A model generated the notes under the pieces. The model saw only the letters and a program-made list of their open reading frames with translations, was not told where the DNA came from and did not search any database. This document shows, piece after piece, positions 1 to 64,000 of a DNA stretch of 64,000 nucleotides. The first letter of the stretch is position 1, and each line of letters starts with the position of its first letter. The position numbers and the translations under genes are program-made. The DNA is taken from assembly GCF_009712225.1 (NCBI RefSeq), contig NZ_WASP01000008.1, positions 124,001 to 188,000 on the forward strand, read 5' to 3'. This stretch comes from Desulfovibrio sp. (lineage in GTDB: Bacteria > Desulfobacterota > Desulfovibrionia > Desulfovibrionales > Desulfovibrionaceae).

Positions 1-35
1 GCGCGGGGGTGTTGAAAAGGGAAGAAAAGGAATGT

Positions 36-70
36 GCGGGGGAGAAGACCCAAAAGCCCTCATCCCCCGC
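36..70 (-). terminator. Probable terminator downstream of trpB
   Basis: Read on the minus strand, an 8-bp inverted repeat (GCGGGGGA / TCCCCCGC) encloses a loop that can pair further, and a T-rich stretch follows. It lies about 95 bases past the trpB stop. No other gene is visible in bases 1-163, so trpB is not directly followed by trpA here. Confidence 0.45.
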
Positions 71-163
71 GCTCCTCCTGCAAAGTATGTACGGTACGGC
101 ACATGCGCAAGGGGGCAAACCCTAGCCTGCCGTATCTCAATCGGTCAGTTCTGGGGTACCCCC

Positions 164-1375
164 CTAAATCAGCCCTTTCTGCATCATTTCGGCCACCTGG
201 GCCACATCCTTGTCGCCACGGCCAGAGAGGTTCACCAGAAGGATGTCGTCCGTGGACATGCCGGGAGCCATCTTTATGGCGTGGGCCAGTGCGTGCGAAG
301 ATTCCAGAGCCGGGATGATGCCCTCGTGACGCGAGAGGGAGAAAAACGCATCCAGGGCTTCCCTGTCGGTCACGCTGACGTATTCGGCGCGGCCCATATC
401 CTTCAGCAGGGCGTGTTCCGGCCCAACGGAGGGATAGTCCAGCCCGGCAGAGATGGAGTACACCTCGCCCGCTTCGCCAGCCGGATCCTTGATCATGTAG
501 GAATTGAAACCGTGCATGACGCCGGGTTCGCCCAGGCACAACGAGGCCGCGTGCTCGCCGTAGCTGTTGCCACGGCCACCCGGCTCCACACCCAGCAGGC
601 GCACGTCGGTGTCATCCAGAAAACCAGCGAACAGGCCGATGGCGTTGGAGCCACCGCCCACGCAGCCAAGGCAGGCACTGGGCAGACGCCCGGTTTCGGC
701 CAGCATCTGGGCGCGGGCCTCGCGGCCCACAACAGACTGGAAAACACGCACCATGTAAGGATAGGGGTGCGGCCCCACGGCAGAGCCAAGCACGTAAAAC
801 ATTTCCGGGTCTTCAATCCACATGCCCAAGGCTTCGTCCACCGCTTCCTTGAGGGTACGCTGGCCGGTTTTGGCGGCAACCACGCGCGATCCCAGCATTT
901 CCATGCGGATCACGTTGAGGTGCTGGCGCTCCATGTCCACTTCACCCATGCAGATGGTGCATTCAAGTCCCATGAGGGCGGCGGTGGCGGCGGTGGCAAC
1001 TCCGTGCTGACCTGCGCCGGTTTCGGCGATAACGCGCTTTTTGCCCATGCGCTTTGCCAGCAGGCACTGCCCGAGGGTGTTGTTGATCTTGTGCGCGCCA
1101 AGGTGATTGAGGTCTTCACGCTTGAGCCATATCTGCGCCCCGCCGAGGCTACGGCTCAGATTGGCGCAGTGGAACACGGGGTTGGGACGCCCGGTGTAGT
1201 GCGAGCACAGATAATCCAGCTCTTTCTGAAAGGAGGGATCCGCCTCGGCGGCCTTCATGGCTTCCGCCACTTCGTCCAGGCGTGCCTTGAGGGGCTCGGG
1301 TACAAACTGCCCGCCGTAGGCCCCAAAAAAGCCGTTGCTGTCGGGTTTGCCGTAAGGGGCGGAATGCTGGCTCAT
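164..1375 (-). CDS. trpB: Tryptophan synthase beta chain
   Basis: PLP enzyme that condenses indole with L-serine to give L-tryptophan, normally as an alpha2beta2 complex with TrpA in the cytoplasm. The 403-residue length is normal for TrpB. Visible motifs are HLGAHKINN with the PLP lysine at about K96, the ETGAGQHGVA loop, the phosphate-binding GGGSNAIGLF loop, and the C-terminal HEGIIPALESSHA and NLSGRGDKD. The start at 1375 follows AAGGAG; the open frame extends further upstream but without a ribosome site. Bases 1-163 downstream hold a terminator-like hairpin and no trpA, so the gene is alone at least on this side. It may salvage indole or pair with a TrpA encoded elsewhere. The family call is firm; the isolated position is observed only within this window. 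Confidence 0.97.
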   Translation of the reverse strand: MSQHSAPYGKPDSNGFFGAYGGQFVPEPLKARLDEVAEAMKAAEADPSFQKELDYLCSHYTGRPNPVFHCANLSRSLGGAQIWLKREDLNHLGAHKINNTLGQCLLAKRMGKKRVIAETGAGQHGVATAATAALMGLECTICMGEVDMERQHLNVIRMEMLGSRVVAAKTGQRTLKEAVDEALGMWIEDPEMFYVLGSAVGPHPYPYMVRVFQSVVGREARAQMLAETGRLPSACLGCVGGGSNAIGLFAGFLDDTDVRLLGVEPGGRGNSYGEHAASLCLGEPGVMHGFNSYMIKDPAGEAGEVYSISAGLDYPSVGPEHALLKDMGRAEYVSVTDREALDAFFSLSRHEGIIPALESSHALAHAIKMAPGMSTDDILLVNLSGRGDKDVAQVAEMMQKGLI

Positions 1376-1475
1376 GCGATCTCCTTGGTACTGCTGGGGT
1401 TCTGCCGGATCGGCGACCTGTGGTTTTTCTGCCATGGCAGGGCACGCCACAGGTAGCGTAAAAAACTTTGTAACT

Positions 1476-1501
1476 CTGTCGTTTTGACAGCGCCATGTCA
1501 A
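1476..1501. promoter_or_regulatory. Overlapping inverted repeats and a TTGACA box upstream of trpB
   Basis: Two overlapping dyads are seen: CTGTC-5nt-GACAG (1476-1490) and TGACA-6nt-TGTCA (1485-1500). On the minus strand TTGACA (1496-1501) could be the -35 box of the trpB promoter, so the dyads would lie between -35 and -10 like an operator. No clear -10 was found, so this is tentative. Confidence 0.3.
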
Positions 1502-1574
1502 GATAGCTGCCTCAAACCCGCACAGAACGTAAGTTTTTGGCTGTTGGGCATTGGTCAGGCGCTGTCGGGCCGCC

Positions 1575-1603
1575 TTGCCCGTCCGGGCTCTTTGCCCTAT
1601 AGT
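1575..1603 (+). promoter_or_regulatory. Sigma-70-type promoter of thyX
   Basis: TTGCCC (1575-1580), a 17-base spacer, and TATAGT (1598-1603). The predicted transcript starts near 1610, giving a leader of about 24 bases before the thyX ATG at 1634. Confidence 0.5.
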
Positions 1604-1633
1604 CCCCACTCAATAACAAAGAGGCGGAGTACC

Positions 1634-2428
1634 ATGCTTGAAGAAAAATTCACCGGCAACGGCAAAGTAGTGCTGCTGGCAGGTGGCGGAAAAATCTATA
1701 CGGATATCGCCGCCCGCTTTGTGCGCAGTGAACGCGATCTGGAAGAAATTGTGGCCTCGCCCTATTCGCGCCAGATTGTGCAGAACATTCTCGATTCCGG
1801 CCACAGGGCCGCGCTTGAGTTCGACTTTTTTCTGTTCGGCGTCGAGGGCTATTCGCGCGTTACCGAAACGCAGCTGGTGCGCAAGCGACTTGCTTCGTAC
1901 CTCATCAAGTCTGGCCGAGCCGAGCTGAACGGCAAGCGCAGCTATTCTGTAGTGTATCCGCGCAGCGTGGCGGAATTTACCGCACAGGTTACCCTGCCCG
2001 ACGGCCACACAGCCAGCCTGAGCGGCCATGATCTGGCCGAAATTTCGCGACAGTGGTACGACGCCGGACTCAACGCGGGCCTGCCGGAAGAAGACCTGCG
2101 CTACCTCAAGCCACAGGCCACGGAATTCAAGGCCATTATTGGCATGAACGCCCACGCCCTGCTCGACTGGTTTGCCATCCGCTGCTGCCGCAACGCCCAG
2201 CACGAAATACGCCATCTGGCCTGGCAGATGCTGCGCCTCAGCCGCAAGGCCGCGCCCGATCTGTTTGCTGGTGCGGGCCCCAGCTGTGTACAGATGGGCT
2301 ATTGCCCGGAAAACAAGCGTCAGCATTCGCGCTGCGTGGGCCATGTGCTCACCAAGGAACAGGCCATGGAAGTGCTGCGCGCCCACGGCAGCCAGCAGAC
2401 CAGTGCAGAAGACTTTACCGACCAGTAA
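1634..2428 (+). CDS. thyX: ThyX-family flavin-dependent thymidylate synthase, atypical motif
   Basis: ThyX makes dTMP from dUMP using FAD, NADPH and methylene-tetrahydrofolate. This 264-residue protein has the family layout: a central helix-strand pair with GVEGYSRVTETQLVRKRLAS, and a C-terminal segment ending AQHEIRHLAWQML, then AGPSCVQMGYCPE. The signature normally reads RHRxxSxNxxSxRY; here it is RKRLASYLIKSGRA, so the first His is Lys, the Asn is Leu and the final Tyr is Ala, while both arginines and both serines remain. The C-terminal Cys residues (CVQMGYC and a later C) are seen in many anaerobe ThyX proteins. The start at 1634 follows GGCGGAG. It sits alone between a promoter and a strong terminator. 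It is probably the cell's thymidylate synthase, but the motif changes make activity worth checking. Confidence 0.85.
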   Translation: MLEEKFTGNGKVVLLAGGGKIYTDIAARFVRSERDLEEIVASPYSRQIVQNILDSGHRAALEFDFFLFGVEGYSRVTETQLVRKRLASYLIKSGRAELNGKRSYSVVYPRSVAEFTAQVTLPDGHTASLSGHDLAEISRQWYDAGLNAGLPEEDLRYLKPQATEFKAIIGMNAHALLDWFAIRCCRNAQHEIRHLAWQMLRLSRKAAPDLFAGAGPSCVQMGYCPENKRQHSRCVGHVLTKEQAMEVLRAHGSQQTSAEDFTDQ

Positions 2429-2446
2429 CCCCCCGGCGGAAAGATA

Positions 2447-2487
2447 AAAAAAACGGTTCCGTGTGTCTGACACGCGGAACCGTTTTT
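2447..2487. terminator. Bidirectional terminator between thyX and the convergent ligase gene
   Basis: An 11-bp perfect stem (2451-2461 with 2475-2485) has further pairing in the loop. It is flanked by an A-run on the left and a T-run on the right, so it works for both converging genes. Confidence 0.9.
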
Positions 2488-2506
2488 TATTTTATGCACA
2501 GTCTGG

Positions 2507-3859
2507 TTAGGGGGCAGATGCCCCCACGGTAGAGGCATCGTCGTGCCGGGTCTGCTCAGCAAATTCTTCGGGGCTGGTATCCAGCCCGTTGACCACAGCG
2601 CCAATCATGATGCCAAGATGGCTCATGGCAAGGGCCAGCCACCATATGCGGTAAAAATCGTGGCCGAATATGCCGTTGACCAGCCAGCCGCCAAAACCTA
2701 TCCAGAACCAGGCCGTCATGCGCCAGTAAATGCTTGGACTTCTGCTTTCAAGCTCTGCCAGCAAGCGCGGGCGAATACGCCTGTATCCCCACCAGATAAA
2801 ACCGAGCAAAAAAATCATGCCCAGTGCAAAGCCAATAATACCATGAGCATAGAGCATATCGAGATACAGATTGTGCGGATGGCTGATGGTAATCGCGTCT
2901 TTTTCCGGTGCAAGGCCCAGAGAGCGGAAAGCCTCGTTATACCGCCCAGCCCCGGCTCCCAGCCAGGGGTGCTCGGTAAAGACATCCCATGCCAGATGCC
3001 ACAGGCTCCAGCGACCATCGCTCTCTACCGCGCCAATACCGGCCCGGCCTTGCAACACCAGTACGCCCAGCAAAATGGCCAGTGAGATACCGGCAAGCTT
3101 CCAGCGGGCGCGCCCGCCGCGCAGCAGAATCCACAAGCCGAACGAAGCGGCAACCGCCAGCGCGCCACTACGGCTGGCAGCACCAATGAGCAGAAAGAAA
3201 GCGGGCCACAGGGTTGCAAAGCACAGCAGAGCGGTCGCCAGGGGCGACAGGGCGCGCCTTATGATAAACCACATGGCAAAGGCAGGAATAAGCGCCAGCG
3301 CTATGTAGTTGCCCACCGTATAGTCACCCAGACTGCCGGTAAGCCTGCCAGAATTGCAGGCATACCCCATAATGAAATCCACGCCGGTCAGCGCCTGATG
3401 CAGGCCATCCAGCCCTTCCCAGAAGCAGGCCAGCACGCAGGCCCACACAAGACGGCGCAGGTCTTTCTCGCTACGCACGCATTCCATGGCAATAAAGGGC
3501 AGAATAAAACCCTTGTTGATGCCCGTGCCCGCATGCAGCACAGATACCCAGATGTGCTCTGAAAAAAACACGCCTATGGCAATCATACCCCACAGGCAGT
3601 AAAAAAGCGGCTTTGCATCAAGCCTGCGCAGCACGCTTTGCTGCCAGTTGTAGCGGTAGTAAAATAAAAGGAATATGAAACATACAACAGGCAGAACCTC
3701 GCGTGCACCATAGCCAATGGGAAAGCTTGCCAGCGAAATCCAGAACGACCAGAAAAGCCAGTTGCTCCACGGCGCTGTTGCGGGTTCGCGCACTGCGCCA
3801 AGCAACGTTTGCCGTGCCTGCAGACACTGTTTATTTATTTCAGCAAATATATTCAGCAC
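2507..3859 (-). CDS. O-antigen ligase / Wzy-like polytopic membrane protein
   Basis: About 450 residues with ten or more hydrophobic segments. A large periplasmic loop region contains RSGALA and, further on, HPHNLYLDMLYAHGIIG, the pattern of the Wzy_C / O-antigen ligase superfamily. Members polymerise O-units or attach glycans to lipid A-core or proteins from undecaprenyl carriers in the inner membrane. I cannot tell ligase from polymerase. The start is uncertain: the open frame begins at 3964 without a ribosome site, and the GTG at 3859 has AAGG upstream and removes an unlikely N-terminus. No glycosyltransferases lie beside it. It is convergent with thyX and divergent from the NYN gene. Confidence 0.8.
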   Translation of the reverse strand: MLNIFAEINKQCLQARQTLLGAVREPATAPWSNWLFWSFWISLASFPIGYGAREVLPVVCFIFLLFYYRYNWQQSVLRRLDAKPLFYCLWGMIAIGVFFSEHIWVSVLHAGTGINKGFILPFIAMECVRSEKDLRRLVWACVLACFWEGLDGLHQALTGVDFIMGYACNSGRLTGSLGDYTVGNYIALALIPAFAMWFIIRRALSPLATALLCFATLWPAFFLLIGAASRSGALAVAASFGLWILLRGGRARWKLAGISLAILLGVLVLQGRAGIGAVESDGRWSLWHLAWDVFTEHPWLGAGAGRYNEAFRSLGLAPEKDAITISHPHNLYLDMLYAHGIIGFALGMIFLLGFIWWGYRRIRPRLLAELESRSPSIYWRMTAWFWIGFGGWLVNGIFGHDFYRIWWLALAMSHLGIMIGAVVNGLDTSPEEFAEQTRHDDASTVGASAP

Positions 3860-4005
3860 AATGCTTTTCGCCCTTGTTTGGGTGTAGATTACGGCGCAAG
3901 ATGTACCCGTAGACGGCCACAAATTCAAGTGGCGGCAAATTCCTTGCATTAGCGGAACAGGCAAAATATACTTTTGTGATAAATTATTTCACCATTGAGG
4001 TACAT

Positions 4006-4728
4006 ATGGCCAGATTTACCGGTTTTGACGAAGTATTCAGTGCTCTATACGTTGATTTCGACAATATTTACACCCGCTTTCTTGAAATTGACCCCGAGGC
4101 TGCGCGCGCGTTTGGCTCTGTACCCTACCGCTGGGTACGCTGGATAGAAAATCATGCGCTGCGCATTCTTTATGGTGAAGGTGTGCGCCGCCGCATTTTA
4201 AAACGCATGTGCTACCTGAACCCGCAGAGATACCAAGAATACCGCAACCCCTTTATCCGCAGCGCCTTTCAGGTGGTTGACTGCCCGCCGCTGACCACGC
4301 GCGGCAAAACCAGCACCGACATCCATCTGGTCATGGACTGCATGGACGACCTCTCGCACTCCACCCATTTTGACGAATTCATCATCCTTTCTGGCGACGC
4401 CGATTTCACGCCCCTGCTCATACGCCTGCAGGAACACGCCCGCCGTACCCTGGTGCTTTCTGTGGGCTATTCATCGCCCGCGTACACGGCGGCCGCCTCG
4501 TGGCGCATTCGCGAAGACTGGTTTTTGCAACAGGCCCTGCGCGACGAACGCGCCGACGATGTGGACGACCAGCCCGTGCCGGTGGTGCATACCGCCCCGG
4601 TTGCTTCGGTTGCGCCAGTGTCGGCCATCACACCCGCGCCCTCTGCCGCCCGCACGCCGCAACCGGCCCCGCAAGCTGGCGGCATGGATGACGAGGACGA
4701 GGGCCCCTCGCCCGGCAATGCGTGGTAA
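4006..4728 (+). CDS. NYN-domain (PIN-like) putative ribonuclease
   Basis: A 240-residue protein whose first 170 residues match the NYN/LabA (DUF88) fold. Acidic residues occur in LYVDFDNIY, in TDIHLVMDCMDD and in ILSGDADFTPLL, the usual metal-binding set of NYN nucleases. The last 70 residues are Pro/Ala-rich low complexity ending in an acidic stretch (MDDEDEG), with no OST-HTH/LOTUS RNA-binding domain, which larger relatives often carry. The start at 4006 follows TTGAGG; an ATG ten codons upstream lacks a ribosome site. It is monocistronic. Family members cleave RNA, but the target here is unknown. Confidence 0.8.
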   Translation: MARFTGFDEVFSALYVDFDNIYTRFLEIDPEAARAFGSVPYRWVRWIENHALRILYGEGVRRRILKRMCYLNPQRYQEYRNPFIRSAFQVVDCPPLTTRGKTSTDIHLVMDCMDDLSHSTHFDEFIILSGDADFTPLLIRLQEHARRTLVLSVGYSSPAYTAAASWRIREDWFLQQALRDERADDVDDQPVPVVHTAPVASVAPVSAITPAPSAARTPQPAPQAGGMDDEDEGPSPGNAW

Positions 4729-4976
4729 ATACGCGTAAACTGTCAGCTCAACGGCCAGAAGCGCTTGACGCCGGGGGCCGCCGACGCTAAAAAGTGAGAC
4801 GCTCTTTTCTGGTTGGTAGCCCGCCCTACTGGTGCACACCGCGCTTTCCGGCGAACCACGGACCGTTGCAGCTTGCAGCCGTTTTCAGTGATGACGGTGG
4901 TGTGCTGTGGCGCAGCGTCCCCCACGACGCATACAGCGGCGGGCCTGAATCATAAAAACCCTGGTTAGGAGGTCCT

Positions 4977-5720
4977 ATGTTTCGCCGTGTAATTCTTGCC
5001 CTGGTTTCCCTCGCCCTGCTTTGCGGGCCGGCGGCTGCCGCCGAAAAGTTCATTGTGGCCAGCGACTGCACCTGGCCCCCCATGGAAATGCTTGACGCCA
5101 ACAAGCAGCCCGAAGGTTTCTCCACCGACTACCTCCGCGCCATGGGCAAAGCCGCTGGCTTTGAGGTAGAAGTGCGCAACATCGCGTGGGACGGCATTTT
5201 TGGCGGCGTGGCCACCGGCCAGTACGACATCGTGGCCTCCTCGGTGACCATCACCCCCGAACGCGAACAGCAGTTCGACTTCTCTGCTCCCTATTATGAA
5301 GTGGTGCAGGCCGTGGTTCTGCCCGCTGGCAAGAGCATCAAGTCTCTGGCTGACCTCAAGGGCAAAAAGGTCGGCGGCCAGATCGGCACCACCGGCATTT
5401 TCGTTATGCGCAAGGCCAATGCCGGCGCTGACATCAAGGAATACGACGACGTGGGCCTGGCCATTCAGGACCTCGTGGGCGGCCGTCTTGACGCCGTTAT
5501 CTGCGACGATCCGGTTGCCATGTACTATGTGAACAAAAAGCCTGACACCGCTGGCAAGCTGAACATCTCGTTCAAGGCCGACGAAAAGGAATACTATGGC
5601 TTCACCGTCCGCAAGGGCCGCAAGGACCTGGTGGAGAAGCTGAACAAGGGCATCGCCGCTGTTAAGGCCTCTGGCGAAGATCGCAAGATTGCCGAAAAGT
5701 GGCTTGGTAAATCTAACTAA
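4977..5720 (+). CDS. Amino acid ABC transporter, periplasmic binding protein (copy 1)
   Basis: A 247-residue family 3 solute-binding protein (HisJ/GlnH type) with a cleavable signal peptide (hydrophobic residues 5-20, cut after AAA). The mature protein shows the family pattern: CTWPPMEM near the start, GFSTDYLRAM, then DIVASSVTITPER and the C-lobe motifs GGQIGTTG and DDVGLAIQDL. It should capture a polar amino acid for the permease and ATPase downstream. The start follows TAGGAGG. The next gene is a same-length copy with roughly three quarters identical residues. A GC-rich hairpin follows the stop. The ligand cannot be read from sequence. Confidence 0.93.
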   Translation: MFRRVILALVSLALLCGPAAAAEKFIVASDCTWPPMEMLDANKQPEGFSTDYLRAMGKAAGFEVEVRNIAWDGIFGGVATGQYDIVASSVTITPEREQQFDFSAPYYEVVQAVVLPAGKSIKSLADLKGKKVGGQIGTTGIFVMRKANAGADIKEYDDVGLAIQDLVGGRLDAVICDDPVAMYYVNKKPDTAGKLNISFKADEKEYYGFTVRKGRKDLVEKLNKGIAAVKASGEDRKIAEKWLGKSN

Positions 5721-5731
5721 CGTTCCGTTTT

Positions 5732-5764
5732 GCGGGGCGTTCGGGCTTGTCCTGAGCGCCCCGC
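5732..5764 (+). other. Intercistronic stem-loop between the two binding-protein genes
   Basis: GCGGGGCG pairs with CGCCCCGC (8 bp), and the loop can extend the stem. It lies between copy 1 and the ribosome site of copy 2. It may stabilise the upstream mRNA or terminate part of transcription. Confidence 0.5.
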
Positions 5765-5783
5765 CGTATTTTAAGGAGTGGAC

Positions 5784-6527
5784 ATGATTCGTCGTACAAT
5801 GCTGGCCCTGGTTGCCGTTTTCCTGCTTTGCAGCCCGTCGATGGCTGCGGAAAAATTTGTTGTAGCCACTGACTGCACCTGGCCCCCCATGGAAATGCTG
5901 GACGCCAACAAGCAGCCCGAAGGTTTTGATGTGGACTTCATCAAGGCCGTTGCCAAGGCAGCCGGTTTTGAGGTTGACGTGCGCAACATCGCCTGGGACG
6001 GTATTTTCGGCGGCGTGGCCACCGGCCAGTACGACATAGTGGCCTCTGCCACCACCATTACCGAAGAACGCCAGAAGCAGTTTGACTTCTCTGATCCCTA
6101 CTACGAAGTTGCCCAGGCTGTGGTGCTGCCCACCGGCAAAAGCATCAAGACCCTGGCCGACCTCAAGGGCAAGAAGGTTGGCGGCCAGATCGGCACCACC
6201 GGCGTGTTTGTCATCCGCAAGGCTGGCGTGGCCGTTGATCTCAAGGAATACGACGACGTGGGCCTGGCCATTCAGGACATGCTGGGCGGCCGTCTTGACG
6301 CCGTTATCTGCGACGATCCGGTTGCCTTGTACTACGTGAACAAGAAGGCCGACACCGCTGGCAAGCTCAATATTTCGTTCAAGACTGAAGAAAAGGAATA
6401 CTACGGCTTTACCGTACGCCAGGGCCGCAAGGACCTGGTGGAAAAGCTGAACAAGGGCATCAAGGAAGTCAAGGCTTCCGGTGTGGAAGCCCAGCTGCTG
6501 CAAAAGTGGATGGGCGCCTCCAAGTAA
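5784..6527 (+). CDS. Amino acid ABC transporter, periplasmic binding protein (copy 2)
   Basis: A second 247-residue family 3 binding protein, signal peptide cut after SMA. It is nearly the same as copy 1 through much of the mature chain (for example NIAWDGIFGGVATGQYDIVA in both). It differs mainly in residues 24-60, the mid-region after TTG and the last 20 residues. Differences near the ligand cleft (FSAPYYEVVQ versus FSDPYYEVAQ) allow different specificity or affinity. AAGGAG precedes the ATG at 5784; an in-frame GTG at 5778 overlaps that site and is rejected. A hairpin follows the stop, as is common between binding-protein and permease genes. Confidence 0.93.
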   Translation: MIRRTMLALVAVFLLCSPSMAAEKFVVATDCTWPPMEMLDANKQPEGFDVDFIKAVAKAAGFEVDVRNIAWDGIFGGVATGQYDIVASATTITEERQKQFDFSDPYYEVAQAVVLPTGKSIKTLADLKGKKVGGQIGTTGVFVIRKAGVAVDLKEYDDVGLAIQDMLGGRLDAVICDDPVALYYVNKKADTAGKLNISFKTEEKEYYGFTVRQGRKDLVEKLNKGIKEVKASGVEAQLLQKWMGASK

Positions 6528-6553
6528 TTTGCCTTATTGTATTTTTTAGTTTG

Positions 6554-6579
6554 GGCTTCCGGGCATTTGCCCGGAAGCC
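6554..6579 (+). other. Stem-loop between binding-protein and permease genes
   Basis: An 11-bp perfect stem (GGCTTCCGGGC / GCCCGGAAGCC) with an ATTT loop is followed by only a short T-run. It probably lets binding proteins be made in excess over the membrane components, by partial termination or 3'-end protection. Confidence 0.6.
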
Positions 6580-6710
6580 TTTGGCGTAAAACGGGGCACT
6601 GTCAGTTATGTTAACTGCCTTGCCCACAGTAACGGGCGGCTCACTGCTCTTCGGCCACGGGCCGAAATACCGGGCCGCCAGCCTCAAACGCGTTGCCATG
6701 AAGGACTGCG

Positions 6711-7511
6711 ATGCACGACAAAAAAGATGGAAGCAAAGGCAACATCATTATGGTCACGGATGGAGCGTCCATCCCTGATCCGCGCGAATGGCGCCTGATC
6801 AATGCCTGGTCGATTGCCCTGGTGGGTGCTATCGGAACCCTGTTTGCCCTTTGCACTCTCTGGCCCGAGCCTTACCTGCGCATTTTGCTGTACCTGCCGG
6901 ATGGTGTGCTGATCACATTCAGGATCACCTTGCTTTCCATCTGTTGTGCTGTTCCTCTGGGCCTGCTTACAGGCCTTGGCCGCATTTCAGACAACCGCAT
7001 CATCAACCTGATTGCATCCACCTATGTGGAAGTCATACGCGGTATCCCCCTGCTTGTGCAGATATTTTATATCTACTACGCCCTTTCGAGGTTTGTGCAG
7101 GTCAGTGGTGTTACCTCTGCGGTTGTTGCCATCAGCTTTTGCTACGGCGCATACATGGGCGAAGTTTTTCGCGCTGGCATCACGGCCATCAGCAAAGGCC
7201 AGACAGAAGCGGCGCGTTCACTGGGCTTTAACCGCTACCAGACCATGCGTCTTGTGGTTCTGCCCCAGGCCATGCGCACCATTTTGCCGCCCGTAGGCAA
7301 CGAATGTATCGCCATGCTCAAGGATACCTCGCTCGTGTCCATCATGGCAGTGCCGGATATCATGCAGCGTGCGCGCAGCTTTGTGGGCACCACTTACCTG
7401 TACTTTGAAACGTACACCCTGGTGGCCATTATCTATCTCATCATTACCCTTTTGCTCTCCAAGGCCGTGAGCGTCATGGAATCCAGGCTGAACTACTATG
7501 ACGGAAAATAA
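6711..7511 (+). CDS. Polar amino acid ABC transporter permease
   Basis: A 266-residue inner-membrane protein of the HisMQ/GlnP family with an N-terminal cytoplasmic segment and about five to six membrane helices. The cytoplasmic coupling loop that docks on the ATPase is clear: [20 protein letters not shown], followed by [12 protein letters not shown]. Only one permease is encoded, so it probably forms a homodimer. The start at 6711 follows AAGGA. Its last 14 bases overlap the ATPase gene, so the two are translationally coupled. It works with the two binding proteins upstream. Confidence 0.93.
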
Positions 7512-8244
7512 CGCCGCCCCCATTATCTCCATCAGTCACGTCTGGAAGTACTTTGGCTCACTGCCTGCCTTGCAGGACGTATGCCTGGATATTGCCCCCG
7601 GCGAACGGGTGGTCATTATCGGGCCTTCCGGTTCCGGCAAGTCTACCTTGCTGCGCTCCATCAACCGGCTTGAGCAGATCGACCAGGGCAGCATTATCGT
7701 TCAGGGGCAAGATATCCAGAGCGATGAAAATAACATCAACGAGATGCGTCAGAACCTGGGCATGGTTTTTCAGCAGTTCAACCTGTTTCCTCACAAAACA
7801 GTGCTTGAAAACCTTACCCTTGCACCACGCCATTTGCGCAAGCTCTCGCGCGAAGAGGCCAATGCCCGCGCCCTGACCCTGCTCAAAAAAGTTGGCATCA
7901 GCGACAAGGCCAATGTGTACCCTGCCATGCTTTCGGGCGGGCAGCAGCAGCGTGTGGCCATTGCCCGCGCCCTTGCCATGCAGCCTTCCATCATGCTGTT
8001 TGACGAACCCACCTCGGCGCTTGACCCCGAAATGGTTGGCGAAGTGCTGGACGTTATGGTGAAACTGGCCGAAGAAGGCATGACCATGGTTTGCGTGACC
8101 CACGAAATGGGCTTTGCCCGCACCGTGGCCGACCGCCTGATCTTTATGGATCAGGGGCAGATTGTGGAAATGGGAAAGCCCGAAGCCCTGTTTACGGCTC
8201 CCAGACACCCCCGCCTGCGCCAGTTCCTGAACCAGATTCTTTAG
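7498..8244 (+). CDS. Polar amino acid ABC transporter ATP-binding protein
   Basis: A 248-residue GlnQ/HisP-type ATPase that powers the importer. It has Walker [10 protein letters not shown], a Q-loop ([10 protein letters not shown]), signature LSGGQQQR, Walker [15 protein letters not shown] and a switch His in VTHEMGF. All catalytic residues are intact and the length is typical. It overlaps the permease gene by 14 bases. A hairpin after the stop marks the likely operon end. Confidence 0.96.
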
Positions 8245-8260
8245 ACCGCTTGCAGTTATG

Positions 8261-8290
8261 AAGGAATGCCGTGCAGATACGGCATTCCTT
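8261..8290 (+). terminator. Hairpin at the end of the ABC importer operon
   Basis: An 11-bp perfect stem (AAGGAATGCCG / CGGCATTCCTT) with an 8-base loop. The T-run after it is short, so termination strength is uncertain. Confidence 0.5.
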
Positions 8291-8427
8291 AATGACTGGT
8301 CTGTTAGCCGCATTCTTCAGCCTCTTTCTCACGTTCCTGCCCTGTCCACGACAAATCGTCCCCACGGTTCACCATCCACAGCCTCATATTTGCTGTCCCT
8401 TATCCGCCACCGGCAAGGGAGAATCCC

Positions 8428-9558
8428 ATGAACACCTCCGATTATTCTTCCATTACTGTGGCCGTTGCCGTCAGCGGCGGTGTGGACAGCCTGTGCGCCC
8501 TGGTAATGCTGCGCAATGCGGGCTATCGCGTGCTGGCCCTGCACGGTCTTTTTTTGCCAGACGGCCCCAACGGTGCGCCAGCAGGCCTGGCCGAAGCCTG
8601 CGCTGCCCTGGGCGTGCCCCTGCATGTGGCCGACCTGCGCGCCGAATTTGAACGCGAGGTGCTGGCTCCCTTTGCAGCCGCCTACGCTCTGGGCCGCACG
8701 CCCAACCCCTGCGCCTACTGCAACCGGGCCATCAAGTTTGGCGTTCTGCTTGATACTGCTCAAAAGCTGGGTGCGGACAAGCTCGCCACCGGCCACTATG
8801 CCCGCCTTGTTGCGACAGAAACGCCGAATGATGCTGCCGAGGCCCTGCCCCTGCTGGCCGCCGCAACGGATGCCGCCAAGGATCAAAGTTATTTCCTCAG
8901 TCTTGTGCCGCGCCAGCGGCTGGGCCGCGCGCTTTTCCCTTTGCATGGGCAAACCAAGGAACAGACCCGTGCCATTGTTGCCACTGCGGGACTGTCCGTA
9001 CCTCTGCCCTCCGAAAGTCAGGATATCTGCTTTGCACCGCCCGTTGCCCAGCCGGGCATGTCTGCTGCCGAGGCCTACCGGCCTTTTCTTGAGCGACGCT
9101 GGCAGGCGGCTGGAACAGTTGCGCCGGGCCCTGGGCCTGTTCTTTTACGCGATGCACTGGGTAACGAGCGGGAAATCGCCCGTCACAAGGGCCTGTGGCG
9201 GTATACCGAGGGGCAGCGCAAGGGGCTCGGCATTGCGCATACAGAGCCTCTCTTTGTGCTTGCCAAGGATAGCGCCGCCAATACCCTTGTGGTAGGGCCG
9301 CGTGCGCTGCTTGGCATACGCACATGCGTTACCGGGCCAGCCAACATAGCACTGCCCGAAAGCATGTGGCCCGAAGGACTGCTTGTACGACTGCGCCATC
9401 GTCAGCGTCCCTGCTCTGCCAGTGTACGGATGGAGGGCGATTGCCTGCGCATAGAGCTTGATGAGCCGCAGTTCCCTACGGCTCCCGGTCAGGTGGCTGC
9501 GGTTTATGATGCCGATGGCCGTGTGCTGGCTGCGGGCGTTGTGGAAGAAATGGCGTAG
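8428..9558 (+). CDS. mnmA: tRNA-specific 2-thiouridylase MnmA
   Basis: MnmA thiolates U34 of Lys, Glu and Gln tRNAs, taking sulfur from a persulfide relay and activating the base with ATP. The 376-residue protein has the PP-loop SGGVDS (16-21), the tRNA-binding and catalytic Cys in NPCAYCNRAIKF (C98; C95 is extra), TGHYAR, KDQSYFLS, and the second catalytic Cys in SESQDICF (C201). The C-terminal beta-barrel domains are present. The start follows AAGGGAG. It is monocistronic between the ABC importer and the convergent gcv operon. Confidence 0.95.
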   Translation: MNTSDYSSITVAVAVSGGVDSLCALVMLRNAGYRVLALHGLFLPDGPNGAPAGLAEACAALGVPLHVADLRAEFEREVLAPFAAAYALGRTPNPCAYCNRAIKFGVLLDTAQKLGADKLATGHYARLVATETPNDAAEALPLLAAATDAAKDQSYFLSLVPRQRLGRALFPLHGQTKEQTRAIVATAGLSVPLPSESQDICFAPPVAQPGMSAAEAYRPFLERRWQAAGTVAPGPGPVLLRDALGNEREIARHKGLWRYTEGQRKGLGIAHTEPLFVLAKDSAANTLVVGPRALLGIRTCVTGPANIALPESMWPEGLLVRLRHRQRPCSASVRMEGDCLRIELDEPQFPTAPGQVAAVYDADGRVLAAGVVEEMA

Positions 9559-9727
9559 TGCGTAAAACTACAGCCGCATATCTTGGGGTGGGGAGCCTCT
9601 CGGGCTGATTACGCAAATCAGACTGTTGCAGACTGAATGCGTCAGAGCCGTCTGGCAAAGCCGCACTTCGCACTGGCGGCCAAACTTACCGGGCGGCCAA
9701 ACTCCCGAACCCGATGCATGACAAAAA

Positions 9728-9760
9728 AAACGGGCCTCGGCATCAGCCAAGGCCCGTTAA
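9728..9760. terminator. Terminator between mnmA and gcvPB (distal)
   Basis: A 12-bp stem with one mismatch (9729-9740 with 9747-9758) borders an A-run at 9723-9730. On the minus strand this reads as a classic stem plus T-run. Confidence 0.75.
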
Positions 9761-9785
9761 AGTTTTTACGGGGATAGAGGTTTGG

Positions 9786-9821
9786 AGTAAGAGGCGCTTT
9801 TTGTAAAAAGCGCCCCTTACT
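9786..9821. terminator. Terminator of the gcv operon (proximal)
   Basis: A 17-bp near-perfect stem (9786-9802 with 9805-9821) contains runs of T and A. It lies 15 bases beyond the gcvPB stop and can act in both directions. Confidence 0.75.
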
Positions 9822-9836
9822 CCTTTATCATCCAAT

Positions 9837-11285
9837 CTATCCCATATCTTCTGTCAGCACCATCTGTCGTGCCGCTGCGGTTTCATCCAGACGGCGCACG
9901 GGCAGGTTGGTGGGCAGTTCCTGAAGGGACTGCGGATTCGCCTTGCCGGTGAGGATGATCTCCTGCAGGGCTTCGACGTAGGTATCCAGGGTTTCCTTGT
10001 CTTCCGTTTCCGTGGGTTCGGCCATGAGGCATTCGTGCACGATAAGCGGGAAGTAGATGGTGGGCGCGTGGATACCCCGCTGCAAAAGAGCCTTGGCGAT
10101 ATCTAGAGCACGCAGCCCCTCGGGGGCGGAAGCCACGAATTCATGCGCGCAGAAACGGTCCTTGAAGGGAATTTCCAGCACGTTCTCAAGCTTTTTCTTG
10201 AGGTAGTTGGCGTTCAGCACGGCGTATTCAGAGGCGCGGGTGAGGCCTTCGCCGCCGAGGCGCAGCATGTAGGCCAAGGCTTTGATGACCACGCCAAAGC
10301 TGCCGTAGAAGGGGCCGATGGGGCCGATGCTCTGCGGCAGATTGTAATCAAGGTAGAAACGGCCATCGGGATGTTTGGCCACGCGCGGGGCGGGCATGAA
10401 GGGCATCAGGCGGTCGGTGACACCCACGGGGCCAGCGCCCGGGCCGCCGCCGCCGTGAGGAGTGGCAAGGGTTTTGTGCACGTTGAGGTGCACCACGTCA
10501 AAGCCCACATCGCCCATGCGCATCTTGCCCATGATGGCGTTCATGTTGGCGCCGTCGTAGTACAGCAGGGCATCAACCTTGCGCAGTTCGGCCACGATGC
10601 GGGGCAGGTGCACTTCCATGAGGCCAAGGGTGTTGGGGCAGGTCATCATGAGGCCCGCCACATCTTCACCGTGCTCGGCAATGGCCGCCACGATGGCTTC
10701 GGGGTCCACCATGCCGTCGCGCGATTCGATATTGATGGTTTCAAACCCGGCAAGTGCGGCAGAGGCGGGGTTGGTGCCGTGCGCAGCGTCGGGAATGAGC
10801 ATTTTTTTACGGTTGCGGCCCTTGGCAGCATGGTAGGCGGCAATGAGCTTCACACCCGTGAATTCACCATTGGCACCAGCCATGGGCTGGAAGGTAAAAG
10901 CCTTCATGCCCGTAAGCTCGCAGAGCAGGTTTTCTGCTTCGTGCAGGCACTGAAGAGCGCCCTGCGTGCAGTCAGCGCCCCCCTCAAGCTGGGCCATCAT
11001 GGGGTGCAGACGGGTAAAGCCCGGCAGCGACGCCACGTATTCCGTAAACTTGGGGTTGTACTTCATGGTGCAGGAGCCAAGGGGATAGAAATTGGCGTCC
11101 ACGCTGTAGTTGAGCTGCGAAAGCTGGGTAAAGTGGCGCACCACTTCAAGCTCGGAGCATTCGGGCAGACGGGGCGCATTTTTGCGCAGCAGGTCTGCGG
11201 GCAGCATGGCCGAGGCCTTGGGAGCATCGCTGTTCAGGCAGTAGGCAGTGCGCCCAGAAACGGATTTGGCGAAAATGGTTTTCAC
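9837..11285 (-). CDS. gcvPB: Glycine dehydrogenase (decarboxylating) subunit 2
   Basis: PLP-carrying half of the split P-protein. With GcvPA it decarboxylates glycine and passes the aminomethyl group to lipoyl-GcvH. In 482 residues it shows FQPMAGANGEFTG, DAAHGTNPASA and the PLP lysine in NVHKTLATPHGGGGPG (about K271). The start is a GTG at 11285 overlapping the gcvPA TGA (GTGA), preceded by GGGAGG, so translation is coupled to gcvPA. The longer open frame upstream lies inside gcvPA. It is the last gene of gcvT-gcvH-gcvPA-gcvPB and is followed by two terminators. Confidence 0.97.
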   Translation of the reverse strand: MKTIFAKSVSGRTAYCLNSDAPKASAMLPADLLRKNAPRLPECSELEVVRHFTQLSQLNYSVDANFYPLGSCTMKYNPKFTEYVASLPGFTRLHPMMAQLEGGADCTQGALQCLHEAENLLCELTGMKAFTFQPMAGANGEFTGVKLIAAYHAAKGRNRKKMLIPDAAHGTNPASAALAGFETINIESRDGMVDPEAIVAAIAEHGEDVAGLMMTCPNTLGLMEVHLPRIVAELRKVDALLYYDGANMNAIMGKMRMGDVGFDVVHLNVHKTLATPHGGGGPGAGPVGVTDRLMPFMPAPRVAKHPDGRFYLDYNLPQSIGPIGPFYGSFGVVIKALAYMLRLGGEGLTRASEYAVLNANYLKKKLENVLEIPFKDRFCAHEFVASAPEGLRALDIAKALLQRGIHAPTIYFPLIVHECLMAEPTETEDKETLDTYVEALQEIILTGKANPQSLQELPTNLPVRRLDETAAARQMVLTEDMG

Positions 11286-12613
11286 AGCAGACCTCCCATG
11301 ATTTCGGCCAGCTTGTCTATCTGGGTGCGGTTGTTGGCCTCGGTGCACGAGAGCAGCAGCACGTTTTCCATACCGGGATAGTGCTTGCCCAGCGGGTAGC
11401 CGGGCACGATGCCCTTGGGCGTCATGGCCTTGACCACCTCTGCGGCGGACTTGGGCAGGCGGAGTGCCACTTCCGAGCCAAAGGGAGTGTTGTTGAGCAG
11501 TTCCACCCCCTTGATGGCGGTGAGTCGCTCAACGGCGTAGCGGGCAAGGGCCATGTTGTTTTCTGCAACGCGTGCAAGGCCTTCGGGGCCAAGCAAGCTC
11601 ATGTGGATGAGAGAACGCAGGGCGCAGAGAGCCTGGTTGGAGCAGATGTTCGAGGTGGCCTTGGCGCGGCGGATGTGCTGTTCGCGGGCCTGCAGGGTAA
11701 GCACGTAGCCGGTCTTGCCGTCCACATCAGAGGTGCGGCCCACAATGCGGCCCGGGAACTGGCGGATGTGCTCCTTGCGGCAGGTCATGAGGCCAAGGTA
11801 GGGGCCACCGAAAGAGAGGTTCATGCCCAGGCTCTGGCCTTCGGCCACGGCCACATCGGCGCCCATTTCACCAGGGGTTTTGAGCACAGACTGCATGACC
11901 GGGTACACGGAGATGACGCCAAAGGCCTTTTGCGAGCGGGCCTTGGCGAAAAGGGTCGTGTAGTCGGCCACCGCGCCGAAGAAGTTGGGATTCTGCACGA
12001 TAACCGCGGCGCAGGTGTTGTCTACGGAGGCCATGAGGGCGTCCATGTCGCTGCAACCGTTGTGCTGGGCCACAATCTTTATTTCAAGATCAAGGCTTGA
12101 GGTGTAGGCGGCGAGCATGCCGCGCCAGATGGGGTTGACGGCCTCGTCCACCACCAGAACGCTGCGGCGGGTGGCGCGCACGGCCATCATGGCGGCTTCA
12201 AAAATGGCGGTGCCACCGTCGTAAACCGAGGCGTTGCCGCAGTCCATTTCCATCAGACGGCTGACAGCGGTCTGAAATTCAAAAATGGCCTGCAGGGTGC
12301 CCTGCGAGCATTCGGCCTGATAGGGCGTGTAGGCGGTATAGAATTCGCTGCGGCCAGAAAGGGCGTCCACAGCCTTGGGAATATCGTGGTTGTAAAAACC
12401 CGCGCCCAGAAAGGAAACATGACCGGGGCAGTTTTTGGCTGCCAGCTCTTCAAAATACCCGCAGACGGCGGCTTCGCTCTGGCCCTTGGGCAGATCAAAG
12501 CTCTGGGGGCGCATGCTGGAGGGGATGTCGGAAAAAAGCTCATCCAGACTGCGCACGCCAACTACGGAGAGCATTTCATGCAACTCTTCCGGCGTATGAG
12601 GAATGTATGGCAT
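11282..12613 (-). CDS. gcvPA: Glycine dehydrogenase (decarboxylating) subunit 1
   Basis: A 443-residue alpha subunit of the two-piece P-protein. It has the PLP-transferase fold but no catalytic lysine and forms the alpha2beta2 enzyme with GcvPB. Motifs include SFLGAGFYNHDIP, YTPYQAECSQG, the central EAVNP loop and the C-terminal LLSCTEANN. The start at 12613 follows AAGGAG. A 289-base gap separates it from gcvH and contains two perfect hairpins, unusual inside an otherwise compact operon. Confidence 0.96.
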   Translation of the reverse strand: MPYIPHTPEELHEMLSVVGVRSLDELFSDIPSSMRPQSFDLPKGQSEAAVCGYFEELAAKNCPGHVSFLGAGFYNHDIPKAVDALSGRSEFYTAYTPYQAECSQGTLQAIFEFQTAVSRLMEMDCGNASVYDGGTAIFEAAMMAVRATRRSVLVVDEAVNPIWRGMLAAYTSSLDLEIKIVAQHNGCSDMDALMASVDNTCAAVIVQNPNFFGAVADYTTLFAKARSQKAFGVISVYPVMQSVLKTPGEMGADVAVAEGQSLGMNLSFGGPYLGLMTCRKEHIRQFPGRIVGRTSDVDGKTGYVLTLQAREQHIRRAKATSNICSNQALCALRSLIHMSLLGPEGLARVAENNMALARYAVERLTAIKGVELLNNTPFGSEVALRLPKSAAEVVKAMTPKGIVPGYPLGKHYPGMENVLLLSCTEANNRTQIDKLAEIMGGLL

Positions 12614-12677
12614 ATTGGCTCCTTGCCGCCGGACGATTTGTATCGCTTGTGCGACGGCAGCCGCTGTGAAAGGGACT

Positions 12678-12717
12678 CCGGCTGGAGCCCGCCGTTGTAC
12701 GACGCTGCTCCAGCCGG
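12678..12717 (-). other. Perfect stem-loop in the gcvH-gcvPA gap
   Basis: An 11-bp perfect stem (CCGGCTGGAGC / GCTCCAGCCGG) with an 18-base loop lies 65 bases before the gcvPA start. There is no T-run. It may be an mRNA-stability or processing element. Confidence 0.45.
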
Positions 12718-12827
12718 GGCGAAAGGGCAACAGAAGGAAGGCGGCGATTAACGCTGCTCAACCCGTGTCAAACGGCATGCAGTGGATTTTCAGTTCCGGC
12801 AAGAAAGACGATTTTTTTATGCAGGGA

Positions 12828-12845
12828 GTGTACCCTTAGGTACAC
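12828..12845. other. Short perfect hairpin downstream of gcvH
   Basis: GTGTACC-CTTA-GGTACAC forms a 7-bp stem 58 bases past the gcvH stop. On the minus strand it is not followed by a T-run, so a classic terminator is unlikely. Confidence 0.4.
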
Positions 12846-12902
12846 GACCGAAATAAAAAAATTGTCTGACGCAGCCGCAAGCGAAAAGACACTCGTGCCT
12901 GT

Positions 12903-13289
12903 TTAGTGTTTTTCGGTGGCGCAATGAGCCTCGTAAGCCGCAGCGTCCAAAAGGCCAGCGGGCTTGTGGGCCAGCTTGACACGCACAATCCAGCCTTCGC
13001 CAAAGGGATCACTGTTGCAGAGCTCGGGGGTGCTTTCCAGAGCTTCGTTGACGGCGACAACTTCGCCAGACACAGGCGAAATAAGGTCGCTGGCGGCCTT
13101 CACCGACTCGACCGAACCGAATTCCTTGTCTTCAGAAAGCTGGTCGCCCACGGGGGGCAGTTCCACATAGGTGATGTCGCCAAGCGATTCCTGGGCAAAG
13201 CTGGTGATGCCGATAACGGCTTCGTCGCCTTCAATGCGCGCCCATTCGTGGCTGGTGCTGTACAGAATATCGGCAGGATTGGTGGCCAT
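12903..13289 (-). CDS. gcvH: Glycine cleavage system H protein
   Basis: Lipoyl carrier protein that shuttles the aminomethyl group among P, T and L proteins. It is 128 residues long. The lipoyl lysine is K64 in [18 protein letters not shown], and the N-terminal [19 protein letters not shown] is typical. The ATG at 13289 follows AGGAG; a TTG two codons upstream is less likely. It lies second in the gcv operon, 85 bases after gcvT. Confidence 0.97.
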
Positions 13290-13374
13290 GTGCAAACTCC
13301 TGAAAAAATGGGTTCAATCGTTATAAAAATTTCGCCGTCCGGCTGCGGCTGCTGCCGCGTGGGGGGCGACCAGA

Positions 13375-14457
13375 TCAGGCAAGCTTCTTGCGCGCGGTTC
13401 CCTGTGTGTAAAACGGCGCTTCAACCCGGGTGGCGGGCAGCTCTGTTCTTGCGGCGCGTACCACAAAATTTTCGTCAGCGGCGTGGGCGGCGGCTACCCA
13501 GGCAAAGGCGATAACATAGCCCAGCGAGGGGGCAAACGAGCCGCTGGTCACATGGCCAACCTCGCTGCCGTCGGCAGCGGCCACCACATCACCGTGGCGG
13601 GCGGCGCGGCGGCCATCGATGCGCAGGGGAACCAGCACTTCGGCGATCTTCTGCGCGCCTTCGCGGCCCACATAGTCGGCGGTGCTGGTCATCATGCGGC
13701 CCATGCCAGCTTCGGCGGGGCTGTGGTTTTCGTCAAGGTCATGGCCGTACAGGGGCAGCCCGGCTTCAAGGCGCAGGGTGTCGCGCGCGCCAAGGCCCAC
13801 AGGCTTTACACGTTCATCGACCAGCAGGGCATTCCAGAAAGCCTCGGTTTCAGAAGAGGCGATGTACAGTTCATAGCCCAGCTCGCCGGTGTAGCCGGTG
13901 CGGCTCACCAGCAGGGGCGTACCCTGCCATGTGGTTTCGCGAAAACCGAAGTAGCCGAGATCGTGAAAGTTCTGACCCAGCAGCTTTTCAAGCACGTCCA
14001 GCGATTCCGGCCCCTGAAGGTCGATCTTGCCGGTATCGGCTGAAATGTCGACCATCTTCACACTTTCGGGCAAGCGCGAGCGCAGCACGGCAAAGTCGTT
14101 AGCGGCGCAGGCGGCGTTGACCACGGCCATGAAGGAATCGGGGCCAAAGCGATAGATGATGCCGTCGTCAAGCACGCCGCCCTTGTCGTTGAGCAAAAAG
14201 CCGTAGCGGCATTTGCCGGGGGCGAGGGTTTGAAGATTGTGGCTCACGGCCTTGCTCAGGGCTTCATCAGCACCTGGGCCGGAAACAAGAAATTCGCCCA
14301 TGTGGCAAATATCAAAAAGACCCGCATGCTGACGGGTGTGCTGGTGCTCAACAATAATACCCTCATATTGAATGGGCATAAGCCACCCGGCAAAGGGGGC
14401 CATTTTTGCGCCATGCGCCTCGTGCCAGGCGGTGAGGGGGGTACGCAGATCCGACAT
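13375..14457 (-). CDS. gcvT: Aminomethyltransferase (glycine cleavage T protein)
   Basis: Releases ammonia from aminomethyl-lipoyl-GcvH and makes methylene-tetrahydrofolate. A 360-residue protein of normal length. It has MAPFAGWLMPIQY and CHMGEF near the N-terminus, SRTGYTGELGYELY in the middle, LGARDTLRLEAGLPLYGHDL, and the C-terminal GHVTSGSFAPSLG. The start at 14457 follows CAAGGAG; the open frame continues upstream without a ribosome site. First gene of the gcv operon. I looked for a glycine riboswitch upstream and did not recognise one. Confidence 0.97.
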   Translation of the reverse strand: MSDLRTPLTAWHEAHGAKMAPFAGWLMPIQYEGIIVEHQHTRQHAGLFDICHMGEFLVSGPGADEALSKAVSHNLQTLAPGKCRYGFLLNDKGGVLDDGIIYRFGPDSFMAVVNAACAANDFAVLRSRLPESVKMVDISADTGKIDLQGPESLDVLEKLLGQNFHDLGYFGFRETTWQGTPLLVSRTGYTGELGYELYIASSETEAFWNALLVDERVKPVGLGARDTLRLEAGLPLYGHDLDENHSPAEAGMGRMMTSTADYVGREGAQKIAEVLVPLRIDGRRAARHGDVVAAADGSEVGHVTSGSFAPSLGYVIAFAWVAAAHAADENFVVRAARTELPATRVEAPFYTQGTARKKLA

Positions 14458-14696
14458 GGAATCTCCTTGAATTTTGGGCAAACAGCTTACGCTGGCGCTA
14501 TAGAGGACGCGCCGGGTCGGCCATGCCGACATTTTACGCAAGGGCAAAACAGACAGCACGGATCAACACGGAAATATTTATAAAAAACACCTTCAGGCCA
14601 CCGTTCCGAGTGGCTTTGGTTATGGTATCACTTCTGCAATGTGGACACAAGAACAGACCCGGCCCGACCTGCCCGGCAAAGGGCTTGCGGCCTTTG

Positions 14697-15527
14697 CTAC
14701 GCGGGAGAAATACCGAAAAAACGGCGGGCGTTGTCACCGCAGGTGCGCCACAGGTCTTCTGCGCTTTCACCCCGCGCTTCGGCCATGGCCCGCACGGTAA
14801 ATACCGTATAGGCAGGTTCGTTGCGCTTGCCGCGCCACGGCAGGGGCGCAAGATAGGGCGCGTCCGTTTCAAGCAGCAGGCGGTCGGCGGGTATAAGCGC
14901 CACGGCCTCGCGCAGGGCCTCGTTGGCCTTGTAGGTGACGGGGCCAGGCACAGAAATATGCCAGCCGTTGTGCAGGATGCGGCGGGCGGTCTCCGGCCCC
15001 TGCCCAAAGCAGTGCCACAGCAGCGGATACCCGGCAAAGCCCTCGGCCTCAAGGGTCATGAGCGTTTCTTCCTCTGCCTCACGGCAATGGATGACCACAG
15101 GGCGCTCCACTGCCCGCGCCAGCGCCAGCTGGTCGCGCAGGGCCTGGTACTGTATTTCCCTCGGGCAGTCGGGCCAGTAAAAATCAAGCCCGATCTCACC
15201 CACGGCCTTGAGCCGCGAGTCAGCGGCAAAAGCGGTACGCATGGCATTCAGCCTTTCCTGCGTACAGTTCTGCCCGTCGCAGGGGTGTATACCCATCAGA
15301 AAAAACACGTCGGGATGCGCGTCAAAAAGACCTCGCCGCGCGTGATAATCGTCCGGCCCCAGAAACACGTTGCCAATCTGTGCTATGCCCGCCGCATGTG
15401 CGCGTTCAAGCACGGCATCCCTGTCTGCGTCAAATTCCTGCCCGTCCAGATGGGCGTGGCTGTCCACGCCAACGGGCGGCAGCGCCAGGGTAAGGGGATC
15501 AATGCGGACGGTTGGTTTTTTCGACAT
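14697..15527 (-). CDS. TatD-family metal-dependent hydrolase (DNase-like)
   Basis: A 276-residue TIM-barrel hydrolase. Metal ligands are visible in DSHAHLDG, in EIGLDFYW, at H of VVIHCREAEEE, at WHCFGQ and in LLETDAPYLAP. TatD proteins are 3'-5' DNases or deacylases, but the in vivo substrate is often unclear. The start at 15527 follows GAGG. It is divergent from the sugar-nucleotide decarboxylase gene and about 240 bases from gcvT on the same strand. Confidence 0.93.
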   Translation of the reverse strand: MSKKPTVRIDPLTLALPPVGVDSHAHLDGQEFDADRDAVLERAHAAGIAQIGNVFLGPDDYHARRGLFDAHPDVFFLMGIHPCDGQNCTQERLNAMRTAFAADSRLKAVGEIGLDFYWPDCPREIQYQALRDQLALARAVERPVVIHCREAEEETLMTLEAEGFAGYPLLWHCFGQGPETARRILHNGWHISVPGPVTYKANEALREAVALIPADRLLLETDAPYLAPLPWRGKRNEPAYTVFTVRAMAEARGESAEDLWRTCGDNARRFFGISPA

Positions 15528-15654
15528 GTTTTACCTCGCGCCGATACATAGCAACCGGCACCACCGAAATGCAAGAGCCAACTTTTGCGTGCGCATGTTC
15601 GCATGTTGCCTCACCATTGCAAAGCCCGGGCAATGGGGCTATGCTTTAGGGGAT

Positions 15655-15683
15655 TTGCCGGTTTTATCCCGGCTTCCTATACT
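15655..15683 (+). promoter_or_regulatory. Sigma-70-type promoter upstream of the decarboxylase and Ehr-like operon
   Basis: TTGCCG (15655-15660), a 17-base spacer, and TATACT (15678-15683). The predicted start near 15690 leaves only about ten leader bases, just enough for the GGGGGA ribosome site before the ATG at 15699. Confidence 0.55.
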
Positions 15684-15698
15684 TTTTCCGGGGGAATC

Positions 15699-16655
15699 AT
15701 GCATCTCCGCAAACGCATTCTGGTCACTGGCGGTTCCGGTTTTTTGGGCTCACATCTCTGCGAGCGTCTGCTCAACGAAGGGCACGAAGTGCTCTGCGTG
15801 GACAACTTTTTTTCCAGCGCCCGCGCCAATGTTGAAGAGCTCATGGACAACCGCAGGTTTGAGCTTATCCGCCACGACGTGACCTTTCCCCTCTATGTTG
15901 AGGTGGATGAAATCTACAATCTGGCCTGCCCGGCCTCGCCCATACATTATCAGCACGATCCGGTGCAGACCATCAAGACCTGCGTGCACGGTGCCATCAA
16001 CATGCTGGGCCTGGCCAAAAGGCTTGGCGCGCGCATCTATCAGGCATCTACCAGCGAAGTATACGGCGACCCCGAAATCCATCCGCAGCCTGAAAGCTAC
16101 TGGGGCCATGTGAACCCCAACGGCATCCGCTCGTGCTACGACGAGGGCAAGCGCTGCGCCGAAGCCCTGTTCTTTGCCTACTGGCGTCAGGGCGACCTGC
16201 CCATCAAGGTTGGCCGCATCTTCAATACCTACGGTCCCAAGATGCACCCCAACGATGGCCGCGTGGTGTCCAATTTCATCATCCAGGCGCTCAAGGGCCA
16301 GCCCATCACCATTTACGGCGATGGCTCGCAGACCCGCTCATTCTGCTATGTGGACGATCTGGTGGAGTGCATGATCCGCTTCATGGCCTCGCCTGTTGAC
16401 TTTGTCGGCCCCATGAACATGGGCAACCCCGGCGAATTCACCATTCGCGAACTGGCAGAAAAGGTTGTGGAAATGACCGGCAGCAAATCGGTGATTTCTT
16501 ACGAACCCCTGCCCGGCGACGACCCCAAGCAGCGCAAGCCCGACATCACCCTAGCCCGCGAAAAACTTGGCTGGGAACCCAAGGTCGCCCTGGAAGAAGG
16601 CCTGGTCAAAACCATAGCCTACTTTGACACGCAACTGAAAAACGGCATGGCGTAG
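15699..16655 (+). CDS. UDP-glucuronate decarboxylase-like NAD-dependent epimerase
   Basis: A 318-residue extended short-chain dehydrogenase. It has the NAD-binding [11 protein letters not shown] (10-20), [27 protein letters not shown], and catalytic Tyr and Lys in RSCYDEGKR (Y147, K151). The C-terminal part has [16 protein letters not shown] and [13 protein letters not shown]. This combination is typical of UDP-xylose synthases (UDP-GlcA to UDP-Xyl), though related dehydratases are close. The product would feed cell-surface glycans. The start follows GGGGGA. Its stop is only 14 bases before the first Ehr-like gene, so the two units may share a transcript despite unrelated roles. Confidence 0.88.
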
Positions 16656-16669
16656 GTTTTCTGGCAATC

Positions 16670-18727
16670 ATGTTTCTTTTTATCACGGCGATCTGCATTC
16701 TGGCAGCCACGGCTGCTCTGTGTGCCATGTTGGCCGTGCGCCCGCCCTCAAAGGGCACCGGACGCGCGGCCAGTCTGGTCGGTGTTTCCGGTGCTTTTGT
16801 GGGCTGCATTACAGGCCTGTGCGCTGTCGCAGCTGGCCCATGGGCCGGTTACGAAAGCCTTCGCCTGCCCCTGGCCCTGCCAGTGGGCTCGTGCGCACTG
16901 GGCATGGATGCCTTAAGCCGCCTGTTCCTGTTGCCTGTTTTCGGGCTGGGCCTTGTATGCGCAGCAGCCGGGGGCATTGCCCTGCGGCACGAAGAACCAG
17001 AACGCCACAACCTTGGGGCGCACTGGTTCTTTTTTCATATGCTGCTCATTGGTCTTGCCTTGGTGATGACGGCCCGCGATGCCGTGCTGTTCATGCTGGC
17101 GTGGGAAATCATGTCGCTGGCGCCCTTCTTTCTTATTGATTTCAATGACGGCGACAGCAAGGTGCGCGATGCCTCGTGGGTGTATCTGGTGGCCGCGCAT
17201 CTGGGCGCTGTGGCCCTGATGGCGTTCTTTACCCTGCTGTGGCAGACCACGGGCGATACCTCGCTCGATGCCCTGCAGGGCGGCACGGTGCTGGCGCGCA
17301 CACTGGAACAGATGGGGCACTCCGGCCCCGGCCTGCTCACCGCGCTGTTTGTGCTGGCCGTAGCTGGCTTTGGTGCCAAGGCGGGGCTTGCGCCCCTGCA
17401 TGTATGGCTGCCAGAAGCGCACCCCGCAGCCCCCAGCCACGTTTCTGCCCTGCTTTCTGGCGCAATGATCAATGCGGGTTTTTACGGCATAATCCGCAGC
17501 GTGGGCATACTGGCTCCTGCGGGTGCCGCACCAGAATGGTGGGGCTGGGCTCTGCTGATTCTGGGCCTTGCCACCGCTCTTATGGGCATTCTTAAAGCCA
17601 CGGCCCAAAGCAACCTCAAGCGTCTGCTGGCCTATTCGAGCGTGGAAAACATGGGCCTCATGGTCATGGGGCTGGGCGCTGGGCTTGTCGGCCAGAGCTG
17701 CGGCAACGCCTGGATCGCAGTACTGGGTTTTTCGGGCGCGCTGCTGCACATGCTCAACCACTCGGCATTCAAGGGCCTGCTGTTTCTCTGCGCGGGCGAA
17801 GTGCTGCACGCCACGGGAACAGTGCGCATGCAGTATCTGGGGGGCCTGCAGAAACGCATGCCCCTGCTGGGAGCCCTGTTTGCCGTGGGCGCGGCGGCAA
17901 TCGCCTGTCTGCCTCCCTTTAACGGATTTACGGGCGAGCTTGTGCTTGGCCTTTCGCTGCTGGACGGCCCCGCGCTTTTGGGTGTTGAACGGCAGGTGGG
18001 CCTGCTGCTGGCCCTGGCGGGCCTTGCCTGTATCAGCGGCCTTGCCGCCGCCCTGTACGCCAAGGCATACGGCATAGTATTTCTGGGCGAGCCGCGCTCA
18101 AGCCAGGCGACCAACGTACACTCCCTTTCGTGGAGTACTCTCTGGCCCCTTGCCCTGCCCGCCGCAGCCTGTCTTGCTGGCGGCCTTGCGGCGCCCTGGG
18201 TTTTTGATCTGGCAGCCGGAGCAGCGCAAAGCTCCCTGCCCCTGCCGCAATCGTTGCAGCAGGCGGGATTGGCAGGACTTGCCCAAACGCACGCAAGCCT
18301 TGCCAGCGTGGCAAAAATCGGCGGAACCGGGCTGGCCCTGGCGCTGCTGATTCTGCTTGTACGCCGCTGCCTGCTCAAAAAACGCGCTGTGGAATCCATG
18401 CCCACGTGGGGCTGTGGCTTTCAGGGTGGTTCTGCCCGCATCCAGTACACTGACGCGGGATTCTCAGAACCCACAGCCAAGATTTTTGCCCCGGCCATGG
18501 GCCTCAAAACCCGGCTGCAGATGGACGATGGACTTTTCTCCAGGGGCGGCCAGCTGAGTGTCACCGCGCCCGACCGCCTGCGCAGCGGGCTGTTTACGCC
18601 GCTGTTTACCGCTGTAGAGAGCATCTGCAACGCCTGCAAGGTTATCCAGCACGGCAAGATCCATCTCTACATTCTTTACATTCTGGCCACAGTGGTGGGG
18701 CTGCTGGTGTGGGGGCTGCGTTCATGA
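16670..18727 (+). CDS. HyfB/NuoL-type proton-translocating membrane subunit
   Basis: A 685-residue antiporter-like subunit with about 15-16 membrane helices. Hallmarks are the Glu in LAWEIMSLAPFFLID and the Lys plus proline-rich loop in AKAGLAPLHVWLPEAHPA, with HVSALLSGAMINAG and later LAYSSVENMG. These residues carry protons in complex I and group 4 hydrogenases. The C-terminus (TWGCGFQGGSARIQYT) is the HyfB/HycC-type tail. It opens a six-gene operon; no strong ribosome site is seen, and it lies 14 bases after the preceding gene. Its stop overlaps the next ATG (ATGA). It belongs to an Ehr-like complex, since the catalytic subunit lacks Ni-Fe ligands. Confidence 0.92.
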   Translation: MFLFITAICILAATAALCAMLAVRPPSKGTGRAASLVGVSGAFVGCITGLCAVAAGPWAGYESLRLPLALPVGSCALGMDALSRLFLLPVFGLGLVCAAAGGIALRHEEPERHNLGAHWFFFHMLLIGLALVMTARDAVLFMLAWEIMSLAPFFLIDFNDGDSKVRDASWVYLVAAHLGAVALMAFFTLLWQTTGDTSLDALQGGTVLARTLEQMGHSGPGLLTALFVLAVAGFGAKAGLAPLHVWLPEAHPAAPSHVSALLSGAMINAGFYGIIRSVGILAPAGAAPEWWGWALLILGLATALMGILKATAQSNLKRLLAYSSVENMGLMVMGLGAGLVGQSCGNAWIAVLGFSGALLHMLNHSAFKGLLFLCAGEVLHATGTVRMQYLGGLQKRMPLLGALFAVGAAAIACLPPFNGFTGELVLGLSLLDGPALLGVERQVGLLLALAGLACISGLAAALYAKAYGIVFLGEPRSSQATNVHSLSWSTLWPLALPAAACLAGGLAAPWVFDLAAGAAQSSLPLPQSLQQAGLAGLAQTHASLASVAKIGGTGLALALLILLVRRCLLKKRAVESMPTWGCGFQGGSARIQYTDAGFSEPTAKIFAPAMGLKTRLQMDDGLFSRGGQLSVTAPDRLRSGLFTPLFTAVESICNACKVIQHGKIHLYILYILATVVGLLVWGLRS

Positions 18728-19665
18728 ATGCCGAACTAGCCGTCTACCTCGCGCAGTTTGCCATTGCACTGGTGCTGGCTCCACTGCTGCCCGGCATCAT
18801 CAACCGGGTAAAGGCCAAGTTTGCCGGTCGCCACGGCAAGCCCTTGCTGCAAACCTACTATGACATCGCCAAGCTGCTGCGCAAGGGCGAGGTCATCAGC
18901 CGCACATCAACCTGGACATTTGCCGTTGCGCCCTCTGTGGCTCTGGCGGGCACATTGTGCGCGCTGGCCCTGCTGCCACTGGGGGGCGCGGTTTCCCCGC
19001 TGGCTTTTGCTGGCGATTTTGTGCTGGCCGCCTATCTGCTGGGCGTGGGGCGCTTTGCCATCATGCTTGGCGCGCTGGATACCGGCTCTGCATTTGAAGG
19101 CATGGGCGCAAGCCGCGAGGGCACCTTCTCGGCCCTTGCGGAACCCGTGTTTTTTCTGGCGCTCATGGTGCTCACCAGTCTGTGTCTGGGGCTTGGCCAC
19201 GGCGCGGATACTGCATTCAGCCTCTCGACCATGTTTGGCGGGCAGACCGCCGGAGCATGGCTGACCGGCAAGGGCGAACTGCTGCTTCTGCCCGTGATTT
19301 TTTTCATCCTGCTGCTGGTGGAAAACTGCCGCATCCCTGTGGACGACCCCAACACGCACCTTGAGCTGACCATGATCCATGAGGTTATGGTGCTCGACCA
19401 CTCCGGCCCCAACATGGCCCTGATTCTGTACGGTGCGGCACTCAAACTGTGGTTTTTTGCCGCCCTGATCGCAGGGTTGATTACCCCGGCCCTGCCCCTA
19501 TGGGAGCAGATGGGCCTGCGCGTGGGCATTGTACTGCTGCTGGCCGTGGTTGTGGGCATTGTGGAATCGGTTATGGCGCGCCTGCGCATGGAGCGGGTTG
19601 CCTACCTGCTGGGCGCTGCGGCCGCCATGGGCATGCTGACGCTTATTCTCACCCAGGCGAGGTAG
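18724..19665 (+). CDS. HyfC/NuoH-type membrane subunit
   Basis: A 313-residue, eight-helix subunit that joins the membrane arm to the soluble redox arm. NuoH/HycD-type motifs are GRHGKPLLQTYYDIAKLL, FEGMGASREGTFSALAEP, and LVENCRIPVDDPNTHLELT followed by HEVM. These acidic loops couple electron transfer to ion movement in the family. The ATG at 18724 overlaps the upstream stop; an earlier in-frame start at 18709 is less likely. Two bases separate it from the next gene. Confidence 0.93.
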   Translation: MNAELAVYLAQFAIALVLAPLLPGIINRVKAKFAGRHGKPLLQTYYDIAKLLRKGEVISRTSTWTFAVAPSVALAGTLCALALLPLGGAVSPLAFAGDFVLAAYLLGVGRFAIMLGALDTGSAFEGMGASREGTFSALAEPVFFLALMVLTSLCLGLGHGADTAFSLSTMFGGQTAGAWLTGKGELLLLPVIFFILLLVENCRIPVDDPNTHLELTMIHEVMVLDHSGPNMALILYGAALKLWFFAALIAGLITPALPLWEQMGLRVGIVLLLAVVVGIVESVMARLRMERVAYLLGAAAAMGMLTLILTQAR

Positions 19666-19667
19666 CC

Positions 19668-20291
19668 ATGACCACGCTTTTGCAATCCTGTCTGTTTTTG
19701 CTTGTTTTGAGCAACTTTCTGCTGCTGGCCACGCGGCGCGTGCCGGGCATGACCCGGCTCACCGCACTGCAGGGCCTGCTGCTGGCAGCACTGCTGCTGA
19801 GCCTCGATCACGCCCTGCTGGCTGGTGCCGTGCTGCTCATCAAGGGCATGCTGTTGCCCGGCATGCTGTGGCGCACGCAAAAACGGCTGCCCGCCGATGC
19901 CCTTGTATGCCCCACCCGAAGGGTTGGACTGGGCGTGCTGGCTGGCATGGCAGGGCTGATTTTTTCGATCTGGCTGGAAGGCAGGCTGGTCATGCCTCTG
20001 GGGCTTTACCCCCAGCTGCTGCTGCCCACCGGACTGGCAACTCTGTTTTGCGGGCTGATTCTGATTGTGGGCCGCATAAAGGCCATTACCCAGGTTATTG
20101 GCTATCTGGTGGCGGAAAACGGCATCTTTCTGCTGGGCGTGCCGCTTATGACCACAGGTACTGTGTGGTTTGAGCTGGCCCTGCTGCTGGACGTTTTTGT
20201 GGCGGTATTTGTCATGGGCATCGCCATCAACCACATCAGCGATTCCTTTGCCTCCATTGACGTGGCCCGGTTCCGCAGCCTTCGAGATTAG
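19668..20291 (+). CDS. HyfE/NuoK-related membrane subunit
   Basis: A 207-residue hydrophobic protein with about six helices, similar in layout to HyfE (hydrogenase 4 component E, NuoK-like C-terminal half). Visible are ALLLSLDHALLAGAVLLIKG, TQVIGYLVAENGIFLLG with the membrane Glu expected for NuoK, and FVMGIAINHI. The start follows GGCGAGG, two bases after the previous stop. The much longer open frame starting upstream lies within the preceding gene and is not used. Confidence 0.88.
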   Translation: MTTLLQSCLFLLVLSNFLLLATRRVPGMTRLTALQGLLLAALLLSLDHALLAGAVLLIKGMLLPGMLWRTQKRLPADALVCPTRRVGLGVLAGMAGLIFSIWLEGRLVMPLGLYPQLLLPTGLATLFCGLILIVGRIKAITQVIGYLVAENGIFLLGVPLMTTGTVWFELALLLDVFVAVFVMGIAINHISDSFASIDVARFRSLRD

Positions 20292-20299
20292 GAAAAGCC

Positions 20300-21796
20300 A
20301 TGCTGACTGCGCTTATTTTTGTTCCCCTGTGTGCGGGCTGCATAATGCTGTTGTGGGGCCGCGCCGTGATCTGTCGTGTGGGTCTGCCCCTCACGGCGTT
20401 GACGCATACCGCCCTTGCGGCCATGACGGCAGTGCGCGTTGGAGGGGGGGAAACCCTCGCCGAACTTGATGGCCTGCTGGCCCCCGACGCCCTGGGCGTG
20501 CTCTTTCTCATGCTGGCCAGTGTGCTGTTTCTGGCGGCCTCGTTCTACGCCATGCATTACCTGCGCGAAGAAGAACGCATAGGCGTGCACACCAACATTC
20601 TGGACCACGGGCGCTTCACCAACGCGCCGGAGCGCCGCTTTACCGCCTGCCTGTGCTTTTTTCTCAGCGCCATGACTCTGGTGACCATTACGCCGCACAT
20701 GGGCGCACAGTGGGTGGGCATTGAAGCCACCACGCTTTCAAGCGCGCAGCTCATCTATTTTCACCGGCACAAGCGCTCGCTTGAAGCCACGTGGAAATAC
20801 CTGATCATCTGTTCTGTGGGCATTGCCCTTGCGCTGCTCGGCAACATTCTGCTTGCCGTGGCTTTTCACGGGGCGGAAGGAGCCAGCGGCTCGGCCGACA
20901 GCATGGACCAGGTGGGCTGGTTTGTGCGCAACGCGGCCCTGGCCGAACCCACATGGCTCAAGGCGGCCTTTGTTTTTCTGCTGGTGGGTTACGGCACCAA
21001 GATGGGCCTTGCCCCTCTGCACAACTGGCTGCCCGACGCGCACAGTCAGGCTCCATCGCTTGTTTCGGCACTGCTCTCGGGGGCGCTGCTCAACTGTGCC
21101 ATGCTGGGCATGCTGCGCGGCCATCAGATAATGCTGGCTGCGGGACTTGGCGGACTTTCTGGCGGCATGCTCATGTTTTTTGGCCTGCTCTCACTGCTGA
21201 TCGCGGCCATCTTTATTGTGGGGCAAGGGCATTACAAGCGCATGCTGGCATATTCGAGCGTTGAGCATATGGGCATTCTGGCTCTGGGTATCGGCGTGGG
21301 CGGTGTTGCCGTACCCGGCGCAATGCTGCACGCCGTGTGCCATTCGCTCACCAAGTGCATGCTCTTTTTGTTGTCGGGCAACATTCTGGCCCGCTACCAT
21401 ACCTATTCGAGCTACGACGTGCACGGCATGCGCTGGACCATGCCCGCCACGGCAGCGCTGTGGACTGCTGGCTTTCTGGCCGTGGCAGGTTCGCCGCCCT
21501 TTGGTCTTTTTGTCAGCGAACTGCTGATATTCAAGGGCATGCTTGCCGCAGGCCTGCCCTGGCTTTCTGCCGGGTATCTGGTGCTGCTGGCCATCATCTT
21601 TGTGGGACTTTCTGTGGCGGTGCTGCGCATGGTGCAGGGCAACCGCCCTGTGGATCTGCCGCCTTCAAATTCTGAACCTGCACTGAGTATTTTGCCGCCG
21701 CTGGCCCTTGGGCTGGCCGTGCTTACACTGGGCGTGTGGATTCCCGACTGGCTGTGGAATTTTCTTAACCGCGCCGCTGCGCTCATAGGCGCGTAG
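20300..21796 (+). CDS. HyfF/NuoN-type proton-translocating membrane subunit
   Basis: A second antiporter-like subunit (498 residues, about 14 helices). It keeps the channel Glu (WVGIEATTLSSAQLIY), the Lys loop (GTKMGLAPLHNWLPDAHSQ), LVSALLSGALLN and AYSSVEHMGILALG. With HyfB-type and NuoK-like subunits the complex has at least two intact half-channel pairs, implying ion pumping. It sits eight bases after the previous stop. A 62-base gap with a hairpin follows before the redox subunits. Confidence 0.93.
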   Translation: MLTALIFVPLCAGCIMLLWGRAVICRVGLPLTALTHTALAAMTAVRVGGGETLAELDGLLAPDALGVLFLMLASVLFLAASFYAMHYLREEERIGVHTNILDHGRFTNAPERRFTACLCFFLSAMTLVTITPHMGAQWVGIEATTLSSAQLIYFHRHKRSLEATWKYLIICSVGIALALLGNILLAVAFHGAEGASGSADSMDQVGWFVRNAALAEPTWLKAAFVFLLVGYGTKMGLAPLHNWLPDAHSQAPSLVSALLSGALLNCAMLGMLRGHQIMLAAGLGGLSGGMLMFFGLLSLLIAAIFIVGQGHYKRMLAYSSVEHMGILALGIGVGGVAVPGAMLHAVCHSLTKCMLFLLSGNILARYHTYSSYDVHGMRWTMPATAALWTAGFLAVAGSPPFGLFVSELLIFKGMLAAGLPWLSAGYLVLLAIIFVGLSVAVLRMVQGNRPVDLPPSNSEPALSILPPLALGLAVLTLGVWIPDWLWNFLNRAAALIGA

Positions 21797-21811
21797 CGCC
21801 AAAGGCTGAAG

Positions 21812-21836
21812 GCAAAACCCGCAAAACGGGTTTTGC
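21812..21836 (+). other. Stem-loop between membrane and redox genes of the Ehr-like operon
   Basis: A 10-bp perfect stem (GCAAAACCCG / CGGGTTTTGC) with a five-base loop, 16 bases past the upstream stop. It has no trailing T-run. It could be a stability element setting different expression of the membrane and soluble modules. Confidence 0.5.
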
Positions 21837-21858
21837 ACCGCTAACGGTGAGAGGGCCG

Positions 21859-23406
21859 ATGCTATTCGATTACCGCGATACCGTGCCGCTTTCGGGCATG
21901 CCCCCGGTTTCTGTAGAAGAAATGGGCGATTTTGTGCGCCGTTATGTTTCCGAAGGCTGGCGGCTGCTGGCCCTTTTTGGCCTGCCGCAGTCTTCTGAAA
22001 ACAACGCTCCCGCCGGGCTGTGCTGTGTGCTGGCGCAAGACAGCTCGCACTATCTTGCCGCCCTGCGTACCGAGCCTGTGCAATCCTATGCTTCCATGAC
22101 GCCCGCCACGCCGCAGACCCACCTTTTTGAACGCGAAATTTTTGAACAGTGGGGCATCGAACCTCTGGGTCATCCGTGGCTCAAGAGCGTGCGCCGCATA
22201 CCCGACGCAGCCGAAGCCCACGCCAGAACCTCCGCCGAGGGCGGCTCCCTTGCGGCGGCCCCGACCAGTGAACCCAAGCCCTACGCATTCTTCAGAATTG
22301 AGGGCGAAGAAGTCCACGAGGTGGCCGTTGGCCCTGTGCATGCGGGCGTGATCGAACCCGGTCATTTTCGCTTTCAGTGCCACGGCGAAAATGTGATGCA
22401 CCTCGAGATTGCACTGGGCTACCAGCATCGGGGCATTGAAAACATGCTGCTCCACGGCCCGCTCGCCCGCTGCCTGCCCCTGCTGGAATGCGCCGCTGGC
22501 GACACCACCGTGGGGCATGCCACGGCACACTGCGTACTGCTTGAACGACTCGCGGGTTGCGTGGTTGCGCCGCGTGCCCACCGTCTGCGCCGCGTTGGCC
22601 TTGAGCTTGAACGCCTTGCCAACCACACGGGCGACCTTGGAGCCATTGCCGGCGATACGGGCTTTTTGCCCACGGCATCGTGGAATGGCCGAATTCGCGG
22701 CGATTTTCTCAACACCACGGCCTGCCTGTGCGGCAACCGTTTTGGCCGCGGGCTGCTGCGCTTTGGTGGCACGGCATACGATCTCAACGCCGACGAATGC
22801 GCCGACATGCTGGCCCGCATCAAGGCCGCCGGGCGCGACGTACGCGGCGCTGTGGACGTGATGCTGCACAGCCAGAGCGTGCATGAACGCCTCATCGGCA
22901 CGGGTTTTGTGAGCAAGGAAACCGCGCAGAACCTCGGCCTTGTGGGCATGCCCGCTCGCGCCTGCGGGCTCAGGCTTGACGCGCGTTTTCACTTCCCCCT
23001 CTCCGACCTGCCCAGCAAGGATTGCGCCCCACGGGTGGAAAACACCGGCGACGTGCTGGCCCGCACCCTTGTGCGCAGCAACGAAATTGACGATTCGCTG
23101 CGGCTGCTCGAGAGCGACCTTGCCACGCTTGCGAATATTCCGGCGCTGGCCAACGAGCCCGCGCAGCTGGACGCCAGCGCACTGCCGCCCCATACACTGG
23201 CGGTATCGCAGGTCGAGGGCTGGCGCGGCGAGATCTGCCATGTGGCCGTTACTGGTCCTGACGGCGGTTTTTTGGCCTACAAGGCCATCGATCCCTCGTT
23301 CCACAACTGGCCGGGGCTTGCCATGGCGCTTCGCGGCAACCAGATTTCCGACTTCCCGCTCTGCAACAAGAGTTTCAACCTCTCGTATTGCGGATACGAT
23401 CTGTGA
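21859..23406 (+). CDS. Ehr-type catalytic-like subunit (NuoCD / HyfG-like fusion, no Ni-Fe site)
   Basis: A 515-residue soluble subunit. Residues 1-130 resemble the NuoC/30-kDa domain (LFEREIFEQWGIEPLGHPWL). Residues 150-515 resemble NuoD / group 4 hydrogenase large subunits (GPVHAGVIEPGHFRF, ALGYQHRGIENML, LERLANHTGDLGAIAGD). Active [NiFe] enzymes have CxxC near the start and again near the end of this domain. Here the first site reads LLECAAGDTTVGH (C211, then Gly where the second Cys belongs) and the end reads NLSYCGYDL, so neither pair is complete. It should not bind Ni-Fe and should not be a hydrogenase. This fits the described Ehr (energy-converting hydrogenase-related) group, whose electron partner is unsettled. 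The start at 21859 is preceded by a GAGAGGG ribosome site. Confidence 0.88.
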   Translation: MLFDYRDTVPLSGMPPVSVEEMGDFVRRYVSEGWRLLALFGLPQSSENNAPAGLCCVLAQDSSHYLAALRTEPVQSYASMTPATPQTHLFEREIFEQWGIEPLGHPWLKSVRRIPDAAEAHARTSAEGGSLAAAPTSEPKPYAFFRIEGEEVHEVAVGPVHAGVIEPGHFRFQCHGENVMHLEIALGYQHRGIENMLLHGPLARCLPLLECAAGDTTVGHATAHCVLLERLAGCVVAPRAHRLRRVGLELERLANHTGDLGAIAGDTGFLPTASWNGRIRGDFLNTTACLCGNRFGRGLLRFGGTAYDLNADECADMLARIKAAGRDVRGAVDVMLHSQSVHERLIGTGFVSKETAQNLGLVGMPARACGLRLDARFHFPLSDLPSKDCAPRVENTGDVLARTLVRSNEIDDSLRLLESDLATLANIPALANEPAQLDASALPPHTLAVSQVEGWRGEICHVAVTGPDGGFLAYKAIDPSFHNWPGLAMALRGNQISDFPLCNKSFNLSYCGYDL

Positions 23407-23415
23407 GGCTTTGAC

Positions 23416-24171
23416 ATGCTGCGTATCATCAAGGAACGCCTGCACCAGAAATACCGCACGCTGGATTATCCCAACCGTCAGCCTGCGCTTTCCCCCCGCT
23501 ACATGGGGCGGCCCGAACTGGCACAGGTTGCGTGCGGCACATGCCGCGCCTGTTTTGCGGCCTGCCCGTCTGGTGCGCTGCTGCCCACCGCAGGCAGCGA
23601 GGACGGCACGCCAACGCTCGACATGGGACGCTGCACCTATTGCGGCGCGTGCCGCGCGGCCTGCCCCAAGGGTGCATTTACCTTTACCGGCGAGCACCGC
23701 ATGGCATCGTTTACCCGGGAGGGTCTGCTGGTTGTTCCCGGACAACCCCACGTGCAGCAGCCCACACCTGCTCGGTTTTCAATGTTTCGCCGCTCGCTCA
23801 AGCTGCGGCAGGTCAGTGCCGCGGGCTGCAACGCCTGTGAGGCAGACTGCAATGTGCTGACCACCCTGGTGTTTGATCTTGGGCGCTTTGGCATCGACTT
23901 TGTGGCATCGCCCCGCCATGCGGATGGCATTGCCGTAACTGGCCCGGTTTCGGAAAACATGCGTCTGGCCCTGCTGGATACCTTCAAGGCCGTGCCGCAG
24001 CCCCGCCTGGTGGTGGCTGTTGGCGTGTGCGCCATTTCTGGCGGGCTGTTTCGTGACAGCGATCAGTGCAACAAGGGCGTCACCGATCTGCTGCCAGTAG
24101 ACCTGTTTATCCCCGGCTGCCCACCCAACCCGTGGACAATTCTGGACGGCCTGACCTCGCTGCAAAAATAG
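23416..24171 (+). CDS. Fused ferredoxin-like and NuoB-like Fe-S subunit of the Ehr-type complex
   Basis: A 251-residue protein joining two complex I subunits. Residues 35-90 form a 2[4Fe-4S] ferredoxin domain (NuoI/HyfH-like) with CxxCxxCxxxCP twice (C40-43-46-50 and C73-76-79-83). Residues 130-251 match the small subunit NuoB/HyfI: CNAC (138, 141), GVCAISGG (C205) and IPGCPPNPW (C235), the four ligands of the proximal cluster, all intact. In most relatives these are separate genes. It would take electrons through three clusters to the catalytic-like subunit encoded just upstream, nine bases away. It ends the operon. Confidence 0.9.
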   Translation: MLRIIKERLHQKYRTLDYPNRQPALSPRYMGRPELAQVACGTCRACFAACPSGALLPTAGSEDGTPTLDMGRCTYCGACRAACPKGAFTFTGEHRMASFTREGLLVVPGQPHVQQPTPARFSMFRRSLKLRQVSAAGCNACEADCNVLTTLVFDLGRFGIDFVASPRHADGIAVTGPVSENMRLALLDTFKAVPQPRLVVAVGVCAISGGLFRDSDQCNKGVTDLLPVDLFIPGCPPNPWTILDGLTSLQK

Positions 24172-24273
24172 CACACCACGGTCAGCACCATAATCATTTG
24201 GCCTTGCCGCGTAACAAAATTTGTAATGCGGCGTAGGCACTTAAGGTGCGCCCCTGCCGCGGCGAGGGCCGAC

Positions 24274-24301
24274 TTGCCTTAATCTGCACAATGATTATAG
24301 T
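24274..24301 (+). promoter_or_regulatory. Sigma-70-type promoter of the Tim44-domain gene
   Basis: TTGCCT (24274-24279), a 16-base spacer, and TATAGT (24296-24301). The predicted leader is about 77 bases to the ATG at 24385. Confidence 0.55.
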
Positions 24302-24384
24302 AGATAAGGCCCGTACAGAACGTACTTTCCGGTCATATCTGCCGATCAAGGAGATGACCAACACCGCCCTTATGGGAGATGTTC

Positions 24385-25317
24385 ATGCAAATAAAAGCCT
24401 TTTTGTCGATTCTGGTTCTGCTCTGCTGTTCGCTCATGCTCACCTTTACTGATGACGCACTGGCGGCTCGCCTTGGCGGCGGCAGCTCTTTTGGAAGCAA
24501 GCCCTTCATGAGCACGCCCGCACCTGCGCCGCGTCCCCAGCAGCCTGCTTTTCAAAACAAGCCCAACCCCAGCCAGCCTCAGGCCCAGCCCGCTCCGGCA
24601 GCTGGCCGTCCTGGTGGTCTTTTTGGCGGCATGGGCGGGCTCATGGGCGGCCTGCTGGCAGGCACGCTCATAGGTTCGCTGCTTGGCGGCCACGGTTTTG
24701 CTGGCGGCGGTTTTATGGATATTCTGCTTTTTGGCCTGGTGGTCTTCATCGGCCTTAAGCTGTTTGCAGCCTTTCGGGGCTCGCAAAGGCCCGCGCAGGC
24801 GGCAGCCGGTGCAGAAGGTGCACAAGGCTCGCAGGCCGACCAGCGCCAGGCGGGCATGATGCGCGAAGAAACCGGCAGCAACGGCTGGGACGCCCTGCGA
24901 GGTCAGGGTGCTGCCCAGGCTGAAACCCCTGGCCCCCAGATTCCCATGCCCCCCGGATTTGACGCCGACGAATTCCTGCGAGGCGCCAAAATGGCCTATA
25001 CCCGCCTGCAGGCCTCGTGGGACAAACGCGACATGAACGACATCACGCAGTTCACCACCGAAGCCGTGCAAAATTCGGTACGCGAACAGATGGCTGCGGA
25101 CCCCAAACCCAGCACCACAGAAATTCTGCTGGTCAATGCCCAATTGCTGGGCGTGACCAACGAAGGCGAAGAGCAGTACGCCCAGGTGTTCTTTGATGTG
25201 CTGCTGCGCGAAACCCCTGCGCAGGAAACCCCGTCTTCCGCGCGCGAAGTATGGCACTTCGTACGCCCGGTCACAGGCGGAAACTGGAAACTGGATGGCA
25301 TTCAGCAGGTGGAATAA
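24385..25317 (+). CDS. Tim44-domain exported or membrane protein
   Basis: A 310-residue protein in three parts: a signal peptide or anchor (residues 2-25), a Gly/Pro/Gln-rich linker containing a glycine-zipper-like stretch (GGLFGGMGGLMGGLLAG) and one membrane helix near residues 108-125, then a C-terminal Tim44-like domain (about 190-310; FDADEFLRGAKMAYTRLQAS, then VREVWHF-type strands). Bacterial Tim44-like proteins bind lipids or membranes, and their role is poorly known. The start at 24385 has GGGAG six bases upstream; the ATG two codons earlier is too close to it. It is monocistronic, with its own promoter and terminator. Confidence 0.82.
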   Translation: MQIKAFLSILVLLCCSLMLTFTDDALAARLGGGSSFGSKPFMSTPAPAPRPQQPAFQNKPNPSQPQAQPAPAAGRPGGLFGGMGGLMGGLLAGTLIGSLLGGHGFAGGGFMDILLFGLVVFIGLKLFAAFRGSQRPAQAAAGAEGAQGSQADQRQAGMMREETGSNGWDALRGQGAAQAETPGPQIPMPPGFDADEFLRGAKMAYTRLQASWDKRDMNDITQFTTEAVQNSVREQMAADPKPSTTEILLVNAQLLGVTNEGEEQYAQVFFDVLLRETPAQETPSSAREVWHFVRPVTGGNWKLDGIQQVE

Positions 25318-25345
25318 TCCTGCCAGAGCCTTGTTTTATCACCAC

Positions 25346-25378
25346 AGGGCTGGGAGTTTCGGCTCTCAGCCCTTTTTT
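25346..25378 (+). terminator. Terminator of the Tim44-domain gene
   Basis: An 11-bp stem (AGGGCTGGGAG / CTCTCAGCCCT, one mismatch) is followed by TTTTTTAA. It lies 28 bases after the stop. Confidence 0.9.
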
Positions 25379-25395
25379 AATAGTGTGGGGAAGGA

Positions 25396-25791
25396 ATGAA
25401 GAACTACGTCAAAAAATACGACAAGCTTATGCGCTACCTCGATATGAATATTGTCGAGGCCACAACCGAATATGCCAAGGTTATCATGCCCATAACCGAA
25501 AACCACAAAAACGGTATGGGGATGGCCCACGGCGGTGCCATCTTTGCCCTGGCAGACGTGGCATTTGGTGCTGCGGCCAACGCTGGCAAGGATTATGGCG
25601 TGGTGAGCCTCAACACCACCATCGAATACCTGCGCCCGGGCAAAGTTTCCCCTCTCACGGCAGAGGCCTTTGTGGTGCGCACCGGCAAGCATATTCTGAG
25701 CTATGATGTAAAAATCTACGATGGTTCCGGCGACCTTATCGCAAAGTGCGTGGCCGCTGGCTTTCAGACAGACGTGCTCCTGCCTGACTAG
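25396..25791 (+). CDS. PaaI-type hotdog-fold thioesterase
   Basis: A 131-residue single hotdog domain. Family features are the HGGAIFALADVAFGAAAN helix with its active-site region (GMGMAHGG just before it) and TTIEYLRPGK in the second strand. Relatives hydrolyse acyl-CoA or aryl-CoA thioesters as tetramers. The substrate is not evident, and no phenylacetate genes are nearby. The start follows GGGGAAGGA. Terminators lie on both sides, so it is expressed alone, although its promoter is not obvious. Confidence 0.9.
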   Translation: MKNYVKKYDKLMRYLDMNIVEATTEYAKVIMPITENHKNGMGMAHGGAIFALADVAFGAAANAGKDYGVVSLNTTIEYLRPGKVSPLTAEAFVVRTGKHILSYDVKIYDGSGDLIAKCVAAGFQTDVLLPD

Positions 25792-25812
25792 AGCAAACGC
25801 GATGCGTTATCG

Positions 25813-25840
25813 GCCCCTGCCCTGTGCAGGGGCTTTTTTT
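25813..25840 (+). terminator. Terminator of the thioesterase gene
   Basis: The 8-bp stem GCCCCTGC / GCAGGGGC is followed by seven T residues. Confidence 0.9.
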
Positions 25841-25983
25841 GCGCCTGCGCCAAAAAAATTGCCCCCTGCCGAACCCATGGCAAGGGGCTTCCACCGTAAA
25901 CGCTTGGGGCGAGGAGGTGATGGAAAGGCGCAACGTCAACGCAAATAACGCTGCGCGCAATTCATAAAATTTCTTTCAGCCGG

Positions 25984-27216
25984 TCAGGCCTGCGCCGTAG
26001 CCTCTGGAGTTGCCCCCTGCCCTTCGGCGAGAGGAAGACTGAGGCAGAATTCAGCTCCGCCCTGCGGTCTGTTGGCGGCCACAAGTTCGCCGCCGCGCGC
26101 GTGGGCCAGTGAACGGGCCACTGCTAGCCCCAGCCCCACATAGCGGCCAAGGGTTTTTCCACCTGCTGCGTTTGCGGCCACTGGACTCTGCAGCGCGCGG
26201 GTGCTGAAAAAGGGTTCAAAAATGTGCGGCATGATGTCTGGGGCAATGCCGGGGCCGTTGTCGCTCACCACCAGATCGTACCAGTCGCGACCCTGGGCAT
26301 CCCTGCGTGTGGATGCCGTGAGGATAATCTTGCTGTTACGGCTGGCAGGCGCGGCAGTGTCCTCACCTTCCGCCGGGGCGGAATCCATGTCGCAAAGCGC
26401 ATCCAGTGCGTTTTCAAGCAGGTGCAGGCATATCTGCTGCAATTCCGGGGCAGAACCCAGCAGACGCGGCGCTCCCTCGCCCTGCGGCACTGACACCTCA
26501 CAATGAACATGCGCGCTTTCCATGCGCTCGGCCAGCAGGCGCAGCACGTGCCCAACTTCTGCGGCCACGTCCAGTGCGCCCACGCGGGGGTCGAGCCCGT
26601 GCCCCACCATGAGCAGCTTGCGCGTAATTTCGCGCACCCGCAGGCTCTGCGTGCGTATGGTGTTTACGGCATCGCGCACTTCATCAATGTCTGGCAGGGC
26701 AGCGGCTTCGGGCTCTTCAAGGCAATCGCGTATGAGGCCTGCAGCCTGAACCATGATGTTCAGCGGATTGTTGACCTCATGGGCTACGCCCTCCGCCACC
26801 CGGCCAAAGCTGCGCCAGCGTGCGGCCTCGGCCAGCCGTGCCGCCTCCTGCCTTGCGCCCGCGCGCTCTGCTGCCTTGCGGCATTCTGCCAGAATGCCAT
26901 CCATGCCCACGGGTTTTGAAAGCCAGTTCAGGGCCCCGCGCCGCATGGCCTGCACGGCCTTGCCCATGTCGCCCGCGCCAGACAGCATCACCACATCAAC
27001 CTGTGGGTAGCGCTCGCGCAGAACTTTCAGCAGATCAACGCCGTCCATGCCCGGCAGCCCCACATCAAGAAATATGAGGTCGCGGGGACTGCGCGCCAGT
27101 TCGGCCAGGGCGGCATCGGCATCCTGCGCTGTGGCTGTATCGTAGCCGCGCAAGGCCAAACGTTCTGCCAAGGGTTCCGAAAAGGCGGGTTCGTCATCCA
27201 CAACAAGCACACGCAT
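25984..27216 (-). CDS. Receiver-histidine kinase hybrid
   Basis: A 410-residue cytoplasmic protein. An N-terminal receiver (about 1-120) has VVDDEP, phospho-acceptor Asp in FLDVGLPGMDG and the Lys in SKP. It is followed by a HisKA domain (H-box GVAHEVNNPLNIM) and a HATPase domain (N-box ICLHLLENALDAL, G1 DNGPGI, F-box FEPFFSTR, G2 GLGLAV). An Ala-rich insertion separates the F and G2 boxes. No membrane segment or DNA-binding domain is present. The receiver-first order suggests the kinase is controlled by phosphotransfer from another protein, probably the sensor kinase at 28896-30656. It is last in the seven-gene signalling operon. Confidence 0.92.
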   Translation of the reverse strand: MRVLVVDDEPAFSEPLAERLALRGYDTATAQDADAALAELARSPRDLIFLDVGLPGMDGVDLLKVLRERYPQVDVVMLSGAGDMGKAVQAMRRGALNWLSKPVGMDGILAECRKAAERAGARQEAARLAEAARWRSFGRVAEGVAHEVNNPLNIMVQAAGLIRDCLEEPEAAALPDIDEVRDAVNTIRTQSLRVREITRKLLMVGHGLDPRVGALDVAAEVGHVLRLLAERMESAHVHCEVSVPQGEGAPRLLGSAPELQQICLHLLENALDALCDMDSAPAEGEDTAAPASRNSKIILTASTRRDAQGRDWYDLVVSDNGPGIAPDIMPHIFEPFFSTRALQSPVAANAAGGKTLGRYVGLGLAVARSLAHARGGELVAANRPQGGAEFCLSLPLAEGQGATPEATAQA

Positions 27217-27278
27217 GGCGAACTCCTAGAACGAACCACTGCCGAAACACGGGCCTTAAGACCTCATCTTCAGGCCGC

Positions 27279-27302
27279 AGGCCGGATGCGTTCATCCGGC
27301 CT
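27279..27302. repeat. REP-like palindrome between two signalling genes
   Basis: AGGCCGGATG-CGTT-CATCCGGCCT is a perfect 10-bp palindrome followed by ACAGCC. It looks like an enterobacterial REP unit. I saw no second copy in this window. Confidence 0.45.
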
Positions 27303-27324
27303 ACAGCCTGCACTGCATCATGAT

Positions 27325-27798
27325 CTACTTGCCGTGCTCTTCAAGCACGTCTTTTTCATTCATAACGTCACGGGCTGCGTCAAAGTCGCCGCCTTCGGCC
27401 AGAGAAACGGCCACCATGGCGTTTTCAAGCTTGTCGCGGTAGGCCATGCGAATGCTGTTGAGCAGTTCGTCGATGTCCATGGGCTTTCTGAGAAAGTTGT
27501 ACGCGCCCATGCGATAGGCGGTCTGTTCCTCGGCGTCGCCGCCGTGGCCCGTAAGAATGATGACCTGCACCTGCGGGTTGCTCTTTTTGACGTTGCGCAG
27601 CACTTCAAAGCCGTCCATGCCGGGCATGCGCAGGTCAAGCACGATAACGTCGGTGGGCTGTTCGACGGCCTTGAGGGCTTCCGGGCCATCGTAGGCAACA
27701 CGCGCTTCAAAGCCGCGCATGGCCAGACGCTCGGAAAGAGTGTCCACAAACTGCTTTTCGTCGTCCACCAGCAGGATTTTGATGTCTTCCTTGGTCAT
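27325..27798 (-). CDS. Stand-alone response regulator receiver
   Basis: A 157-residue CheY-like protein with LLVDDEKQF, phospho-Asp in VLDLRMPGMDG, Thr in ILTGHGG and Lys in RKPMD. About 35 extra C-terminal residues (from LENAMVAVS to the end) are acidic and helical, with no DNA-binding or enzymatic domain. It should relay phosphate or act by protein contact. The start follows AAGGAG. It lies between the degenerate kinase and the receiver-kinase hybrid. Confidence 0.93.
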   Translation of the reverse strand: MTKEDIKILLVDDEKQFVDTLSERLAMRGFEARVAYDGPEALKAVEQPTDVIVLDLRMPGMDGFEVLRNVKKSNPQVQVIILTGHGGDAEEQTAYRMGAYNFLRKPMDIDELLNSIRMAYRDKLENAMVAVSLAEGGDFDAARDVMNEKDVLEEHGK

Positions 27799-27837
27799 GG
27801 AATACTCCTTGAAGGCCCGGCAACATGCCGGTGCCAG

Positions 27838-28503
27838 TTATTCGCCTTCGCTATCGCAGGCCGAAATGGAAAGGAAAAATCTTGGCCCGGCATCACGCCA
27901 GGGCATAAGCACGGCACGCCAGCCGGGGCGTATGCCGTCGAGCATGGGGCTGCCCGTCATGGCCGCAAGGGCCATCTCTCGGTTGGCGCCTTCCAGTGCC
28001 TCTACAATAATGCCTTCTTCTTTTTGCCGCCGCCCCGCGGTAAGGCGCAGGTTTACCTGCCCCCCCACAGAAGCGCAGAGGTCAAAAACCTCAAGCAGCG
28101 AGCGCAGCACGGCCAGAGGCGGCACGTTTGCCCACACGGGCTCGTCGGTCTCGCCGCTGGTCAGGTGAATCTGCGCGGCGCGCGCCTGCCGGGCCGCCAG
28201 CAGGCAAAAGCTGCGGCACACACGCGCAAGATCGCAGGGGCCAGCGCCGCCCGGCTCCATGCCCCCCGCCTGCGCCATGTAGTCCATGGCTTCGGAAAGG
28301 GCCGCCCCCTGAATGATGGAGCGTTGCACTTCGCCAAGGGCCGTTGAAAGGCGCTCTGTACCCTGCGCGCTCACGGTCTTGCCGCCCGCAAGAGAGGCAA
28401 GGTCCTGCGCCAGACCGGCTGATTCACGTATCACCGCCAGCACGTTGCGCATGTCGTGAACGGCAGAGGCCAGCAAGCGGGCCATGCACTGACTTTCATT
28501 CAT
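27838..28503 (-). CDS. Degenerate histidine kinase, possible phosphotransferase
   Basis: A 221-residue protein. The N-terminus has a HisKA-like helix with a candidate phospho-His (SAVHDMRNVLAVIRESAG, H16) as in true kinases. The C-terminal half keeps only a weak N-box-like segment (VLRSLLEVFDLCASVGG) and lacks the DxGxG and GxGxG ATP-binding boxes. This layout (dimerisation helices plus a dead ATPase fold) resembles ChpT or Spo0B phosphotransferases. The start at 28503 follows GGAGCAGG and overlaps the previous gene by eight bases. Function as a phosphate shuttle among the neighbouring receivers is inference. Confidence 0.7.
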   Translation of the reverse strand: MNESQCMARLLASAVHDMRNVLAVIRESAGLAQDLASLAGGKTVSAQGTERLSTALGEVQRSIIQGAALSEAMDYMAQAGGMEPGGAGPCDLARVCRSFCLLAARQARAAQIHLTSGETDEPVWANVPPLAVLRSLLEVFDLCASVGGQVNLRLTAGRRQKEEGIIVEALEGANREMALAAMTGSPMLDGIRPGWRAVLMPWRDAGPRFFLSISACDSEGE

Positions 28504-28894
28504 GGCCTGCTCCGTTGGCTGCACATTCCTTGCCTTCACGCGCCGCGGCCTGCAGCGTTTCCAGAAACACGTTGAAACTCAAAGGCTTTGTAAGGCAGGC
28601 AAAGGCCTGTGCCACGGGGTTTGTGCCGTTGTCGTCCACAGCCTCGTGCCCGGTAAGCAGAATAACCGGCAGATGGGGGTACAGCACCTTGAGGCGGCGC
28701 AGCACTTCATCACCCGGCAGACCGGGCATGAAGAGGTCAAGCACCACGACATCGGGCATTTCAGGCGTTGCGGCCTGAAGGGCGCTGATACCGTCGTAGA
28801 CCACGTAAGGCGCGTATCCGCGAAGCGAAAGACGCTCTGCCAGGGTGTCCACAAATTCCTTTTCGTCGTCAGCCAGAAGTATGCGCAATGCCAT
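28496..28894 (-). CDS. Stand-alone response regulator receiver
   Basis: A 132-residue receiver only. It has LLADDEKEF, phospho-Asp in VLDLFMPGLPG, Thr in LLTGHEA and Lys in TKPLS. A short basic-to-polar tail follows and there is no output domain. The N-terminal 30 residues are very close to those of the receiver at 27325-27798 (FVDTLxERLxxRGxxPxVxYDG pattern), pointing to duplication. The start follows GGAGG directly after the sensor kinase stop, so the two are co-translated. Confidence 0.93.
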   Translation of the reverse strand: MALRILLADDEKEFVDTLAERLSLRGYAPYVVYDGISALQAATPEMPDVVVLDLFMPGLPGDEVLRRLKVLYPHLPVILLTGHEAVDDNGTNPVAQAFACLTKPLSFNVFLETLQAAAREGKECAANGAGHE

Positions 28895-28895
28895 T

Positions 28896-30656
28896 CTACA
28901 CCTCCACTGCGACATCTGGCGGAGTAAGCGGCAGGGTTATACGCACGATGCTGCCCCGCCCTTCTTCGCTTTGCACATGAATTTCGCCGCCAAGCTTACG
29001 CACAATGCCATAGGTGATAAACATGCCAAGCCCGGTTCCCTTGTCTTTTTTGGTGGAATAGAACGGCTCGAATATATGCCTGAGCACGTCAGGCGACATA
29101 CCCTTGCCGTTGTCTTCCACACTCACCAGCATGTATCTTCCCTGGCCCTGGCAGCTGATTTTGACAAACCGCTCTTCGCCCTGCGGCTTCTGCGATCCGC
29201 CCTCGCTACCAGCCAGCGCATCAAGCGCGTTGCCCACAATATTGAGAAAAACCTGCTGCAACTGGCCCCTGTCCGATACGATTTCGGGCAGGTTGGCGGG
29301 CAGTTCGGTTTCAAACTTTACGCCACGGTTCTTGGCCTCCCGTTCAAGAAAGCCCAGAGTTTCCGTGATCACTTCCTCAATATGCAGAGCCTGACGGTTG
29401 GCCTCCATGCGCCGGGCAAAGCCCAGCAGCCTGTGTGTAATGCCGCGCGCCCGCTCAACGGTGCTTTCAATACTTTCAAGCAGGGCGCTCAGTCTCTGCC
29501 TGTCCTTGTCTTCGCCGCACACCTTGCCCATGTTCAAAAGATCCTGGGCAAGACCCGCCTTTTCGTAAATGACCGCCAGAGGGTTGTTGACCTCATGGGC
29601 CACGCCAGCTGCCAGCCGCCCGATGGACGAAAGCTTCTGGTTGTGTTCCATCTGGGCAAAAACAGCTACCCGCCGCTCGTCGCTTGCCTGCAGCCTGTTT
29701 ACAAGCTGCTGCATGAGCATGTTGGACACCACGAAAATCAGGGCAATGCCGCCGCATAGTACAAGCAGAAGCTCAGTACTCAGCGACCGCCAGGGGCGGA
29801 TGGCGTCTTCAGTGGGCTTGACGGCCAGCAGCATAAAGTCTGTGCCAGCCAGCGCGCACGAAGCAACCATGAGCTGCCTGCCCTTGGGGTCTGTAACCCG
29901 GCGCACCACGGTTTCGTGCGCGGCGGGGGGCAGATCAAGAGGCAGTTTTTCCAGAGCCTTGCCAAAAAGATTTGAATCCGTTTGCAGCACGCCCTCTGTG
30001 TCTACCAGAAACACGTCTGTATCGTGTTCTGGCCCTACGGTAGAAACCACCTGCTGGATGCGCAGGGTATCGGTTGCCACACGCAGAGTCCATGAAACGC
30101 CGTTTTCTTCCAGCCGGTGCACAGCCACAACAAGGTGCGGATACCCGCGGTAACCCAGAAAGGCGTTACTGAGGTAGCGCCCCTTGATCTCTGTATCACG
30201 CAGCCAGGGCTTGCCAGCGTAATCAGCGCCCTTGAGCTTGTACGGCCCCACATAGCCCACCTGCCGCCCGTCGGCATCCACCAGCCCCATGTCCACAAAG
30301 CCCTGAAACTCACTTTTCAAGGCCAGAAACACACGGTTGAGGGTGCGCTCGTCCAGCAGGTCCTTGAACGTATAGGCGTGGGCCAGAAAGCTCACCGTAG
30401 AAATACGTTCGCCAAGATAAAGCTCCAGTGCCGCCTGCGACTTGCGGGCCAGCGCATACACGGGGCTTTCCAGTTCGCGTTCCAGGGTGCGTGTATACTG
30501 CACGTGGCTGATAGCCGCCAGCAACAGCAGGGGCATCACCGAAACCGCCACCATGAGCACGGTCATCAGCCGCCGTAGCGATCGATACCGGGCCGGGGAT
30601 ACGGCCTCTGGAACTTCCAGCAGGTGCGCGAAATAGTTCTTTATCGTGGCAAACAT
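28896..30656 (-). CDS. Membrane sensor histidine kinase with dCACHE-like periplasmic domain
   Basis: A 586-residue kinase. TM1 is about 30-50, a large periplasmic region (52-290) looks like a double CACHE ligand sensor (GLVDADGRQVGYVGP, FLVDTEGVLQTDS), and TM2 is about 294-312. The cytoplasmic part has the H-box GVAHEVNNPLAVIYEKAGL (H354), N-box QQVFLNIVGNALDAL, G1 DNGKGM, F-box FEPFYSTK and G2 GTGLGMFI. There is no HAMP or PAS domain that I can recognise. It sits behind the TauE-type permease and a small membrane protein, so it may sense the compound they handle. Three receivers and a second kinase follow on the same strand. Confidence 0.93.
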   Translation of the reverse strand: MFATIKNYFAHLLEVPEAVSPARYRSLRRLMTVLMVAVSVMPLLLLAAISHVQYTRTLERELESPVYALARKSQAALELYLGERISTVSFLAHAYTFKDLLDERTLNRVFLALKSEFQGFVDMGLVDADGRQVGYVGPYKLKGADYAGKPWLRDTEIKGRYLSNAFLGYRGYPHLVVAVHRLEENGVSWTLRVATDTLRIQQVVSTVGPEHDTDVFLVDTEGVLQTDSNLFGKALEKLPLDLPPAAHETVVRRVTDPKGRQLMVASCALAGTDFMLLAVKPTEDAIRPWRSLSTELLLVLCGGIALIFVVSNMLMQQLVNRLQASDERRVAVFAQMEHNQKLSSIGRLAAGVAHEVNNPLAVIYEKAGLAQDLLNMGKVCGEDKDRQRLSALLESIESTVERARGITHRLLGFARRMEANRQALHIEEVITETLGFLEREAKNRGVKFETELPANLPEIVSDRGQLQQVFLNIVGNALDALAGSEGGSQKPQGEERFVKISCQGQGRYMLVSVEDNGKGMSPDVLRHIFEPFYSTKKDKGTGLGMFITYGIVRKLGGEIHVQSEEGRGSIVRITLPLTPPDVAVEV

Positions 30657-30746
30657 GTGCCCTCCAAGGTATGCGCCGCCGTTACTACCGCTGGTGCGGC
30701 TTGCTGTACGGCGGCACTCCCCGGGCCCCGCAAGGCAGAACCTCGA

Positions 30747-31175
30747 TTAATGGCCGCCAGCCACCAGCACGCCCGAAGCCGCAAGGCTGAGCACCAGCAC
30801 TTCAAGTATGGCAATTATCGCCATGATCCACTGCTTTTGCCGCAGCAGACCAATGGCAAGCTGCACGAAGCAGAAGATGGTGAGTGCCGCAAGAAAAGCG
30901 ATACCAATGAAATTGCACAGATCTCCCTTCCCCACAAGGGCAACCCAGCCCCAACCTTGAGGAATGTTGCCTGCGGCACGGTAAGCGGCAGCGCTCTGGC
31001 TCCACAGACGGGGCATTTCTTCCAGCGGAATCTGCGGCGTCAGCACGCCCGTCACGTAGAGAGCGTAGGTAATCAGCATGGTCACAAAACCAAGCAGAGC
31101 GCCGTAGAACAGGGTATCGGCATAGCGCAGCTGCGCAGGGGAGGCCTTTATGTCGTTCTTCAGATCGGTGGTCAT
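30747..31175 (-). CDS. Small integral membrane protein next to a TauE/SafE permease
   Basis: A 142-residue protein with three clear hydrophobic helices (about 26-46, 91-114, 119-140) and a polar loop between the first two. I do not recognise its family with certainty; small three-helix proteins (for example DUF1634) often accompany TauE/SafE permeases, and this may be one. The start at 31175 follows AAGGGAG. It lies 37 bases downstream of the permease gene and 90 upstream of the sensor kinase. It could be a permease subunit or a link between transport and sensing; both are guesses. Confidence 0.75.
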   Translation of the reverse strand: MTTDLKNDIKASPAQLRYADTLFYGALLGFVTMLITYALYVTGVLTPQIPLEEMPRLWSQSAAAYRAAGNIPQGWGWVALVGKGDLCNFIGIAFLAALTIFCFVQLAIGLLRQKQWIMAIIAILEVLVLSLAASGVLVAGGH

Positions 31176-31212
31176 TTTATTCTCCCTTCTATTCAAGCGT
31201 ATCCGATGCGGC

Positions 31213-32334
31213 TTACCAACCGAGACCCTTCATGAGGGCTTTGGCCCCAGAGAAGAAGAGCACGCCAATAACCATGTAGCGGATGAACTTGGGCTTGGCC
31301 TTGGCAAGCAAGCGTACGCCCACCACAGAGCCGAGCATGAGGCCCACGATGGAAGGCACGGCCATGAGCGGAATAACGCAACCCTGGTTCAGATAAACCC
31401 AGGCGGCAGAAGTATCGGTGATGGAAAGCAGGAATTTGGAGGTACCCACGGCCACCTTGAGGGGTGCGCCCATGAGCAGGTTGAGCACGGGTACGTTGGC
31501 CCAGCCAGCACCAAGGCCAAACATGCCGGCCATGATACCGATGGCGATGAACAACAGCAGGCCGGCCAGAGTGCGGTGGGTTTTCCATTCCACAACTTCA
31601 CCGGTGCTGGGCTCAAGAAATACGCCGTTCATGCCAAGCGCCAGACCCACTGCGTCCTGGGTGGTAACCACGGGGCGCACAGAGTTTTTGGAGAGCAGCA
31701 GCAGCACGGCAATACCAAGAATGGTCGCGCCAAGGCAGGTCTGAATAACATTGGTGGGCAGAGCCAGGCCGAGCATGGCGCCCACAATGGCGCAGGCAGA
31801 GGCAATCAGCGCCACAGGCAGGGCCAGACGCAGGTTGGCAAAGTTACGGCGCAAAAGACCGGGACCGGCAGCAAGCGCGCCCGCAAGGGCCACCATAAGG
31901 CCAGCACCGCGCACAAAGTCGAGGTGGAAGGGGAAGAACCCGCTTACCAGCGGCACAAACAGCACGCCGCCGCCCACGCCTGCCATAACGGCGATAACGC
32001 CGAGAATAAAGCAGAAGAACAGCAGCGCCAGCGGCCAGTACCACCAAGGGTGGTTATCGATGGCGGCAGCCTCAAGAGCCTGACCAGCAGTCTGGGTTGC
32101 GGCGGGCGCAGCCTGCACCGATGTTTCAGCGCTTGCCACTGCCACAAATGCCGGGGCCTGCTGGGCGGCGCTATCCGTCTGAGCGCTCACGGCTGTTGCA
32201 GCCGGAAGCGTTTTGTCTGCCTGGGCCGAAGCCGGGCAGCTCAGCCACAGGCACAATGCCACGGGCAGCAGAATGAACTTTACCACGAAATTCACAGCCC
32301 CGCTGTTCGGGGTTCTTTGGAAATCAAAAGCCAT
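31213..32334 (-). CDS. TauE/SafE-family permease with N-terminal extension
   Basis: A 373-residue membrane protein. An N-terminal hydrophobic segment (about 18-38, signal-like) and an Ala/Gln-rich linker precede the TauE/SafE core of about eight helices. Core motifs are VMAGVGGGVLFVPLVSGFFP, GMFGLGAGWANVPVLNLLMG and the repeated GTSKF region typical of the internal duplication. Family members export sulfite, sulfoacetate or other small organic anions, or import them. In a sulfate reducer a sulfur oxyanion is plausible but unproven. The start at 32334 follows AAGGGGG. First gene of the seven-gene signalling operon. Confidence 0.88.
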   Translation of the reverse strand: MAFDFQRTPNSGAVNFVVKFILLPVALCLWLSCPASAQADKTLPAATAVSAQTDSAAQQAPAFVAVASAETSVQAAPAATQTAGQALEAAAIDNHPWWYWPLALLFFCFILGVIAVMAGVGGGVLFVPLVSGFFPFHLDFVRGAGLMVALAGALAAGPGLLRRNFANLRLALPVALIASACAIVGAMLGLALPTNVIQTCLGATILGIAVLLLLSKNSVRPVVTTQDAVGLALGMNGVFLEPSTGEVVEWKTHRTLAGLLLFIAIGIMAGMFGLGAGWANVPVLNLLMGAPLKVAVGTSKFLLSITDTSAAWVYLNQGCVIPLMAVPSIVGLMLGSVVGVRLLAKAKPKFIRYMVIGVLFFSGAKALMKGLGW

Positions 32335-33019
32335 TGTTTCCCCCTTGCGGCCTTTTGCCGACGCAAGTTTATTTACGGTCAGCACAAGTTAGGTCGGAAA
32401 GGGGTTGCTCGCTATCAGGAGAATCCTGAATTGTGAAAAAATGACTAAGGGATTTCCCCAGAGGATACGCCTGTGCGGCGCGCGGGTTTGCCTTCCGGCG
32501 AAGTTGGGACGCCTGCCCGGCGCTGGGCAAGGCGAGGCCGGTTATGGGGCTACGCCCCCTTTGCGGCCCCCCTTGCATCCCCCCGAAGCACCCCCTAAGA
32601 AAAGCTTTCAATTGCCGCAGGGTGGCGAGGACACGCGTCTTGCGCTGCGGGAGCTTCCCTCCCTCCTCGACGCGTAAATGCCATACATCGCTCCCGCTCC
32701 GGGCAAAGTCCGCTTCAGCCAAATACCGCTGACATGGTTGACGACAAAAAATATCGTTTGCTCCCCCTCCATCAAAAGCAGGTCGTGGAGCCGCCTTCCT
32801 TAAACTCGCCGCAGCAGAGCGGAGGCGATGGGAGGTGTTGGGCGAATTTGCAAAATACGCTTTTTTCGGCCTGAAAAGGAAGCGCCGGGATTTTGAGCGC
32901 AGCGTACTCAAGTACGTGAGCATCAAAATCCCGGCGCTGACACATTCGGGGCGGAAAAGTCGGTTTTGTGTAAATGCGGCTGACAGGCTCTCTCCCCACC
33001 CCAGGGGTGCTGCCTTCCG
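32335..33019. other. Gene-free interval with a long nested palindrome
   Basis: 685 bases between the permease and the LuxR-type regulator. The left part should hold the promoter of the minus-strand permease operon, but no clear boxes were found. Bases 32450-32700 are GC-rich with open frames that look random. The only strong structure is the palindrome at 32881-32938. No RNA gene was recognised. Confidence 0.6.
32881..32938. repeat. Nested palindrome, 16-bp perfect arms
   Basis: AGCGCCGGGATTTTGA (32881-32896) pairs perfectly with 32923-32938. Inside, GTACT-CA-AGTAC forms a second perfect stem. Beyond the arms further imperfect pairing runs from about 32840 to 32975. It looks like a dispersed repetitive palindrome. 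Confidence 0.65.
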
Positions 33020-33706
33020 CTACACCTTCACCAAACCGTGGCGTATGGCAATCTTGACCAGATCCCCCACCGAACCAGCCTGCAACTTGGTAAGCAGGTT
33101 GTATTTGTGGGTTTCCACAGTCTTGGGGCTGATATACAGTTCTGCGGCAATTGTCTTCACACTTTTGCCATCTGCCAGCAGACGAAAAATCTCTTTTTCG
33201 CGCGGCGAAAGCGCACTCAGATCAGCCCCGGCATCGGCATTGGCCGTATCAGCCGCCTCACGCCGCTGGCGCAGCATGGCGGCCACACGCCCGCCGGGAT
33301 CGGGGAAACTCAGAAAAATTTCGCCCTGTCGCACGCTCTCGATGGCCCGCAACAGCACACCGGGGGCCTCAGATTTGCGCACATGGCCCATGATGCCAAG
33401 ATCAATAAGCTCTGGCAGCCAGCGCTGGTCCTCATGCCCGGTATAAACGAGAATGCGCGTCTTGGGCCGCACCTCAAGCACGGCGCGCCCGGTTTCAAGG
33501 CCATTCATGCCGGGCATGCCAAGGTCGAGCACCAGCAGGTGGGGTTGCAGCGAAGCGGCCAGAGCCACGGCCTCGCCACCGTTTTGCGCCATGCCCACAA
33601 CACGCAGATGCCCATAGGGCGCAAGCAGACTGCGCACGCCCTCCATAAGCAGCTTGTGATCGTCCACCAGCAGGATGCGGTAGATTTCGCCCGGAATATC
33701 ACCCAT
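33020..33706 (-). CDS. NarL/LuxR-type response regulator
   Basis: A 228-residue regulator. The receiver (about 9-125) has LLVDDHKLLMEGVRSLL, phospho-Asp in VLDLGMPGMNG and Thr/Lys in VYTGHED and VRKSEAP. The C-terminal LuxR helix-turn-helix (160-225) reads LSPREKEIFRLLADGKSVKT then ISPKTVETHKYNLLTKL. It should bind DNA as a dimer when phosphorylated. No partner kinase is adjacent on this strand. The kinases 2-5 kb away could feed it and would otherwise have no DNA-binding output. The ATG at 33706 is preferred to a GTG two codons upstream because of ribosome-site spacing. Confidence 0.93.
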   Translation of the reverse strand: MGDIPGEIYRILLVDDHKLLMEGVRSLLAPYGHLRVVGMAQNGGEAVALAASLQPHLLVLDLGMPGMNGLETGRAVLEVRPKTRILVYTGHEDQRWLPELIDLGIMGHVRKSEAPGVLLRAIESVRQGEIFLSFPDPGGRVAAMLRQRREAADTANADAGADLSALSPREKEIFRLLADGKSVKTIAAELYISPKTVETHKYNLLTKLQAGSVGDLVKIAIRHGLVKV

Positions 33707-33807
33707 AAACACGGCCTTGCGACAGACGCAGCAGATGTTTCGGTCAGCTTACAAAGCAGCGGCCGGAGACACACGCCCCACCAAACGGGCCAAGGGTGAC
33801 AAATTTT

Positions 33808-35271
33808 TTATAAAATGAACAGAGAGGCCAGGCCTAAAAAGATAAAAAAACCTGCGCCGTCAGTGATGGTCGTAAGAAAAATGCTCGAAGCCTGAGCAGG
33901 ATCGCGCCCAAGAGCCCTGAAAATAAGAGGAATAGAGCCGCCAGCCACAGCGCCAAGAAGCATGTCGCACATGAGCGCCCCGCCCATGACCCCGCCAACA
34001 ATGGCCATGCCGGTAAACCACCAGGCCGCGAAAAAGGCCACCACGGCCATGGCAAAACCGGTGACAATGCCAATCTTGCCCTCACGCACCACGGCCATCC
34101 AGGCTTTTTTCTGGTCAAAACGGTCAGTAGCCAACTGGCGGATCATAACCGCCAAGGCCTGCTGCCCGGTATTGCCCGCCTGGTTTGCCACCATGGGCAT
34201 AAGTACGGCCAGCACGGCCATCTGCGCGATGGACCCTTCGAACATGTACACCACAGAGGCGGAAAGCGCAGAATTGATCATGTTTACAAACAGCCAGGGC
34301 AGACGCTTGCGCACACTCTCAAGCCACGGGGTATCCACGCTTTCTTCCGGGTCAGCACCCACCATGCCCAGCATGTCGGCGCTGGCTTCCTCGTGCATGA
34401 TGTCCATGATATCGTCATAGGTTACCACGCCGAGAATGTGCCCCTCGTTGTCCACAACGGGCATGGCCAGATAATTATAGTGCGAGAGAAGACTGGCAAC
34501 TTCGCGCTCGTCGGTGTCGTAGGTAACACTCACCACGCTCTGCCCCGCAACGGCTTCACCCACAAGGGTTCCCGGCCGCGCAAGCATGAGGTCGCGCAGC
34601 GAAAGCACACCCACAAGCACCTGCTGCTCGTCCACCACATAGGCGTAATAGGGGCTTTCCTTGTCGGCCATTTCGCTGCGGATGTGGGCAATGGCCTCAT
34701 CCGCCGTAAAGTTCTTTTCCAGCAGGATGAGCTCGGTGTTCATGACACCGCCCGCGGAATCCGGATCAAAATTGAGCAGGCTGCGCAATTCTTCCGAATC
34801 TTCGCGGTCGAGCTTTTCCAGCAGGGCATCGCGGTGGTCTTCGTCCAGCTCGTCCAGCACGTCGGCGGCGTCATCGGGCGACATTTCGGCGATAATCTGG
34901 GCGGCCACGTCGTCGTCCAGATTTTCCAGCACGTCCACAGCCATGTTTTCGTCCAGCTCGGCCAACGCCTCGGCGGCGTCTTCCTTGGACATGCGGCTCA
35001 GCGTGCTGACCTGCTTTTCAAGGCTCAGGTTCTCAAGGTGGTCGGCCATGTCGGCCGGATGCACAAATTCTGCATCAGGAAATTCCACTGAAAAATCGTC
35101 ATCCAGATCATGGGTCTGATCTGAAACGGCAGAAGTTGTTCTGGCGGAAGAAATATTGCTGCCAGACAAAGACGCAGGGGAGGCTGGTTGCGGCTGTGCA
35201 GCGCCAGACTGTTGAGTGCCGGACTGCTCAGCAGGCAAGGGACGGAATTTTTCGTTGTGCAGATCAGCCAT
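33808..35271 (-). CDS. mgtE: Magnesium transporter MgtE
   Basis: A 487-residue Mg2+ channel/transporter. After a 65-residue Ser/Ala/Gln-rich extension absent from many MgtE proteins comes the acidic superhelical N domain (repeats such as MAVDVLENLDDDVAAQIIAE and MSPDDAADVLDELDED), then two CBS domains (about 205-325), a plug helix and five membrane helices (from WLFVNMINS). The pore region keeps PMVANQAGNTGQQAL. Mg2+ binding between the N and CBS domains closes the channel in this family. The start at 35271 follows AAAGGCG. It is divergent from nadC, with a 471-base leader and promoter interval. Confidence 0.96.
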   Translation of the reverse strand: MADLHNEKFRPLPAEQSGTQQSGAAQPQPASPASLSGSNISSARTTSAVSDQTHDLDDDFSVEFPDAEFVHPADMADHLENLSLEKQVSTLSRMSKEDAAEALAELDENMAVDVLENLDDDVAAQIIAEMSPDDAADVLDELDEDHRDALLEKLDREDSEELRSLLNFDPDSAGGVMNTELILLEKNFTADEAIAHIRSEMADKESPYYAYVVDEQQVLVGVLSLRDLMLARPGTLVGEAVAGQSVVSVTYDTDEREVASLLSHYNYLAMPVVDNEGHILGVVTYDDIMDIMHEEASADMLGMVGADPEESVDTPWLESVRKRLPWLFVNMINSALSASVVYMFEGSIAQMAVLAVLMPMVANQAGNTGQQALAVMIRQLATDRFDQKKAWMAVVREGKIGIVTGFAMAVVAFFAAWWFTGMAIVGGVMGGALMCDMLLGAVAGGSIPLIFRALGRDPAQASSIFLTTITDGAGFFIFLGLASLFIL

Positions 35272-35742
35272 GGCGCGCCTTTATCCGGTCTGTACCCAAG
35301 GAGGAACTCACGCCCAGAGGCGCAACAAAACAACTAGGAGCAGCAAAGCTCCGCCAAACTGTCGGCAAGATCGGCAGTCTCAAAAACGCGCGCCAGTGGC
35401 GGCGATACAGGCCCTGCAGACATATGCGGCTGCCCGGCACAGCACCTGACAGGGCCGCACCGAGGCCTACAACGCGGCCATGGACATCCGCAGGCACTGT
35501 CGCCCTGCACTGGGCACTGTAGTACAAAAAAAAGCAGATTGTCGCCAGTCTCGCAGGCTTGTGAAAAAACTCATGATGTCCCGGCAGCTTGACGCGAAAC
35601 ACGGGGCATTCTATCTATTACAGCACACCCGTATCGGGCAACTGCCGCAATCGGGTCATATATACAGTCTTGCGCGGTGCGCAACGCACGCCCTGACGGG
35701 CGAGTTTTCACTTAGCACGCACAAGAAATGGGGACAAGCGCA
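35272..35742. other. Intergenic interval between divergent mgtE and nadC
   Basis: 471 bases that must carry both promoters. On the mgtE side two consecutive hairpins are seen (35337-35378). On the nadC side TTGACG at 35589-35594 is followed 17 bases later by TATCTA, a poor -10 box. I did not recognise an M-box or other known riboswitch, or any small ORF with a ribosome site. Confidence 0.55.
35337..35378 (-). promoter_or_regulatory. Paired hairpins in the mgtE leader
   Basis: Read on the minus strand, a 7-bp stem with one mismatch (35358-35364 with 35372-35378) is followed by GGAGC-6nt-GCTCC and a U-rich but interrupted tract. It could be an attenuator controlling mgtE. No known metal riboswitch consensus was recognised. 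Confidence 0.3.
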
Positions 35743-36615
35743 ATGTTCACGCCCTGGGCCGCATTTTTCTCTCCGGAAGGTCAGCGGCTGCTTCAAAAAT
35801 CCATCGACCTCGCCCTTGAGGAAGACGGCCCCGAAATGACCGCCCTCGGTCTTTTCGCCTCCGATGCCTCCATGAACGCAGTCATTCGCGCCAAGGAAGA
35901 CACACTTGTGGTGGGTCTGCCGGTTATTGGCGCTGTTTTCAAAAATCTTGGCGCGCCCTTTACGTGGCGTGCCCTGGTCAGGGAAGCAAGCCATGTTGCG
36001 TCCATGACAGAAGTAGCCCACATCAGCGCCCCTGCCACGGCCATGCTCAAGGCAGAGCGCGTCATTCTCAATTTTATCACCCACCTTTCGGGAATTGCCA
36101 ACCTCACTTCCTGCTATGTGCGGGAACTGGAGGGCACAGGCGTACGCCTGCTCGACACGCGCAAGACCACACCCGGCCTGCGCTGGCCCGAAAAATACGC
36201 GGTGCAGGCGGGCGGCGGTCACAACCACCGCAAAAACCTCACCGAAATGCTCATGCTCAAGGACAACCACATTGATGCCGCTGGTTCCATTACCGCCGCA
36301 GTGGCTACGCTCAGGGCGCGTTACACGCCCTGCCCGCCCATTGAGGTGGAATGCCGCACGCTCGACCATGTGCGTGAGGCTGTGGAAGCCCGGGCAGACC
36401 GCATCATGATGGACAACATGGACGGCCAGCGTCTTTCGCAGGCCCTTGCCCTTGTGCCCGAGGCCATCGAAACCGAAGTCAGCGGCGGCGTGCGGCTTGA
36501 TACCATCCGCGCTCTGGCGCTTACAGAACCCCGCAGGCCAGACTTCATTTCGGTCGGCCGGCTCACCCATTCCGCGGTGTCGGCTGATTTCAGCATGACC
36601 CTGCGGGCCGTGTAG
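35743..36615 (+). CDS. nadC: Nicotinate-nucleotide pyrophosphorylase (carboxylating)
   Basis: Quinolinate phosphoribosyltransferase: quinolinate plus PRPP gives nicotinate mononucleotide, CO2 and PPi. A 290-residue protein with ERVILNFITHLSGIAN, the substrate-binding RLLDTRKTTPGLRWPEKYAV, GGGHNHRKNL, LKDNHI, VECRTLDHVREAV and the C-terminal VSGGV strand. The ATG at 35743 is used because GGGGA lies at suitable distance; another ATG five codons upstream lacks a ribosome site. It starts the nadC-nadA-nadB cluster. Confidence 0.95.
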   Translation: MFTPWAAFFSPEGQRLLQKSIDLALEEDGPEMTALGLFASDASMNAVIRAKEDTLVVGLPVIGAVFKNLGAPFTWRALVREASHVASMTEVAHISAPATAMLKAERVILNFITHLSGIANLTSCYVRELEGTGVRLLDTRKTTPGLRWPEKYAVQAGGGHNHRKNLTEMLMLKDNHIDAAGSITAAVATLRARYTPCPPIEVECRTLDHVREAVEARADRIMMDNMDGQRLSQALALVPEAIETEVSGGVRLDTIRALALTEPRRPDFISVGRLTHSAVSADFSMTLRAV

Positions 36616-36778
36616 GCAGGCGCAATTTTACCCGTGCCTGTCGCCATCTGTTCACGCAATGGCCGCCACAAACAGTGGCAACCGTACGGCGGCATTGCGA
36701 CAGCACCGTGACATCACCGGAACAAATTACGGCTTTTCGCCTCTTCTTTTTTCATATTGCCTTCTGAGGAACCATACT

Positions 36779-37825
36779 ATGCAAGATACAAGCACAGCCA
36801 TCGCATCCCTGAAAAAGCAGCTGGGCGCGAATTTGTGCATCATGGGTCACCACTACCAGAATGACGCCATCGTGCGCCACTGCGACATTACCGGCGACTC
36901 GCTGGAACTTGCCCGCCGCGTGCCCGGCATCGAGGCGGCCCACATCGTCTTTTGCGGCGTGTACTTCATGGGCGAATCGGCCGCCCTGCTTGCCAAGCCC
37001 GGCCAGAGCGTGCACCTGCCAAGCATGGATGCCGACTGCCTCATGTCGCGCCAGACGCCAGCCCCCCTCGCCCGAAAGGTACTGGAACAGCTGGCCGCCA
37101 CAGGCCGCAAGATCATACCGCTGGCATACGTCAACACCGATCTGGCCCTCAAGGCCGTGGTGGGCGAATTTGGCGGCGCGGTGTGCACCTCGGCCAATGC
37201 CAAGATCATGATGCGCTGGGCGCTGGATCAGGGCGACGGTGTGCTCTTTCTGCCCGACAGGCATTTGGGCAACAATACCGCAGAAGCTCTCGGCATCGGG
37301 GAAAATGAACGCCACGTGCTGCGCGTGGGCGCTGCCGGGCTGGTGCAGCCCGAAACCCAGGCCCTTGACCGCAAGCTGCTGCTGTGGCCCGGCTGTTGCG
37401 CCATCCACGCCCGCTTTGAACCCGATGATGTGGAAGCCATACGCGCCGAACATCCCGGTTGCCGCGTTATCGCCCACCCCGAATGCAGGCAGGAAGTTAT
37501 CGAAGCCTGCGACGGCGCGGGTTCCACCTCGTACCTCATCAAGGAGGCGGCCCGCGTTGCCGCCGAGGCCCCCGGTTCCACCCTTGTTGTAGGCACAGAA
37601 AACAATCTTGTGTACCGCCTGGCCGAGCGCCACGCAGGACAGTGCACCATTGTGCCGCTTGGGCACGCTGTTTGCGGCAACATGGCCAAGGTTACGGAAA
37701 AGAAGCTTCTGGCCACGCTGCAAAACGTGGCCGCCGGAGCAGCCTCGCCTCTGCAAATAGAGGAGAAACTCTGCCCCCCCGCCCGTCTCTCCCTAACCCG
37801 CATGCTAGAAGCCTGCGGAAACTGA
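36779..37825 (+). CDS. nadA: Quinolinate synthase A
   Basis: A [4Fe-4S] enzyme that condenses iminoaspartate with dihydroxyacetone phosphate to quinolinate. In 348 residues the three cluster cysteines are visible: FCGVYFMGESA (C59), AVCTSANA (C136) and HAVCGNM (C299). HHYQND near residue 24 and DRHLGNN are substrate-binding motifs. The oxygen-labile cluster suits an anaerobe. The start follows GAGGA; a longer frame upstream lacks a ribosome site. It sits 163 bases after nadC and 10 before nadB. Confidence 0.97.
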   Translation: MQDTSTAIASLKKQLGANLCIMGHHYQNDAIVRHCDITGDSLELARRVPGIEAAHIVFCGVYFMGESAALLAKPGQSVHLPSMDADCLMSRQTPAPLARKVLEQLAATGRKIIPLAYVNTDLALKAVVGEFGGAVCTSANAKIMMRWALDQGDGVLFLPDRHLGNNTAEALGIGENERHVLRVGAAGLVQPETQALDRKLLLWPGCCAIHARFEPDDVEAIRAEHPGCRVIAHPECRQEVIEACDGAGSTSYLIKEAARVAAEAPGSTLVVGTENNLVYRLAERHAGQCTIVPLGHAVCGNMAKVTEKKLLATLQNVAAGAASPLQIEEKLCPPARLSLTRMLEACGN

Positions 37826-37835
37826 GGTTTGCACC

Positions 37836-39434
37836 GTGAATTCTATTCGCCGTCATGTGCCTGTGCTTATCATTGGCTCAGGCGTTGCCGGGTGCACCGC
37901 TGCGCTCACACTGGCCGACTCCGGCTGCGACGTTCTGCTGCTCAACGCTGGCGACAGGCTGGCCGATGGCAACTCAGAACTGGCCCAGGGCGGCATAATC
38001 TATCAGGCCACCCCCACGCCAGAGCATCCCTCTGACGCCCAGGCGCTGGAAAAAGACATTCTGGTTGCCGGGCACAATTACAACTACAACAAGGCCGTCA
38101 ACTTTCTGTGCGCGCAGGGCCCCCTGTGTGTGGACGAGGTACTGATCAACCGCGCCCAGGTTCCCTTTGACCGCAACGAAGACGGCACGTTCAACCTCAC
38201 CCGCGAGGGCGGGCACTCTACCCCCCGCATTCTGCACTGCGCCGATTTTTCGGGCCGGGCCATCATGGACGGCCTGAGCGCACAGGTCATGGCTCACCCG
38301 CGCATCACCCGGCTGCACCGCCGCGCCGCCATCGACCTTTTGACCAGCCACCACCACGCGCGAGCCTCGCAGTACCGCTACGAAGTACGCAACCGCTGCC
38401 TCGGCGCCTATGTTCTCAACGAAGAAACCGGCGAAACAGAAACCATTCTGGCCGACTGGACAGTGCTTGCCACCGGCGGCGTGGGGCAGGTTTTTCTGCA
38501 TTCCACCAATGCCCCCGGCTGCGTGGGCACGGGCGTTTCCATGGCCTTTCGCGCGGGCGTTGACCTCGCCAACCTCGAGTTCATGCAGTTTCACCCCACA
38601 GCGCTGTACGAAGAACGCAGCAACCGCCGCTCGCTCATCACCGAGGCCATGCGCGGCGAGGGTGCGCGCTTGCTCGACCACAAGGGCCGCGCCTTTATGA
38701 GCGACCACGACCCCAGGGGCGACCTTGCCCCGCGCGATGTGGTAGCCCAGGCCATGATGGACGAAATGCTGCACAACGGCGCGCCCTGCCTGTATCTGGA
38801 CGTGAGCGGCGTTGAGCAGGATATTCCCACGCGCTTTCCCACCGTGTACGAAAAGTGCCGCGAGGCGGGCATCAACATTCTCAGGGAACCCATTCCCGTG
38901 GTTCCGGCCGCCCACTATTTCTGCGGCGGCGTGCTCACCGACATTCATGGCCGCACCTCGCTGCACGGCCTCTACGCCATCGGCGAATGCGCCTGCACCG
39001 GTCTGCATGGCGCCAACCGGCTTGCCAGCACCTCGCTGCTTGAGGCACTGGTGTGGGGTGTCAGCAGCGGCAAGGATCTGGCCCACCGCGTGCTGGCCGA
39101 AAGCGGTCTGCCCAAGGCTCTGGCCGCAGCTATCCCCGACTGGCGGCACGAAGGCGACGAACGCAGGGACGACCCAGCCCTCGTGGCGCAGGACTGGGCC
39201 AACATCCGCAACACCATGTGGAACTATGTGGGCATTGCCCGTACAGAAGCCCGCCTGCGCCGTGCCTTTGAAGACATGCGCGACCTCGTGCGGCATATCC
39301 ACGACTTTTACAAGCGCACGCGCATATCGCGCCGCCTGGTGGACCTTTTCCACGGTTCGCAAACATCGTATATCATCACTCAGGCCGCGCTGCGCAACAA
39401 GGTCAGCATTGGCTGCCACCACCGCGTGGAGTGA
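37836..39434 (+). CDS. nadB: L-aspartate oxidase
   Basis: An FAD enzyme that oxidises L-aspartate to iminoaspartate, which passes to NadA. In anaerobes fumarate is the likely electron acceptor. In 532 residues: FAD-binding VLIIGSGVAGCTAAL, SELAQGGI, the substrate loop in REGGHSTPRILH, FMQFHPTAL, RGDLAPRDVVAQA, and TGLHGANRLASTSLLEALVWG. The C-terminal helical domain is present. The start is a GTG at 37836 preceded by GAGG ten bases after nadA, so it is co-translated. A Cys-rich mini-ORF begins two bases after the stop. Confidence 0.97.
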   Translation: MNSIRRHVPVLIIGSGVAGCTAALTLADSGCDVLLLNAGDRLADGNSELAQGGIIYQATPTPEHPSDAQALEKDILVAGHNYNYNKAVNFLCAQGPLCVDEVLINRAQVPFDRNEDGTFNLTREGGHSTPRILHCADFSGRAIMDGLSAQVMAHPRITRLHRRAAIDLLTSHHHARASQYRYEVRNRCLGAYVLNEETGETETILADWTVLATGGVGQVFLHSTNAPGCVGTGVSMAFRAGVDLANLEFMQFHPTALYEERSNRRSLITEAMRGEGARLLDHKGRAFMSDHDPRGDLAPRDVVAQAMMDEMLHNGAPCLYLDVSGVEQDIPTRFPTVYEKCREAGINILREPIPVVPAAHYFCGGVLTDIHGRTSLHGLYAIGECACTGLHGANRLASTSLLEALVWGVSSGKDLAHRVLAESGLPKALAAAIPDWRHEGDERRDDPALVAQDWANIRNTMWNYVGIARTEARLRRAFEDMRDLVRHIHDFYKRTRISRRLVDLFHGSQTSYIITQAALRNKVSIGCHHRVE

Positions 39435-39435
39435 G

Positions 39436-39579
39436 ATGCCGATTGACTTGTGCCAGCCAGTTCGCACAGAGTGCTGCGGGGCAGGCTGTAACTGCCGTGT
39501 GGGCCGGTTTTACCGCCCGCACACGCCCCGCTGGCAGAACACCTTAATCACGGTCCCACAGGCAGTGGGTGCGGCATGA
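39436..39579 (+). CDS. Possible 47-residue Cys-rich protein
   Basis: This small open frame starts one base after the nadB stop codon, with GGAG five bases before its ATG (inside the nadB end). It encodes MPIDLCQPVRTECCGAGCNC and then a basic tail. Five cysteines cluster in 15 residues (C6, C13, C14, C18, C20), a density that suggests Fe-S or Zn binding. The CCGxGC pattern recalls small oxidoreductase-like N-terminal motifs, but the match is loose. Tight coupling to nadB favours a real gene; its short length leaves doubt. Confidence 0.4.
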   Translation: MPIDLCQPVRTECCGAGCNCRVGRFYRPHTPRWQNTLITVPQAVGAA

Positions 39580-39608
39580 CCGCAAAGCGCCAAGCTGGAG
39601 AATCCTGA

Positions 39609-41159
39609 ATGAAAAGAGCCTATCTGGCCGCCGCCGCTGTCATCATGATGGCGGTGGGTGTTATGGGGCTGATGTTTGGCCTGAGCCCCCTCGTTGAAAC
39701 ACAGGTGCACCGGGGCATCCAGAACATCGGCATTTCTGGCGACGGCATCACGACACATGCTGCTGTGGACAGAGTGGAATTTTCGCCTCTCTCGCGCACA
39801 CTGACCCTCTACGGCCTGCGCCTGCGTGGCGAAACGCCACAGGGCCCTCTTTCATACGAGGTGGCCGAAGCATCGCTGCGCATTCCCCTGCGCATGCTGC
39901 TGGCATACACGCCCTTGCGCCCCATGGTGCTCAGGGACGTGGGCATGATGCCCGTGGCAGAAAACATTGTGCTGCGCAACCTGAGCACGCGCTCGCCCGA
40001 TTTTCGCGCATCAGTGCAGCGCGAGGAAATCAACGAGCTGCGCAGCCAGAGCGAACTGGTGGCCCGGTTTCTGGACGGCGCGCCCATTGACGCGCTGGCC
40101 GCCACCTACCAGATGGGCGCAGACAGGGCTCACAGTTTTTTTCTGAGCGTAAACATGCCGGGCAAGGATGGTCTGGCCCAGCTGACCATCAAGGAATCGC
40201 GGGTTGAGGGCTGGAACGGCGCGTTCATCTCCCAGATGCGCGTAGACGACATGCAGAGCCGCCTCAATGGGCGTGAGAGCATGCGCATGGCCAGTTTTGA
40301 AGCCAGCGACATTACCCTGCCGGAACTTGGGCTCGTGCACCGCCTCATTGACGCCGCCGCCATGGGCGAACAGGACATGGAAGCCGCCGCAAAGGTGGTT
40401 GGCCCCATTCTGGAAGAAATATTGGCCGCCGATCCTCCGCTTGTGCGGCAGGTGCGCGCCGACAACATGGCATTCTCGGTGGAAAACGGCAGCGTGACCG
40501 TTGACGGCGTGGGCTTTGACTGGCTTTCAAACGCGCCGCGCCACACCAAAAGCTTTATCCGCAACATCTCCGCGCCGCGTGATCTGGTTCAGGCTTCTGC
40601 CGACTGTCTTGCGCCCGCCCTCAAGGCGGACCTGACCTTTGAAAGCCTGGCCCAGAGCTCCTCGTCGCACAAAAAAATGCTCACCATCAAGGCCGAAGAC
40701 CTCGCCGATGTGGACTGCTCGCTTACCCTGTACGATGCGGGCATCATCTCTACCAGCGAACAGGCCCTGTTGCTGCAGAGCTTCAGCGACCTGCACCTTA
40801 CCATAAAGGATCGCGGAGCCATGGCTTGGGTTGGCCTCAACCTTTCGCCCAACGGGCGTGCCTCGGCAACGGCCATGCATCACGGGCTGGACACGGGGCT
40901 GCAGCTGAACCCCACCCCCCAGAACAAGGCCATCCGCGAGGCCCTGCTGACCTTTGTGCAGCGCCCCGGCAAGCTTGAAGCCGCCAGCGTGCGCGGCCAG
41001 CGCATAGGCATTTTGCAGCTGCTGGCAGCCCTCAACGACCCCGGCTCGCTGTTTAGCTGTACGGCAACCCCAGGCCCCAAGCTTCTTGAAGAGCAGATCA
41101 ACGCCCTTGCGGCCCAGGCTGCCCAAACTTCCGCCCCCGCCGAAGCAGCGGGAAAGTAA
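39609..41159 (+). CDS. Unrecognised exported or membrane-anchored protein
   Basis: A 516-residue protein that I do not recognise. Residues 5-27 form one strong hydrophobic segment, an uncleaved anchor or signal peptide, and the rest is soluble and presumably periplasmic. Alternating hydrophobic strands (VEFSPLSRTLTLYGLRLRG, then EVAEASLRIPLRMLL) resemble the beta-repeat style of AsmA/DUF748-like proteins, but no motif is decisive. The C-terminus is Ala-rich. The start follows GGAG. It lies between nadB and an RlmI-like gene, three bases from the latter, so it is probably co-expressed with it. Confidence 0.7.
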   Translation: MKRAYLAAAAVIMMAVGVMGLMFGLSPLVETQVHRGIQNIGISGDGITTHAAVDRVEFSPLSRTLTLYGLRLRGETPQGPLSYEVAEASLRIPLRMLLAYTPLRPMVLRDVGMMPVAENIVLRNLSTRSPDFRASVQREEINELRSQSELVARFLDGAPIDALAATYQMGADRAHSFFLSVNMPGKDGLAQLTIKESRVEGWNGAFISQMRVDDMQSRLNGRESMRMASFEASDITLPELGLVHRLIDAAAMGEQDMEAAAKVVGPILEEILAADPPLVRQVRADNMAFSVENGSVTVDGVGFDWLSNAPRHTKSFIRNISAPRDLVQASADCLAPALKADLTFESLAQSSSSHKKMLTIKAEDLADVDCSLTLYDAGIISTSEQALLLQSFSDLHLTIKDRGAMAWVGLNLSPNGRASATAMHHGLDTGLQLNPTPQNKAIREALLTFVQRPGKLEAASVRGQRIGILQLLAALNDPGSLFSCTATPGPKLLEEQINALAAQAAQTSAPAEAAGK

Positions 41160-41162
41160 CAC

Positions 41163-42344
41163 ATGCGCAAACTCTGCCTTAAAAAAAATGAAGACCGTCG
41201 CCTGCGCGCGGGCCACCTGTGGATATTCGCCAACGAAGTGGACGTGAAGCAAAGCCCGCTTACCGACTTTGCCCCCGGCGAGTCCGCAACACTGTGCGAC
41301 TGGCGCGGCGCACCGCTTGGCAGCGTGTGCGTCAACCCGGCCTCGCTTATCTGCGCCCGCCTGCACAGCCGCAAGCCCGATACCGAGATGGACGAGGCCC
41401 TGCTTACCCAAAGGCTGGAATTAGCCCTGGCTCTACGCCAGCGCCTCTACCCCGCCCCCTGGTACCGGCTCTGCCACGGCGAGGGCGACTTTTTGCCCGG
41501 CCTTGTCATTGACCGCTACGGCGACCACCTCACCGTGCAGGTTACCACCGCTGGCATGGAACAACGCCGCGAGGCGCTCACCGCCGCCCTGCACACCCTT
41601 GTGCGCCCGACTTCCATTCTCTGGGCCAACGATCTTGCAGCGCGCGGGCTCGAAAACCTCGCACGCGAGCAGCAGAGCGAAGGCACCCTGCCCGAACGCC
41701 TTGAAGTGCCAGAGGGCGACTGCCGCTTTTACACGCCCTGCGCCACCGGCCAGAAAACAGGCTGGTTTTACGACCAGCGCCCCAACCGGGCTGAGCTTGC
41801 GCGCTATGCCAGGGAAGCTGACGTGCTGGATATCTTCAGCTATGTTGGCGGGTTCGGCGTCAGTGCCGCTGCCGCCGGTGCAAAGTCTGTGACCTTTATA
41901 GATGCTTCGGCCCAGGCGCTCTCCTTTGCGGAAGAAAACGTAAAGGCCAACGCCCCGACCTGCGAGGCCCAGACCCTCTGCGGCGACGCCTTTGACCTGC
42001 TGCGCCAGCTGCGCGACGATGGCCGCCGCTTTCAGGTCATCAGCCTTGATCCACCGGCCTTCATCAAGCGCCGCAAAGACGCGGCCCTTGGGCTGGCCGC
42101 ATACAAGCAGGCCAACGATCTGGCCGTGCAGCTGCTCGCACCGGGTGGCATACTTGCCACGTCTTCGTGCTCGCACCATCTCGAGGTGCAGGCACTGCGC
42201 GGCTGCTTGACGCAGGCCGCCACCAAGCGCAAACTGCATGCCCGTATTCTGTTTGCCGGAGGTCAGGGGCCGGATCATCCCATCCATGCTGCCATGCCCG
42301 AAACGGCCTATTTGAAGTGCTTTATTGCCCAGGTGGGCGCTTAA
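41163..42344 (+). CDS. RlmI-like class I SAM-dependent rRNA methyltransferase
   Basis: A 393-residue protein: an N-terminal PUA domain (about 1-75; RRLRAGHLWIFANEV), a middle domain and a C-terminal Rossmann methyltransferase. Visible are GEGDFLPGLVIDRYGDHL, the TGQKTGWFYDQRPNR loop, SAM motif VLDIFSYVGGFG, the acidic FIDAS strand and catalytic DPPAF. This is the layout of RlmI (23S rRNA m5C1962) and related enzymes. The exact target base cannot be assigned. The start is three bases after the previous stop, with GGGAAAG as ribosome site. Confidence 0.92.
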   Translation: MRKLCLKKNEDRRLRAGHLWIFANEVDVKQSPLTDFAPGESATLCDWRGAPLGSVCVNPASLICARLHSRKPDTEMDEALLTQRLELALALRQRLYPAPWYRLCHGEGDFLPGLVIDRYGDHLTVQVTTAGMEQRREALTAALHTLVRPTSILWANDLAARGLENLAREQQSEGTLPERLEVPEGDCRFYTPCATGQKTGWFYDQRPNRAELARYAREADVLDIFSYVGGFGVSAAAAGAKSVTFIDASAQALSFAEENVKANAPTCEAQTLCGDAFDLLRQLRDDGRRFQVISLDPPAFIKRRKDAALGLAAYKQANDLAVQLLAPGGILATSSCSHHLEVQALRGCLTQAATKRKLHARILFAGGQGPDHPIHAAMPETAYLKCFIAQVGA

Positions 42345-42359
42345 CCACAAGGATTTGAC

Positions 42360-43544
42360 ATGCTGAACAAAGTTCGCCTGCTCACCCCCGGCCCCACGCC
42401 TCTGCCGGAGCGCGTGCGTCTTGTGCTCGCCAAAGACATGATCCACCACCGCAAAAGTGAATTCAAAGCCGTGATGGGCAGGGTTCAGGAGCGGCTGCGC
42501 GTGCTGTTCGGCACGAGCGACGTGGTTCTGCCCCTCTCCTGTTCCGGTACGGGTGCCATGACGGCGGCGGTGTACAGCCTGTTTACCCCCGGCCAGCGCG
42601 TGCTGGTGGTGGAAGGCGGCAAATTTGGCCAGCGCTGGCGCGAAATTGCCGTTTCACGCGGGCTTGAAACCACCACCATCGAGGTGCCGTGGGGCGAAGC
42701 CGTTGATCCGCAGGCCGTGGCCGCAGCCCTCAAGGCCGACCCCTCCATCGCGGGCGTGCTTGTGCAGCATTCCGAAACCTCCACCGGCGTTCTGCACCCG
42801 GTGGAAGAAGTGGCGCGCATCACCAGAGAAACCGACACCCTGTTGCTGGTGGACGGCATTTCAGCCGTGAGCCTGGCCCCCTGTCCCATGGACCAGTGGG
42901 GTATCGACTGCCTCGTGACCGGCTCGCAAAAGGGCCTCATGCTGCCTCCCGGCCTTGCGCTACTGGCGCTCTCGCCCCGCGCGTGGAAGCGGGCCGAAAA
43001 TCTCACACCCGGCTGCTTCTATTTTAACCTGCCCAGGGAAAAGGCCAAAATCGCCCAAGGGCAGACCCTGTTTACCTCGGCGGTAAACCTTGTGGTGGGT
43101 CTGGACGAAAGCCTCGACATGCTGCTGGAAAACGGCCTTGAAGCCGTTTACGCCAAGCAGTGGGCACTGACCATGCTGACCCGCACGGGCGTGGCGGCCA
43201 TGGGCCTTGAGCTGTACGCCAAAACCCACTTTGCCTGGGGTATTACCAGCGTCATGCTGCCTGCAGGCGTGGACGGCACCGAAGTACTGCGCATCGCCAT
43301 GGAAAAATACGGCGTGTGCATGGCTGGCGGGCAGGATCACATGAAGGGTCGCATGGTGCGCATAGGCCACATGGGCTGGGTTGACTGGGCCGATCTGGTG
43401 GCCGGTCTGCACGCTCTTAACCGGGGCATCATTGAAGCCGGTGGACACTGCGGATCCCGTGACTATCTTGAAGAAGCGCTGGCCGCATACCGCGCAGCCC
43501 TTGCGGGCAAACCGGGCGAAATCCCGCGCCTTGTCCACAGCTAA
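42360..43544 (+). CDS. Class V aminotransferase (alanine-glyoxylate / serine-pyruvate type)
   Basis: A 394-residue PLP enzyme of the AGT/SPT subfamily. It has LLTPGPTPLPERV at the N-terminus, SGTGAMTAAVYSLF, QHSETSTGVLHPVEEV, DGISAVSLAP and the PLP lysine in VTGSQKGLMLPPGLA. The C-terminal lobe has RIGHMGWVD. Relatives transfer amino groups from alanine or serine to glyoxylate or pyruvate, or act with phosphoserine-like substrates. With a glycine cleavage system in the same genome it could make glycine or serine, but the substrates are not fixed. The start follows AAGGA, 15 bases after the methyltransferase gene. Confidence 0.92.
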   Translation: MLNKVRLLTPGPTPLPERVRLVLAKDMIHHRKSEFKAVMGRVQERLRVLFGTSDVVLPLSCSGTGAMTAAVYSLFTPGQRVLVVEGGKFGQRWREIAVSRGLETTTIEVPWGEAVDPQAVAAALKADPSIAGVLVQHSETSTGVLHPVEEVARITRETDTLLLVDGISAVSLAPCPMDQWGIDCLVTGSQKGLMLPPGLALLALSPRAWKRAENLTPGCFYFNLPREKAKIAQGQTLFTSAVNLVVGLDESLDMLLENGLEAVYAKQWALTMLTRTGVAAMGLELYAKTHFAWGITSVMLPAGVDGTEVLRIAMEKYGVCMAGGQDHMKGRMVRIGHMGWVDWADLVAGLHALNRGIIEAGGHCGSRDYLEEALAAYRAALAGKPGEIPRLVHS

Positions 43545-43568
43545 ACTCAAGCGGACGGGGCATTGCAG

Positions 43569-43592
43569 GCCGCCAGCCCTTGCGCTGGCGGC
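43569..43592 (+). other. Stem-loop after the aminotransferase gene
   Basis: A 9-bp perfect stem (GCCGCCAGC / GCTGGCGGC) with a six-base loop, 24 bases past the stop. It is followed by AAAAGCTTG rather than T residues, so it is more likely a 3'-end stabiliser than a classic terminator. Confidence 0.45.
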
Positions 43593-43666
43593 AAAAGCTT
43601 GTATGTTGAAGAAACGTGCAACCTAAACAGTTGTTACCGTAACCGTTTATGAGCCACGAGGTCGCC

Positions 43667-43981
43667 ATGAGTGACAATACCTGCGGCTGCAAGGCCGATG
43701 GCCCCATGCCGGAAGTGACGTTTTCCACCTTTATCATTTCTCTGGCATCATCGGCTCTGGTGCATCTGGGCGAAGTGCCTAACCCCGAAACCGGGGGCAC
43801 CGAAACAACCCTGCCCCTGGCGAAGCACAGCATAGACGTGCTGGAAATGCTGCGCGCCAAGACAGAAAACGGCCTGGAAGAACAGGAGCGCAAACTTCTG
43901 GAAAGCATTTTGTACGAACTGCGTATGAAGTTTGTCATAAAGTGCGGCTCTGACTGCGCCTGCCAGTCAAAAAAAGTCTGA
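43667..43981 (+). CDS. DUF1844-family protein
   Basis: A 104-residue cytoplasmic protein matching the DUF1844 pattern: TFSTFIISLASSALVHLGE, then PLAKHSIDVLEMLRAKTENG and a C-terminal helix ending in FVIKCGSDCAC. The N-terminus (CGCKADG) and C-terminus (CGSDCAC) carry cysteines that could bind a metal. The family's function is unknown. The ATG at 43667 has GAGG six bases upstream; the ATG six codons earlier lacks one. It precedes argC by 92 bases. Confidence 0.88.
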   Translation: MSDNTCGCKADGPMPEVTFSTFIISLASSALVHLGEVPNPETGGTETTLPLAKHSIDVLEMLRAKTENGLEEQERKLLESILYELRMKFVIKCGSDCACQSKKV

Positions 43982-44073
43982 GGCACCACGGGGCGTCACG
44001 GCACGGAATTTTTGCCATTTGCCGCGTGGCCCCGTCACTACCATTGACCATACAGTTTTAAAGGATCAGCGGC

Positions 44074-45129
44074 ATGAAGACAATCAATGTGGGTCTGGTG
44101 GGTATTACCGGCTACGCTGGCATGGAACTGACACGGCTTCTCGTAAGCCACCCCTCCATGCGCCTTGCCATGGCCTGTTCGCGGGCTGAATCGGGCAAGC
44201 GGCTGGGCGATTTTTATCCTTTCCTGAACCACATGCCCGGCGCGGATGTGGTGATCAGCGTTTTTGACCCCAAGGAAGCCGCCCGTCAGTGCGATGTGGT
44301 TTTTCTTGCCGTTCCCGCTGGCACCGCCATGGACATGGCCGAGCTGCTGCTGCGCGAAGGCGTAAAGGTTGTTGACCTTTCGGCAGACTTTCGCCTGCGC
44401 GATCCTGAAACCTACGCCACGTGGTACAAGCGCGAGCACGTATGCAGCGACCTGCTGCACAAGGCCGTTTACGGCCTGCCCGAACTGTACGCCGCTGAAA
44501 TCGCCAAGGCCAAGCTGATTGCCAACCCCGGCTGCTACCCCACGTCGGTCATTCTTGGGCTGTACGCCGCCATCAAGAATGATCTGGTGCACACCGACGA
44601 TCTCGTGGTGGACGCCAAATCCGGGGCCACCGGCGCTGGCCGCAAGGCCGTTGTGCCCACGCTTTTCTGCGAAGTTTCCGACAATTTTCGCGCCTACGGC
44701 CTGCCCACGCACCGCCATACGCCCGAAATCGAACAGGAAATTTCGCTGCTGGCCGGTCACGACATAACGCTTTCGTTCAACACGCACATTTTGCCCACCA
44801 ACCGGGGCATTTTGTCCACCATCTACACCAAGCTCAAAAACCCCGCCACCACGATCGACGAAGTGCGCGAGGTCTTTACCCGCACGTGGGAGCACAGCCC
44901 CTGGGTGCGTATTTTGCCCAAGGGCGCTCTGCCAGAAACGCGTTTTGTGCGCGGAAGCATGTTCTGCGACCTCGGTCTTGTGGTAGACCCCCGTACAGGG
45001 CGGCTGATAATTCTTTCTGCCATCGACAATCTGTGCAGGGGCGCGTCTGGCCAGGCCATGGCCAACGCCAACCTCATGTGCGGGCTGCCGGTGAGTGCAG
45101 GGCTCGATATGCTGGCTCCGCTGGCATAA
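44074..45129 (+). CDS. argC: N-acetyl-gamma-glutamyl-phosphate reductase
   Basis: Third step of arginine synthesis: NADPH reduces N-acetylglutamyl phosphate to the semialdehyde. A 351-residue protein with NADP-binding VGLVGITGYAGMELTRLL, DLSADFRL, the catalytic Cys in ANPGCYPTS (C154), AKSGATGAGRK, the His-containing LPTHRHTPEIEQE, and SAIDNLCRGASGQA. The start follows AAAGGA. No other arg gene is adjacent. A possible weak hairpin just after the stop and a larger structure at 45180 lie downstream. Confidence 0.96.
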   Translation: MKTINVGLVGITGYAGMELTRLLVSHPSMRLAMACSRAESGKRLGDFYPFLNHMPGADVVISVFDPKEAARQCDVVFLAVPAGTAMDMAELLLREGVKVVDLSADFRLRDPETYATWYKREHVCSDLLHKAVYGLPELYAAEIAKAKLIANPGCYPTSVILGLYAAIKNDLVHTDDLVVDAKSGATGAGRKAVVPTLFCEVSDNFRAYGLPTHRHTPEIEQEISLLAGHDITLSFNTHILPTNRGILSTIYTKLKNPATTIDEVREVFTRTWEHSPWVRILPKGALPETRFVRGSMFCDLGLVVDPRTGRLIILSAIDNLCRGASGQAMANANLMCGLPVSAGLDMLAPLA

Positions 45130-45179
45130 AGGCTGTGAACAGCCTCTGAGACACTGCATACAAACGTTTTTGTATTCAA

Positions 45180-45255
45180 GGCACGGCAGAAAGGCTTTTT
45201 ATTCCTGCTAGATGCAACACATGCGCAGCAGCGATAAAAAGCCTTTCGCCATGCC
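45180..45255 (+). other. Long near-perfect hairpin between argC and hypD
   Basis: Arms of about 22 bases (45180-45202 with 45234-45255) pair with only two irregularities, and the inner part (CTGCT...AGCAG) extends the stem, giving a single hairpin of about 76 bases. The T-run and A-run are inside the stem, not after it. It could be a structured RNA, a processing site or a palindromic repeat. Confidence 0.5.
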
Positions 45256-45371
45256 GGAGCCGCCCCCAATTGGCCCGACAGGCCCGGATATTGAGCTTAA
45301 CATGCAGCAGTAGTTTTGCCCGCCGTAGCTTGGCACGCCGCCAGGGCGGGCTGCAAAAAAAAGGAATGCCC

Positions 45372-46463
45372 ATGCAGCTGGAAACCGCCTTTCAGAACCC
45401 GCAGTTGTGTCACAGCCTTCTGGACCGCCTCAACCGTGCCCTTGATGGCCGCAGCATGCGCTTCATGGAAGTATGCGGTACACACACTGTTGCCATTTTT
45501 CAAAGTGGTCTGCGTTCACTGCTGCCCTCATCGGTAACCCACCTTTCCGGCCCCGGCTGCCCGGTGTGCGTCACACACGATGCCGAAGTGGCTGCCTTTC
45601 TTGACCTTGCAGGGCGTGACCGCGTTATCATAGCCACATTTGGCGACCTTTTGCGCGTACCCGGCCCCAACGGCCTTACGCTCAAGCATGCACAGGCGCA
45701 GGGCGCGCGCATAGAAATAGTCTATTCGCCCCTCGACGCCCTTACCCTTGCCGCCGCCAACCCCGGCGACACGGTGGTTTTTCTGGGCATAGGCTTTGAA
45801 ACCACGGCCCCCACGGTGGCCGCAACCCTGCTGACCGCCCAGCAGCGCGGACTGAACAATTTTTGCGTTCTCTCGTTGCACAAGCTTGTGCCGCCCGCCC
45901 TTCGCATCCTGCTTGAAGACAGCGAATGCGGCGTAGAAGCCTTTTTGCTGCCGGGCCACGTGTCCACCATTCTTGGTCTGGAGCCCTACGCATTTCTTGC
46001 CCGCGATTTTCACGTTCCCGGCATTGTGGGCGGCTTTCAGCCTGCCGACATTCTGCTGGCGCTCTGCCTCATGGCCGAACAGCTGCGCGATAAAACCCCC
46101 GCAGTCACCAATGCCTATCCCCGCGCCGTAGACGACACGGGCAACCCACGCGCCCGCGCCCTGCTGGAACAGTTCTTTGAACCGTCAGACGCCCTGTGGC
46201 GCGGCATAGGCTGCATCCCGCAGAGCGGGCTGGCCCTGCGCCCGGAATACGAGAACATGGACGCCATGAAGCGCCTTGGCCTCACCCTGCCGGACGTCCC
46301 CCCCCTTCGCGGCTGTCGTTGCGGCGATGTGCTCAAGGGCCGCATCGCCCCGCCAGACTGCCCCCTCTTTGGCAAAAAATGTACGCCCGCCAATCCCGTT
46401 GGGCCCTGCATGGTTTCCACTGAGGGCAGCTGCGCCGCCTACTTCAAATATTCGGAGCGATAA
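45372..46463 (+). CDS. hypD: [NiFe] hydrogenase maturation protein HypD
   Basis: A scaffold with HypC on which the Fe(CN)2CO unit is built. A 363-residue protein with the CGTHT motif (EVCGTHTVAIF), GPGCPVCVTHDAEV, GFETTAPTVAA, LPGHVSTILG and a C-terminal [4Fe-4S] region (GCRCGDVLKG, then CPLFGKKCTP). All conserved cysteines are present. AAGGA is optimally spaced for the ATG at 45372; the ATG two codons earlier directly abuts it. It overlaps hypE by one base. The Ehr-type large subunit in this window lacks Ni-Fe ligands, so the clients are hydrogenases encoded elsewhere. Confidence 0.97.
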   Translation: MQLETAFQNPQLCHSLLDRLNRALDGRSMRFMEVCGTHTVAIFQSGLRSLLPSSVTHLSGPGCPVCVTHDAEVAAFLDLAGRDRVIIATFGDLLRVPGPNGLTLKHAQAQGARIEIVYSPLDALTLAAANPGDTVVFLGIGFETTAPTVAATLLTAQQRGLNNFCVLSLHKLVPPALRILLEDSECGVEAFLLPGHVSTILGLEPYAFLARDFHVPGIVGGFQPADILLALCLMAEQLRDKTPAVTNAYPRAVDDTGNPRARALLEQFFEPSDALWRGIGCIPQSGLALRPEYENMDAMKRLGLTLPDVPPLRGCRCGDVLKGRIAPPDCPLFGKKCTPANPVGPCMVSTEGSCAAYFKYSER

Positions 46464-47467
46464 TGGACGATTGCCTTCTTCTTGATGCGGGCAGCGGCGG
46501 TAGGGCCTCGCAACGCCTCATTGCCCAGTGTTTCATGCGCCATTTTGCCAATCCGCTGCTTGAGCGCATGGACGACGCCGCCCTGCTGACCGACATCACC
46601 GGGCCGCTGGCCATGAGCACAGATTCCTATACGGTCACGCCTCTGTTTTTTGCCGGCGGCAGCATCGGCACTCTGGCCGTGCATGGCACGGTCAACGATG
46701 TGGCCATGATGGGCGCACGCCCCCGCTACCTGAGCTGCGGCTTTATTCTTGAGGAAGGCCTGCCCCTCGAAACCCTAGAACGGGTGGTGGCCGACATGGG
46801 CGCAGCCGCCCGAGAAGCCGGGGTGTGCATAGTGACGGGCGACACCAAGGTGGTGCCGCGCGGCGCCTGCGACAAGATATTTATCAATACCACTGGCATA
46901 GGCCAGGTTTTTGCCTCTCCCGAGCCCTCTGGTCACAACGCCCGCCCCGGCGATGCAGTGCTGGTCAGCGGGGCCATGGGCGACCACGGGCTTACGGTCA
47001 TGGGCAGCCGCGAGGGGCTTTCTTTCCTCACGGACGTGTCCTCTGATTCAGCCCCGCTCAACCACATGATCGAAGACATCATCAACACCGTGGGCGAAGT
47101 GCACGTACTGCGCGACCCCACACGCGGCGGCCTTGCCACCACGCTCAACGAAATCGCAGAGCAATCGCAGGTTTCCATTGTACTGGACGAAGCCAGCGTG
47201 CCCGTACACGAGGCCGTGCGCAACGGCTGCTCCTTTCTGGGTATGGATCCGCTGTATCTGGCCAACGAAGGCAAGTGCATCTGCATTGTGCCCGAGGCCC
47301 ATGCCGAGGCCGCCCTTGAGGCCATGCGCCGCTCGCCTTTTGGCAAGGAAGCGGCCCGCATCGGCACAGTGAACGAAGGCAAGGCCCAGGTGGCACTGCA
47401 AACGCGCATCGGTGGCCGCCGCCTGCTTGGCATGCTGGAAGGCGCACAACTACCCAGAATCTGTTAG
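46463..47467 (+). CDS. hypE: [NiFe] hydrogenase maturation protein HypE
   Basis: Dehydrates the carbamoyl group on its C-terminal cysteine to thiocyanate, the CN source for the Fe centre. A 334-residue PurM-like ATPase with LLDAGSGGRAS, STDSYTVTPLFF, GTVNDVAMMGARP, VTGDTKVVPRG, RDPTRGGLATTLNE, and it ends in the essential PRIC (Cys334). The ATG overlaps the hypD stop by one base. An 81-base gap leads to a small protein gene. Confidence 0.97.
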   Translation: MDDCLLLDAGSGGRASQRLIAQCFMRHFANPLLERMDDAALLTDITGPLAMSTDSYTVTPLFFAGGSIGTLAVHGTVNDVAMMGARPRYLSCGFILEEGLPLETLERVVADMGAAAREAGVCIVTGDTKVVPRGACDKIFINTTGIGQVFASPEPSGHNARPGDAVLVSGAMGDHGLTVMGSREGLSFLTDVSSDSAPLNHMIEDIINTVGEVHVLRDPTRGGLATTLNEIAEQSQVSIVLDEASVPVHEAVRNGCSFLGMDPLYLANEGKCICIVPEAHAEAALEAMRRSPFGKEAARIGTVNEGKAQVALQTRIGGRRLLGMLEGAQLPRIC

Positions 47468-47548
47468 TATTTTTTGAGGGGCAGCCCCCCAGAAGCCTGA
47501 TTGCTGTTTCAAACCTGCGCAGGAATTCCCTGCCTGAAAGGAAATAAT

Positions 47549-47740
47549 ATGGATTCCACCTATCAACGCGCCATGAACGCCAGCGTCACCCCGCAGATCT
47601 TTTCCACCATGGTCAGCAACGCGCAAAAGGTGGCCGAGGCATTTGCCGGTTCCGGCTCTGCCGGGGCGGATGCCGAAAGCATTGCCGCAGTGTTCAGCCG
47701 CATGATGGTTGCGCAGATCGAACTGTTTGAAAAAAAATAG
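47549..47740 (+). CDS. Small protein of unknown function (63 residues)
   Basis: A small acidic-neutral helical protein (FSTMVSNAQKVAEAFAG, then ESIAAVFSRMMVAQIELFEK) with a Gly/Ser/Ala hinge between two amphipathic helices. No cysteines or membrane segments. A good ribosome site (GAAAGGA) lies before the ATG at 47549, and a terminator follows 20 bases after the stop, which supports a real gene. It may be co-transcribed with hypDE. I do not recognise the family. Confidence 0.65.
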   Translation: MDSTYQRAMNASVTPQIFSTMVSNAQKVAEAFAGSGSAGADAESIAAVFSRMMVAQIELFEKK

Positions 47741-47760
47741 AGTTCTGTTCTCAAATCAAA

Positions 47761-47795
47761 GAGAGGCCGCCCTCAGGGACGGCCTCTCTTTTGTT
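47761..47795. terminator. Bidirectional terminator between converging units
   Basis: A 9-bp perfect stem (GAGAGGCCG / CGGCCTCTC) with A-rich and T-rich flanks. It ends the hypDE/small-protein unit and the minus-strand ABC ATPase unit. Confidence 0.85.
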
Positions 47796-47830
47796 ATCTG
47801 TTCACGGGCTCATGCCGTGCAAAACCTGCC

Positions 47831-48634
47831 CTAACAATCCGCCCACGACGACATGTCCGTTCCCTTGCGCAGGGCTTCGCGCACGCCAGACCACTGCCTT
47901 TCCATGTCTTCCAGCCGGGCCAGCAGGGCATCTTCTGCCGGGGAACGGGCCAGCACCGCCGCCACGGCTCCCTGCTCAAACACCAGCCGCCGGTCAGCCG
48001 CAAGTGCCAGCACAGGATCGTGGGTTGCCATGACAATAATCTTGTCCGAGGCCAGCAACAGGTTCAGGGCCTTGCGTTTGTCCACACCCGCATTTTCAAT
48101 TTCGTCTATGAGCAGCACGGGCGACCAGCTCAGCAGGGCCGTATCAGCAATCATAAGGGCGCGCGACTGCCCGCCGGAGAGCTGGGTAAGCTGGGTGCAG
48201 GCCTGAAAGGGCTCGCCCGCCAGCTCGTTGGCCGCTTCAAAAACCCGTCGGGCGGCACCTTCCGCGTCTGCCACCTCGCGGCTCAGGGCATGGGTGCGCA
48301 AAAAATCCATCACGCCCATATCGAGTACAAAATTCATATTCTGGGTCAGCTGGGCCACCAGCCGCCCCTGCAGGTCAAAACGCGTGTCTTCGTCCGGGGC
48401 CGCGCCGTTGAGCAGCACAGTGCGGCCAGTGGGCGTATCACCCGCCGCCAGCGCTTCTATATCGCCCAAAAAGCGGCTTTTGCCCGCACCCGTCGGCCCC
48501 AGCAAGGCGGTGATCTCACCGGGCTTAAAATGTATATATGCCCTTTCCGGCTGGCCCGCCTTGTCACGCCCGGGGGTCAGGCTCAGACAGCTGAGGGCAA
48601 GCTCAGAACTTTCATTCACCATTTTCAAGCTCAT
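47831..48634 (-). CDS. ABC-type ATPase without a partner permease
   Basis: A 267-residue single ATPase domain. It has Walker A GPTGAGKS (46-53), a Q-loop near residue 98, signature LSGGQSR (152-158), Walker B with catalytic Glu LLIDEIENAG (175-184) and switch His in ATHDP (H205). About 30 residues precede the first strand, and the helical region is atypical. No membrane protein is encoded in the cluster. The start at 48634 follows GGAGG and lies 23 bases inside the GTPase gene, so it is translationally coupled. It may act in a soluble complex (as SufC or UvrA-like ATPases do) or with a distant permease. Function unknown. Confidence 0.82.
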   Translation of the reverse strand: MSLKMVNESSELALSCLSLTPGRDKAGQPERAYIHFKPGEITALLGPTGAGKSRFLGDIEALAAGDTPTGRTVLLNGAAPDEDTRFDLQGRLVAQLTQNMNFVLDMGVMDFLRTHALSREVADAEGAARRVFEAANELAGEPFQACTQLTQLSGGQSRALMIADTALLSWSPVLLIDEIENAGVDKRKALNLLLASDKIIVMATHDPVLALAADRRLVFEQGAVAAVLARSPAEDALLARLEDMERQWSGVREALRKGTDMSSWADC

Positions 48635-49325
48635 GGCCGCCTCCAAAATCCGCCTTTTTGACATTGCCCTTCTGATAGCGCGCGCCAATGCGCATCTCGC
48701 TCAGGCAGTACGAGCAGATGGCGGCTGGCATGGCAAAACGTAGCCGCATGTCGGTGACAGAGGCAATACCGGGCGCAACCGCCACAATGGATGCCAGCTC
48801 AGCGCAGCCCTGGCCGGTCAGCCCGTTTACGTGCCTGATCACGGCCCGCGGGTTCATCTGGCGAATGCGGTAGCGGTACACCTCTCGCTCTGCCTGCGAA
48901 ACCAGATCGCCCTTGGTCACGGCCACCACATCGGCCAACCGCAGCATGGGGCCGATTTTTTCCGGCGCGTCTATGCCCATGAGGTTGTCGATGACGCACA
49001 GGGCCAGAGCCCCGCGCAAATGGGGCGAGCAGCGGTTGCACAGGCCTGCTGTTTCAATGATGCACATGTCTGCCCCAGTCTGGGCGGCCCAGTCAAAGGC
49101 TTCCTCCAGATTGGTGGCAAAAAAGTGGTCGGGGCACAGCCCGCCGGAAAGAGCCACTGTAACAGGAATGCCAGCTGCTGTGTACAGATCGTCGTCGCGG
49201 CTTTGCAGGCAGTCGAACTTGATCACCGCGCAGCTGATATCCCGGCTTTTCAGACTTGCGCCAGCCCTGACCACCAGCGAGGTTTTGCCACACGAGGGTG
49301 GCCCGGCCACGGTTACGAGCCGCAT
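48612..49325 (-). CDS. HypB/UreG-like P-loop GTPase with CxxC motifs
   Basis: A 237-residue SIMIBI-class NTPase. Walker A is GPPSCGKTS (8-16). A switch region IIETAGLCNRCS holds C96xxC99, the base-recognition motif is TKGD (137-140), and LTGQGCAELASI resembles the G5 region of HypB. The C-terminus has C204xxC207 (AICSYCLSE). HypB, UreG and CooC use such folds and cysteines to deliver nickel, so a metallochaperone role is attractive but unproven. It overlaps the upstream gene by 13 bases and the ATPase gene by 23. The start at 49325 follows AGGCGGG. Confidence 0.82.
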   Translation of the reverse strand: MRLVTVAGPPSCGKTSLVVRAGASLKSRDISCAVIKFDCLQSRDDDLYTAAGIPVTVALSGGLCPDHFFATNLEEAFDWAAQTGADMCIIETAGLCNRCSPHLRGALALCVIDNLMGIDAPEKIGPMLRLADVVAVTKGDLVSQAEREVYRYRIRQMNPRAVIRHVNGLTGQGCAELASIVAVAPGIASVTDMRLRFAMPAAICSYCLSEMRIGARYQKGNVKKADFGGGHELENGE

Positions 49326-50329
49326 GCCGCACCCGCCTGCAGCCGCCGGAACTTCAGGGCCAGAATATCCCGCAGGCTGTTGACATCGTTGTTTTCCACA
49401 AAGTCCCAGCCCACCCACTTGAGCCGGGCATGGTGCGGCAGACGCGAGGGACGCGAGCCGTCCATGGGAACAAACCAGGCAGCGCTGCCGATGTCGCCAA
49501 AGCCGTTGGCAAAAAAATTCAGCAGCGGTGCAAGGCGCTCTTTTTCGCTTTTTTTGGCCAGCAGGTAGAGCGGGCTTGCCGCAGCGCCATCCTCCGGCCA
49601 CACCACTTCAACGTGGCCTGGCAGCTTGGTGCTTTCGGCAAAAAACAGGGGGATGATAAAAATACCGCCTGCATCGGGGGCGGCAGAGCCGCAGACCTTT
49701 GCCATGCGCGAAGAGTGCATGAAGCTTTTGATGTTTGCGGCAAGGCCGGTAACGCCCGGCTCGCCGTAGTCCTTGTACTGATTGAGCAGCACGGCGTCGG
49801 CCATGTCATCGCCGTCGCCGCACATGACAACCTGACCCCGGTAGCGTGGGTGCGTCAGGTCTTCCCAGTTGCGGGGGGCTGGCAGGCCATCCAGTTTTTT
49901 GTGGTCTATCAGAAAAATATAGGGCGTCACGCCGTAGATGGTGTAGGCCCCGGCGGGGTCAACCAGCCCGGCCTCGGCATACAGGGGGTTGAGTACCCGT
50001 GGCTGTACGCTTTCAAAAATCCCGGTCTGCACAAAACGCCGCACAAATTCGCCACGCCAGAAATCGCCGTAGCCGATGGAGGCAATGACCGAGGGCAAAC
50101 GGCTCTCGTCCGTTTCCATATACAGGGGGTCGTAGGGGTCAACCGAGGTGCAGCCCATGGGAATATGGGTTGTGAGCGCGGGGTTTTGCGCCGCTGCTAT
50201 AGCCTCTATACGCTCCTTCACCACCAGCTTGACCGGGCAGGGCGCGTAGAGCAGCAGGTCAGCCTTGCCCGGAGCGGAGGCTTCGTCTGTCTGCTGCCAT
50301 GACTGCATGAGGTGCTCAAGCCTTTTCAT
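49313..50329 (-). CDS. Solute-binding-like protein without signal peptide
   Basis: A 338-residue protein with the two-lobe pattern of iron/spermidine-type ABC binding proteins (COG1840-like). It has LLLYAPCPVKLVVKERIEA at the start, YTIYGVTPYIFLIDHKKL, NWEDLTHPRYRGQVVMCGDG, then FIIPLFFAES and LNFFANGFGDIGS. The first 25 residues are polar with no hydrophobic core or lipobox, so it should stay in the cytoplasm, unlike nearly all transport binding proteins. C31 in APCPVK and C59 in MGCTSVDP are potential ligand contacts. It begins a three-gene overlapping unit 164 bases downstream of the NRAMP gene. It may bind a metal complex or cofactor inside the cell. Confidence 0.8.
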   Translation of the reverse strand: MKRLEHLMQSWQQTDEASAPGKADLLLYAPCPVKLVVKERIEAIAAAQNPALTTHIPMGCTSVDPYDPLYMETDESRLPSVIASIGYGDFWRGEFVRRFVQTGIFESVQPRVLNPLYAEAGLVDPAGAYTIYGVTPYIFLIDHKKLDGLPAPRNWEDLTHPRYRGQVVMCGDGDDMADAVLLNQYKDYGEPGVTGLAANIKSFMHSSRMAKVCGSAAPDAGGIFIIPLFFAESTKLPGHVEVVWPEDGAAASPLYLLAKKSEKERLAPLLNFFANGFGDIGSAAWFVPMDGSRPSRLPHHARLKWVGWDFVENNDVNSLRDILALKFRRLQAGAACGS

Positions 50330-50493
50330 AGTGCCTCTTTCCGCAAAAAGTTTGGGGGCCGCTTATGAAAGAGCAAAGAACGTGCCGCGCGTATAAGCCT
50401 GTAACATGCTTTATTTCATAGCAATTTTAAGCGCATACAATCCGTCAGCACCAACAATATTGTACTGCAAAACAAAATTGTGCATGCGCAGGG

Positions 50494-51759
50494 CTAACTG
50501 ATGGCGCTGACCAGCAACATGATGTTGAGCACTGTAACAATGCCGGTGAGGGTATACAGCAGCAGCCTCGTTCCTTTGCCGTTGGCATATTTGCCCATGA
50601 CCTTGGGGGACGAAGTAAGCGTGACCAGTGAAATCATGGTGATGGGTAGCTGCACCGAAAGGGCCATCTGCGAAAGCAGCAAACCCTTGAAGGGATCGCT
50701 GGTCAGCCAGATGAGCACCAGGCCGCACCCCAGCGAACCCACAATGCCCATGACGCTGTGTCTGTCCTTGGTATTGTAGGGTTCGCCAGCCATGCCAGAG
50801 GTCATAATGCCCCCGGCCATGCCCGAAGTGACCGACGAAGCCACGCCCGCAAACAGCAGGGCCACGGCAAACACCACCGACGCGCCATCGCCCAGCAGGG
50901 GCCGCAGCAGATCACGGGCCTGTTCCAGTTCCGTAACCTGTTGCCCCGCCACCCAGAATACCGCAGCGGCCAGAATGATCATGGCGCTGTTGATGGCCCA
51001 GCCCACCAGCATGGCAAAGAGCGTGTCAAAAAATTCGTAGTCGAGCCTTTTTTTGATAAAGTCGTCGCCCTCCAGGTTCCACTGACGGCTCTGGATTATT
51101 TCGGAGTGCAAAAAAAGGTTGTGCGGCATGACCACCGCGCCCAGCACGCTCATGATCACAAGCATGGAGCCTTCAGGGAAACTGGGCTTTACCCAGCCAA
51201 CAGCGGCCTGTGGCACCCACCCTGCGGGCACAAGCCACAGCTCGTACAAAAAGGCCAGGCCAATCACCGACACAAAACCGATGATCCATTTTTCAACCTT
51301 GTTGTACGAATTGAACAGCAGCAGGGCTGCCGCCAGCACGGCTGTAAGGGTTGCCCCCACCGGCAGAGGTATGGAAAAGAGCATACGCAGGGCTATGGCC
51401 CCGCCAAGAATTTCGGCCATGCTGGTCATGACTGATGCGCCAAAGGCGCTCATCAGCACCAGCCGCCCTATGGCGCAGGGAAAATATTCTGTAATGGCCT
51501 CGGCCATGCATTTGCCGGTCACAATGCCCAGGTGCGCCGCATTGTGCTGCAGGACAATGAGCATAAAGGTAGAAAGGCTCACCATCCACAGCAGGGTATA
51601 GCCGTATTCCGCCCCGGCAGCCAGATTGGCCGCCCAGTTCCCGGGATCGATAAAGCCCACGGTCACCAGCAGACCCGGGCCCACAAACTTTAAAAATTCT
51701 TCGCTGCTATGGGTAATGCCAGAAACGGTGCACGCACTCCAAAAATTTTTTACGCCCAT
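50494..51759 (-). CDS. mntH: NRAMP-family divalent metal transporter
   Basis: A 421-residue transporter with about eleven helices that imports Mn2+, Fe2+ or similar ions with protons. The metal site motifs are intact: VGFIDPGNWAANLAAGA in helix 1 and GAVVMPHNLFLHS in helix 6, which includes the Met that selects transition metals. TGKCMAEAI is also typical. The start at 51759 follows AAGGAAG. A good promoter lies about 90 bases upstream. Downstream on the same strand is the binding-protein/GTPase/ATPase trio, which suggests a link with metals. The exact metal is not predictable. Confidence 0.94.
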   Translation of the reverse strand: MGVKNFWSACTVSGITHSSEEFLKFVGPGLLVTVGFIDPGNWAANLAAGAEYGYTLLWMVSLSTFMLIVLQHNAAHLGIVTGKCMAEAITEYFPCAIGRLVLMSAFGASVMTSMAEILGGAIALRMLFSIPLPVGATLTAVLAAALLLFNSYNKVEKWIIGFVSVIGLAFLYELWLVPAGWVPQAAVGWVKPSFPEGSMLVIMSVLGAVVMPHNLFLHSEIIQSRQWNLEGDDFIKKRLDYEFFDTLFAMLVGWAINSAMIILAAAVFWVAGQQVTELEQARDLLRPLLGDGASVVFAVALLFAGVASSVTSGMAGGIMTSGMAGEPYNTKDRHSVMGIVGSLGCGLVLIWLTSDPFKGLLLSQMALSVQLPITMISLVTLTSSPKVMGKYANGKGTRLLLYTLTGIVTVLNIMLLVSAIS

Positions 51760-51845
51760 ATCTTCCTTCCATATATCACAATAACGATACACAGCTCACA
51801 CGCCCCCCTATTGCGCACCTACACATCGCCCAGGGCTTAATGAAA

Positions 51846-51873
51846 AGTATACGCAGTAGAGGGCAACAGGCAA
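51846..51873 (-). promoter_or_regulatory. Sigma-70-type promoter of the NRAMP gene
   Basis: On the minus strand: TTGCCT (51868-51873), a 16-base spacer, and TATACT (51846-51851). The predicted leader is about 80 bases. Confidence 0.5.
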
Positions 51874-51981
51874 GAGGCAGCATTTGCCCCCGCCCCGCAG
51901 CGCTTGCGACTGTGGCATAAAATGTTTATGTAAGCCGCGCCTTCCCCCTTCGGCCTTTTGGTTACTTTTACATTGTCTATA

Positions 51982-52008
51982 TTAAGTTTCCGAAAATACG
52001 ACCGATAG
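51982..52008 (+). promoter_or_regulatory. Sigma-28 (FliA)-type promoter of the chemoreceptor gene
   Basis: TTAAGTTT (51982-51989), 11 bases, ACCGATAG (52001-52008). The enterobacterial consensus is TAAAGTTT-N11-GCCGATAA, so 7 of 8 and 6 of 8 bases match with exact spacing. The predicted leader is about 57 bases to the ATG at 52072. Confidence 0.7.
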
Positions 52009-52071
52009 CTCACTATACGCCGGGTCCGCCAGACTGTCCGGGTCATTTATAAGATTGAGCAGGAGCCTTTT

Positions 52072-54162
52072 ATGACTATCAGACTGCGCGTTATTCTGGG
52101 TTTTCTTCTTACCATTGCCGTAATGGCTGCCGGAACACTGCCTTTCATGGTTAAAACCATGCGCGACAATGCAGAGGAAAGCTATCTCGCCAACGCATCC
52201 ACCCAGCTGCAACTTATGAGCAACTATGTGGAAGCGTTCATCAGCGGTGCCGAACGTGATGTGGCCCTGCTGGCGCAGGAGCCTTACATTGCCGAAGCAG
52301 TTGGCCTGTTTCCCAATTTTTCCAATTCCAAGGAAGCAGAAGTATTTTCACGCGCAGATCTTTCGGTAGACGCATTCAAAACAGTCCAGCCCCTTGTTCG
52401 ACTTGACGAAGGTTCCGAAGACTACGTGGAGGCCTACGCCGGTTACACCGACGGCAGCTACGCCACCTCGGCCGACAATACCAAGGTTCCTGCCGGGTAC
52501 AATACCAGCAAGCGCCCCTGGTACACCCAGCGTGCGGCTTCTTCCCAAAAGGTTGGCCTTGCAGACAGCTACCTTTCCATCACTGGCGAACTGGTGGTGG
52601 CCATTACCCACAAAATGTTTTCTCGCAAGGGCGACTTTACGGGCGTGCTTGGCATCGACGTTTCGCTCAACGGCCTGTCGCAACGCTTTGCCGACCTGAA
52701 TTTCGGCAAGACCGGCTACTTCATGCTGCTTGAAAACACGGGCCGCATTCTCTGCAACCCTCGCTACAAGGATCTGACCGGCAAAATCATCGGCAAAGAC
52801 CTGCAGGATCCCGGTCTGGTCAAACTGTTTGGCATGAAGGACGGCTCGGCAAGCACTGTGATCAACGGGCAGGAAGTGCGCGCCAGTGTGCGCACCACCC
52901 CCCACGGCTGGAAGATTCTCATGCTTCAGAATGAGGGCGAAATCTTTGCGGCCACCAATTCCGCCATCCATGCCAGCATAGTCATAACCGCAAGCGTTGC
53001 CCTGCTCATGCTGATTATTGCCTGGGCCATAGCGCGTTCCATAAACAAGCCCCTGAGCCTCCTGGTCAAGGAAGCCGACAAGGTCGCCACCGGCGATCTG
53101 GATGTGAACCTTGACGCACGCCTGTTCTACGGCGAACTGGCGGAACTGCACGCGGCCCTGCTCAACATGGTGACCAACCTTCAGGACATGATCACAACCT
53201 CGCGCCAGCAAGGCGAGGAAGCCCACCGCCAGGCGGCGCTTGCCAAGGAGGCCACTGCACAGGCCGAGGAAGCGCGCAAGCAGGCAGAAAACGCCCGCCG
53301 CGAGGGCATGCTCAGCGCTGCCCAGCAGCTCGAGGAAGTGGTGAAGATCATTGCTTCTGCCTCAAACGAGCTTGAGGCCCATATTGGTCAGGCCAACCAC
53401 CTTTCGGGCGAATCGGCCCTGCGGCTTGGTGATGCGGCCACAGCCATGAACCAGATGAACGCCACCGTGCGCGAGGTCGCCAGCAATGCTTCTTCGGCTT
53501 CCGGCATGTCTGACCAGACCCGGGCCAATGCCGAAAATGGCGAAAAGATCGTGCAGCAGGCTCTGGAAAGCATTGACCGTGTGCACACGGTTTCGCAGGC
53601 GCTCAAGGACGACATGGGCACGCTCAACGACCATGCCCAGGCCATCAACCGCATCATGAACGTTATTTCTGATATCGCCGACCAGACCAACCTACTGGCC
53701 CTGAACGCCGCCATTGAAGCGGCTCGCGCTGGCGAGGCTGGCCGCGGCTTTGCCGTGGTGGCTGACGAGGTGCGCAAGCTGGCCGAAAAAACCATGGCCT
53801 CGACCAACGACGTGGGCAACGCCATTGCGGCCATCCAGCAGAGCACAGCCAAGAGCGTGGGCAGCGTGGAGAACGCCCTTGAACAGGTAAAAACTGCCAC
53901 GGAATTTGCCAACAGGTCGGGCGAGGCACTGCGCGAAATCGTCAACAATGCCCTTTCCACCGCTGATCAGGTGCGCGCCATCGCCACGGCCAGTGAGGAA
54001 CAGTCCGCCACCAGCGAAGAAATCAACAGGTCCATTGTTGACGTCAACGACCGCGCCGAGCAGACCGTGCACGCCATGAACGCCGCCTCCAGCGCGGTGA
54101 CCGATCTGGCCGAACAGACCAAGAGTCTCGGCAATCTGGTTGCCGACATGAAACGCAGCTAA
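52072..54162 (+). CDS. Methyl-accepting chemotaxis protein with dCACHE-like sensor
   Basis: A 696-residue transmembrane chemoreceptor: TM1 (about 8-26), a periplasmic double-CACHE-like domain (30-300; [58 protein letters not shown]), TM2 (303-322) and HAMP ([20 protein letters not shown]). A long coiled-coil signalling domain follows, whose tip reads [20 protein letters not shown] and then [20 protein letters not shown]. It feeds a CheA-CheW array not encoded here. No C-terminal pentapeptide for CheR docking is seen. The ribosome site is AGGAG. A sigma-28-type promoter places it in the flagellar regulon. The ligand is probably a small organic molecule. Confidence 0.95.
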
Positions 54163-54189
54163 CCCACAGCGCCCATACGCATCCACTTT

Positions 54190-54230
54190 CAGGGCGTCCG
54201 CTTGTCACAAGCGCGACGCCCTGATTTTTT
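54190..54230 (+). terminator. Terminator of the chemoreceptor gene
   Basis: A 9-bp perfect stem (CAGGGCGTC / GACGCCCTG), with an inner GCTTG...CAAGC stem, is followed by ATTTTTTG. Confidence 0.92.
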
Positions 54231-54372
54231 GCGTCTGCCATGCATCACTGGTCACAGGGGGGGCGCATAAGGCCGTCACGGCACACAATCGTAACAAATC
54301 CATCATACATATCAGCTGTAAGCACTGGCAATTATTGCCCTGCGGCAATACTCCGCGCCAGGGGAGCACACC

Positions 54373-56616
54373 ATGAAGTCTTCGGCTGTTATGAACAACA
54401 GGGAATTGAGCTGGCTCAGTTTCAACGAGCGAATCCTGCAGGAAGCGCGCGACCACACCACCCCACTCATGCAGCGGCTGCGCTTTCTGGGTATTTTTTC
54501 CAGCAATCAGGACGAATTCATCAAGGTGCGTGTGGCCTCACTGGTGCGGCTTACCCGTTCGAAAAGCAAGATCAAGCCCCTGCTCATGGGCGGCCTTACG
54601 CCCGAAGAAGCCTTGCAGCGAGTGAACGACAAGGCCGCCACTGCGCAAACGGCCTTTCGCGAAACCTACGAGGAAGTGCTGGATGCCATGGAGCACGGGG
54701 GCATACGCGTGCGCAACGAAACCGAGCTCAGCGAAGGGCAGGATGCCTTTTGCCGGAGCTATTTCGGCAACGTGGTCTATCCGCAGCTTGTACCGTTGAT
54801 TCTCAACAAATCTGCTCAGTTACCATTTTTACAAGACAGCCAGATTTACCACGCCGTCAAGATGGAATCAGACGCCGCACCCGGCAAGTGCCGATACGCA
54901 GTGCTACGCATCCCCGTTAATGCTGCCTGTCCGCGCTTTGTGGAAATGCCCTCCTCGCCCGGCTGCCACGACATTATTTTTGTGGACGACATTATCAGGC
55001 TGTGCCTGAACAATATTTTCTTCATGTTCAATTACGACCGCATCACGGCATATACCTTCAAAGTCATGCGCGATGCGGAACTGAGCCTTGACGACGACGT
55101 CTCCAAAAGCCTTATTGAAAAAATGGAAGAAGGTCTGGAACACCGCCTGCGAGGCCGCCCGGTTCGCCTGATCTACGATCAGGCCATGCCAGAAGACCTG
55201 CTGTTTCTGCTGGCCTCAAAGCTCAACCTCAAAAAAAGCGAGCTGGACCCCGGCGCGCGTTACCACATGATGCGCAGCCTCATGGACTTTCCACGGGTAC
55301 GGCCAGACCTTGAGAATGCCGTCATGCCCGCTCTGCAACACCCCGATATCAAACCTTTTTCAAGCATTCTCAAGGTGGTGCGCACCAAGGATATTCTGCT
55401 GCATTTTCCCTACCACACCTTTAATCATGTGGTGGAGTTTTTATGCGAGGCGGCCATTGACCCCAAGGTAATCAATATTTCCATTACACTGTACCGCACC
55501 GCCGACCACTCGCGTATCATCAATACCCTCATCAATGCCGCTCAAAACGGCAAGAAGGTCACGGCCTGCGTGGAGCTGATGGCCCGCTTTGACGAAGAAC
55601 GCAACGTCAGAAGCATAGACATGCTGCATCAGGGCGGCGTGCGCGTCATCCACGGTCTCAAGGACCTCAAGGTACACAGCAAGCTTATTCTTGTGGAGCG
55701 GGTCGAGGGCGCAAAAAAAACAGGCTATGTCTACATAGGAACAGGAAATTTTAACGAGGACACCGCACGCTTTTACAGCGATGTTGGTCTGCTCAGCGCC
55801 AACCCCGGCTTTGTGGAAGATGCGCGCAGCATCTTCAATTTTCTCAATGCCTCGCACAAACCTGTTTCGTGCTGCGAGCTGGTGGCGGCCCCCCAGTGCA
55901 TGCGGCCTTTTTTTACCCAGTGCATCGAACGCGAAATACGCAATGCCAGAGCGGGCAAAAAGGCCTTTATCCACGTCAAGCTCAACAGCCTCACGGACGA
56001 AGCCATGATCAGGCTGCTGTACCGCGCAAGCAAGGCAGGGGTGGACGTGCGGCTCATCGTGCGCAGCGCCTGCTGCCTCAAGCCCCAGGTACAGGGGCTC
56101 AGCGACCATATACGAGCCATCAGCATTGTGGACAAGTTTCTGGAGCACGCTCGAATTCTGCTTTTTTGCAACAACGGCAGTGAGCTGGCCTATATTTCAA
56201 GCGCCGACTGGATGCCCCGCAATCTCGACCGCAGGCTTGAGGTGGCGGCCCCGGCGCACTGCCCGGCCATACGGCAGACCCTGCGGGATATTTTTGACAT
56301 TCAGTGGGCAGACAACGTCAAGGCCCGCATACTCGATGGCACTGGTGCAAACAGGTACAGCAAGGGCGAGGGCGTGGCACCCTGCCGCTCGCAGGCAATG
56401 CTGCACGCGTATTACAGCCGCAAATCATTGCAGACAAAGGAACAGACAGCAACGCTGACGCCAGAGGGAAAGACCAGGAACAGGGGCACCCCCCCGGCAA
56501 AGACTCAGACAAGGACCACCGCGCCCAAAAACCGCACCCGCAAAAAGCCCCGGCAGGCCCAACCTGCCCGCGGGCTTACCACGCAGACCAGCCAGCAGCC
56601 ACCGGCAGAATCCTAG
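54373..56616 (+). CDS. ppk1: Polyphosphate kinase 1
   Basis: Reversibly polymerises the gamma phosphate of ATP into polyphosphate. The 747-residue protein has the N domain (NRELSWLSFNERILQEA), head domain and two phospholipase D-like C domains. The phosphorylated His is in LKVHSKLILVER (H435, the same number as in E. coli), and YIGTGNFNEDTARFYSD is intact. The last 60 residues are a Lys/Arg/Thr/Pro-rich tail beyond the usual end, likely disordered and possibly binding polyphosphate or nucleic acid. The start follows GGGGAG. An exopolyphosphatase gene follows, 141 bases downstream. Confidence 0.96.
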   Translation: MKSSAVMNNRELSWLSFNERILQEARDHTTPLMQRLRFLGIFSSNQDEFIKVRVASLVRLTRSKSKIKPLLMGGLTPEEALQRVNDKAATAQTAFRETYEEVLDAMEHGGIRVRNETELSEGQDAFCRSYFGNVVYPQLVPLILNKSAQLPFLQDSQIYHAVKMESDAAPGKCRYAVLRIPVNAACPRFVEMPSSPGCHDIIFVDDIIRLCLNNIFFMFNYDRITAYTFKVMRDAELSLDDDVSKSLIEKMEEGLEHRLRGRPVRLIYDQAMPEDLLFLLASKLNLKKSELDPGARYHMMRSLMDFPRVRPDLENAVMPALQHPDIKPFSSILKVVRTKDILLHFPYHTFNHVVEFLCEAAIDPKVINISITLYRTADHSRIINTLINAAQNGKKVTACVELMARFDEERNVRSIDMLHQGGVRVIHGLKDLKVHSKLILVERVEGAKKTGYVYIGTGNFNEDTARFYSDVGLLSANPGFVEDARSIFNFLNASHKPVSCCELVAAPQCMRPFFTQCIEREIRNARAGKKAFIHVKLNSLTDEAMIRLLYRASKAGVDVRLIVRSACCLKPQVQGLSDHIRAISIVDKFLEHARILLFCNNGSELAYISSADWMPRNLDRRLEVAAPAHCPAIRQTLRDIFDIQWADNVKARILDGTGANRYSKGEGVAPCRSQAMLHAYYSRKSLQTKEQTATLTPEGKTRNRGTPPAKTQTRTTAPKNRTRKKPRQAQPARGLTTQTSQQPPAES

Positions 56617-56757
56617 CCATATCTGCCGGACACGGGCAGTCCAAGCCCGCAAAAATCAGTGTATATTCCGGTGATCTTGGTGTAGTGTCTTCCATCGCGC
56701 ACATGCGCGCGGTGATGACCACCAGGCATTTCACCCACTGCCGCACGAGGAGACAGA

Positions 56758-57678
56758 GTGAAACCCAGCATGCTTGCCGCCGTTGACGTGGGCTCCAACG
56801 CCATCCGCTTTCTTATCAGCAACGTTGAAGAGCTGACGCACGACAAACCGGTTAAAAAAAACGCCTACCTTCGCATTCCCATCCGGCTGGGAACAGATGT
56901 TTTTCTCTACGGAGCCATTTCAGAGCAGAAGCAGGCTGCCTTTCTCGATGCCATGACAGGTATTGCCCACATAATGCGTGCCTACGGGGTTGACCATTAC
57001 CGTATCTGCGCCACCAGCGCCATGCGCGATGCCGCCAACGGGCAGGACATCATGAGACTGGTGCGCGAAAAAACAGGCCTGCGCATTGACATAGTCACCG
57101 GGCTTGAAGAAGCGCAAATTCTCTTTAACGCCAACGCATTATCCAGATTTACCGATGTAAACAGCGCCCTGTACGTTGACGTGGGCGGCGGCAGCACCGA
57201 GGTGGTGGCCCTGCGCGATGGCAAACTGCAGGAGGCTTTTTCCTTCCAGCTGGGCACGGTGCGCATTCTCGCCAATGCCGTCAATCCTGCAGAACGGGAA
57301 CGGTTTCACGCCGAGATGCACAGGCTTGGCGAAACCTACGCCCCCGAATGTGTCATTGCCTCGGGCGGCAACATCAACAAGGTTTCAAAGCTGCTTGAAA
57401 AACGCGAAGGCAAGCCCGTGGGCGCGCCCGAATTGCGCGCCCTGCACAAAGACCTGCTGGGCCTCAAGCTTGAGGAGCGCATGGAAAAATACGGCCTCAA
57501 CGCTTACCGGGCAGACGTTATTGTTCCGGCGCTCGATATTTTTCTGGGAGTTGTGGACATGTCAGGGGCAAAACAGCTGATAATTCCCAAAATCGGTCTT
57601 GTGGACGGCATTATCCGCCACATGTGGCTGAACGGCGACAACCTGGAAGACCGGGCCTGCCCCAAGGCTTCGCTCTAG
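56758..57678 (+). CDS. ppx: Ppx/GppA-family exopolyphosphatase
   Basis: A 306-residue single-module actin-fold phosphatase that removes terminal phosphates from polyphosphate or pppGpp. It has AAVDVGSNAIRFLI, ATSAMRDAANG, GLEEAQILF, the glycine-rich YVDVGGGSTEVV and ASGGNINKVS. It lacks the C-terminal HD-like domain of long E. coli Ppx, as is usual for short bacterial forms. The start is a GTG at 56758 preceded by GAGGAG. With ppk1 just upstream it sets polyphosphate turnover. Confidence 0.93.
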   Translation: MKPSMLAAVDVGSNAIRFLISNVEELTHDKPVKKNAYLRIPIRLGTDVFLYGAISEQKQAAFLDAMTGIAHIMRAYGVDHYRICATSAMRDAANGQDIMRLVREKTGLRIDIVTGLEEAQILFNANALSRFTDVNSALYVDVGGGSTEVVALRDGKLQEAFSFQLGTVRILANAVNPAERERFHAEMHRLGETYAPECVIASGGNINKVSKLLEKREGKPVGAPELRALHKDLLGLKLEERMEKYGLNAYRADVIVPALDIFLGVVDMSGAKQLIIPKIGLVDGIIRHMWLNGDNLEDRACPKASL

Positions 57679-57994
57679 CCACACACGGGGCTGATACTTG
57701 CCCGGCCATGCGTACGGTACGCCGCCATTGTCTGACTGCCTGTTGCCCACGCCAGCCCGCCCCTTTAAGATTTGCGCCTCCCCCCAGGCGTAAGCCCTGC
57801 CGACCGGCCCATATTTGGGGCCAATTATAGACAAACACTGCCGATTCCGGCATTCATAACCTATCGGCCAATAAACGCCCAGCGCCAATGGCCCTTTCCT
57901 GTTTACCGGCCCGTACTTCCACTGTTTTCGCAGCGTTCCGGCTTTTTTACGCCGGCCATTCCGCCTTTGCCCTCTACCGCACCGCGGAGGAATC
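57679..57994. other. Gene-free interval before the alpha-2-macroglobulin gene
   Basis: 316 bases. Small dyads are present (for example GCCGAT and ATCGGC about 20 bases apart near 57840-57865), together with TATAGA near 57826, but no convincing -35 box, terminator or RNA gene was found. Confidence 0.5.
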
Positions 57995-60900
57995 ATGCCG
58001 TCTACGCAACTGCGCCTTTTGTTTGTTATTCTGGCTGTTTTTCTGTGCGCGGCCCCGGCCATGGCCGGGCCTGCCTACAGGGTGGCTGCGCCCAGCAACC
58101 CGCAGGAAGACAACTGGCTGCGCCGCGAGGGGTTTTCCATAACCTTTCAGGTAGATGAAGCCCGCTGCAAAAAGGAATACGGCGCTGACTGGTCGCGCCA
58201 ATGCGCTTCCGCCCCCGCCGGGGAGGAAGGCCGCGTGGTGGAAGCCGTGCGCATAACCCCGCCCGTGGCTGGCGTGTGGCGCTGGGTCGATGACTCTACC
58301 ATGGAGTTTACGCCCAAGGAACACCTCGCCCCCGACACGCGCTATACCATTTCGCTCGAAAAAATGTCCCTACCAGGGCGCTTTTCGCTCAAGCGGCAGG
58401 CGGTGTACGCCACCCAGCCCCAGGCCGTGCGCGTAGGCAAGGAGACTTTCTGGATTGATCCCTCGCCCAAGGGCGCGCATGCGGTCTCCGTACCCCTGCG
58501 CTTTATCTGGCCCGTGACCGGGCAGGACATGGATGGTCGCATAACCATCGGCCCCAGCGATGTCAAAAGCGGTCTGGCCCTTGGCCCAGTGCGCCTTGTG
58601 TGGAACGAACGCCGCGACGAGGTGGTGGTTACCGCGCCCGTTACGGCCCTGCCCGAGACCAACGCCGCCGCACGCATCACCATTAAGGGCCTGCCTCCCT
58701 TTGCCGAAGGTTCGGGCAAGTGCGTGGTGGCCGCGCCCAAGAAGGACGCCAAAACCCCGCAGAGTATGAATGTGGAGGCCCTGTTCTCCATAACAGGCCG
58801 CAGCCGTCTTATGGATGTGGCAAAAATCACCGTCAGCCCCGTTTACGACGACAAGCTCGACAAAAAATTCCAGCTCGAGGTCAGAACCACCCTGCGCGTG
58901 CTGCCCACAGAGCTGCTGCGCAAACTTGAACTTATCCAGCTGCCCCGAAAGCTCACCGCCGAGGCAGGCAAGGACACCGACTGGACCAAGATGCCCGCCA
59001 TCAGCCCGGACGACGTCAAAAACGGCACGCGCCTCAAGCCAGAGCTCATGCAGGCCGCCGACGAACCCGCTGACCGCATCCTGCTGCGTATTCCCGCCGA
59101 GGCGGGGCGTGGCCTGCTGGCAGCCGTGGACAAGGGCCTGCCCTCCACCGCAGGGCCGGAAACAGCACAGGTGCGCCGCTTTATCATGACAGTGCCCTCG
59201 CTTGGTTCAGAAGTGGACTTTCTGCAACCCGGCAACGTGCTGACCCTGAGCGGTCAGAAAAAACTTGATATTTACGCCACGGGCCTCACCTCGGTGACCT
59301 GGCGGGCAGAGCGTATCCGCGATCCTTTCCTTGCCCTTGCGGCAAAAGAATCGGGCTTTGAAGAAACCACCTATGACATTGATGTTATGAGCGAAGTGGT
59401 CGAGGGCCGCATAGACGTGCGCAAGGACAAGGACGGCACATCGTCCTTTCCCGTGCTTGATCTCGCCCCGCTGCTGCGCAGTGGCAAGGAGCCCGTACAC
59501 GGCCTCATGCGCATGGTGCTTACAGGCTATCAGGGTGACCAGTCCATTGCCTCTACCTCGCGCATACTGCTTGTTACAGACATGGGCCTTACCGTTAAAA
59601 TGGCGGGTGATGGCGCGCGCACGGTATTTGTGCAGCACCTTGGCACAGGCCATCCCGTACAGGGCGCAGAGGTTCGCCTGCTGGGCGTAAACGGTTTGCC
59701 ACTGCAAACCGCCCTCACCAATGCCCAGGGCCGTGCCGACCTGCCATCCGCCAACGGCCTTGAACGCGAAAAACGCCCCGTGGCCGTTGTGGCTCTGGCC
59801 CCCAACGCTGGCAAGCCTGCCGATCAGGGCAAGGATTCCGGCCCGCAGGATCTGGCCTGGCTTTCGCTCGACGACGCCACCCGCATGGTGGACTACAGCA
59901 ACTTTGCCATTTCTGGCCGCCACACCTCGGCAGACGGCCTCAGCGCCTCTGTTTTCAGCCAGCGCGGCATCTACCTGCCCGGCGAGACCCTGCACTTTGG
60001 CTGCATTGTGCGGCGGTTCGACTGGCAGCCCATGCCCGCCGGTCTGCCGCTAGAGGCAGTACTGGTCAGCCCTACCGGTGCGGAAGTCATGCGCCGCGCC
60101 TTTACCGTGGGTGACGACGGTCTTAATTCCTTTGATTGGGCATGCCCCGCCGACGCGCCTGTGGGTTCGTATCAGCTTGATGTGCGCCTGCCCGGCGGCA
60201 ATGCGCGCGCTGGCGCTTCGCCCGTGCTGGGCAGCACCCGCGTGCGTGTTGAAGAATTCCAGCCCGACACCCTGGCTCTTGCGGCCAGCTTTACGCCCAC
60301 CGCCCCCAAGGGCTGGATACGCACAGGACAGGATGCCCCGGCCATTGAGGCCCAGGCCCGTCTCGACAACCTGTATGGCGAACCGGCAGTGAACCACCGG
60401 GTGCAGGCCACCCTGCGCACGGAAAAAAGCCGCCTGCATTTTACGGGCTACGAAGAATACACCTTTTATGAACCAGCTGGTTTCGAGGGCGAAGCCCAGT
60501 CGCTGGAGCTGCCTGCCGCCTTTACCGACAGCAAGGGCATAGCCGCCTTTGCCCTGCCCTTGGGCAGACTGCAGGCGGGAACCCTGCGCGGAGCCGTGCA
60601 GATTGAAGGTTTTGAACCAGCTGGCGGCAGGGCCGTTACCCGCCAGCTTGAGTCGCTCTTCTCGCCGCTGGCCGTGGCCCTTGGCTACAAACCAGAGGGC
60701 GAAGTCAACAACCTCGACTATATTCCCCAGAACGCCAAGGCCTCGCTGCACCTGCTGGTGCTGAACAACGACCTTGCCCCGGTCAACCTTGCCAAGGCCG
60801 AAGCCGTGTTTTCCGCGCGGCGCTATGTCAACAGTCTGGTGACCGACTCTCGCGGCGAATACCGCTACGACGCCACGCCCGTGGATACGGAACTTACCCG

Positions 60901-63742
60901 CAAAACTCTCGATCTGGGCGCGCAGGGTCTTTCGCTGCCCCTGCCCACTACCGATGCGGGTGATTACCTGCTCACAGTGCGACAGGCCGACGGAACCGTG
61001 CTGGCGGTTATTCCCTACACCGTTGCCGGTAACAGGCTTGCACAGCCTTCGTCGCTTTCTGCCGAATCCCTTGCCAAGGGCGATCTGCGCATCAAGCTCG
61101 ACAAACAGCAATACGCCCCTGGCGAAACCATCAAGATGCGTCTTTCCACACCCTACGCGGGCGCTGGCCTCATAACCATTGAGCGCGAAAATGTACTGGC
61201 TCAGACGTGGTTTACGGCCCAGGCTGGCGAAACCGTGCAGGAAATACGCATTCCCGACGATTTTCAGGGGCGCGGCTACGTCAACGTTTCCTATGCCCGC
61301 TCGCTGGATTCGGACGTCATCTACATGAAGCCGCACGTGGTGGCCGTGGCCCCGTTCATGTCGGGTATGGACCAGCGCGACATGGGCCTTGCCCTTACGG
61401 CTCCCGCCCGCACTCTGCCGGGTGACACCGTTACCGTGCGCCTTACCTCGCGCGTTCCGGGGCGGGCGCTGATTTTTGCCGTGGACGAAGGCGTGCTGCA
61501 ACTTACCAGTTTCACCACCCCCGACCCTCTGCGCGATCTTTTGGGCGACCGGGCGCTGGACGTGAGCACGGCCCAGATATTTGACCTGCTCATGCCCGAC
61601 CATGCGCGCCTGCGTGGCCGTATTCCCGGTTTCGGCGGCGACATGTCTGGCCCCGGCGGGCGTTTCCTTAATCCTTTCAAGCGCAGGGGCGAACCGCCCT
61701 TTGCCCTGTGGCAGGAAATTGTACCTGTGGACGCCAACGGCACCGAGGTGCGCTTTACCGTGCCGCAGTACGCCAGCGGCAAAATCCGCATTATGGCCGT
61801 GGGCAGTGCCGCACCCAAGCAGGGGCTCGCTCTTGCGGGCAGAACGGAATCCTACATGGAAGTGCGTGGCACGCTGATTCTCAAGCCCCTGCTGCCGCTG
61901 GCCGCGGCCCCCGGCGACGAGTTCGACGGGGCTCTGGTTGTGGCCAATACGGTTGAGGGCAGCGGCCCCGGCGCACGTGTGCGTATAAGCATGGAAAGCG
62001 CCTCTGAAGGTCTGGCCTTTGTTCAGCAACCCGCTCCGCAAACCGTTACCGTAGATGAAAACGGCGAGGCCACGGTCAGCTTCCGCATGCGGGCGCAGGA
62101 CAGCCTGGGCGAAGCATCGGTACGCTTTACAGCAAGTCTTGAAGACCCCAAAAACGCCAGGGGCGAAAGCATCAAGGCAGGTGCAGACAAGCCCGTCATC
62201 CGCACCCAGACCGTTTCCATACGGCCCCCAGTGCCGCGTCTGCGCACAGAAACCGTAACTCCCCTGCGCGGCCCCACCAGCGTGGACGTGCAGCGCAACC
62301 TGTATCCTTTTGAAGCCCAGAGCCAGGCAAGCGTGGGCGCCATGCCCGTTCTTGCCCTGCGTTCGCTGCTCGCCAAACTCAACACCTACCCCTACGGCTG
62401 CACAGAACAGCTCATCAGCCGGGCCATGCCCTACGCCGCCCTGCTGGGCGCGCCCGAGGCCCGGCACGAGGTGCTGCGCAACCCCAACATCAGCCCCGAA
62501 ACCATGCTCAAGCAGGGCAACAAGGTCATCAGCGCCGCTCTCAGTGCCGTCATGGGCAACTTTACCCAGTACGAGGGCGTAAGCCTGTGGCCCGGCGGCG
62601 GCACCAACGACTTTGTCACTGCCTATGCGGCAGACTTCCTGCTCACCCTGCGTGACAGCGGAACCGTCACGCCCGAGGGTCTTGCGCAGAACCTGCTCGA
62701 TACCCTCGAGACCCTTGTGGGCCGCTCGCCCACCGACATGGCCGATGCCCGCACCAAACTGTATGCGGCGTGGATTCTGCAGCGCGATGGTCGCATCATG
62801 ACCCAGGATCTGGAGCGCCTTGAGCAGTGGCTCAAGGACAATGAAAAAGGCTGGGAGAATGACATAGCCGCCGCGTTCCTTGCAGACAGCTTTGACATGC
62901 TGCGCCTGCGCCGCCGTGCGGAGCAGCGCATGCCCGCAACCATCAATCGCTGCGACGATACCTTCATGAGCAACGGCGCGGCCAAAGCCCTGCACGCGCT
63001 CATGGTGGTGCGGCACTTCCCCGAAAAGAAAAAACAGCTGCGCATGGCTGACCTGCTCGACAGCGCCTTCAGCACCAATGCCACCACCGTGGACATGGGT
63101 CTTGGAGCCAGAACCCTGCTGGTCATGGGCGACGCTGCGGCTCTCAAGGCAGACAGCCTGCGCCTGACCTGCCAGCAGTATGCCCAGGGCTTCAGCCCGG
63201 TGGAGACCAAGGCAGCGCCTCTTGGCGGCGCGCTTGTGCTGGATGCCCCGGGCTGCACCCGTTATCAGGTTGAAATGCCGCAGGGCGAGCCCCTGCTCAG
63301 CCTGCTGACCACCACCGAAGGCTTTGACCGCGCTCCCATGAGCGACGCCGCCAATGGCATCAGTCTGCAACGGCGCTATCTTGATTCCAGGGGCGAGGCC
63401 ATCACCACCGCAAAGCTGGGTGACGTGATTACGGTAGAACTGGCCGTACAGGCCAGTAGCGAGATCAACAACGTGGTGCTGGTCGACCTTTTGCCCGGCG
63501 GTTTTGAACCTGTGCTGGAAAAGAACGGCCAGAGCCAGCCGCAGGATGGGCTCGTGCGCTACGAACGCCGCGAGGACAGGGGCATCTTCTTCATAGACCT
63601 TAACGACGACCGCCAGACCTTCACCTACAAGGTTCGCGCAGCCTCGCGCGGCCGATTTGTGCAGCCTACAGCGGCGGCAGAGGCCATGTACAACCCGGCA
63701 GTCAACGCCCGCACGGGCGGCGGAAATGTCGCTGTCGAATAA
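57995..63742 (+). CDS. Bacterial alpha-2-macroglobulin family protein
   Basis: A 1915-residue periplasmic protease trap. A signal peptide (residues 6-24) is cut at AMA-GP, with no lipobox, so it is probably soluble and unlike the E. coli lipoprotein. Long MG-type beta domains follow, including GIYLPGETLHFG and YAPGETIKMRLS. The thioester motif YGCTEQ (Cys1469, Glu1471-Gln1472) lies in the alpha-toroid TED domain, whose WPGGGTNDF and AYAADFLLTLRDSGTV helices follow. A bait region near residues 1190-1260 is suggested by GRIPGFGGDMSGPGGR. When cut, it traps foreign proteases covalently. The start follows GGAGGA. It overlaps pbpC by 17 bases, the pairing seen in many Gram-negatives. Confidence 0.95.
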   Translation: MPSTQLRLLFVILAVFLCAAPAMAGPAYRVAAPSNPQEDNWLRREGFSITFQVDEARCKKEYGADWSRQCASAPAGEEGRVVEAVRITPPVAGVWRWVDDSTMEFTPKEHLAPDTRYTISLEKMSLPGRFSLKRQAVYATQPQAVRVGKETFWIDPSPKGAHAVSVPLRFIWPVTGQDMDGRITIGPSDVKSGLALGPVRLVWNERRDEVVVTAPVTALPETNAAARITIKGLPPFAEGSGKCVVAAPKKDAKTPQSMNVEALFSITGRSRLMDVAKITVSPVYDDKLDKKFQLEVRTTLRVLPTELLRKLELIQLPRKLTAEAGKDTDWTKMPAISPDDVKNGTRLKPELMQAADEPADRILLRIPAEAGRGLLAAVDKGLPSTAGPETAQVRRFIMTVPSLGSEVDFLQPGNVLTLSGQKKLDIYATGLTSVTWRAERIRDPFLALAAKESGFEETTYDIDVMSEVVEGRIDVRKDKDGTSSFPVLDLAPLLRSGKEPVHGLMRMVLTGYQGDQSIASTSRILLVTDMGLTVKMAGDGARTVFVQHLGTGHPVQGAEVRLLGVNGLPLQTALTNAQGRADLPSANGLEREKRPVAVVALAPNAGKPADQGKDSGPQDLAWLSLDDATRMVDYSNFAISGRHTSADGLSASVFSQRGIYLPGETLHFGCIVRRFDWQPMPAGLPLEAVLVSPTGAEVMRRAFTVGDDGLNSFDWACPADAPVGSYQLDVRLPGGNARAGASPVLGSTRVRVEEFQPDTLALAASFTPTAPKGWIRTGQDAPAIEAQARLDNLYGEPAVNHRVQATLRTEKSRLHFTGYEEYTFYEPAGFEGEAQSLELPAAFTDSKGIAAFALPLGRLQAGTLRGAVQIEGFEPAGGRAVTRQLESLFSPLAVALGYKPEGEVNNLDYIPQNAKASLHLLVLNNDLAPVNLAKAEAVFSARRYVNSLVTDSRGEYRYDATPVDTELTRKTLDLGAQGLSLPLPTTDAGDYLLTVRQADGTVLAVIPYTVAGNRLAQPSSLSAESLAKGDLRIKLDKQQYAPGETIKMRLSTPYAGAGLITIERENVLAQTWFTAQAGETVQEIRIPDDFQGRGYVNVSYARSLDSDVIYMKPHVVAVAPFMSGMDQRDMGLALTAPARTLPGDTVTVRLTSRVPGRALIFAVDEGVLQLTSFTTPDPLRDLLGDRALDVSTAQIFDLLMPDHARLRGRIPGFGGDMSGPGGRFLNPFKRRGEPPFALWQEIVPVDANGTEVRFTVPQYASGKIRIMAVGSAAPKQGLALAGRTESYMEVRGTLILKPLLPLAAAPGDEFDGALVVANTVEGSGPGARVRISMESASEGLAFVQQPAPQTVTVDENGEATVSFRMRAQDSLGEASVRFTASLEDPKNARGESIKAGADKPVIRTQTVSIRPPVPRLRTETVTPLRGPTSVDVQRNLYPFEAQSQASVGAMPVLALRSLLAKLNTYPYGCTEQLISRAMPYAALLGAPEARHEVLRNPNISPETMLKQGNKVISAALSAVMGNFTQYEGVSLWPGGGTNDFVTAYAADFLLTLRDSGTVTPEGLAQNLLDTLETLVGRSPTDMADARTKLYAAWILQRDGRIMTQDLERLEQWLKDNEKGWENDIAAAFLADSFDMLRLRRRAEQRMPATINRCDDTFMSNGAAKALHALMVVRHFPEKKKQLRMADLLDSAFSTNATTVDMGLGARTLLVMGDAAALKADSLRLTCQQYAQGFSPVETKAAPLGGALVLDAPGCTRYQVEMPQGEPLLSLLTTTEGFDRAPMSDAANGISLQRRYLDSRGEAITTAKLGDVITVELAVQASSEINNVVLVDLLPGGFEPVLEKNGQSQPQDGLVRYERREDRGIFFIDLNDDRQTFTYKVRAASRGRFVQPTAAAEAMYNPAVNARTGGGNVAVE

Positions 63743-64000
63743 CCTCTTGGCCCGGTTTCGCATGGCATTACCGCATTTGCGGAACCGGGCCTCACTTGCA
63801 ATCCATGCCTTCTGCGCCTTTTTGCGGCGCAGAAGGCGCATTGTGACCGTGCTGGGCATTCTTGCCCTGCCGCTGGCAGCCCTGCTGTTGTGGCTGGCCC
63901 TCGCCCCCTGTCCACACCCTCTGGAGGGCGTGTCGTTTTCACGCATGGTGCTCGACAAGCGCGGCGGCATCATGCGCGTGAGCCTTTCTGCAGACCAGAA
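63726..64000 (+). CDS. pbpC: Penicillin-binding protein 1C, N-terminal part (cut by window end)
   Basis: An open frame from an ATG at 63726 inside the end of the macroglobulin gene runs off the window. The 91 visible residues have an Arg-rich cytoplasmic segment (FLRRRRRIVTV), one membrane helix (about 40-56) and then PLEGVSFSRMVLDKRGGIMR. This matches the entry of PBP1C proteins, where a stretch like ARVVVAQDGTPL follows the anchor. PbpC is a glycosyltransferase/transpeptidase thought to repair peptidoglycan where the macroglobulin acts. The identity rests on this short N-terminus plus the conserved gene pair. GGCGG precedes the ATG. Confidence 0.82.
   Translation, partial: MSLSNNLLARFRMALPHLRNRASLAIHAFCAFLRRRRRIVTVLGILALPLAALLLWLALAPCPHPLEGVSFSRMVLDKRGGIMRVSLSADQ

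Follow-up and report, generated by a model that had tools for sequence, protein, structure and literature searches.

A leaderless binding protein, a G3E-like GTPase and a permease-free ABC ATPase form a recurrent gene trio with a possible role in cytoplasmic metal delivery

We describe a set of three genes encoding a leaderless protein of binding-protein fold (A), a G3E-like GTPase (B) and an ABC ATPase without a permease (C). Many anaerobes carry the trio, and complete metal importers and Moco riboswitches are frequent neighbors. We give an even chance to the idea that these proteins, working in the cytoplasm without a permease, form a module that delivers metals once they have been imported, in many cases molybdenum or tungsten (Mo/W). 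The delivery part of this reading was drawn from a conserved B-C core, a third subunit that varies, the lack of an export signal and the invariance of the likely ligands. The Mo/W part was drawn from FecCD and Moco riboswitch neighbors that exceed expectation in the sampled Bacillota. In subfamilies with informative neighbors, we infer that molybdenum or tungsten is the likeliest metal; in the Desulfovibrio-type organism from which our sequence comes, it may be Mo/W or a divalent metal.

The insertion of cofactor metals is understood for nickel (HypB and UreG) and for Fe-S clusters (Suf). To our knowledge, little has been established about what follows molybdate or tungstate entry beyond MoeA/MogA. 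If our reading is true, transporter parts rewired for the cytosol would be a new kind of partner for a G3E GTPase, and the trio could account for some of the permease-less “ABC transporter” genes in anaerobes.

Layout of the locus and properties of the three proteins

The window is the whole stretch of Desulfovibrio sp. DNA that was analyzed, 64,000 nucleotides in length. The features that concern us are as follows.

45366-46463, plus strand: hypD, convergent neighbor, context only (NCBIfam TIGR00075, 411 bits)
46463-47467, plus strand: hypE, convergent neighbor, context only (NCBIfam TIGR02124, 443 bits)
47831-48634, minus strand: gene C, ABC ATPase without a permease, 267 amino acids (Pfam ABC_tran)
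48612-49325, minus strand: gene B, G3E-like (HypB/UreG-like) GTPase, 237 amino acids (Pfam cobW)
49313-50329, minus strand: gene A, leaderless protein of SBP_bac_6 fold, 338 amino acids (Pfam)
50494-51759, minus strand: NRAMP (MntH-like) transporter, upstream of A, context only (Pfam)

The gene coordinates bear out overlaps of 13 bases (A/B) and 23 bases (B/C) described in an earlier note on this DNA, and 164 bases separate the NRAMP gene from A. Pfam and NCBIfam matches likewise confirmed the NRAMP gene upstream and hypDE convergent downstream. No permease gene overlapped the trio genes or lay between them in the locus maps, which contain false frames because gene calls were mechanical in GC-rich loci and in which the named neighbors were mostly verified by Pfam, some by similarity alone. 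A search for RNA elements beside the window trio gave three Rfam matches, all below threshold and implausible.

Protein A matched Pfam SBP_bac_6 at 198.7 bits (cut-off 24.6). Its AlphaFold model (pLDDT 87.1) aligned with FbpA (3od7) over 285 positions with a VIA-align Z of 21.0 and an rmsd of 3.8, and a ferric-binding-protein fold is thus predicted. The best 17-residue hydropathy within the first 60 residues was 1.04 in the window protein, and none of 57 homologues above 200 bits had a hydrophobic leader (top value 1.79), by a simple, rough hydropathy test in which some homologue open frames begin too early. By this test, hidden export of A was rejected, and the earlier description of a periplasmic-binding-protein fold without a signal peptide holds. 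The sole other SBP_bac_6 match in the source genome (L177) adjoins an ABC ATPase gene, and its N-terminus reads as a signal peptide, unlike that of A.

Two residues of A are nearly invariant among the 57 homologues: Cys31 (50237-50239; kept in 55) and His205 (49715-49717; kept in 56). Secondary structure and alignment would place both near the inter-lobe cleft. In the diverged form A', the Cys is kept in 1/10 and the His in 0/10. We also aligned A with YfuA, whose aligned tyrosine pair we take to be iron binding. The window protein has Pro-Leu at these places; the first is Pro in 56/57 homologues, and the second (position 228) is Tyr in 30/57. Since the pair is not kept, FbpA-style iron(III) binding by window A was rejected. 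Iron itself may yet be a ligand of A, judging from the one tyrosine in those 30 homologues.

Protein B matched the cobW/HypB/UreG nucleotide-binding domain (Pfam cobW, PF02492) at 43.3 bits (cut-off 20.7), and the solved structures nearest to its predicted model (pLDDT 77.3) were HypB (2hf8, Z 18.4) and UreG (5xkt, Z 18.3). B nevertheless scored below the NCBIfam cut-offs for HypB (TIGR00073; 46.5 bits versus 121.2) and UreG (TIGR00101; 23 bits versus 204.2). Its CxxC pairs lie where they had been placed, at residues 96-99 (49029-49040) and 204-207 (48705-48716), and we found a further invariant motif absent from the earlier note, C64-P-D-H67 (CPDH; 49125-49136). All six Cys/His (C64, H67, C96, C99, C204 and C207), likely metal ligands, were kept in 90/90 homologues, as was the Walker B glutamate E91. 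The COG0523/CobW CxCC motif was not present in B in a 14-row alignment, which has C96xxC99 and C204xxC207 instead. According to the available text of PMC2770081, G3E GTPases have a cobW/HypB/UreG domain, a Walker B Glu, an intact NKxD, GTP hydrolysis and metal binding. In B, NKxD is replaced by T137-K138-x-D140, with T in 69/72 homologues and S in 3 (and T at this first position in 18/18 B proteins of type III, described below). Because NKxD is not intact, we call B G3E-like rather than G3E.

Protein C matched Pfam ABC_tran (PF00005) at 49.3 bits (cut-off 25) and contains the motifs GPTGAGKS, LSGGQ, LLIDE and ATHD, so that the third gene is, as had been proposed, an ABC ATPase with no membrane subunit encoded alongside. 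Among the best 25 of 120 NCBIfam families, C fell far under every cut-off.

B shares with HypB/UreG its closest fold, the Walker B Glu and Cys/His in presumed switch regions but differs in having TKxD for NKxD, a C-terminal CxxC, ABC-ATPase and binding-protein partners and scores under the family cut-offs. The A model and FbpA/FutA share one fold across about 285 residues, with Z about 20-21, and FutA1 is described as mainly intracellular in the accessible portions of two reports (PMC6254336 and PMC8786288). Unlike FbpA/FutA, A lacks the tyrosine pair, has the invariant Cys and His and is encoded in an operon with a GTPase. SufC, in the available text of PMC9164220, is an ABC ATPase for cytosolic metallocofactor assembly. 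C is also an ABC ATPase without a permease, but we saw no SufB/SufD partner, and C is encoded with a G3E-like GTPase and a protein of SBP fold. C has the ATPase motifs of an ABC importer, but there is no permease alongside and no leader on A. Finally, the trio recalls Moco-riboswitch molybdate/tungstate operons, with the riboswitch, a FecCD/ModA-type importer, DUF364 and MoeA near it in several genomes. The word GTPase is missing from the accessible part of the Moco riboswitch paper (PMC2408646), and the open-access literature, as far as its available text goes, yielded no described Mo/W pathway containing the trio. The earlier statement that no described system has these three parts therefore stands within that same literature. 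In pooled-mutant fitness data from Desulfovibrio, genes for Mo/W are conspicuous under chlorate and molybdate (PMC10102598).

Distribution, third partners and importer neighbors

Searching genomes for the three-gene set and tabulating neighbors, as had been suggested, showed the trio to be conserved in Desulfovibrionaceae, other Desulfobacterota, Bacillota and Fusobacterium. The A-B-C loci of Desulfobacterota, Tissierellia and Fusobacterium encode A proteins 25-93% and B proteins 53-95% identical to those of the window, so that the trio is more than a chance arrangement. A plasmid collection gave 5 records and one trio relative; the Fusobacterium record that holds it is 2.1 Mb long and has no genes annotated there. 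B and C are the constant core, with C found in 93/93 loci with B. The third partner varies by subfamily and is A, diverged A', an Fe-S protein (X) or DUF364. In type III, which is one distant clade, the protein that accompanies C-B is a PF04060 Fe-S protein.

Bacillota here means the phylum of the Tissierellia genome G247. The groups that we compared were split by B score and not by architecture into 32 loci of at least about 299 bits in 27 genomes and 26 lower-scoring loci, 24 of which are in genomes outside the higher-scoring set. Of 14 lower-scoring loci mapped, 13 were C-B-X and one (G495, L133) was B-C-A'. Genomes without the trio were represented by 20 of 347.

FecCD lay within 6 kb of 8/32 higher-scoring Bacillota trios (0.52 expected), and the Moco riboswitch RF01055 lay within 5 kb of 8/32 (0.59 expected), with 3 trios having it no more than 1 kb away (0.15 expected); these tallies cover places sharing a contig with a trio and were entered by hand, and the Poisson tests ignore kinship, so that p-values from such related loci overstate the case. 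No FecCD was found within 10 kb of the 26 lower-scoring loci. L161 has two riboswitches, the first upstream of ATPase-PBP2-FecCD-A-B-C and the second of B-C-A', each leading into its gene set; at L174, the riboswitch leads straight into B-C-DUF364; and at L178, it leads into A'-B at a contig end. In G264, the strand that encodes B also carries FecCD, ATPase, MoeA and DUF364 genes at a distance of 8-12 kb. We also observed that A' is riboswitch linked though mostly without the Cys and His of A.

Among Desulfobacterota, L051 is adjoined by nifH-family and Nitro_FeMo-Co genes, and L047 has DUF364 and FmdE nearby. Within the clade of the window B protein, an importer of FecCD type lies near L141, together with an SBP_bac_11 protein, presumably of the ModA family, and FecCD lies near L143, together with FmdE. 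FecCD was within 6 kb of 2/48 trios of the window's family (0.30 expected; p 0.04, or 0.08 at 10 kb, by the same kinship-blind tests). Under strict filters, no Moco riboswitch was found in 21 genomes of this family, and RF01055 was missing from window positions 44000-56000 and from the source genome; it is present upstream in the relatives L161, L174 and L178. The Mo/W link is weak in the window's own family.

MoeA was found in 22/27 higher-scoring Bacillota trio genomes and 11/24 lower-scoring trio genomes versus 12/20 non-trio genomes (p 0.19 for 22/27), showing no association with the trio in this sample. It is missing from the other 5 of those 27 Bacillota genomes, as well as from the Fusobacterium record and one Desulfobacterota genome (G015). 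Since some trio genomes lack MoeA, a Mo/W cofactor as the universal target of the trio was ruled out.

Proposed mechanism and competing explanations

In the metal-delivery model, a separate importer would bring the metal or metal complex into the cell, and A, with its invariant Cys and His, would hold it. C would use ATP to open A or free its load, as the ATPase of an importer does but with no channel attached. B would take the metal on the CPDH of switch I and the CxRC of switch II and pass it to an acceptor upon GTP hydrolysis, in the manner of HypB or UreG. A wider version, which we regard as unlikely, has a transporter binding protein and ATPase redeployed in the cytosol with a GTPase as an ATP/GTP-driven metal insertase; A, A', X and DUF364 would be its exchangeable modules, and its main line would load Mo/W, perhaps as thiomolybdate, into the cofactors of anaerobes.

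It is possible, though we doubt it, that the trio is, in the source organism, a divalent-metal chaperone that receives Mn, Fe, Zn or Ni from the adjacent NRAMP and supplies a client or regulator with it, with the Mo/W link belonging to other subfamilies. NRAMP is directly upstream on the same strand in the window and at L021, L042, L043 and L140, Fusobacterium, where MoeA found no match, carries ZnuA and ABC-3 permease genes downstream, and the Cys/His ligands, with Tyr228 in some A proteins, would suit such metals. However, NRAMP was not seen by the remaining trios examined, and L141 and L143, of the window's B clade, adjoin Mo-type neighbors.

We consider it improbable that the trio serves Fe-S or hybrid-cluster assembly or repair, with C acting like SufC, B delivering iron and A or X as scaffold or client. 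DUF1858 is present at the N-terminus of 17/57 A homologues and weakly on 5/28 long C homologues, HCP is near 8 Bacillota loci, L050 adds aminotransferase-V (NifS-like) and Rrf2 genes, and type III contributes its Fe-S protein. Yet type III is a single distant clade, HCP was seen in one Bacillota group only, and A has the fold of an importer binding protein and of no known scaffold.

The membership of A and C in importer families could point to an ordinary ABC importer with its permease elsewhere and A exported by an unrecognized route. This is very improbable, given that no hydrophobic leader was found on 57 A proteins, 17 of them with DUF1858 at the N-terminus. A conserved adjacent permease had been named as a possible counterexample; FecCD is indeed near some relatives, but each FecCD importer that we read (beside L161, L164, L170, L171, L173, L141 and L143) carries its own binding protein and ATPase.

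Of the earlier proposal, cytoplasmic handling of a metal or metallocofactor by a set with a repurposed binding protein and without a permease is supported, while the nickel/hydrogenase role is not, given the HypD counts and the neighborhoods, those that recur indicating complete importers and Mo/W. HypD was found in 12/27 higher-scoring and 13/24 lower-scoring trio genomes versus 8/20 without the trio. That B is an accessory HypB delivering nickel to [NiFe] hydrogenase would agree with hypDE adjoining the trio in the window and its nearest relatives and with the HypB and UreG structures closest to B, but we hold it to be highly unlikely and dropped it because HypD does not co-occur with the trio (missing in 15/27 higher-scoring genomes and as frequent without it), B is under the HypB cut-off and hypD is not adjacent in the remaining loci examined. 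Across all loci examined, the window, genomes of the same genus and two near-identical contigs were the only places where NRAMP and hypD adjoined the trio. Across 101 of 188 neighbors, hand-picked by dropping near-duplicates and keeping the size down, Pfam matches were to ABC_tran (9), cNMP_binding (7), Prismane (6), Peripla_BP_2 (6), BPD_transp_1 (5), FecCD (3) and DUF364 (3).

Architecture of the trio

In the window, the trio consists of three genes.

49313-50329, minus strand, gene A, binding protein (Pfam SBP_bac_6, above cut-off)
48612-49325, minus strand, gene B, GTPase (Pfam cobW/HypB/UreG, above cut-off)
47831-48634, minus strand, gene C, ABC ATPase (Pfam ABC_tran, above cut-off)

These coordinates bear out the overlaps of 13 (A/B) and 23 (B/C) bases between minus-strand genes described in the earlier note. 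NCBIfam provided no name: gene B scored 46.5 bits against the HypB model (cut-off, 121.2) and 23 bits against the UreG model (cut-off, 204.2), and C fell well under the cut-off for all 25 ABC families among the matches listed.

A single-protein query at an E value of 1e-15 recovered relatives of B from 12 of 247 genomes in the window's phylum, Desulfobacterota. Such relatives also occur in 47 of 149 genomes of the window's family, Desulfovibrionaceae, and in 51 of 398 genomes of a phylum here termed Bacillota, to which a Tissierellia relative belongs. The trio is patchy even in the window's genus (4/9 genomes among those listed). The contig of locus L021 is titled Deltaproteobacteria and has the lineage Myxococcota, yet its B and the window's B share 95% identity. 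The Fusobacterium vincentii record NZ_CP084075.1 (2.1 Mb, one annotated feature) is catalogued as a plasmid, while its size suggests a chromosome.

We found C on the same locus as B in 93 of 93 loci. The B tree (85 rows) comprised 49 A-B-C, 16 C-B-X (X is a PF04060 Fe-S protein), 12 B-C-A' (A' is a diverged A), 4 B-C-DUF364, 3 B-C alone, and 1 further row with A' upstream. Given this co-occurrence and these architectures, B-C forms the core, joined by a third partner that changes between forms. The C-B-X form is a single clade (100/100). The window's B clade (26 rows; 100/99) and the clade shared by the Bacillota A-B-C and DUF364 forms (97/91) make up a joint group of 57 rows (99/93).

Several loci carry further genes. 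At L050, one run (6835-10926) encodes an Rrf2 regulator, C, B, a NifS-like aminotransferase-V, and X, an Fe-S flavoured variant of the module. A conserved 80-residue protein whose Cys pairs resemble a zinc ribbon on visual inspection lies immediately 3' of C in two Desulfobacterota (L049:10657-10899 and L052:7582-7824). The B-C-A' loci L153, L048, and L044 have a TonB receptor, a binding protein, and a BPD_transp_1-type permease, with an AraC regulator additionally at L153 and L048.

Location of A and a putative metal relay

The binding protein A seems to stay in the cytoplasm, judging from its sequence. In line with the earlier note, which saw no signal peptide on the window's A, a hydropathy test detected no hydrophobic leader there, nor was there one on 57 A homologues above 200 bits, among which the peak 17-residue hydropathy was 1.79, with some frames beginning too early. 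The only other SBP_bac_6 match in the same genome has an N-terminus that reads as a signal peptide and adjoins a TOBE-domain ABC ATPase. In 17 of the 57 homologues, DUF1858, which we take to be a cytoplasmic domain, is N-terminal to the binding domain; long forms of C are extended at the N-terminus, and in 5 of 28 this extension gives a weak DUF1858 match (best E value, 0.0005). Passages on FutA1 provide a precedent for an intracellular protein of this fold (PMC8786288, PMC6254336), and one adds that its leader also gives some periplasmic targeting (PMC6254336).

The predicted structure of A (pLDDT, 87.1) is nearest to ferric-binding proteins (3od7; Z, 21.0; rmsd, 3.8; 285 aligned). By profile alignment, the YfuA tyrosine pair, which binds iron, aligns with Pro-Leu of A. 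The first position is Pro in 56/57 homologues. The second is Leu in the window's A and Tyr in 30/57, a residue accommodated by the rival reading in which the cargo is a divalent metal. Cys31 and His205 are conserved in 55/57 and 56/57 homologues, and their equivalents in A' in 1/10 and 0/10. The model of B (pLDDT, 77.3; below 50 at residues 62-66, 207-221, and 230-237) is nearest to HypB 2hf8 (Z, 18.4), followed by UreG 5xkt (Z, 18.3). HypB and UreG bind metal at switch I/switch II. C64, P65, D66, H67, C96, C99, C204, and C207 are invariant in 90/90 B homologues; we read the C64-P65-D66-H67 set as switch I and C96/C99 as switch II.

A mechanism can build on these findings: the genes overlap, the binding protein lacks a leader, Cys/His residues of the GTPase are invariant, the ATPase comes with no channel (no membrane subunit, as previously noted), and the trio is associated with importers in Bacillota. 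A separate importer would bring in a metal or metal complex, A would hold it, ATP on C would release it from A, and B would hand it to an acceptor using GTP. We consider this whole reading evenly balanced between right and wrong. G3E chaperones, FutA1-like intracellular binding proteins, and SufC-like ABC ATPases are known relatives of B, A, and C, respectively. In the open-access literature we found no description of a single module that combines all three and has a third part open to exchange; the earlier note likewise knew of no system with these three parts.

Importers, riboswitches, and the metal

Bacillota loci were split by B score into 32 higher-scoring (27 genomes) and 26 lower-scoring loci (24 of them in other genomes). 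A FecCD permease lies within 6 kb of 8/32 higher-scoring trios (0.52 expected) and a Moco riboswitch within 5 kb of 8/32 (0.59 expected). No FecCD was found within 10 kb at the 26 lower-scoring loci. At L161, one Moco riboswitch (4604-4733) precedes B-C-A' and a second (8157-8297) precedes ATPase, Peripla_BP_2, FecCD, A, B, and C genes on one strand; a single FecCD importer is flanked here by two different trios (4604-13918). Moco riboswitches also lie about 140 bases 5' of B-C-DUF364 (L174) and ahead of A' (SBP_bac_6, 70.5 bits), B, and the contig end (L178). Across the 51 trio genomes, at least 12 FecCD genes are preceded on the same strand by a Moco riboswitch, at a distance of 141 to 2,216 bases, which suggests that in these genomes this importer type transports Mo or W. 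Stem P3, which distinguishes Moco from tungsten-cofactor RNAs according to a passage of PMC2408646, was read by eye as present in both L161 RNAs, L168, L171, and L173 and absent from the one L174 RNA viewed.

DUF364 lies 3' of C in genomes G595, G635, G632, and G252, and G264 has FecCD, ATPase, MoeA, and DUF364 genes on B's strand 8 to 12 kb away. An excerpt of PMC2954201 links DUF364 to transport of Mo, W, V, and Fe.

In Desulfobacterota, the L051 trio is flanked on one side by a FecCD importer and a TonB-receptor-like gene and on the other by a binding protein, then nifH-family and Nitro_FeMo-Co genes. Between that TonB-receptor-like gene and the FecCD/ATPase pair is a second A-like gene (13220-14239), its product without an obvious leader. 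L047 has DUF364 and FmdE, and L152 has an SBP_bac_11 gene (ModA family) ahead of B. Among members of the window's own clade, a FecCD importer accompanies an SBP_bac_11 protein at L141 and FmdE at L143. Across the window's family, FecCD lies within 6 kb of 2/48 trios (0.30 expected; P = 0.04; at 10 kb, P = 0.08), and a search of 21 family genomes, the window's among them, returned no Moco riboswitch under strict filters. In at least 19 of 52 genomes searched, a FecCD gene has an FmdE-family gene about 0.8 to 2.1 kb from it; this recurring pair is perhaps a Mo/W importer in the family.

MoeA was detected in 22/27 higher-scoring and 11/24 lower-scoring trio genomes versus 12/20 genomes without the trio (higher-scoring versus non-trio, P = 0.19); it was absent from the other 5/27 higher-scoring genomes, the Fusobacterium record, and genome G015. 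In the Fusobacterium record, genes for DUF6162, ZnuA, and an ABC-3 permease come after the trio. Hybrid-cluster protein genes lie near 8 Bacillota trios (L156-L160, L162, L163, and L165), with a Crp/Fnr-type regulator at 5/8. The MoeA gaps, the weak FecCD/riboswitch link in the family, and the hybrid-cluster neighbors speak against Mo/W and lead us to propose that the metal may differ between trio subfamilies, as part of PMC2770081 proposes for COG0523 GTPases. Mo or W is probably the metal of the riboswitch- or FecCD-linked forms; for the window's organism we regard it as a possibility that we lean against.

A hydrogenase role is unsupported, as HypD is similarly frequent with the trio (12/27 higher-scoring and 13/24 lower-scoring genomes) and without it (8/20), and hypD adjoins the trio at few loci. 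Both NRAMP and hypD adjoin it in the window, L021, L042, L043, and L140, and hypD also at L022, with no other such case among searched loci; this neighborhood looks accidental. Upstream of the window's NRAMP gene, on the opposite strand, 52072-54162 reads as a methyl-accepting chemotaxis receptor; similar genes (cluster c3) occur on 17 loci, and such receptors are common.
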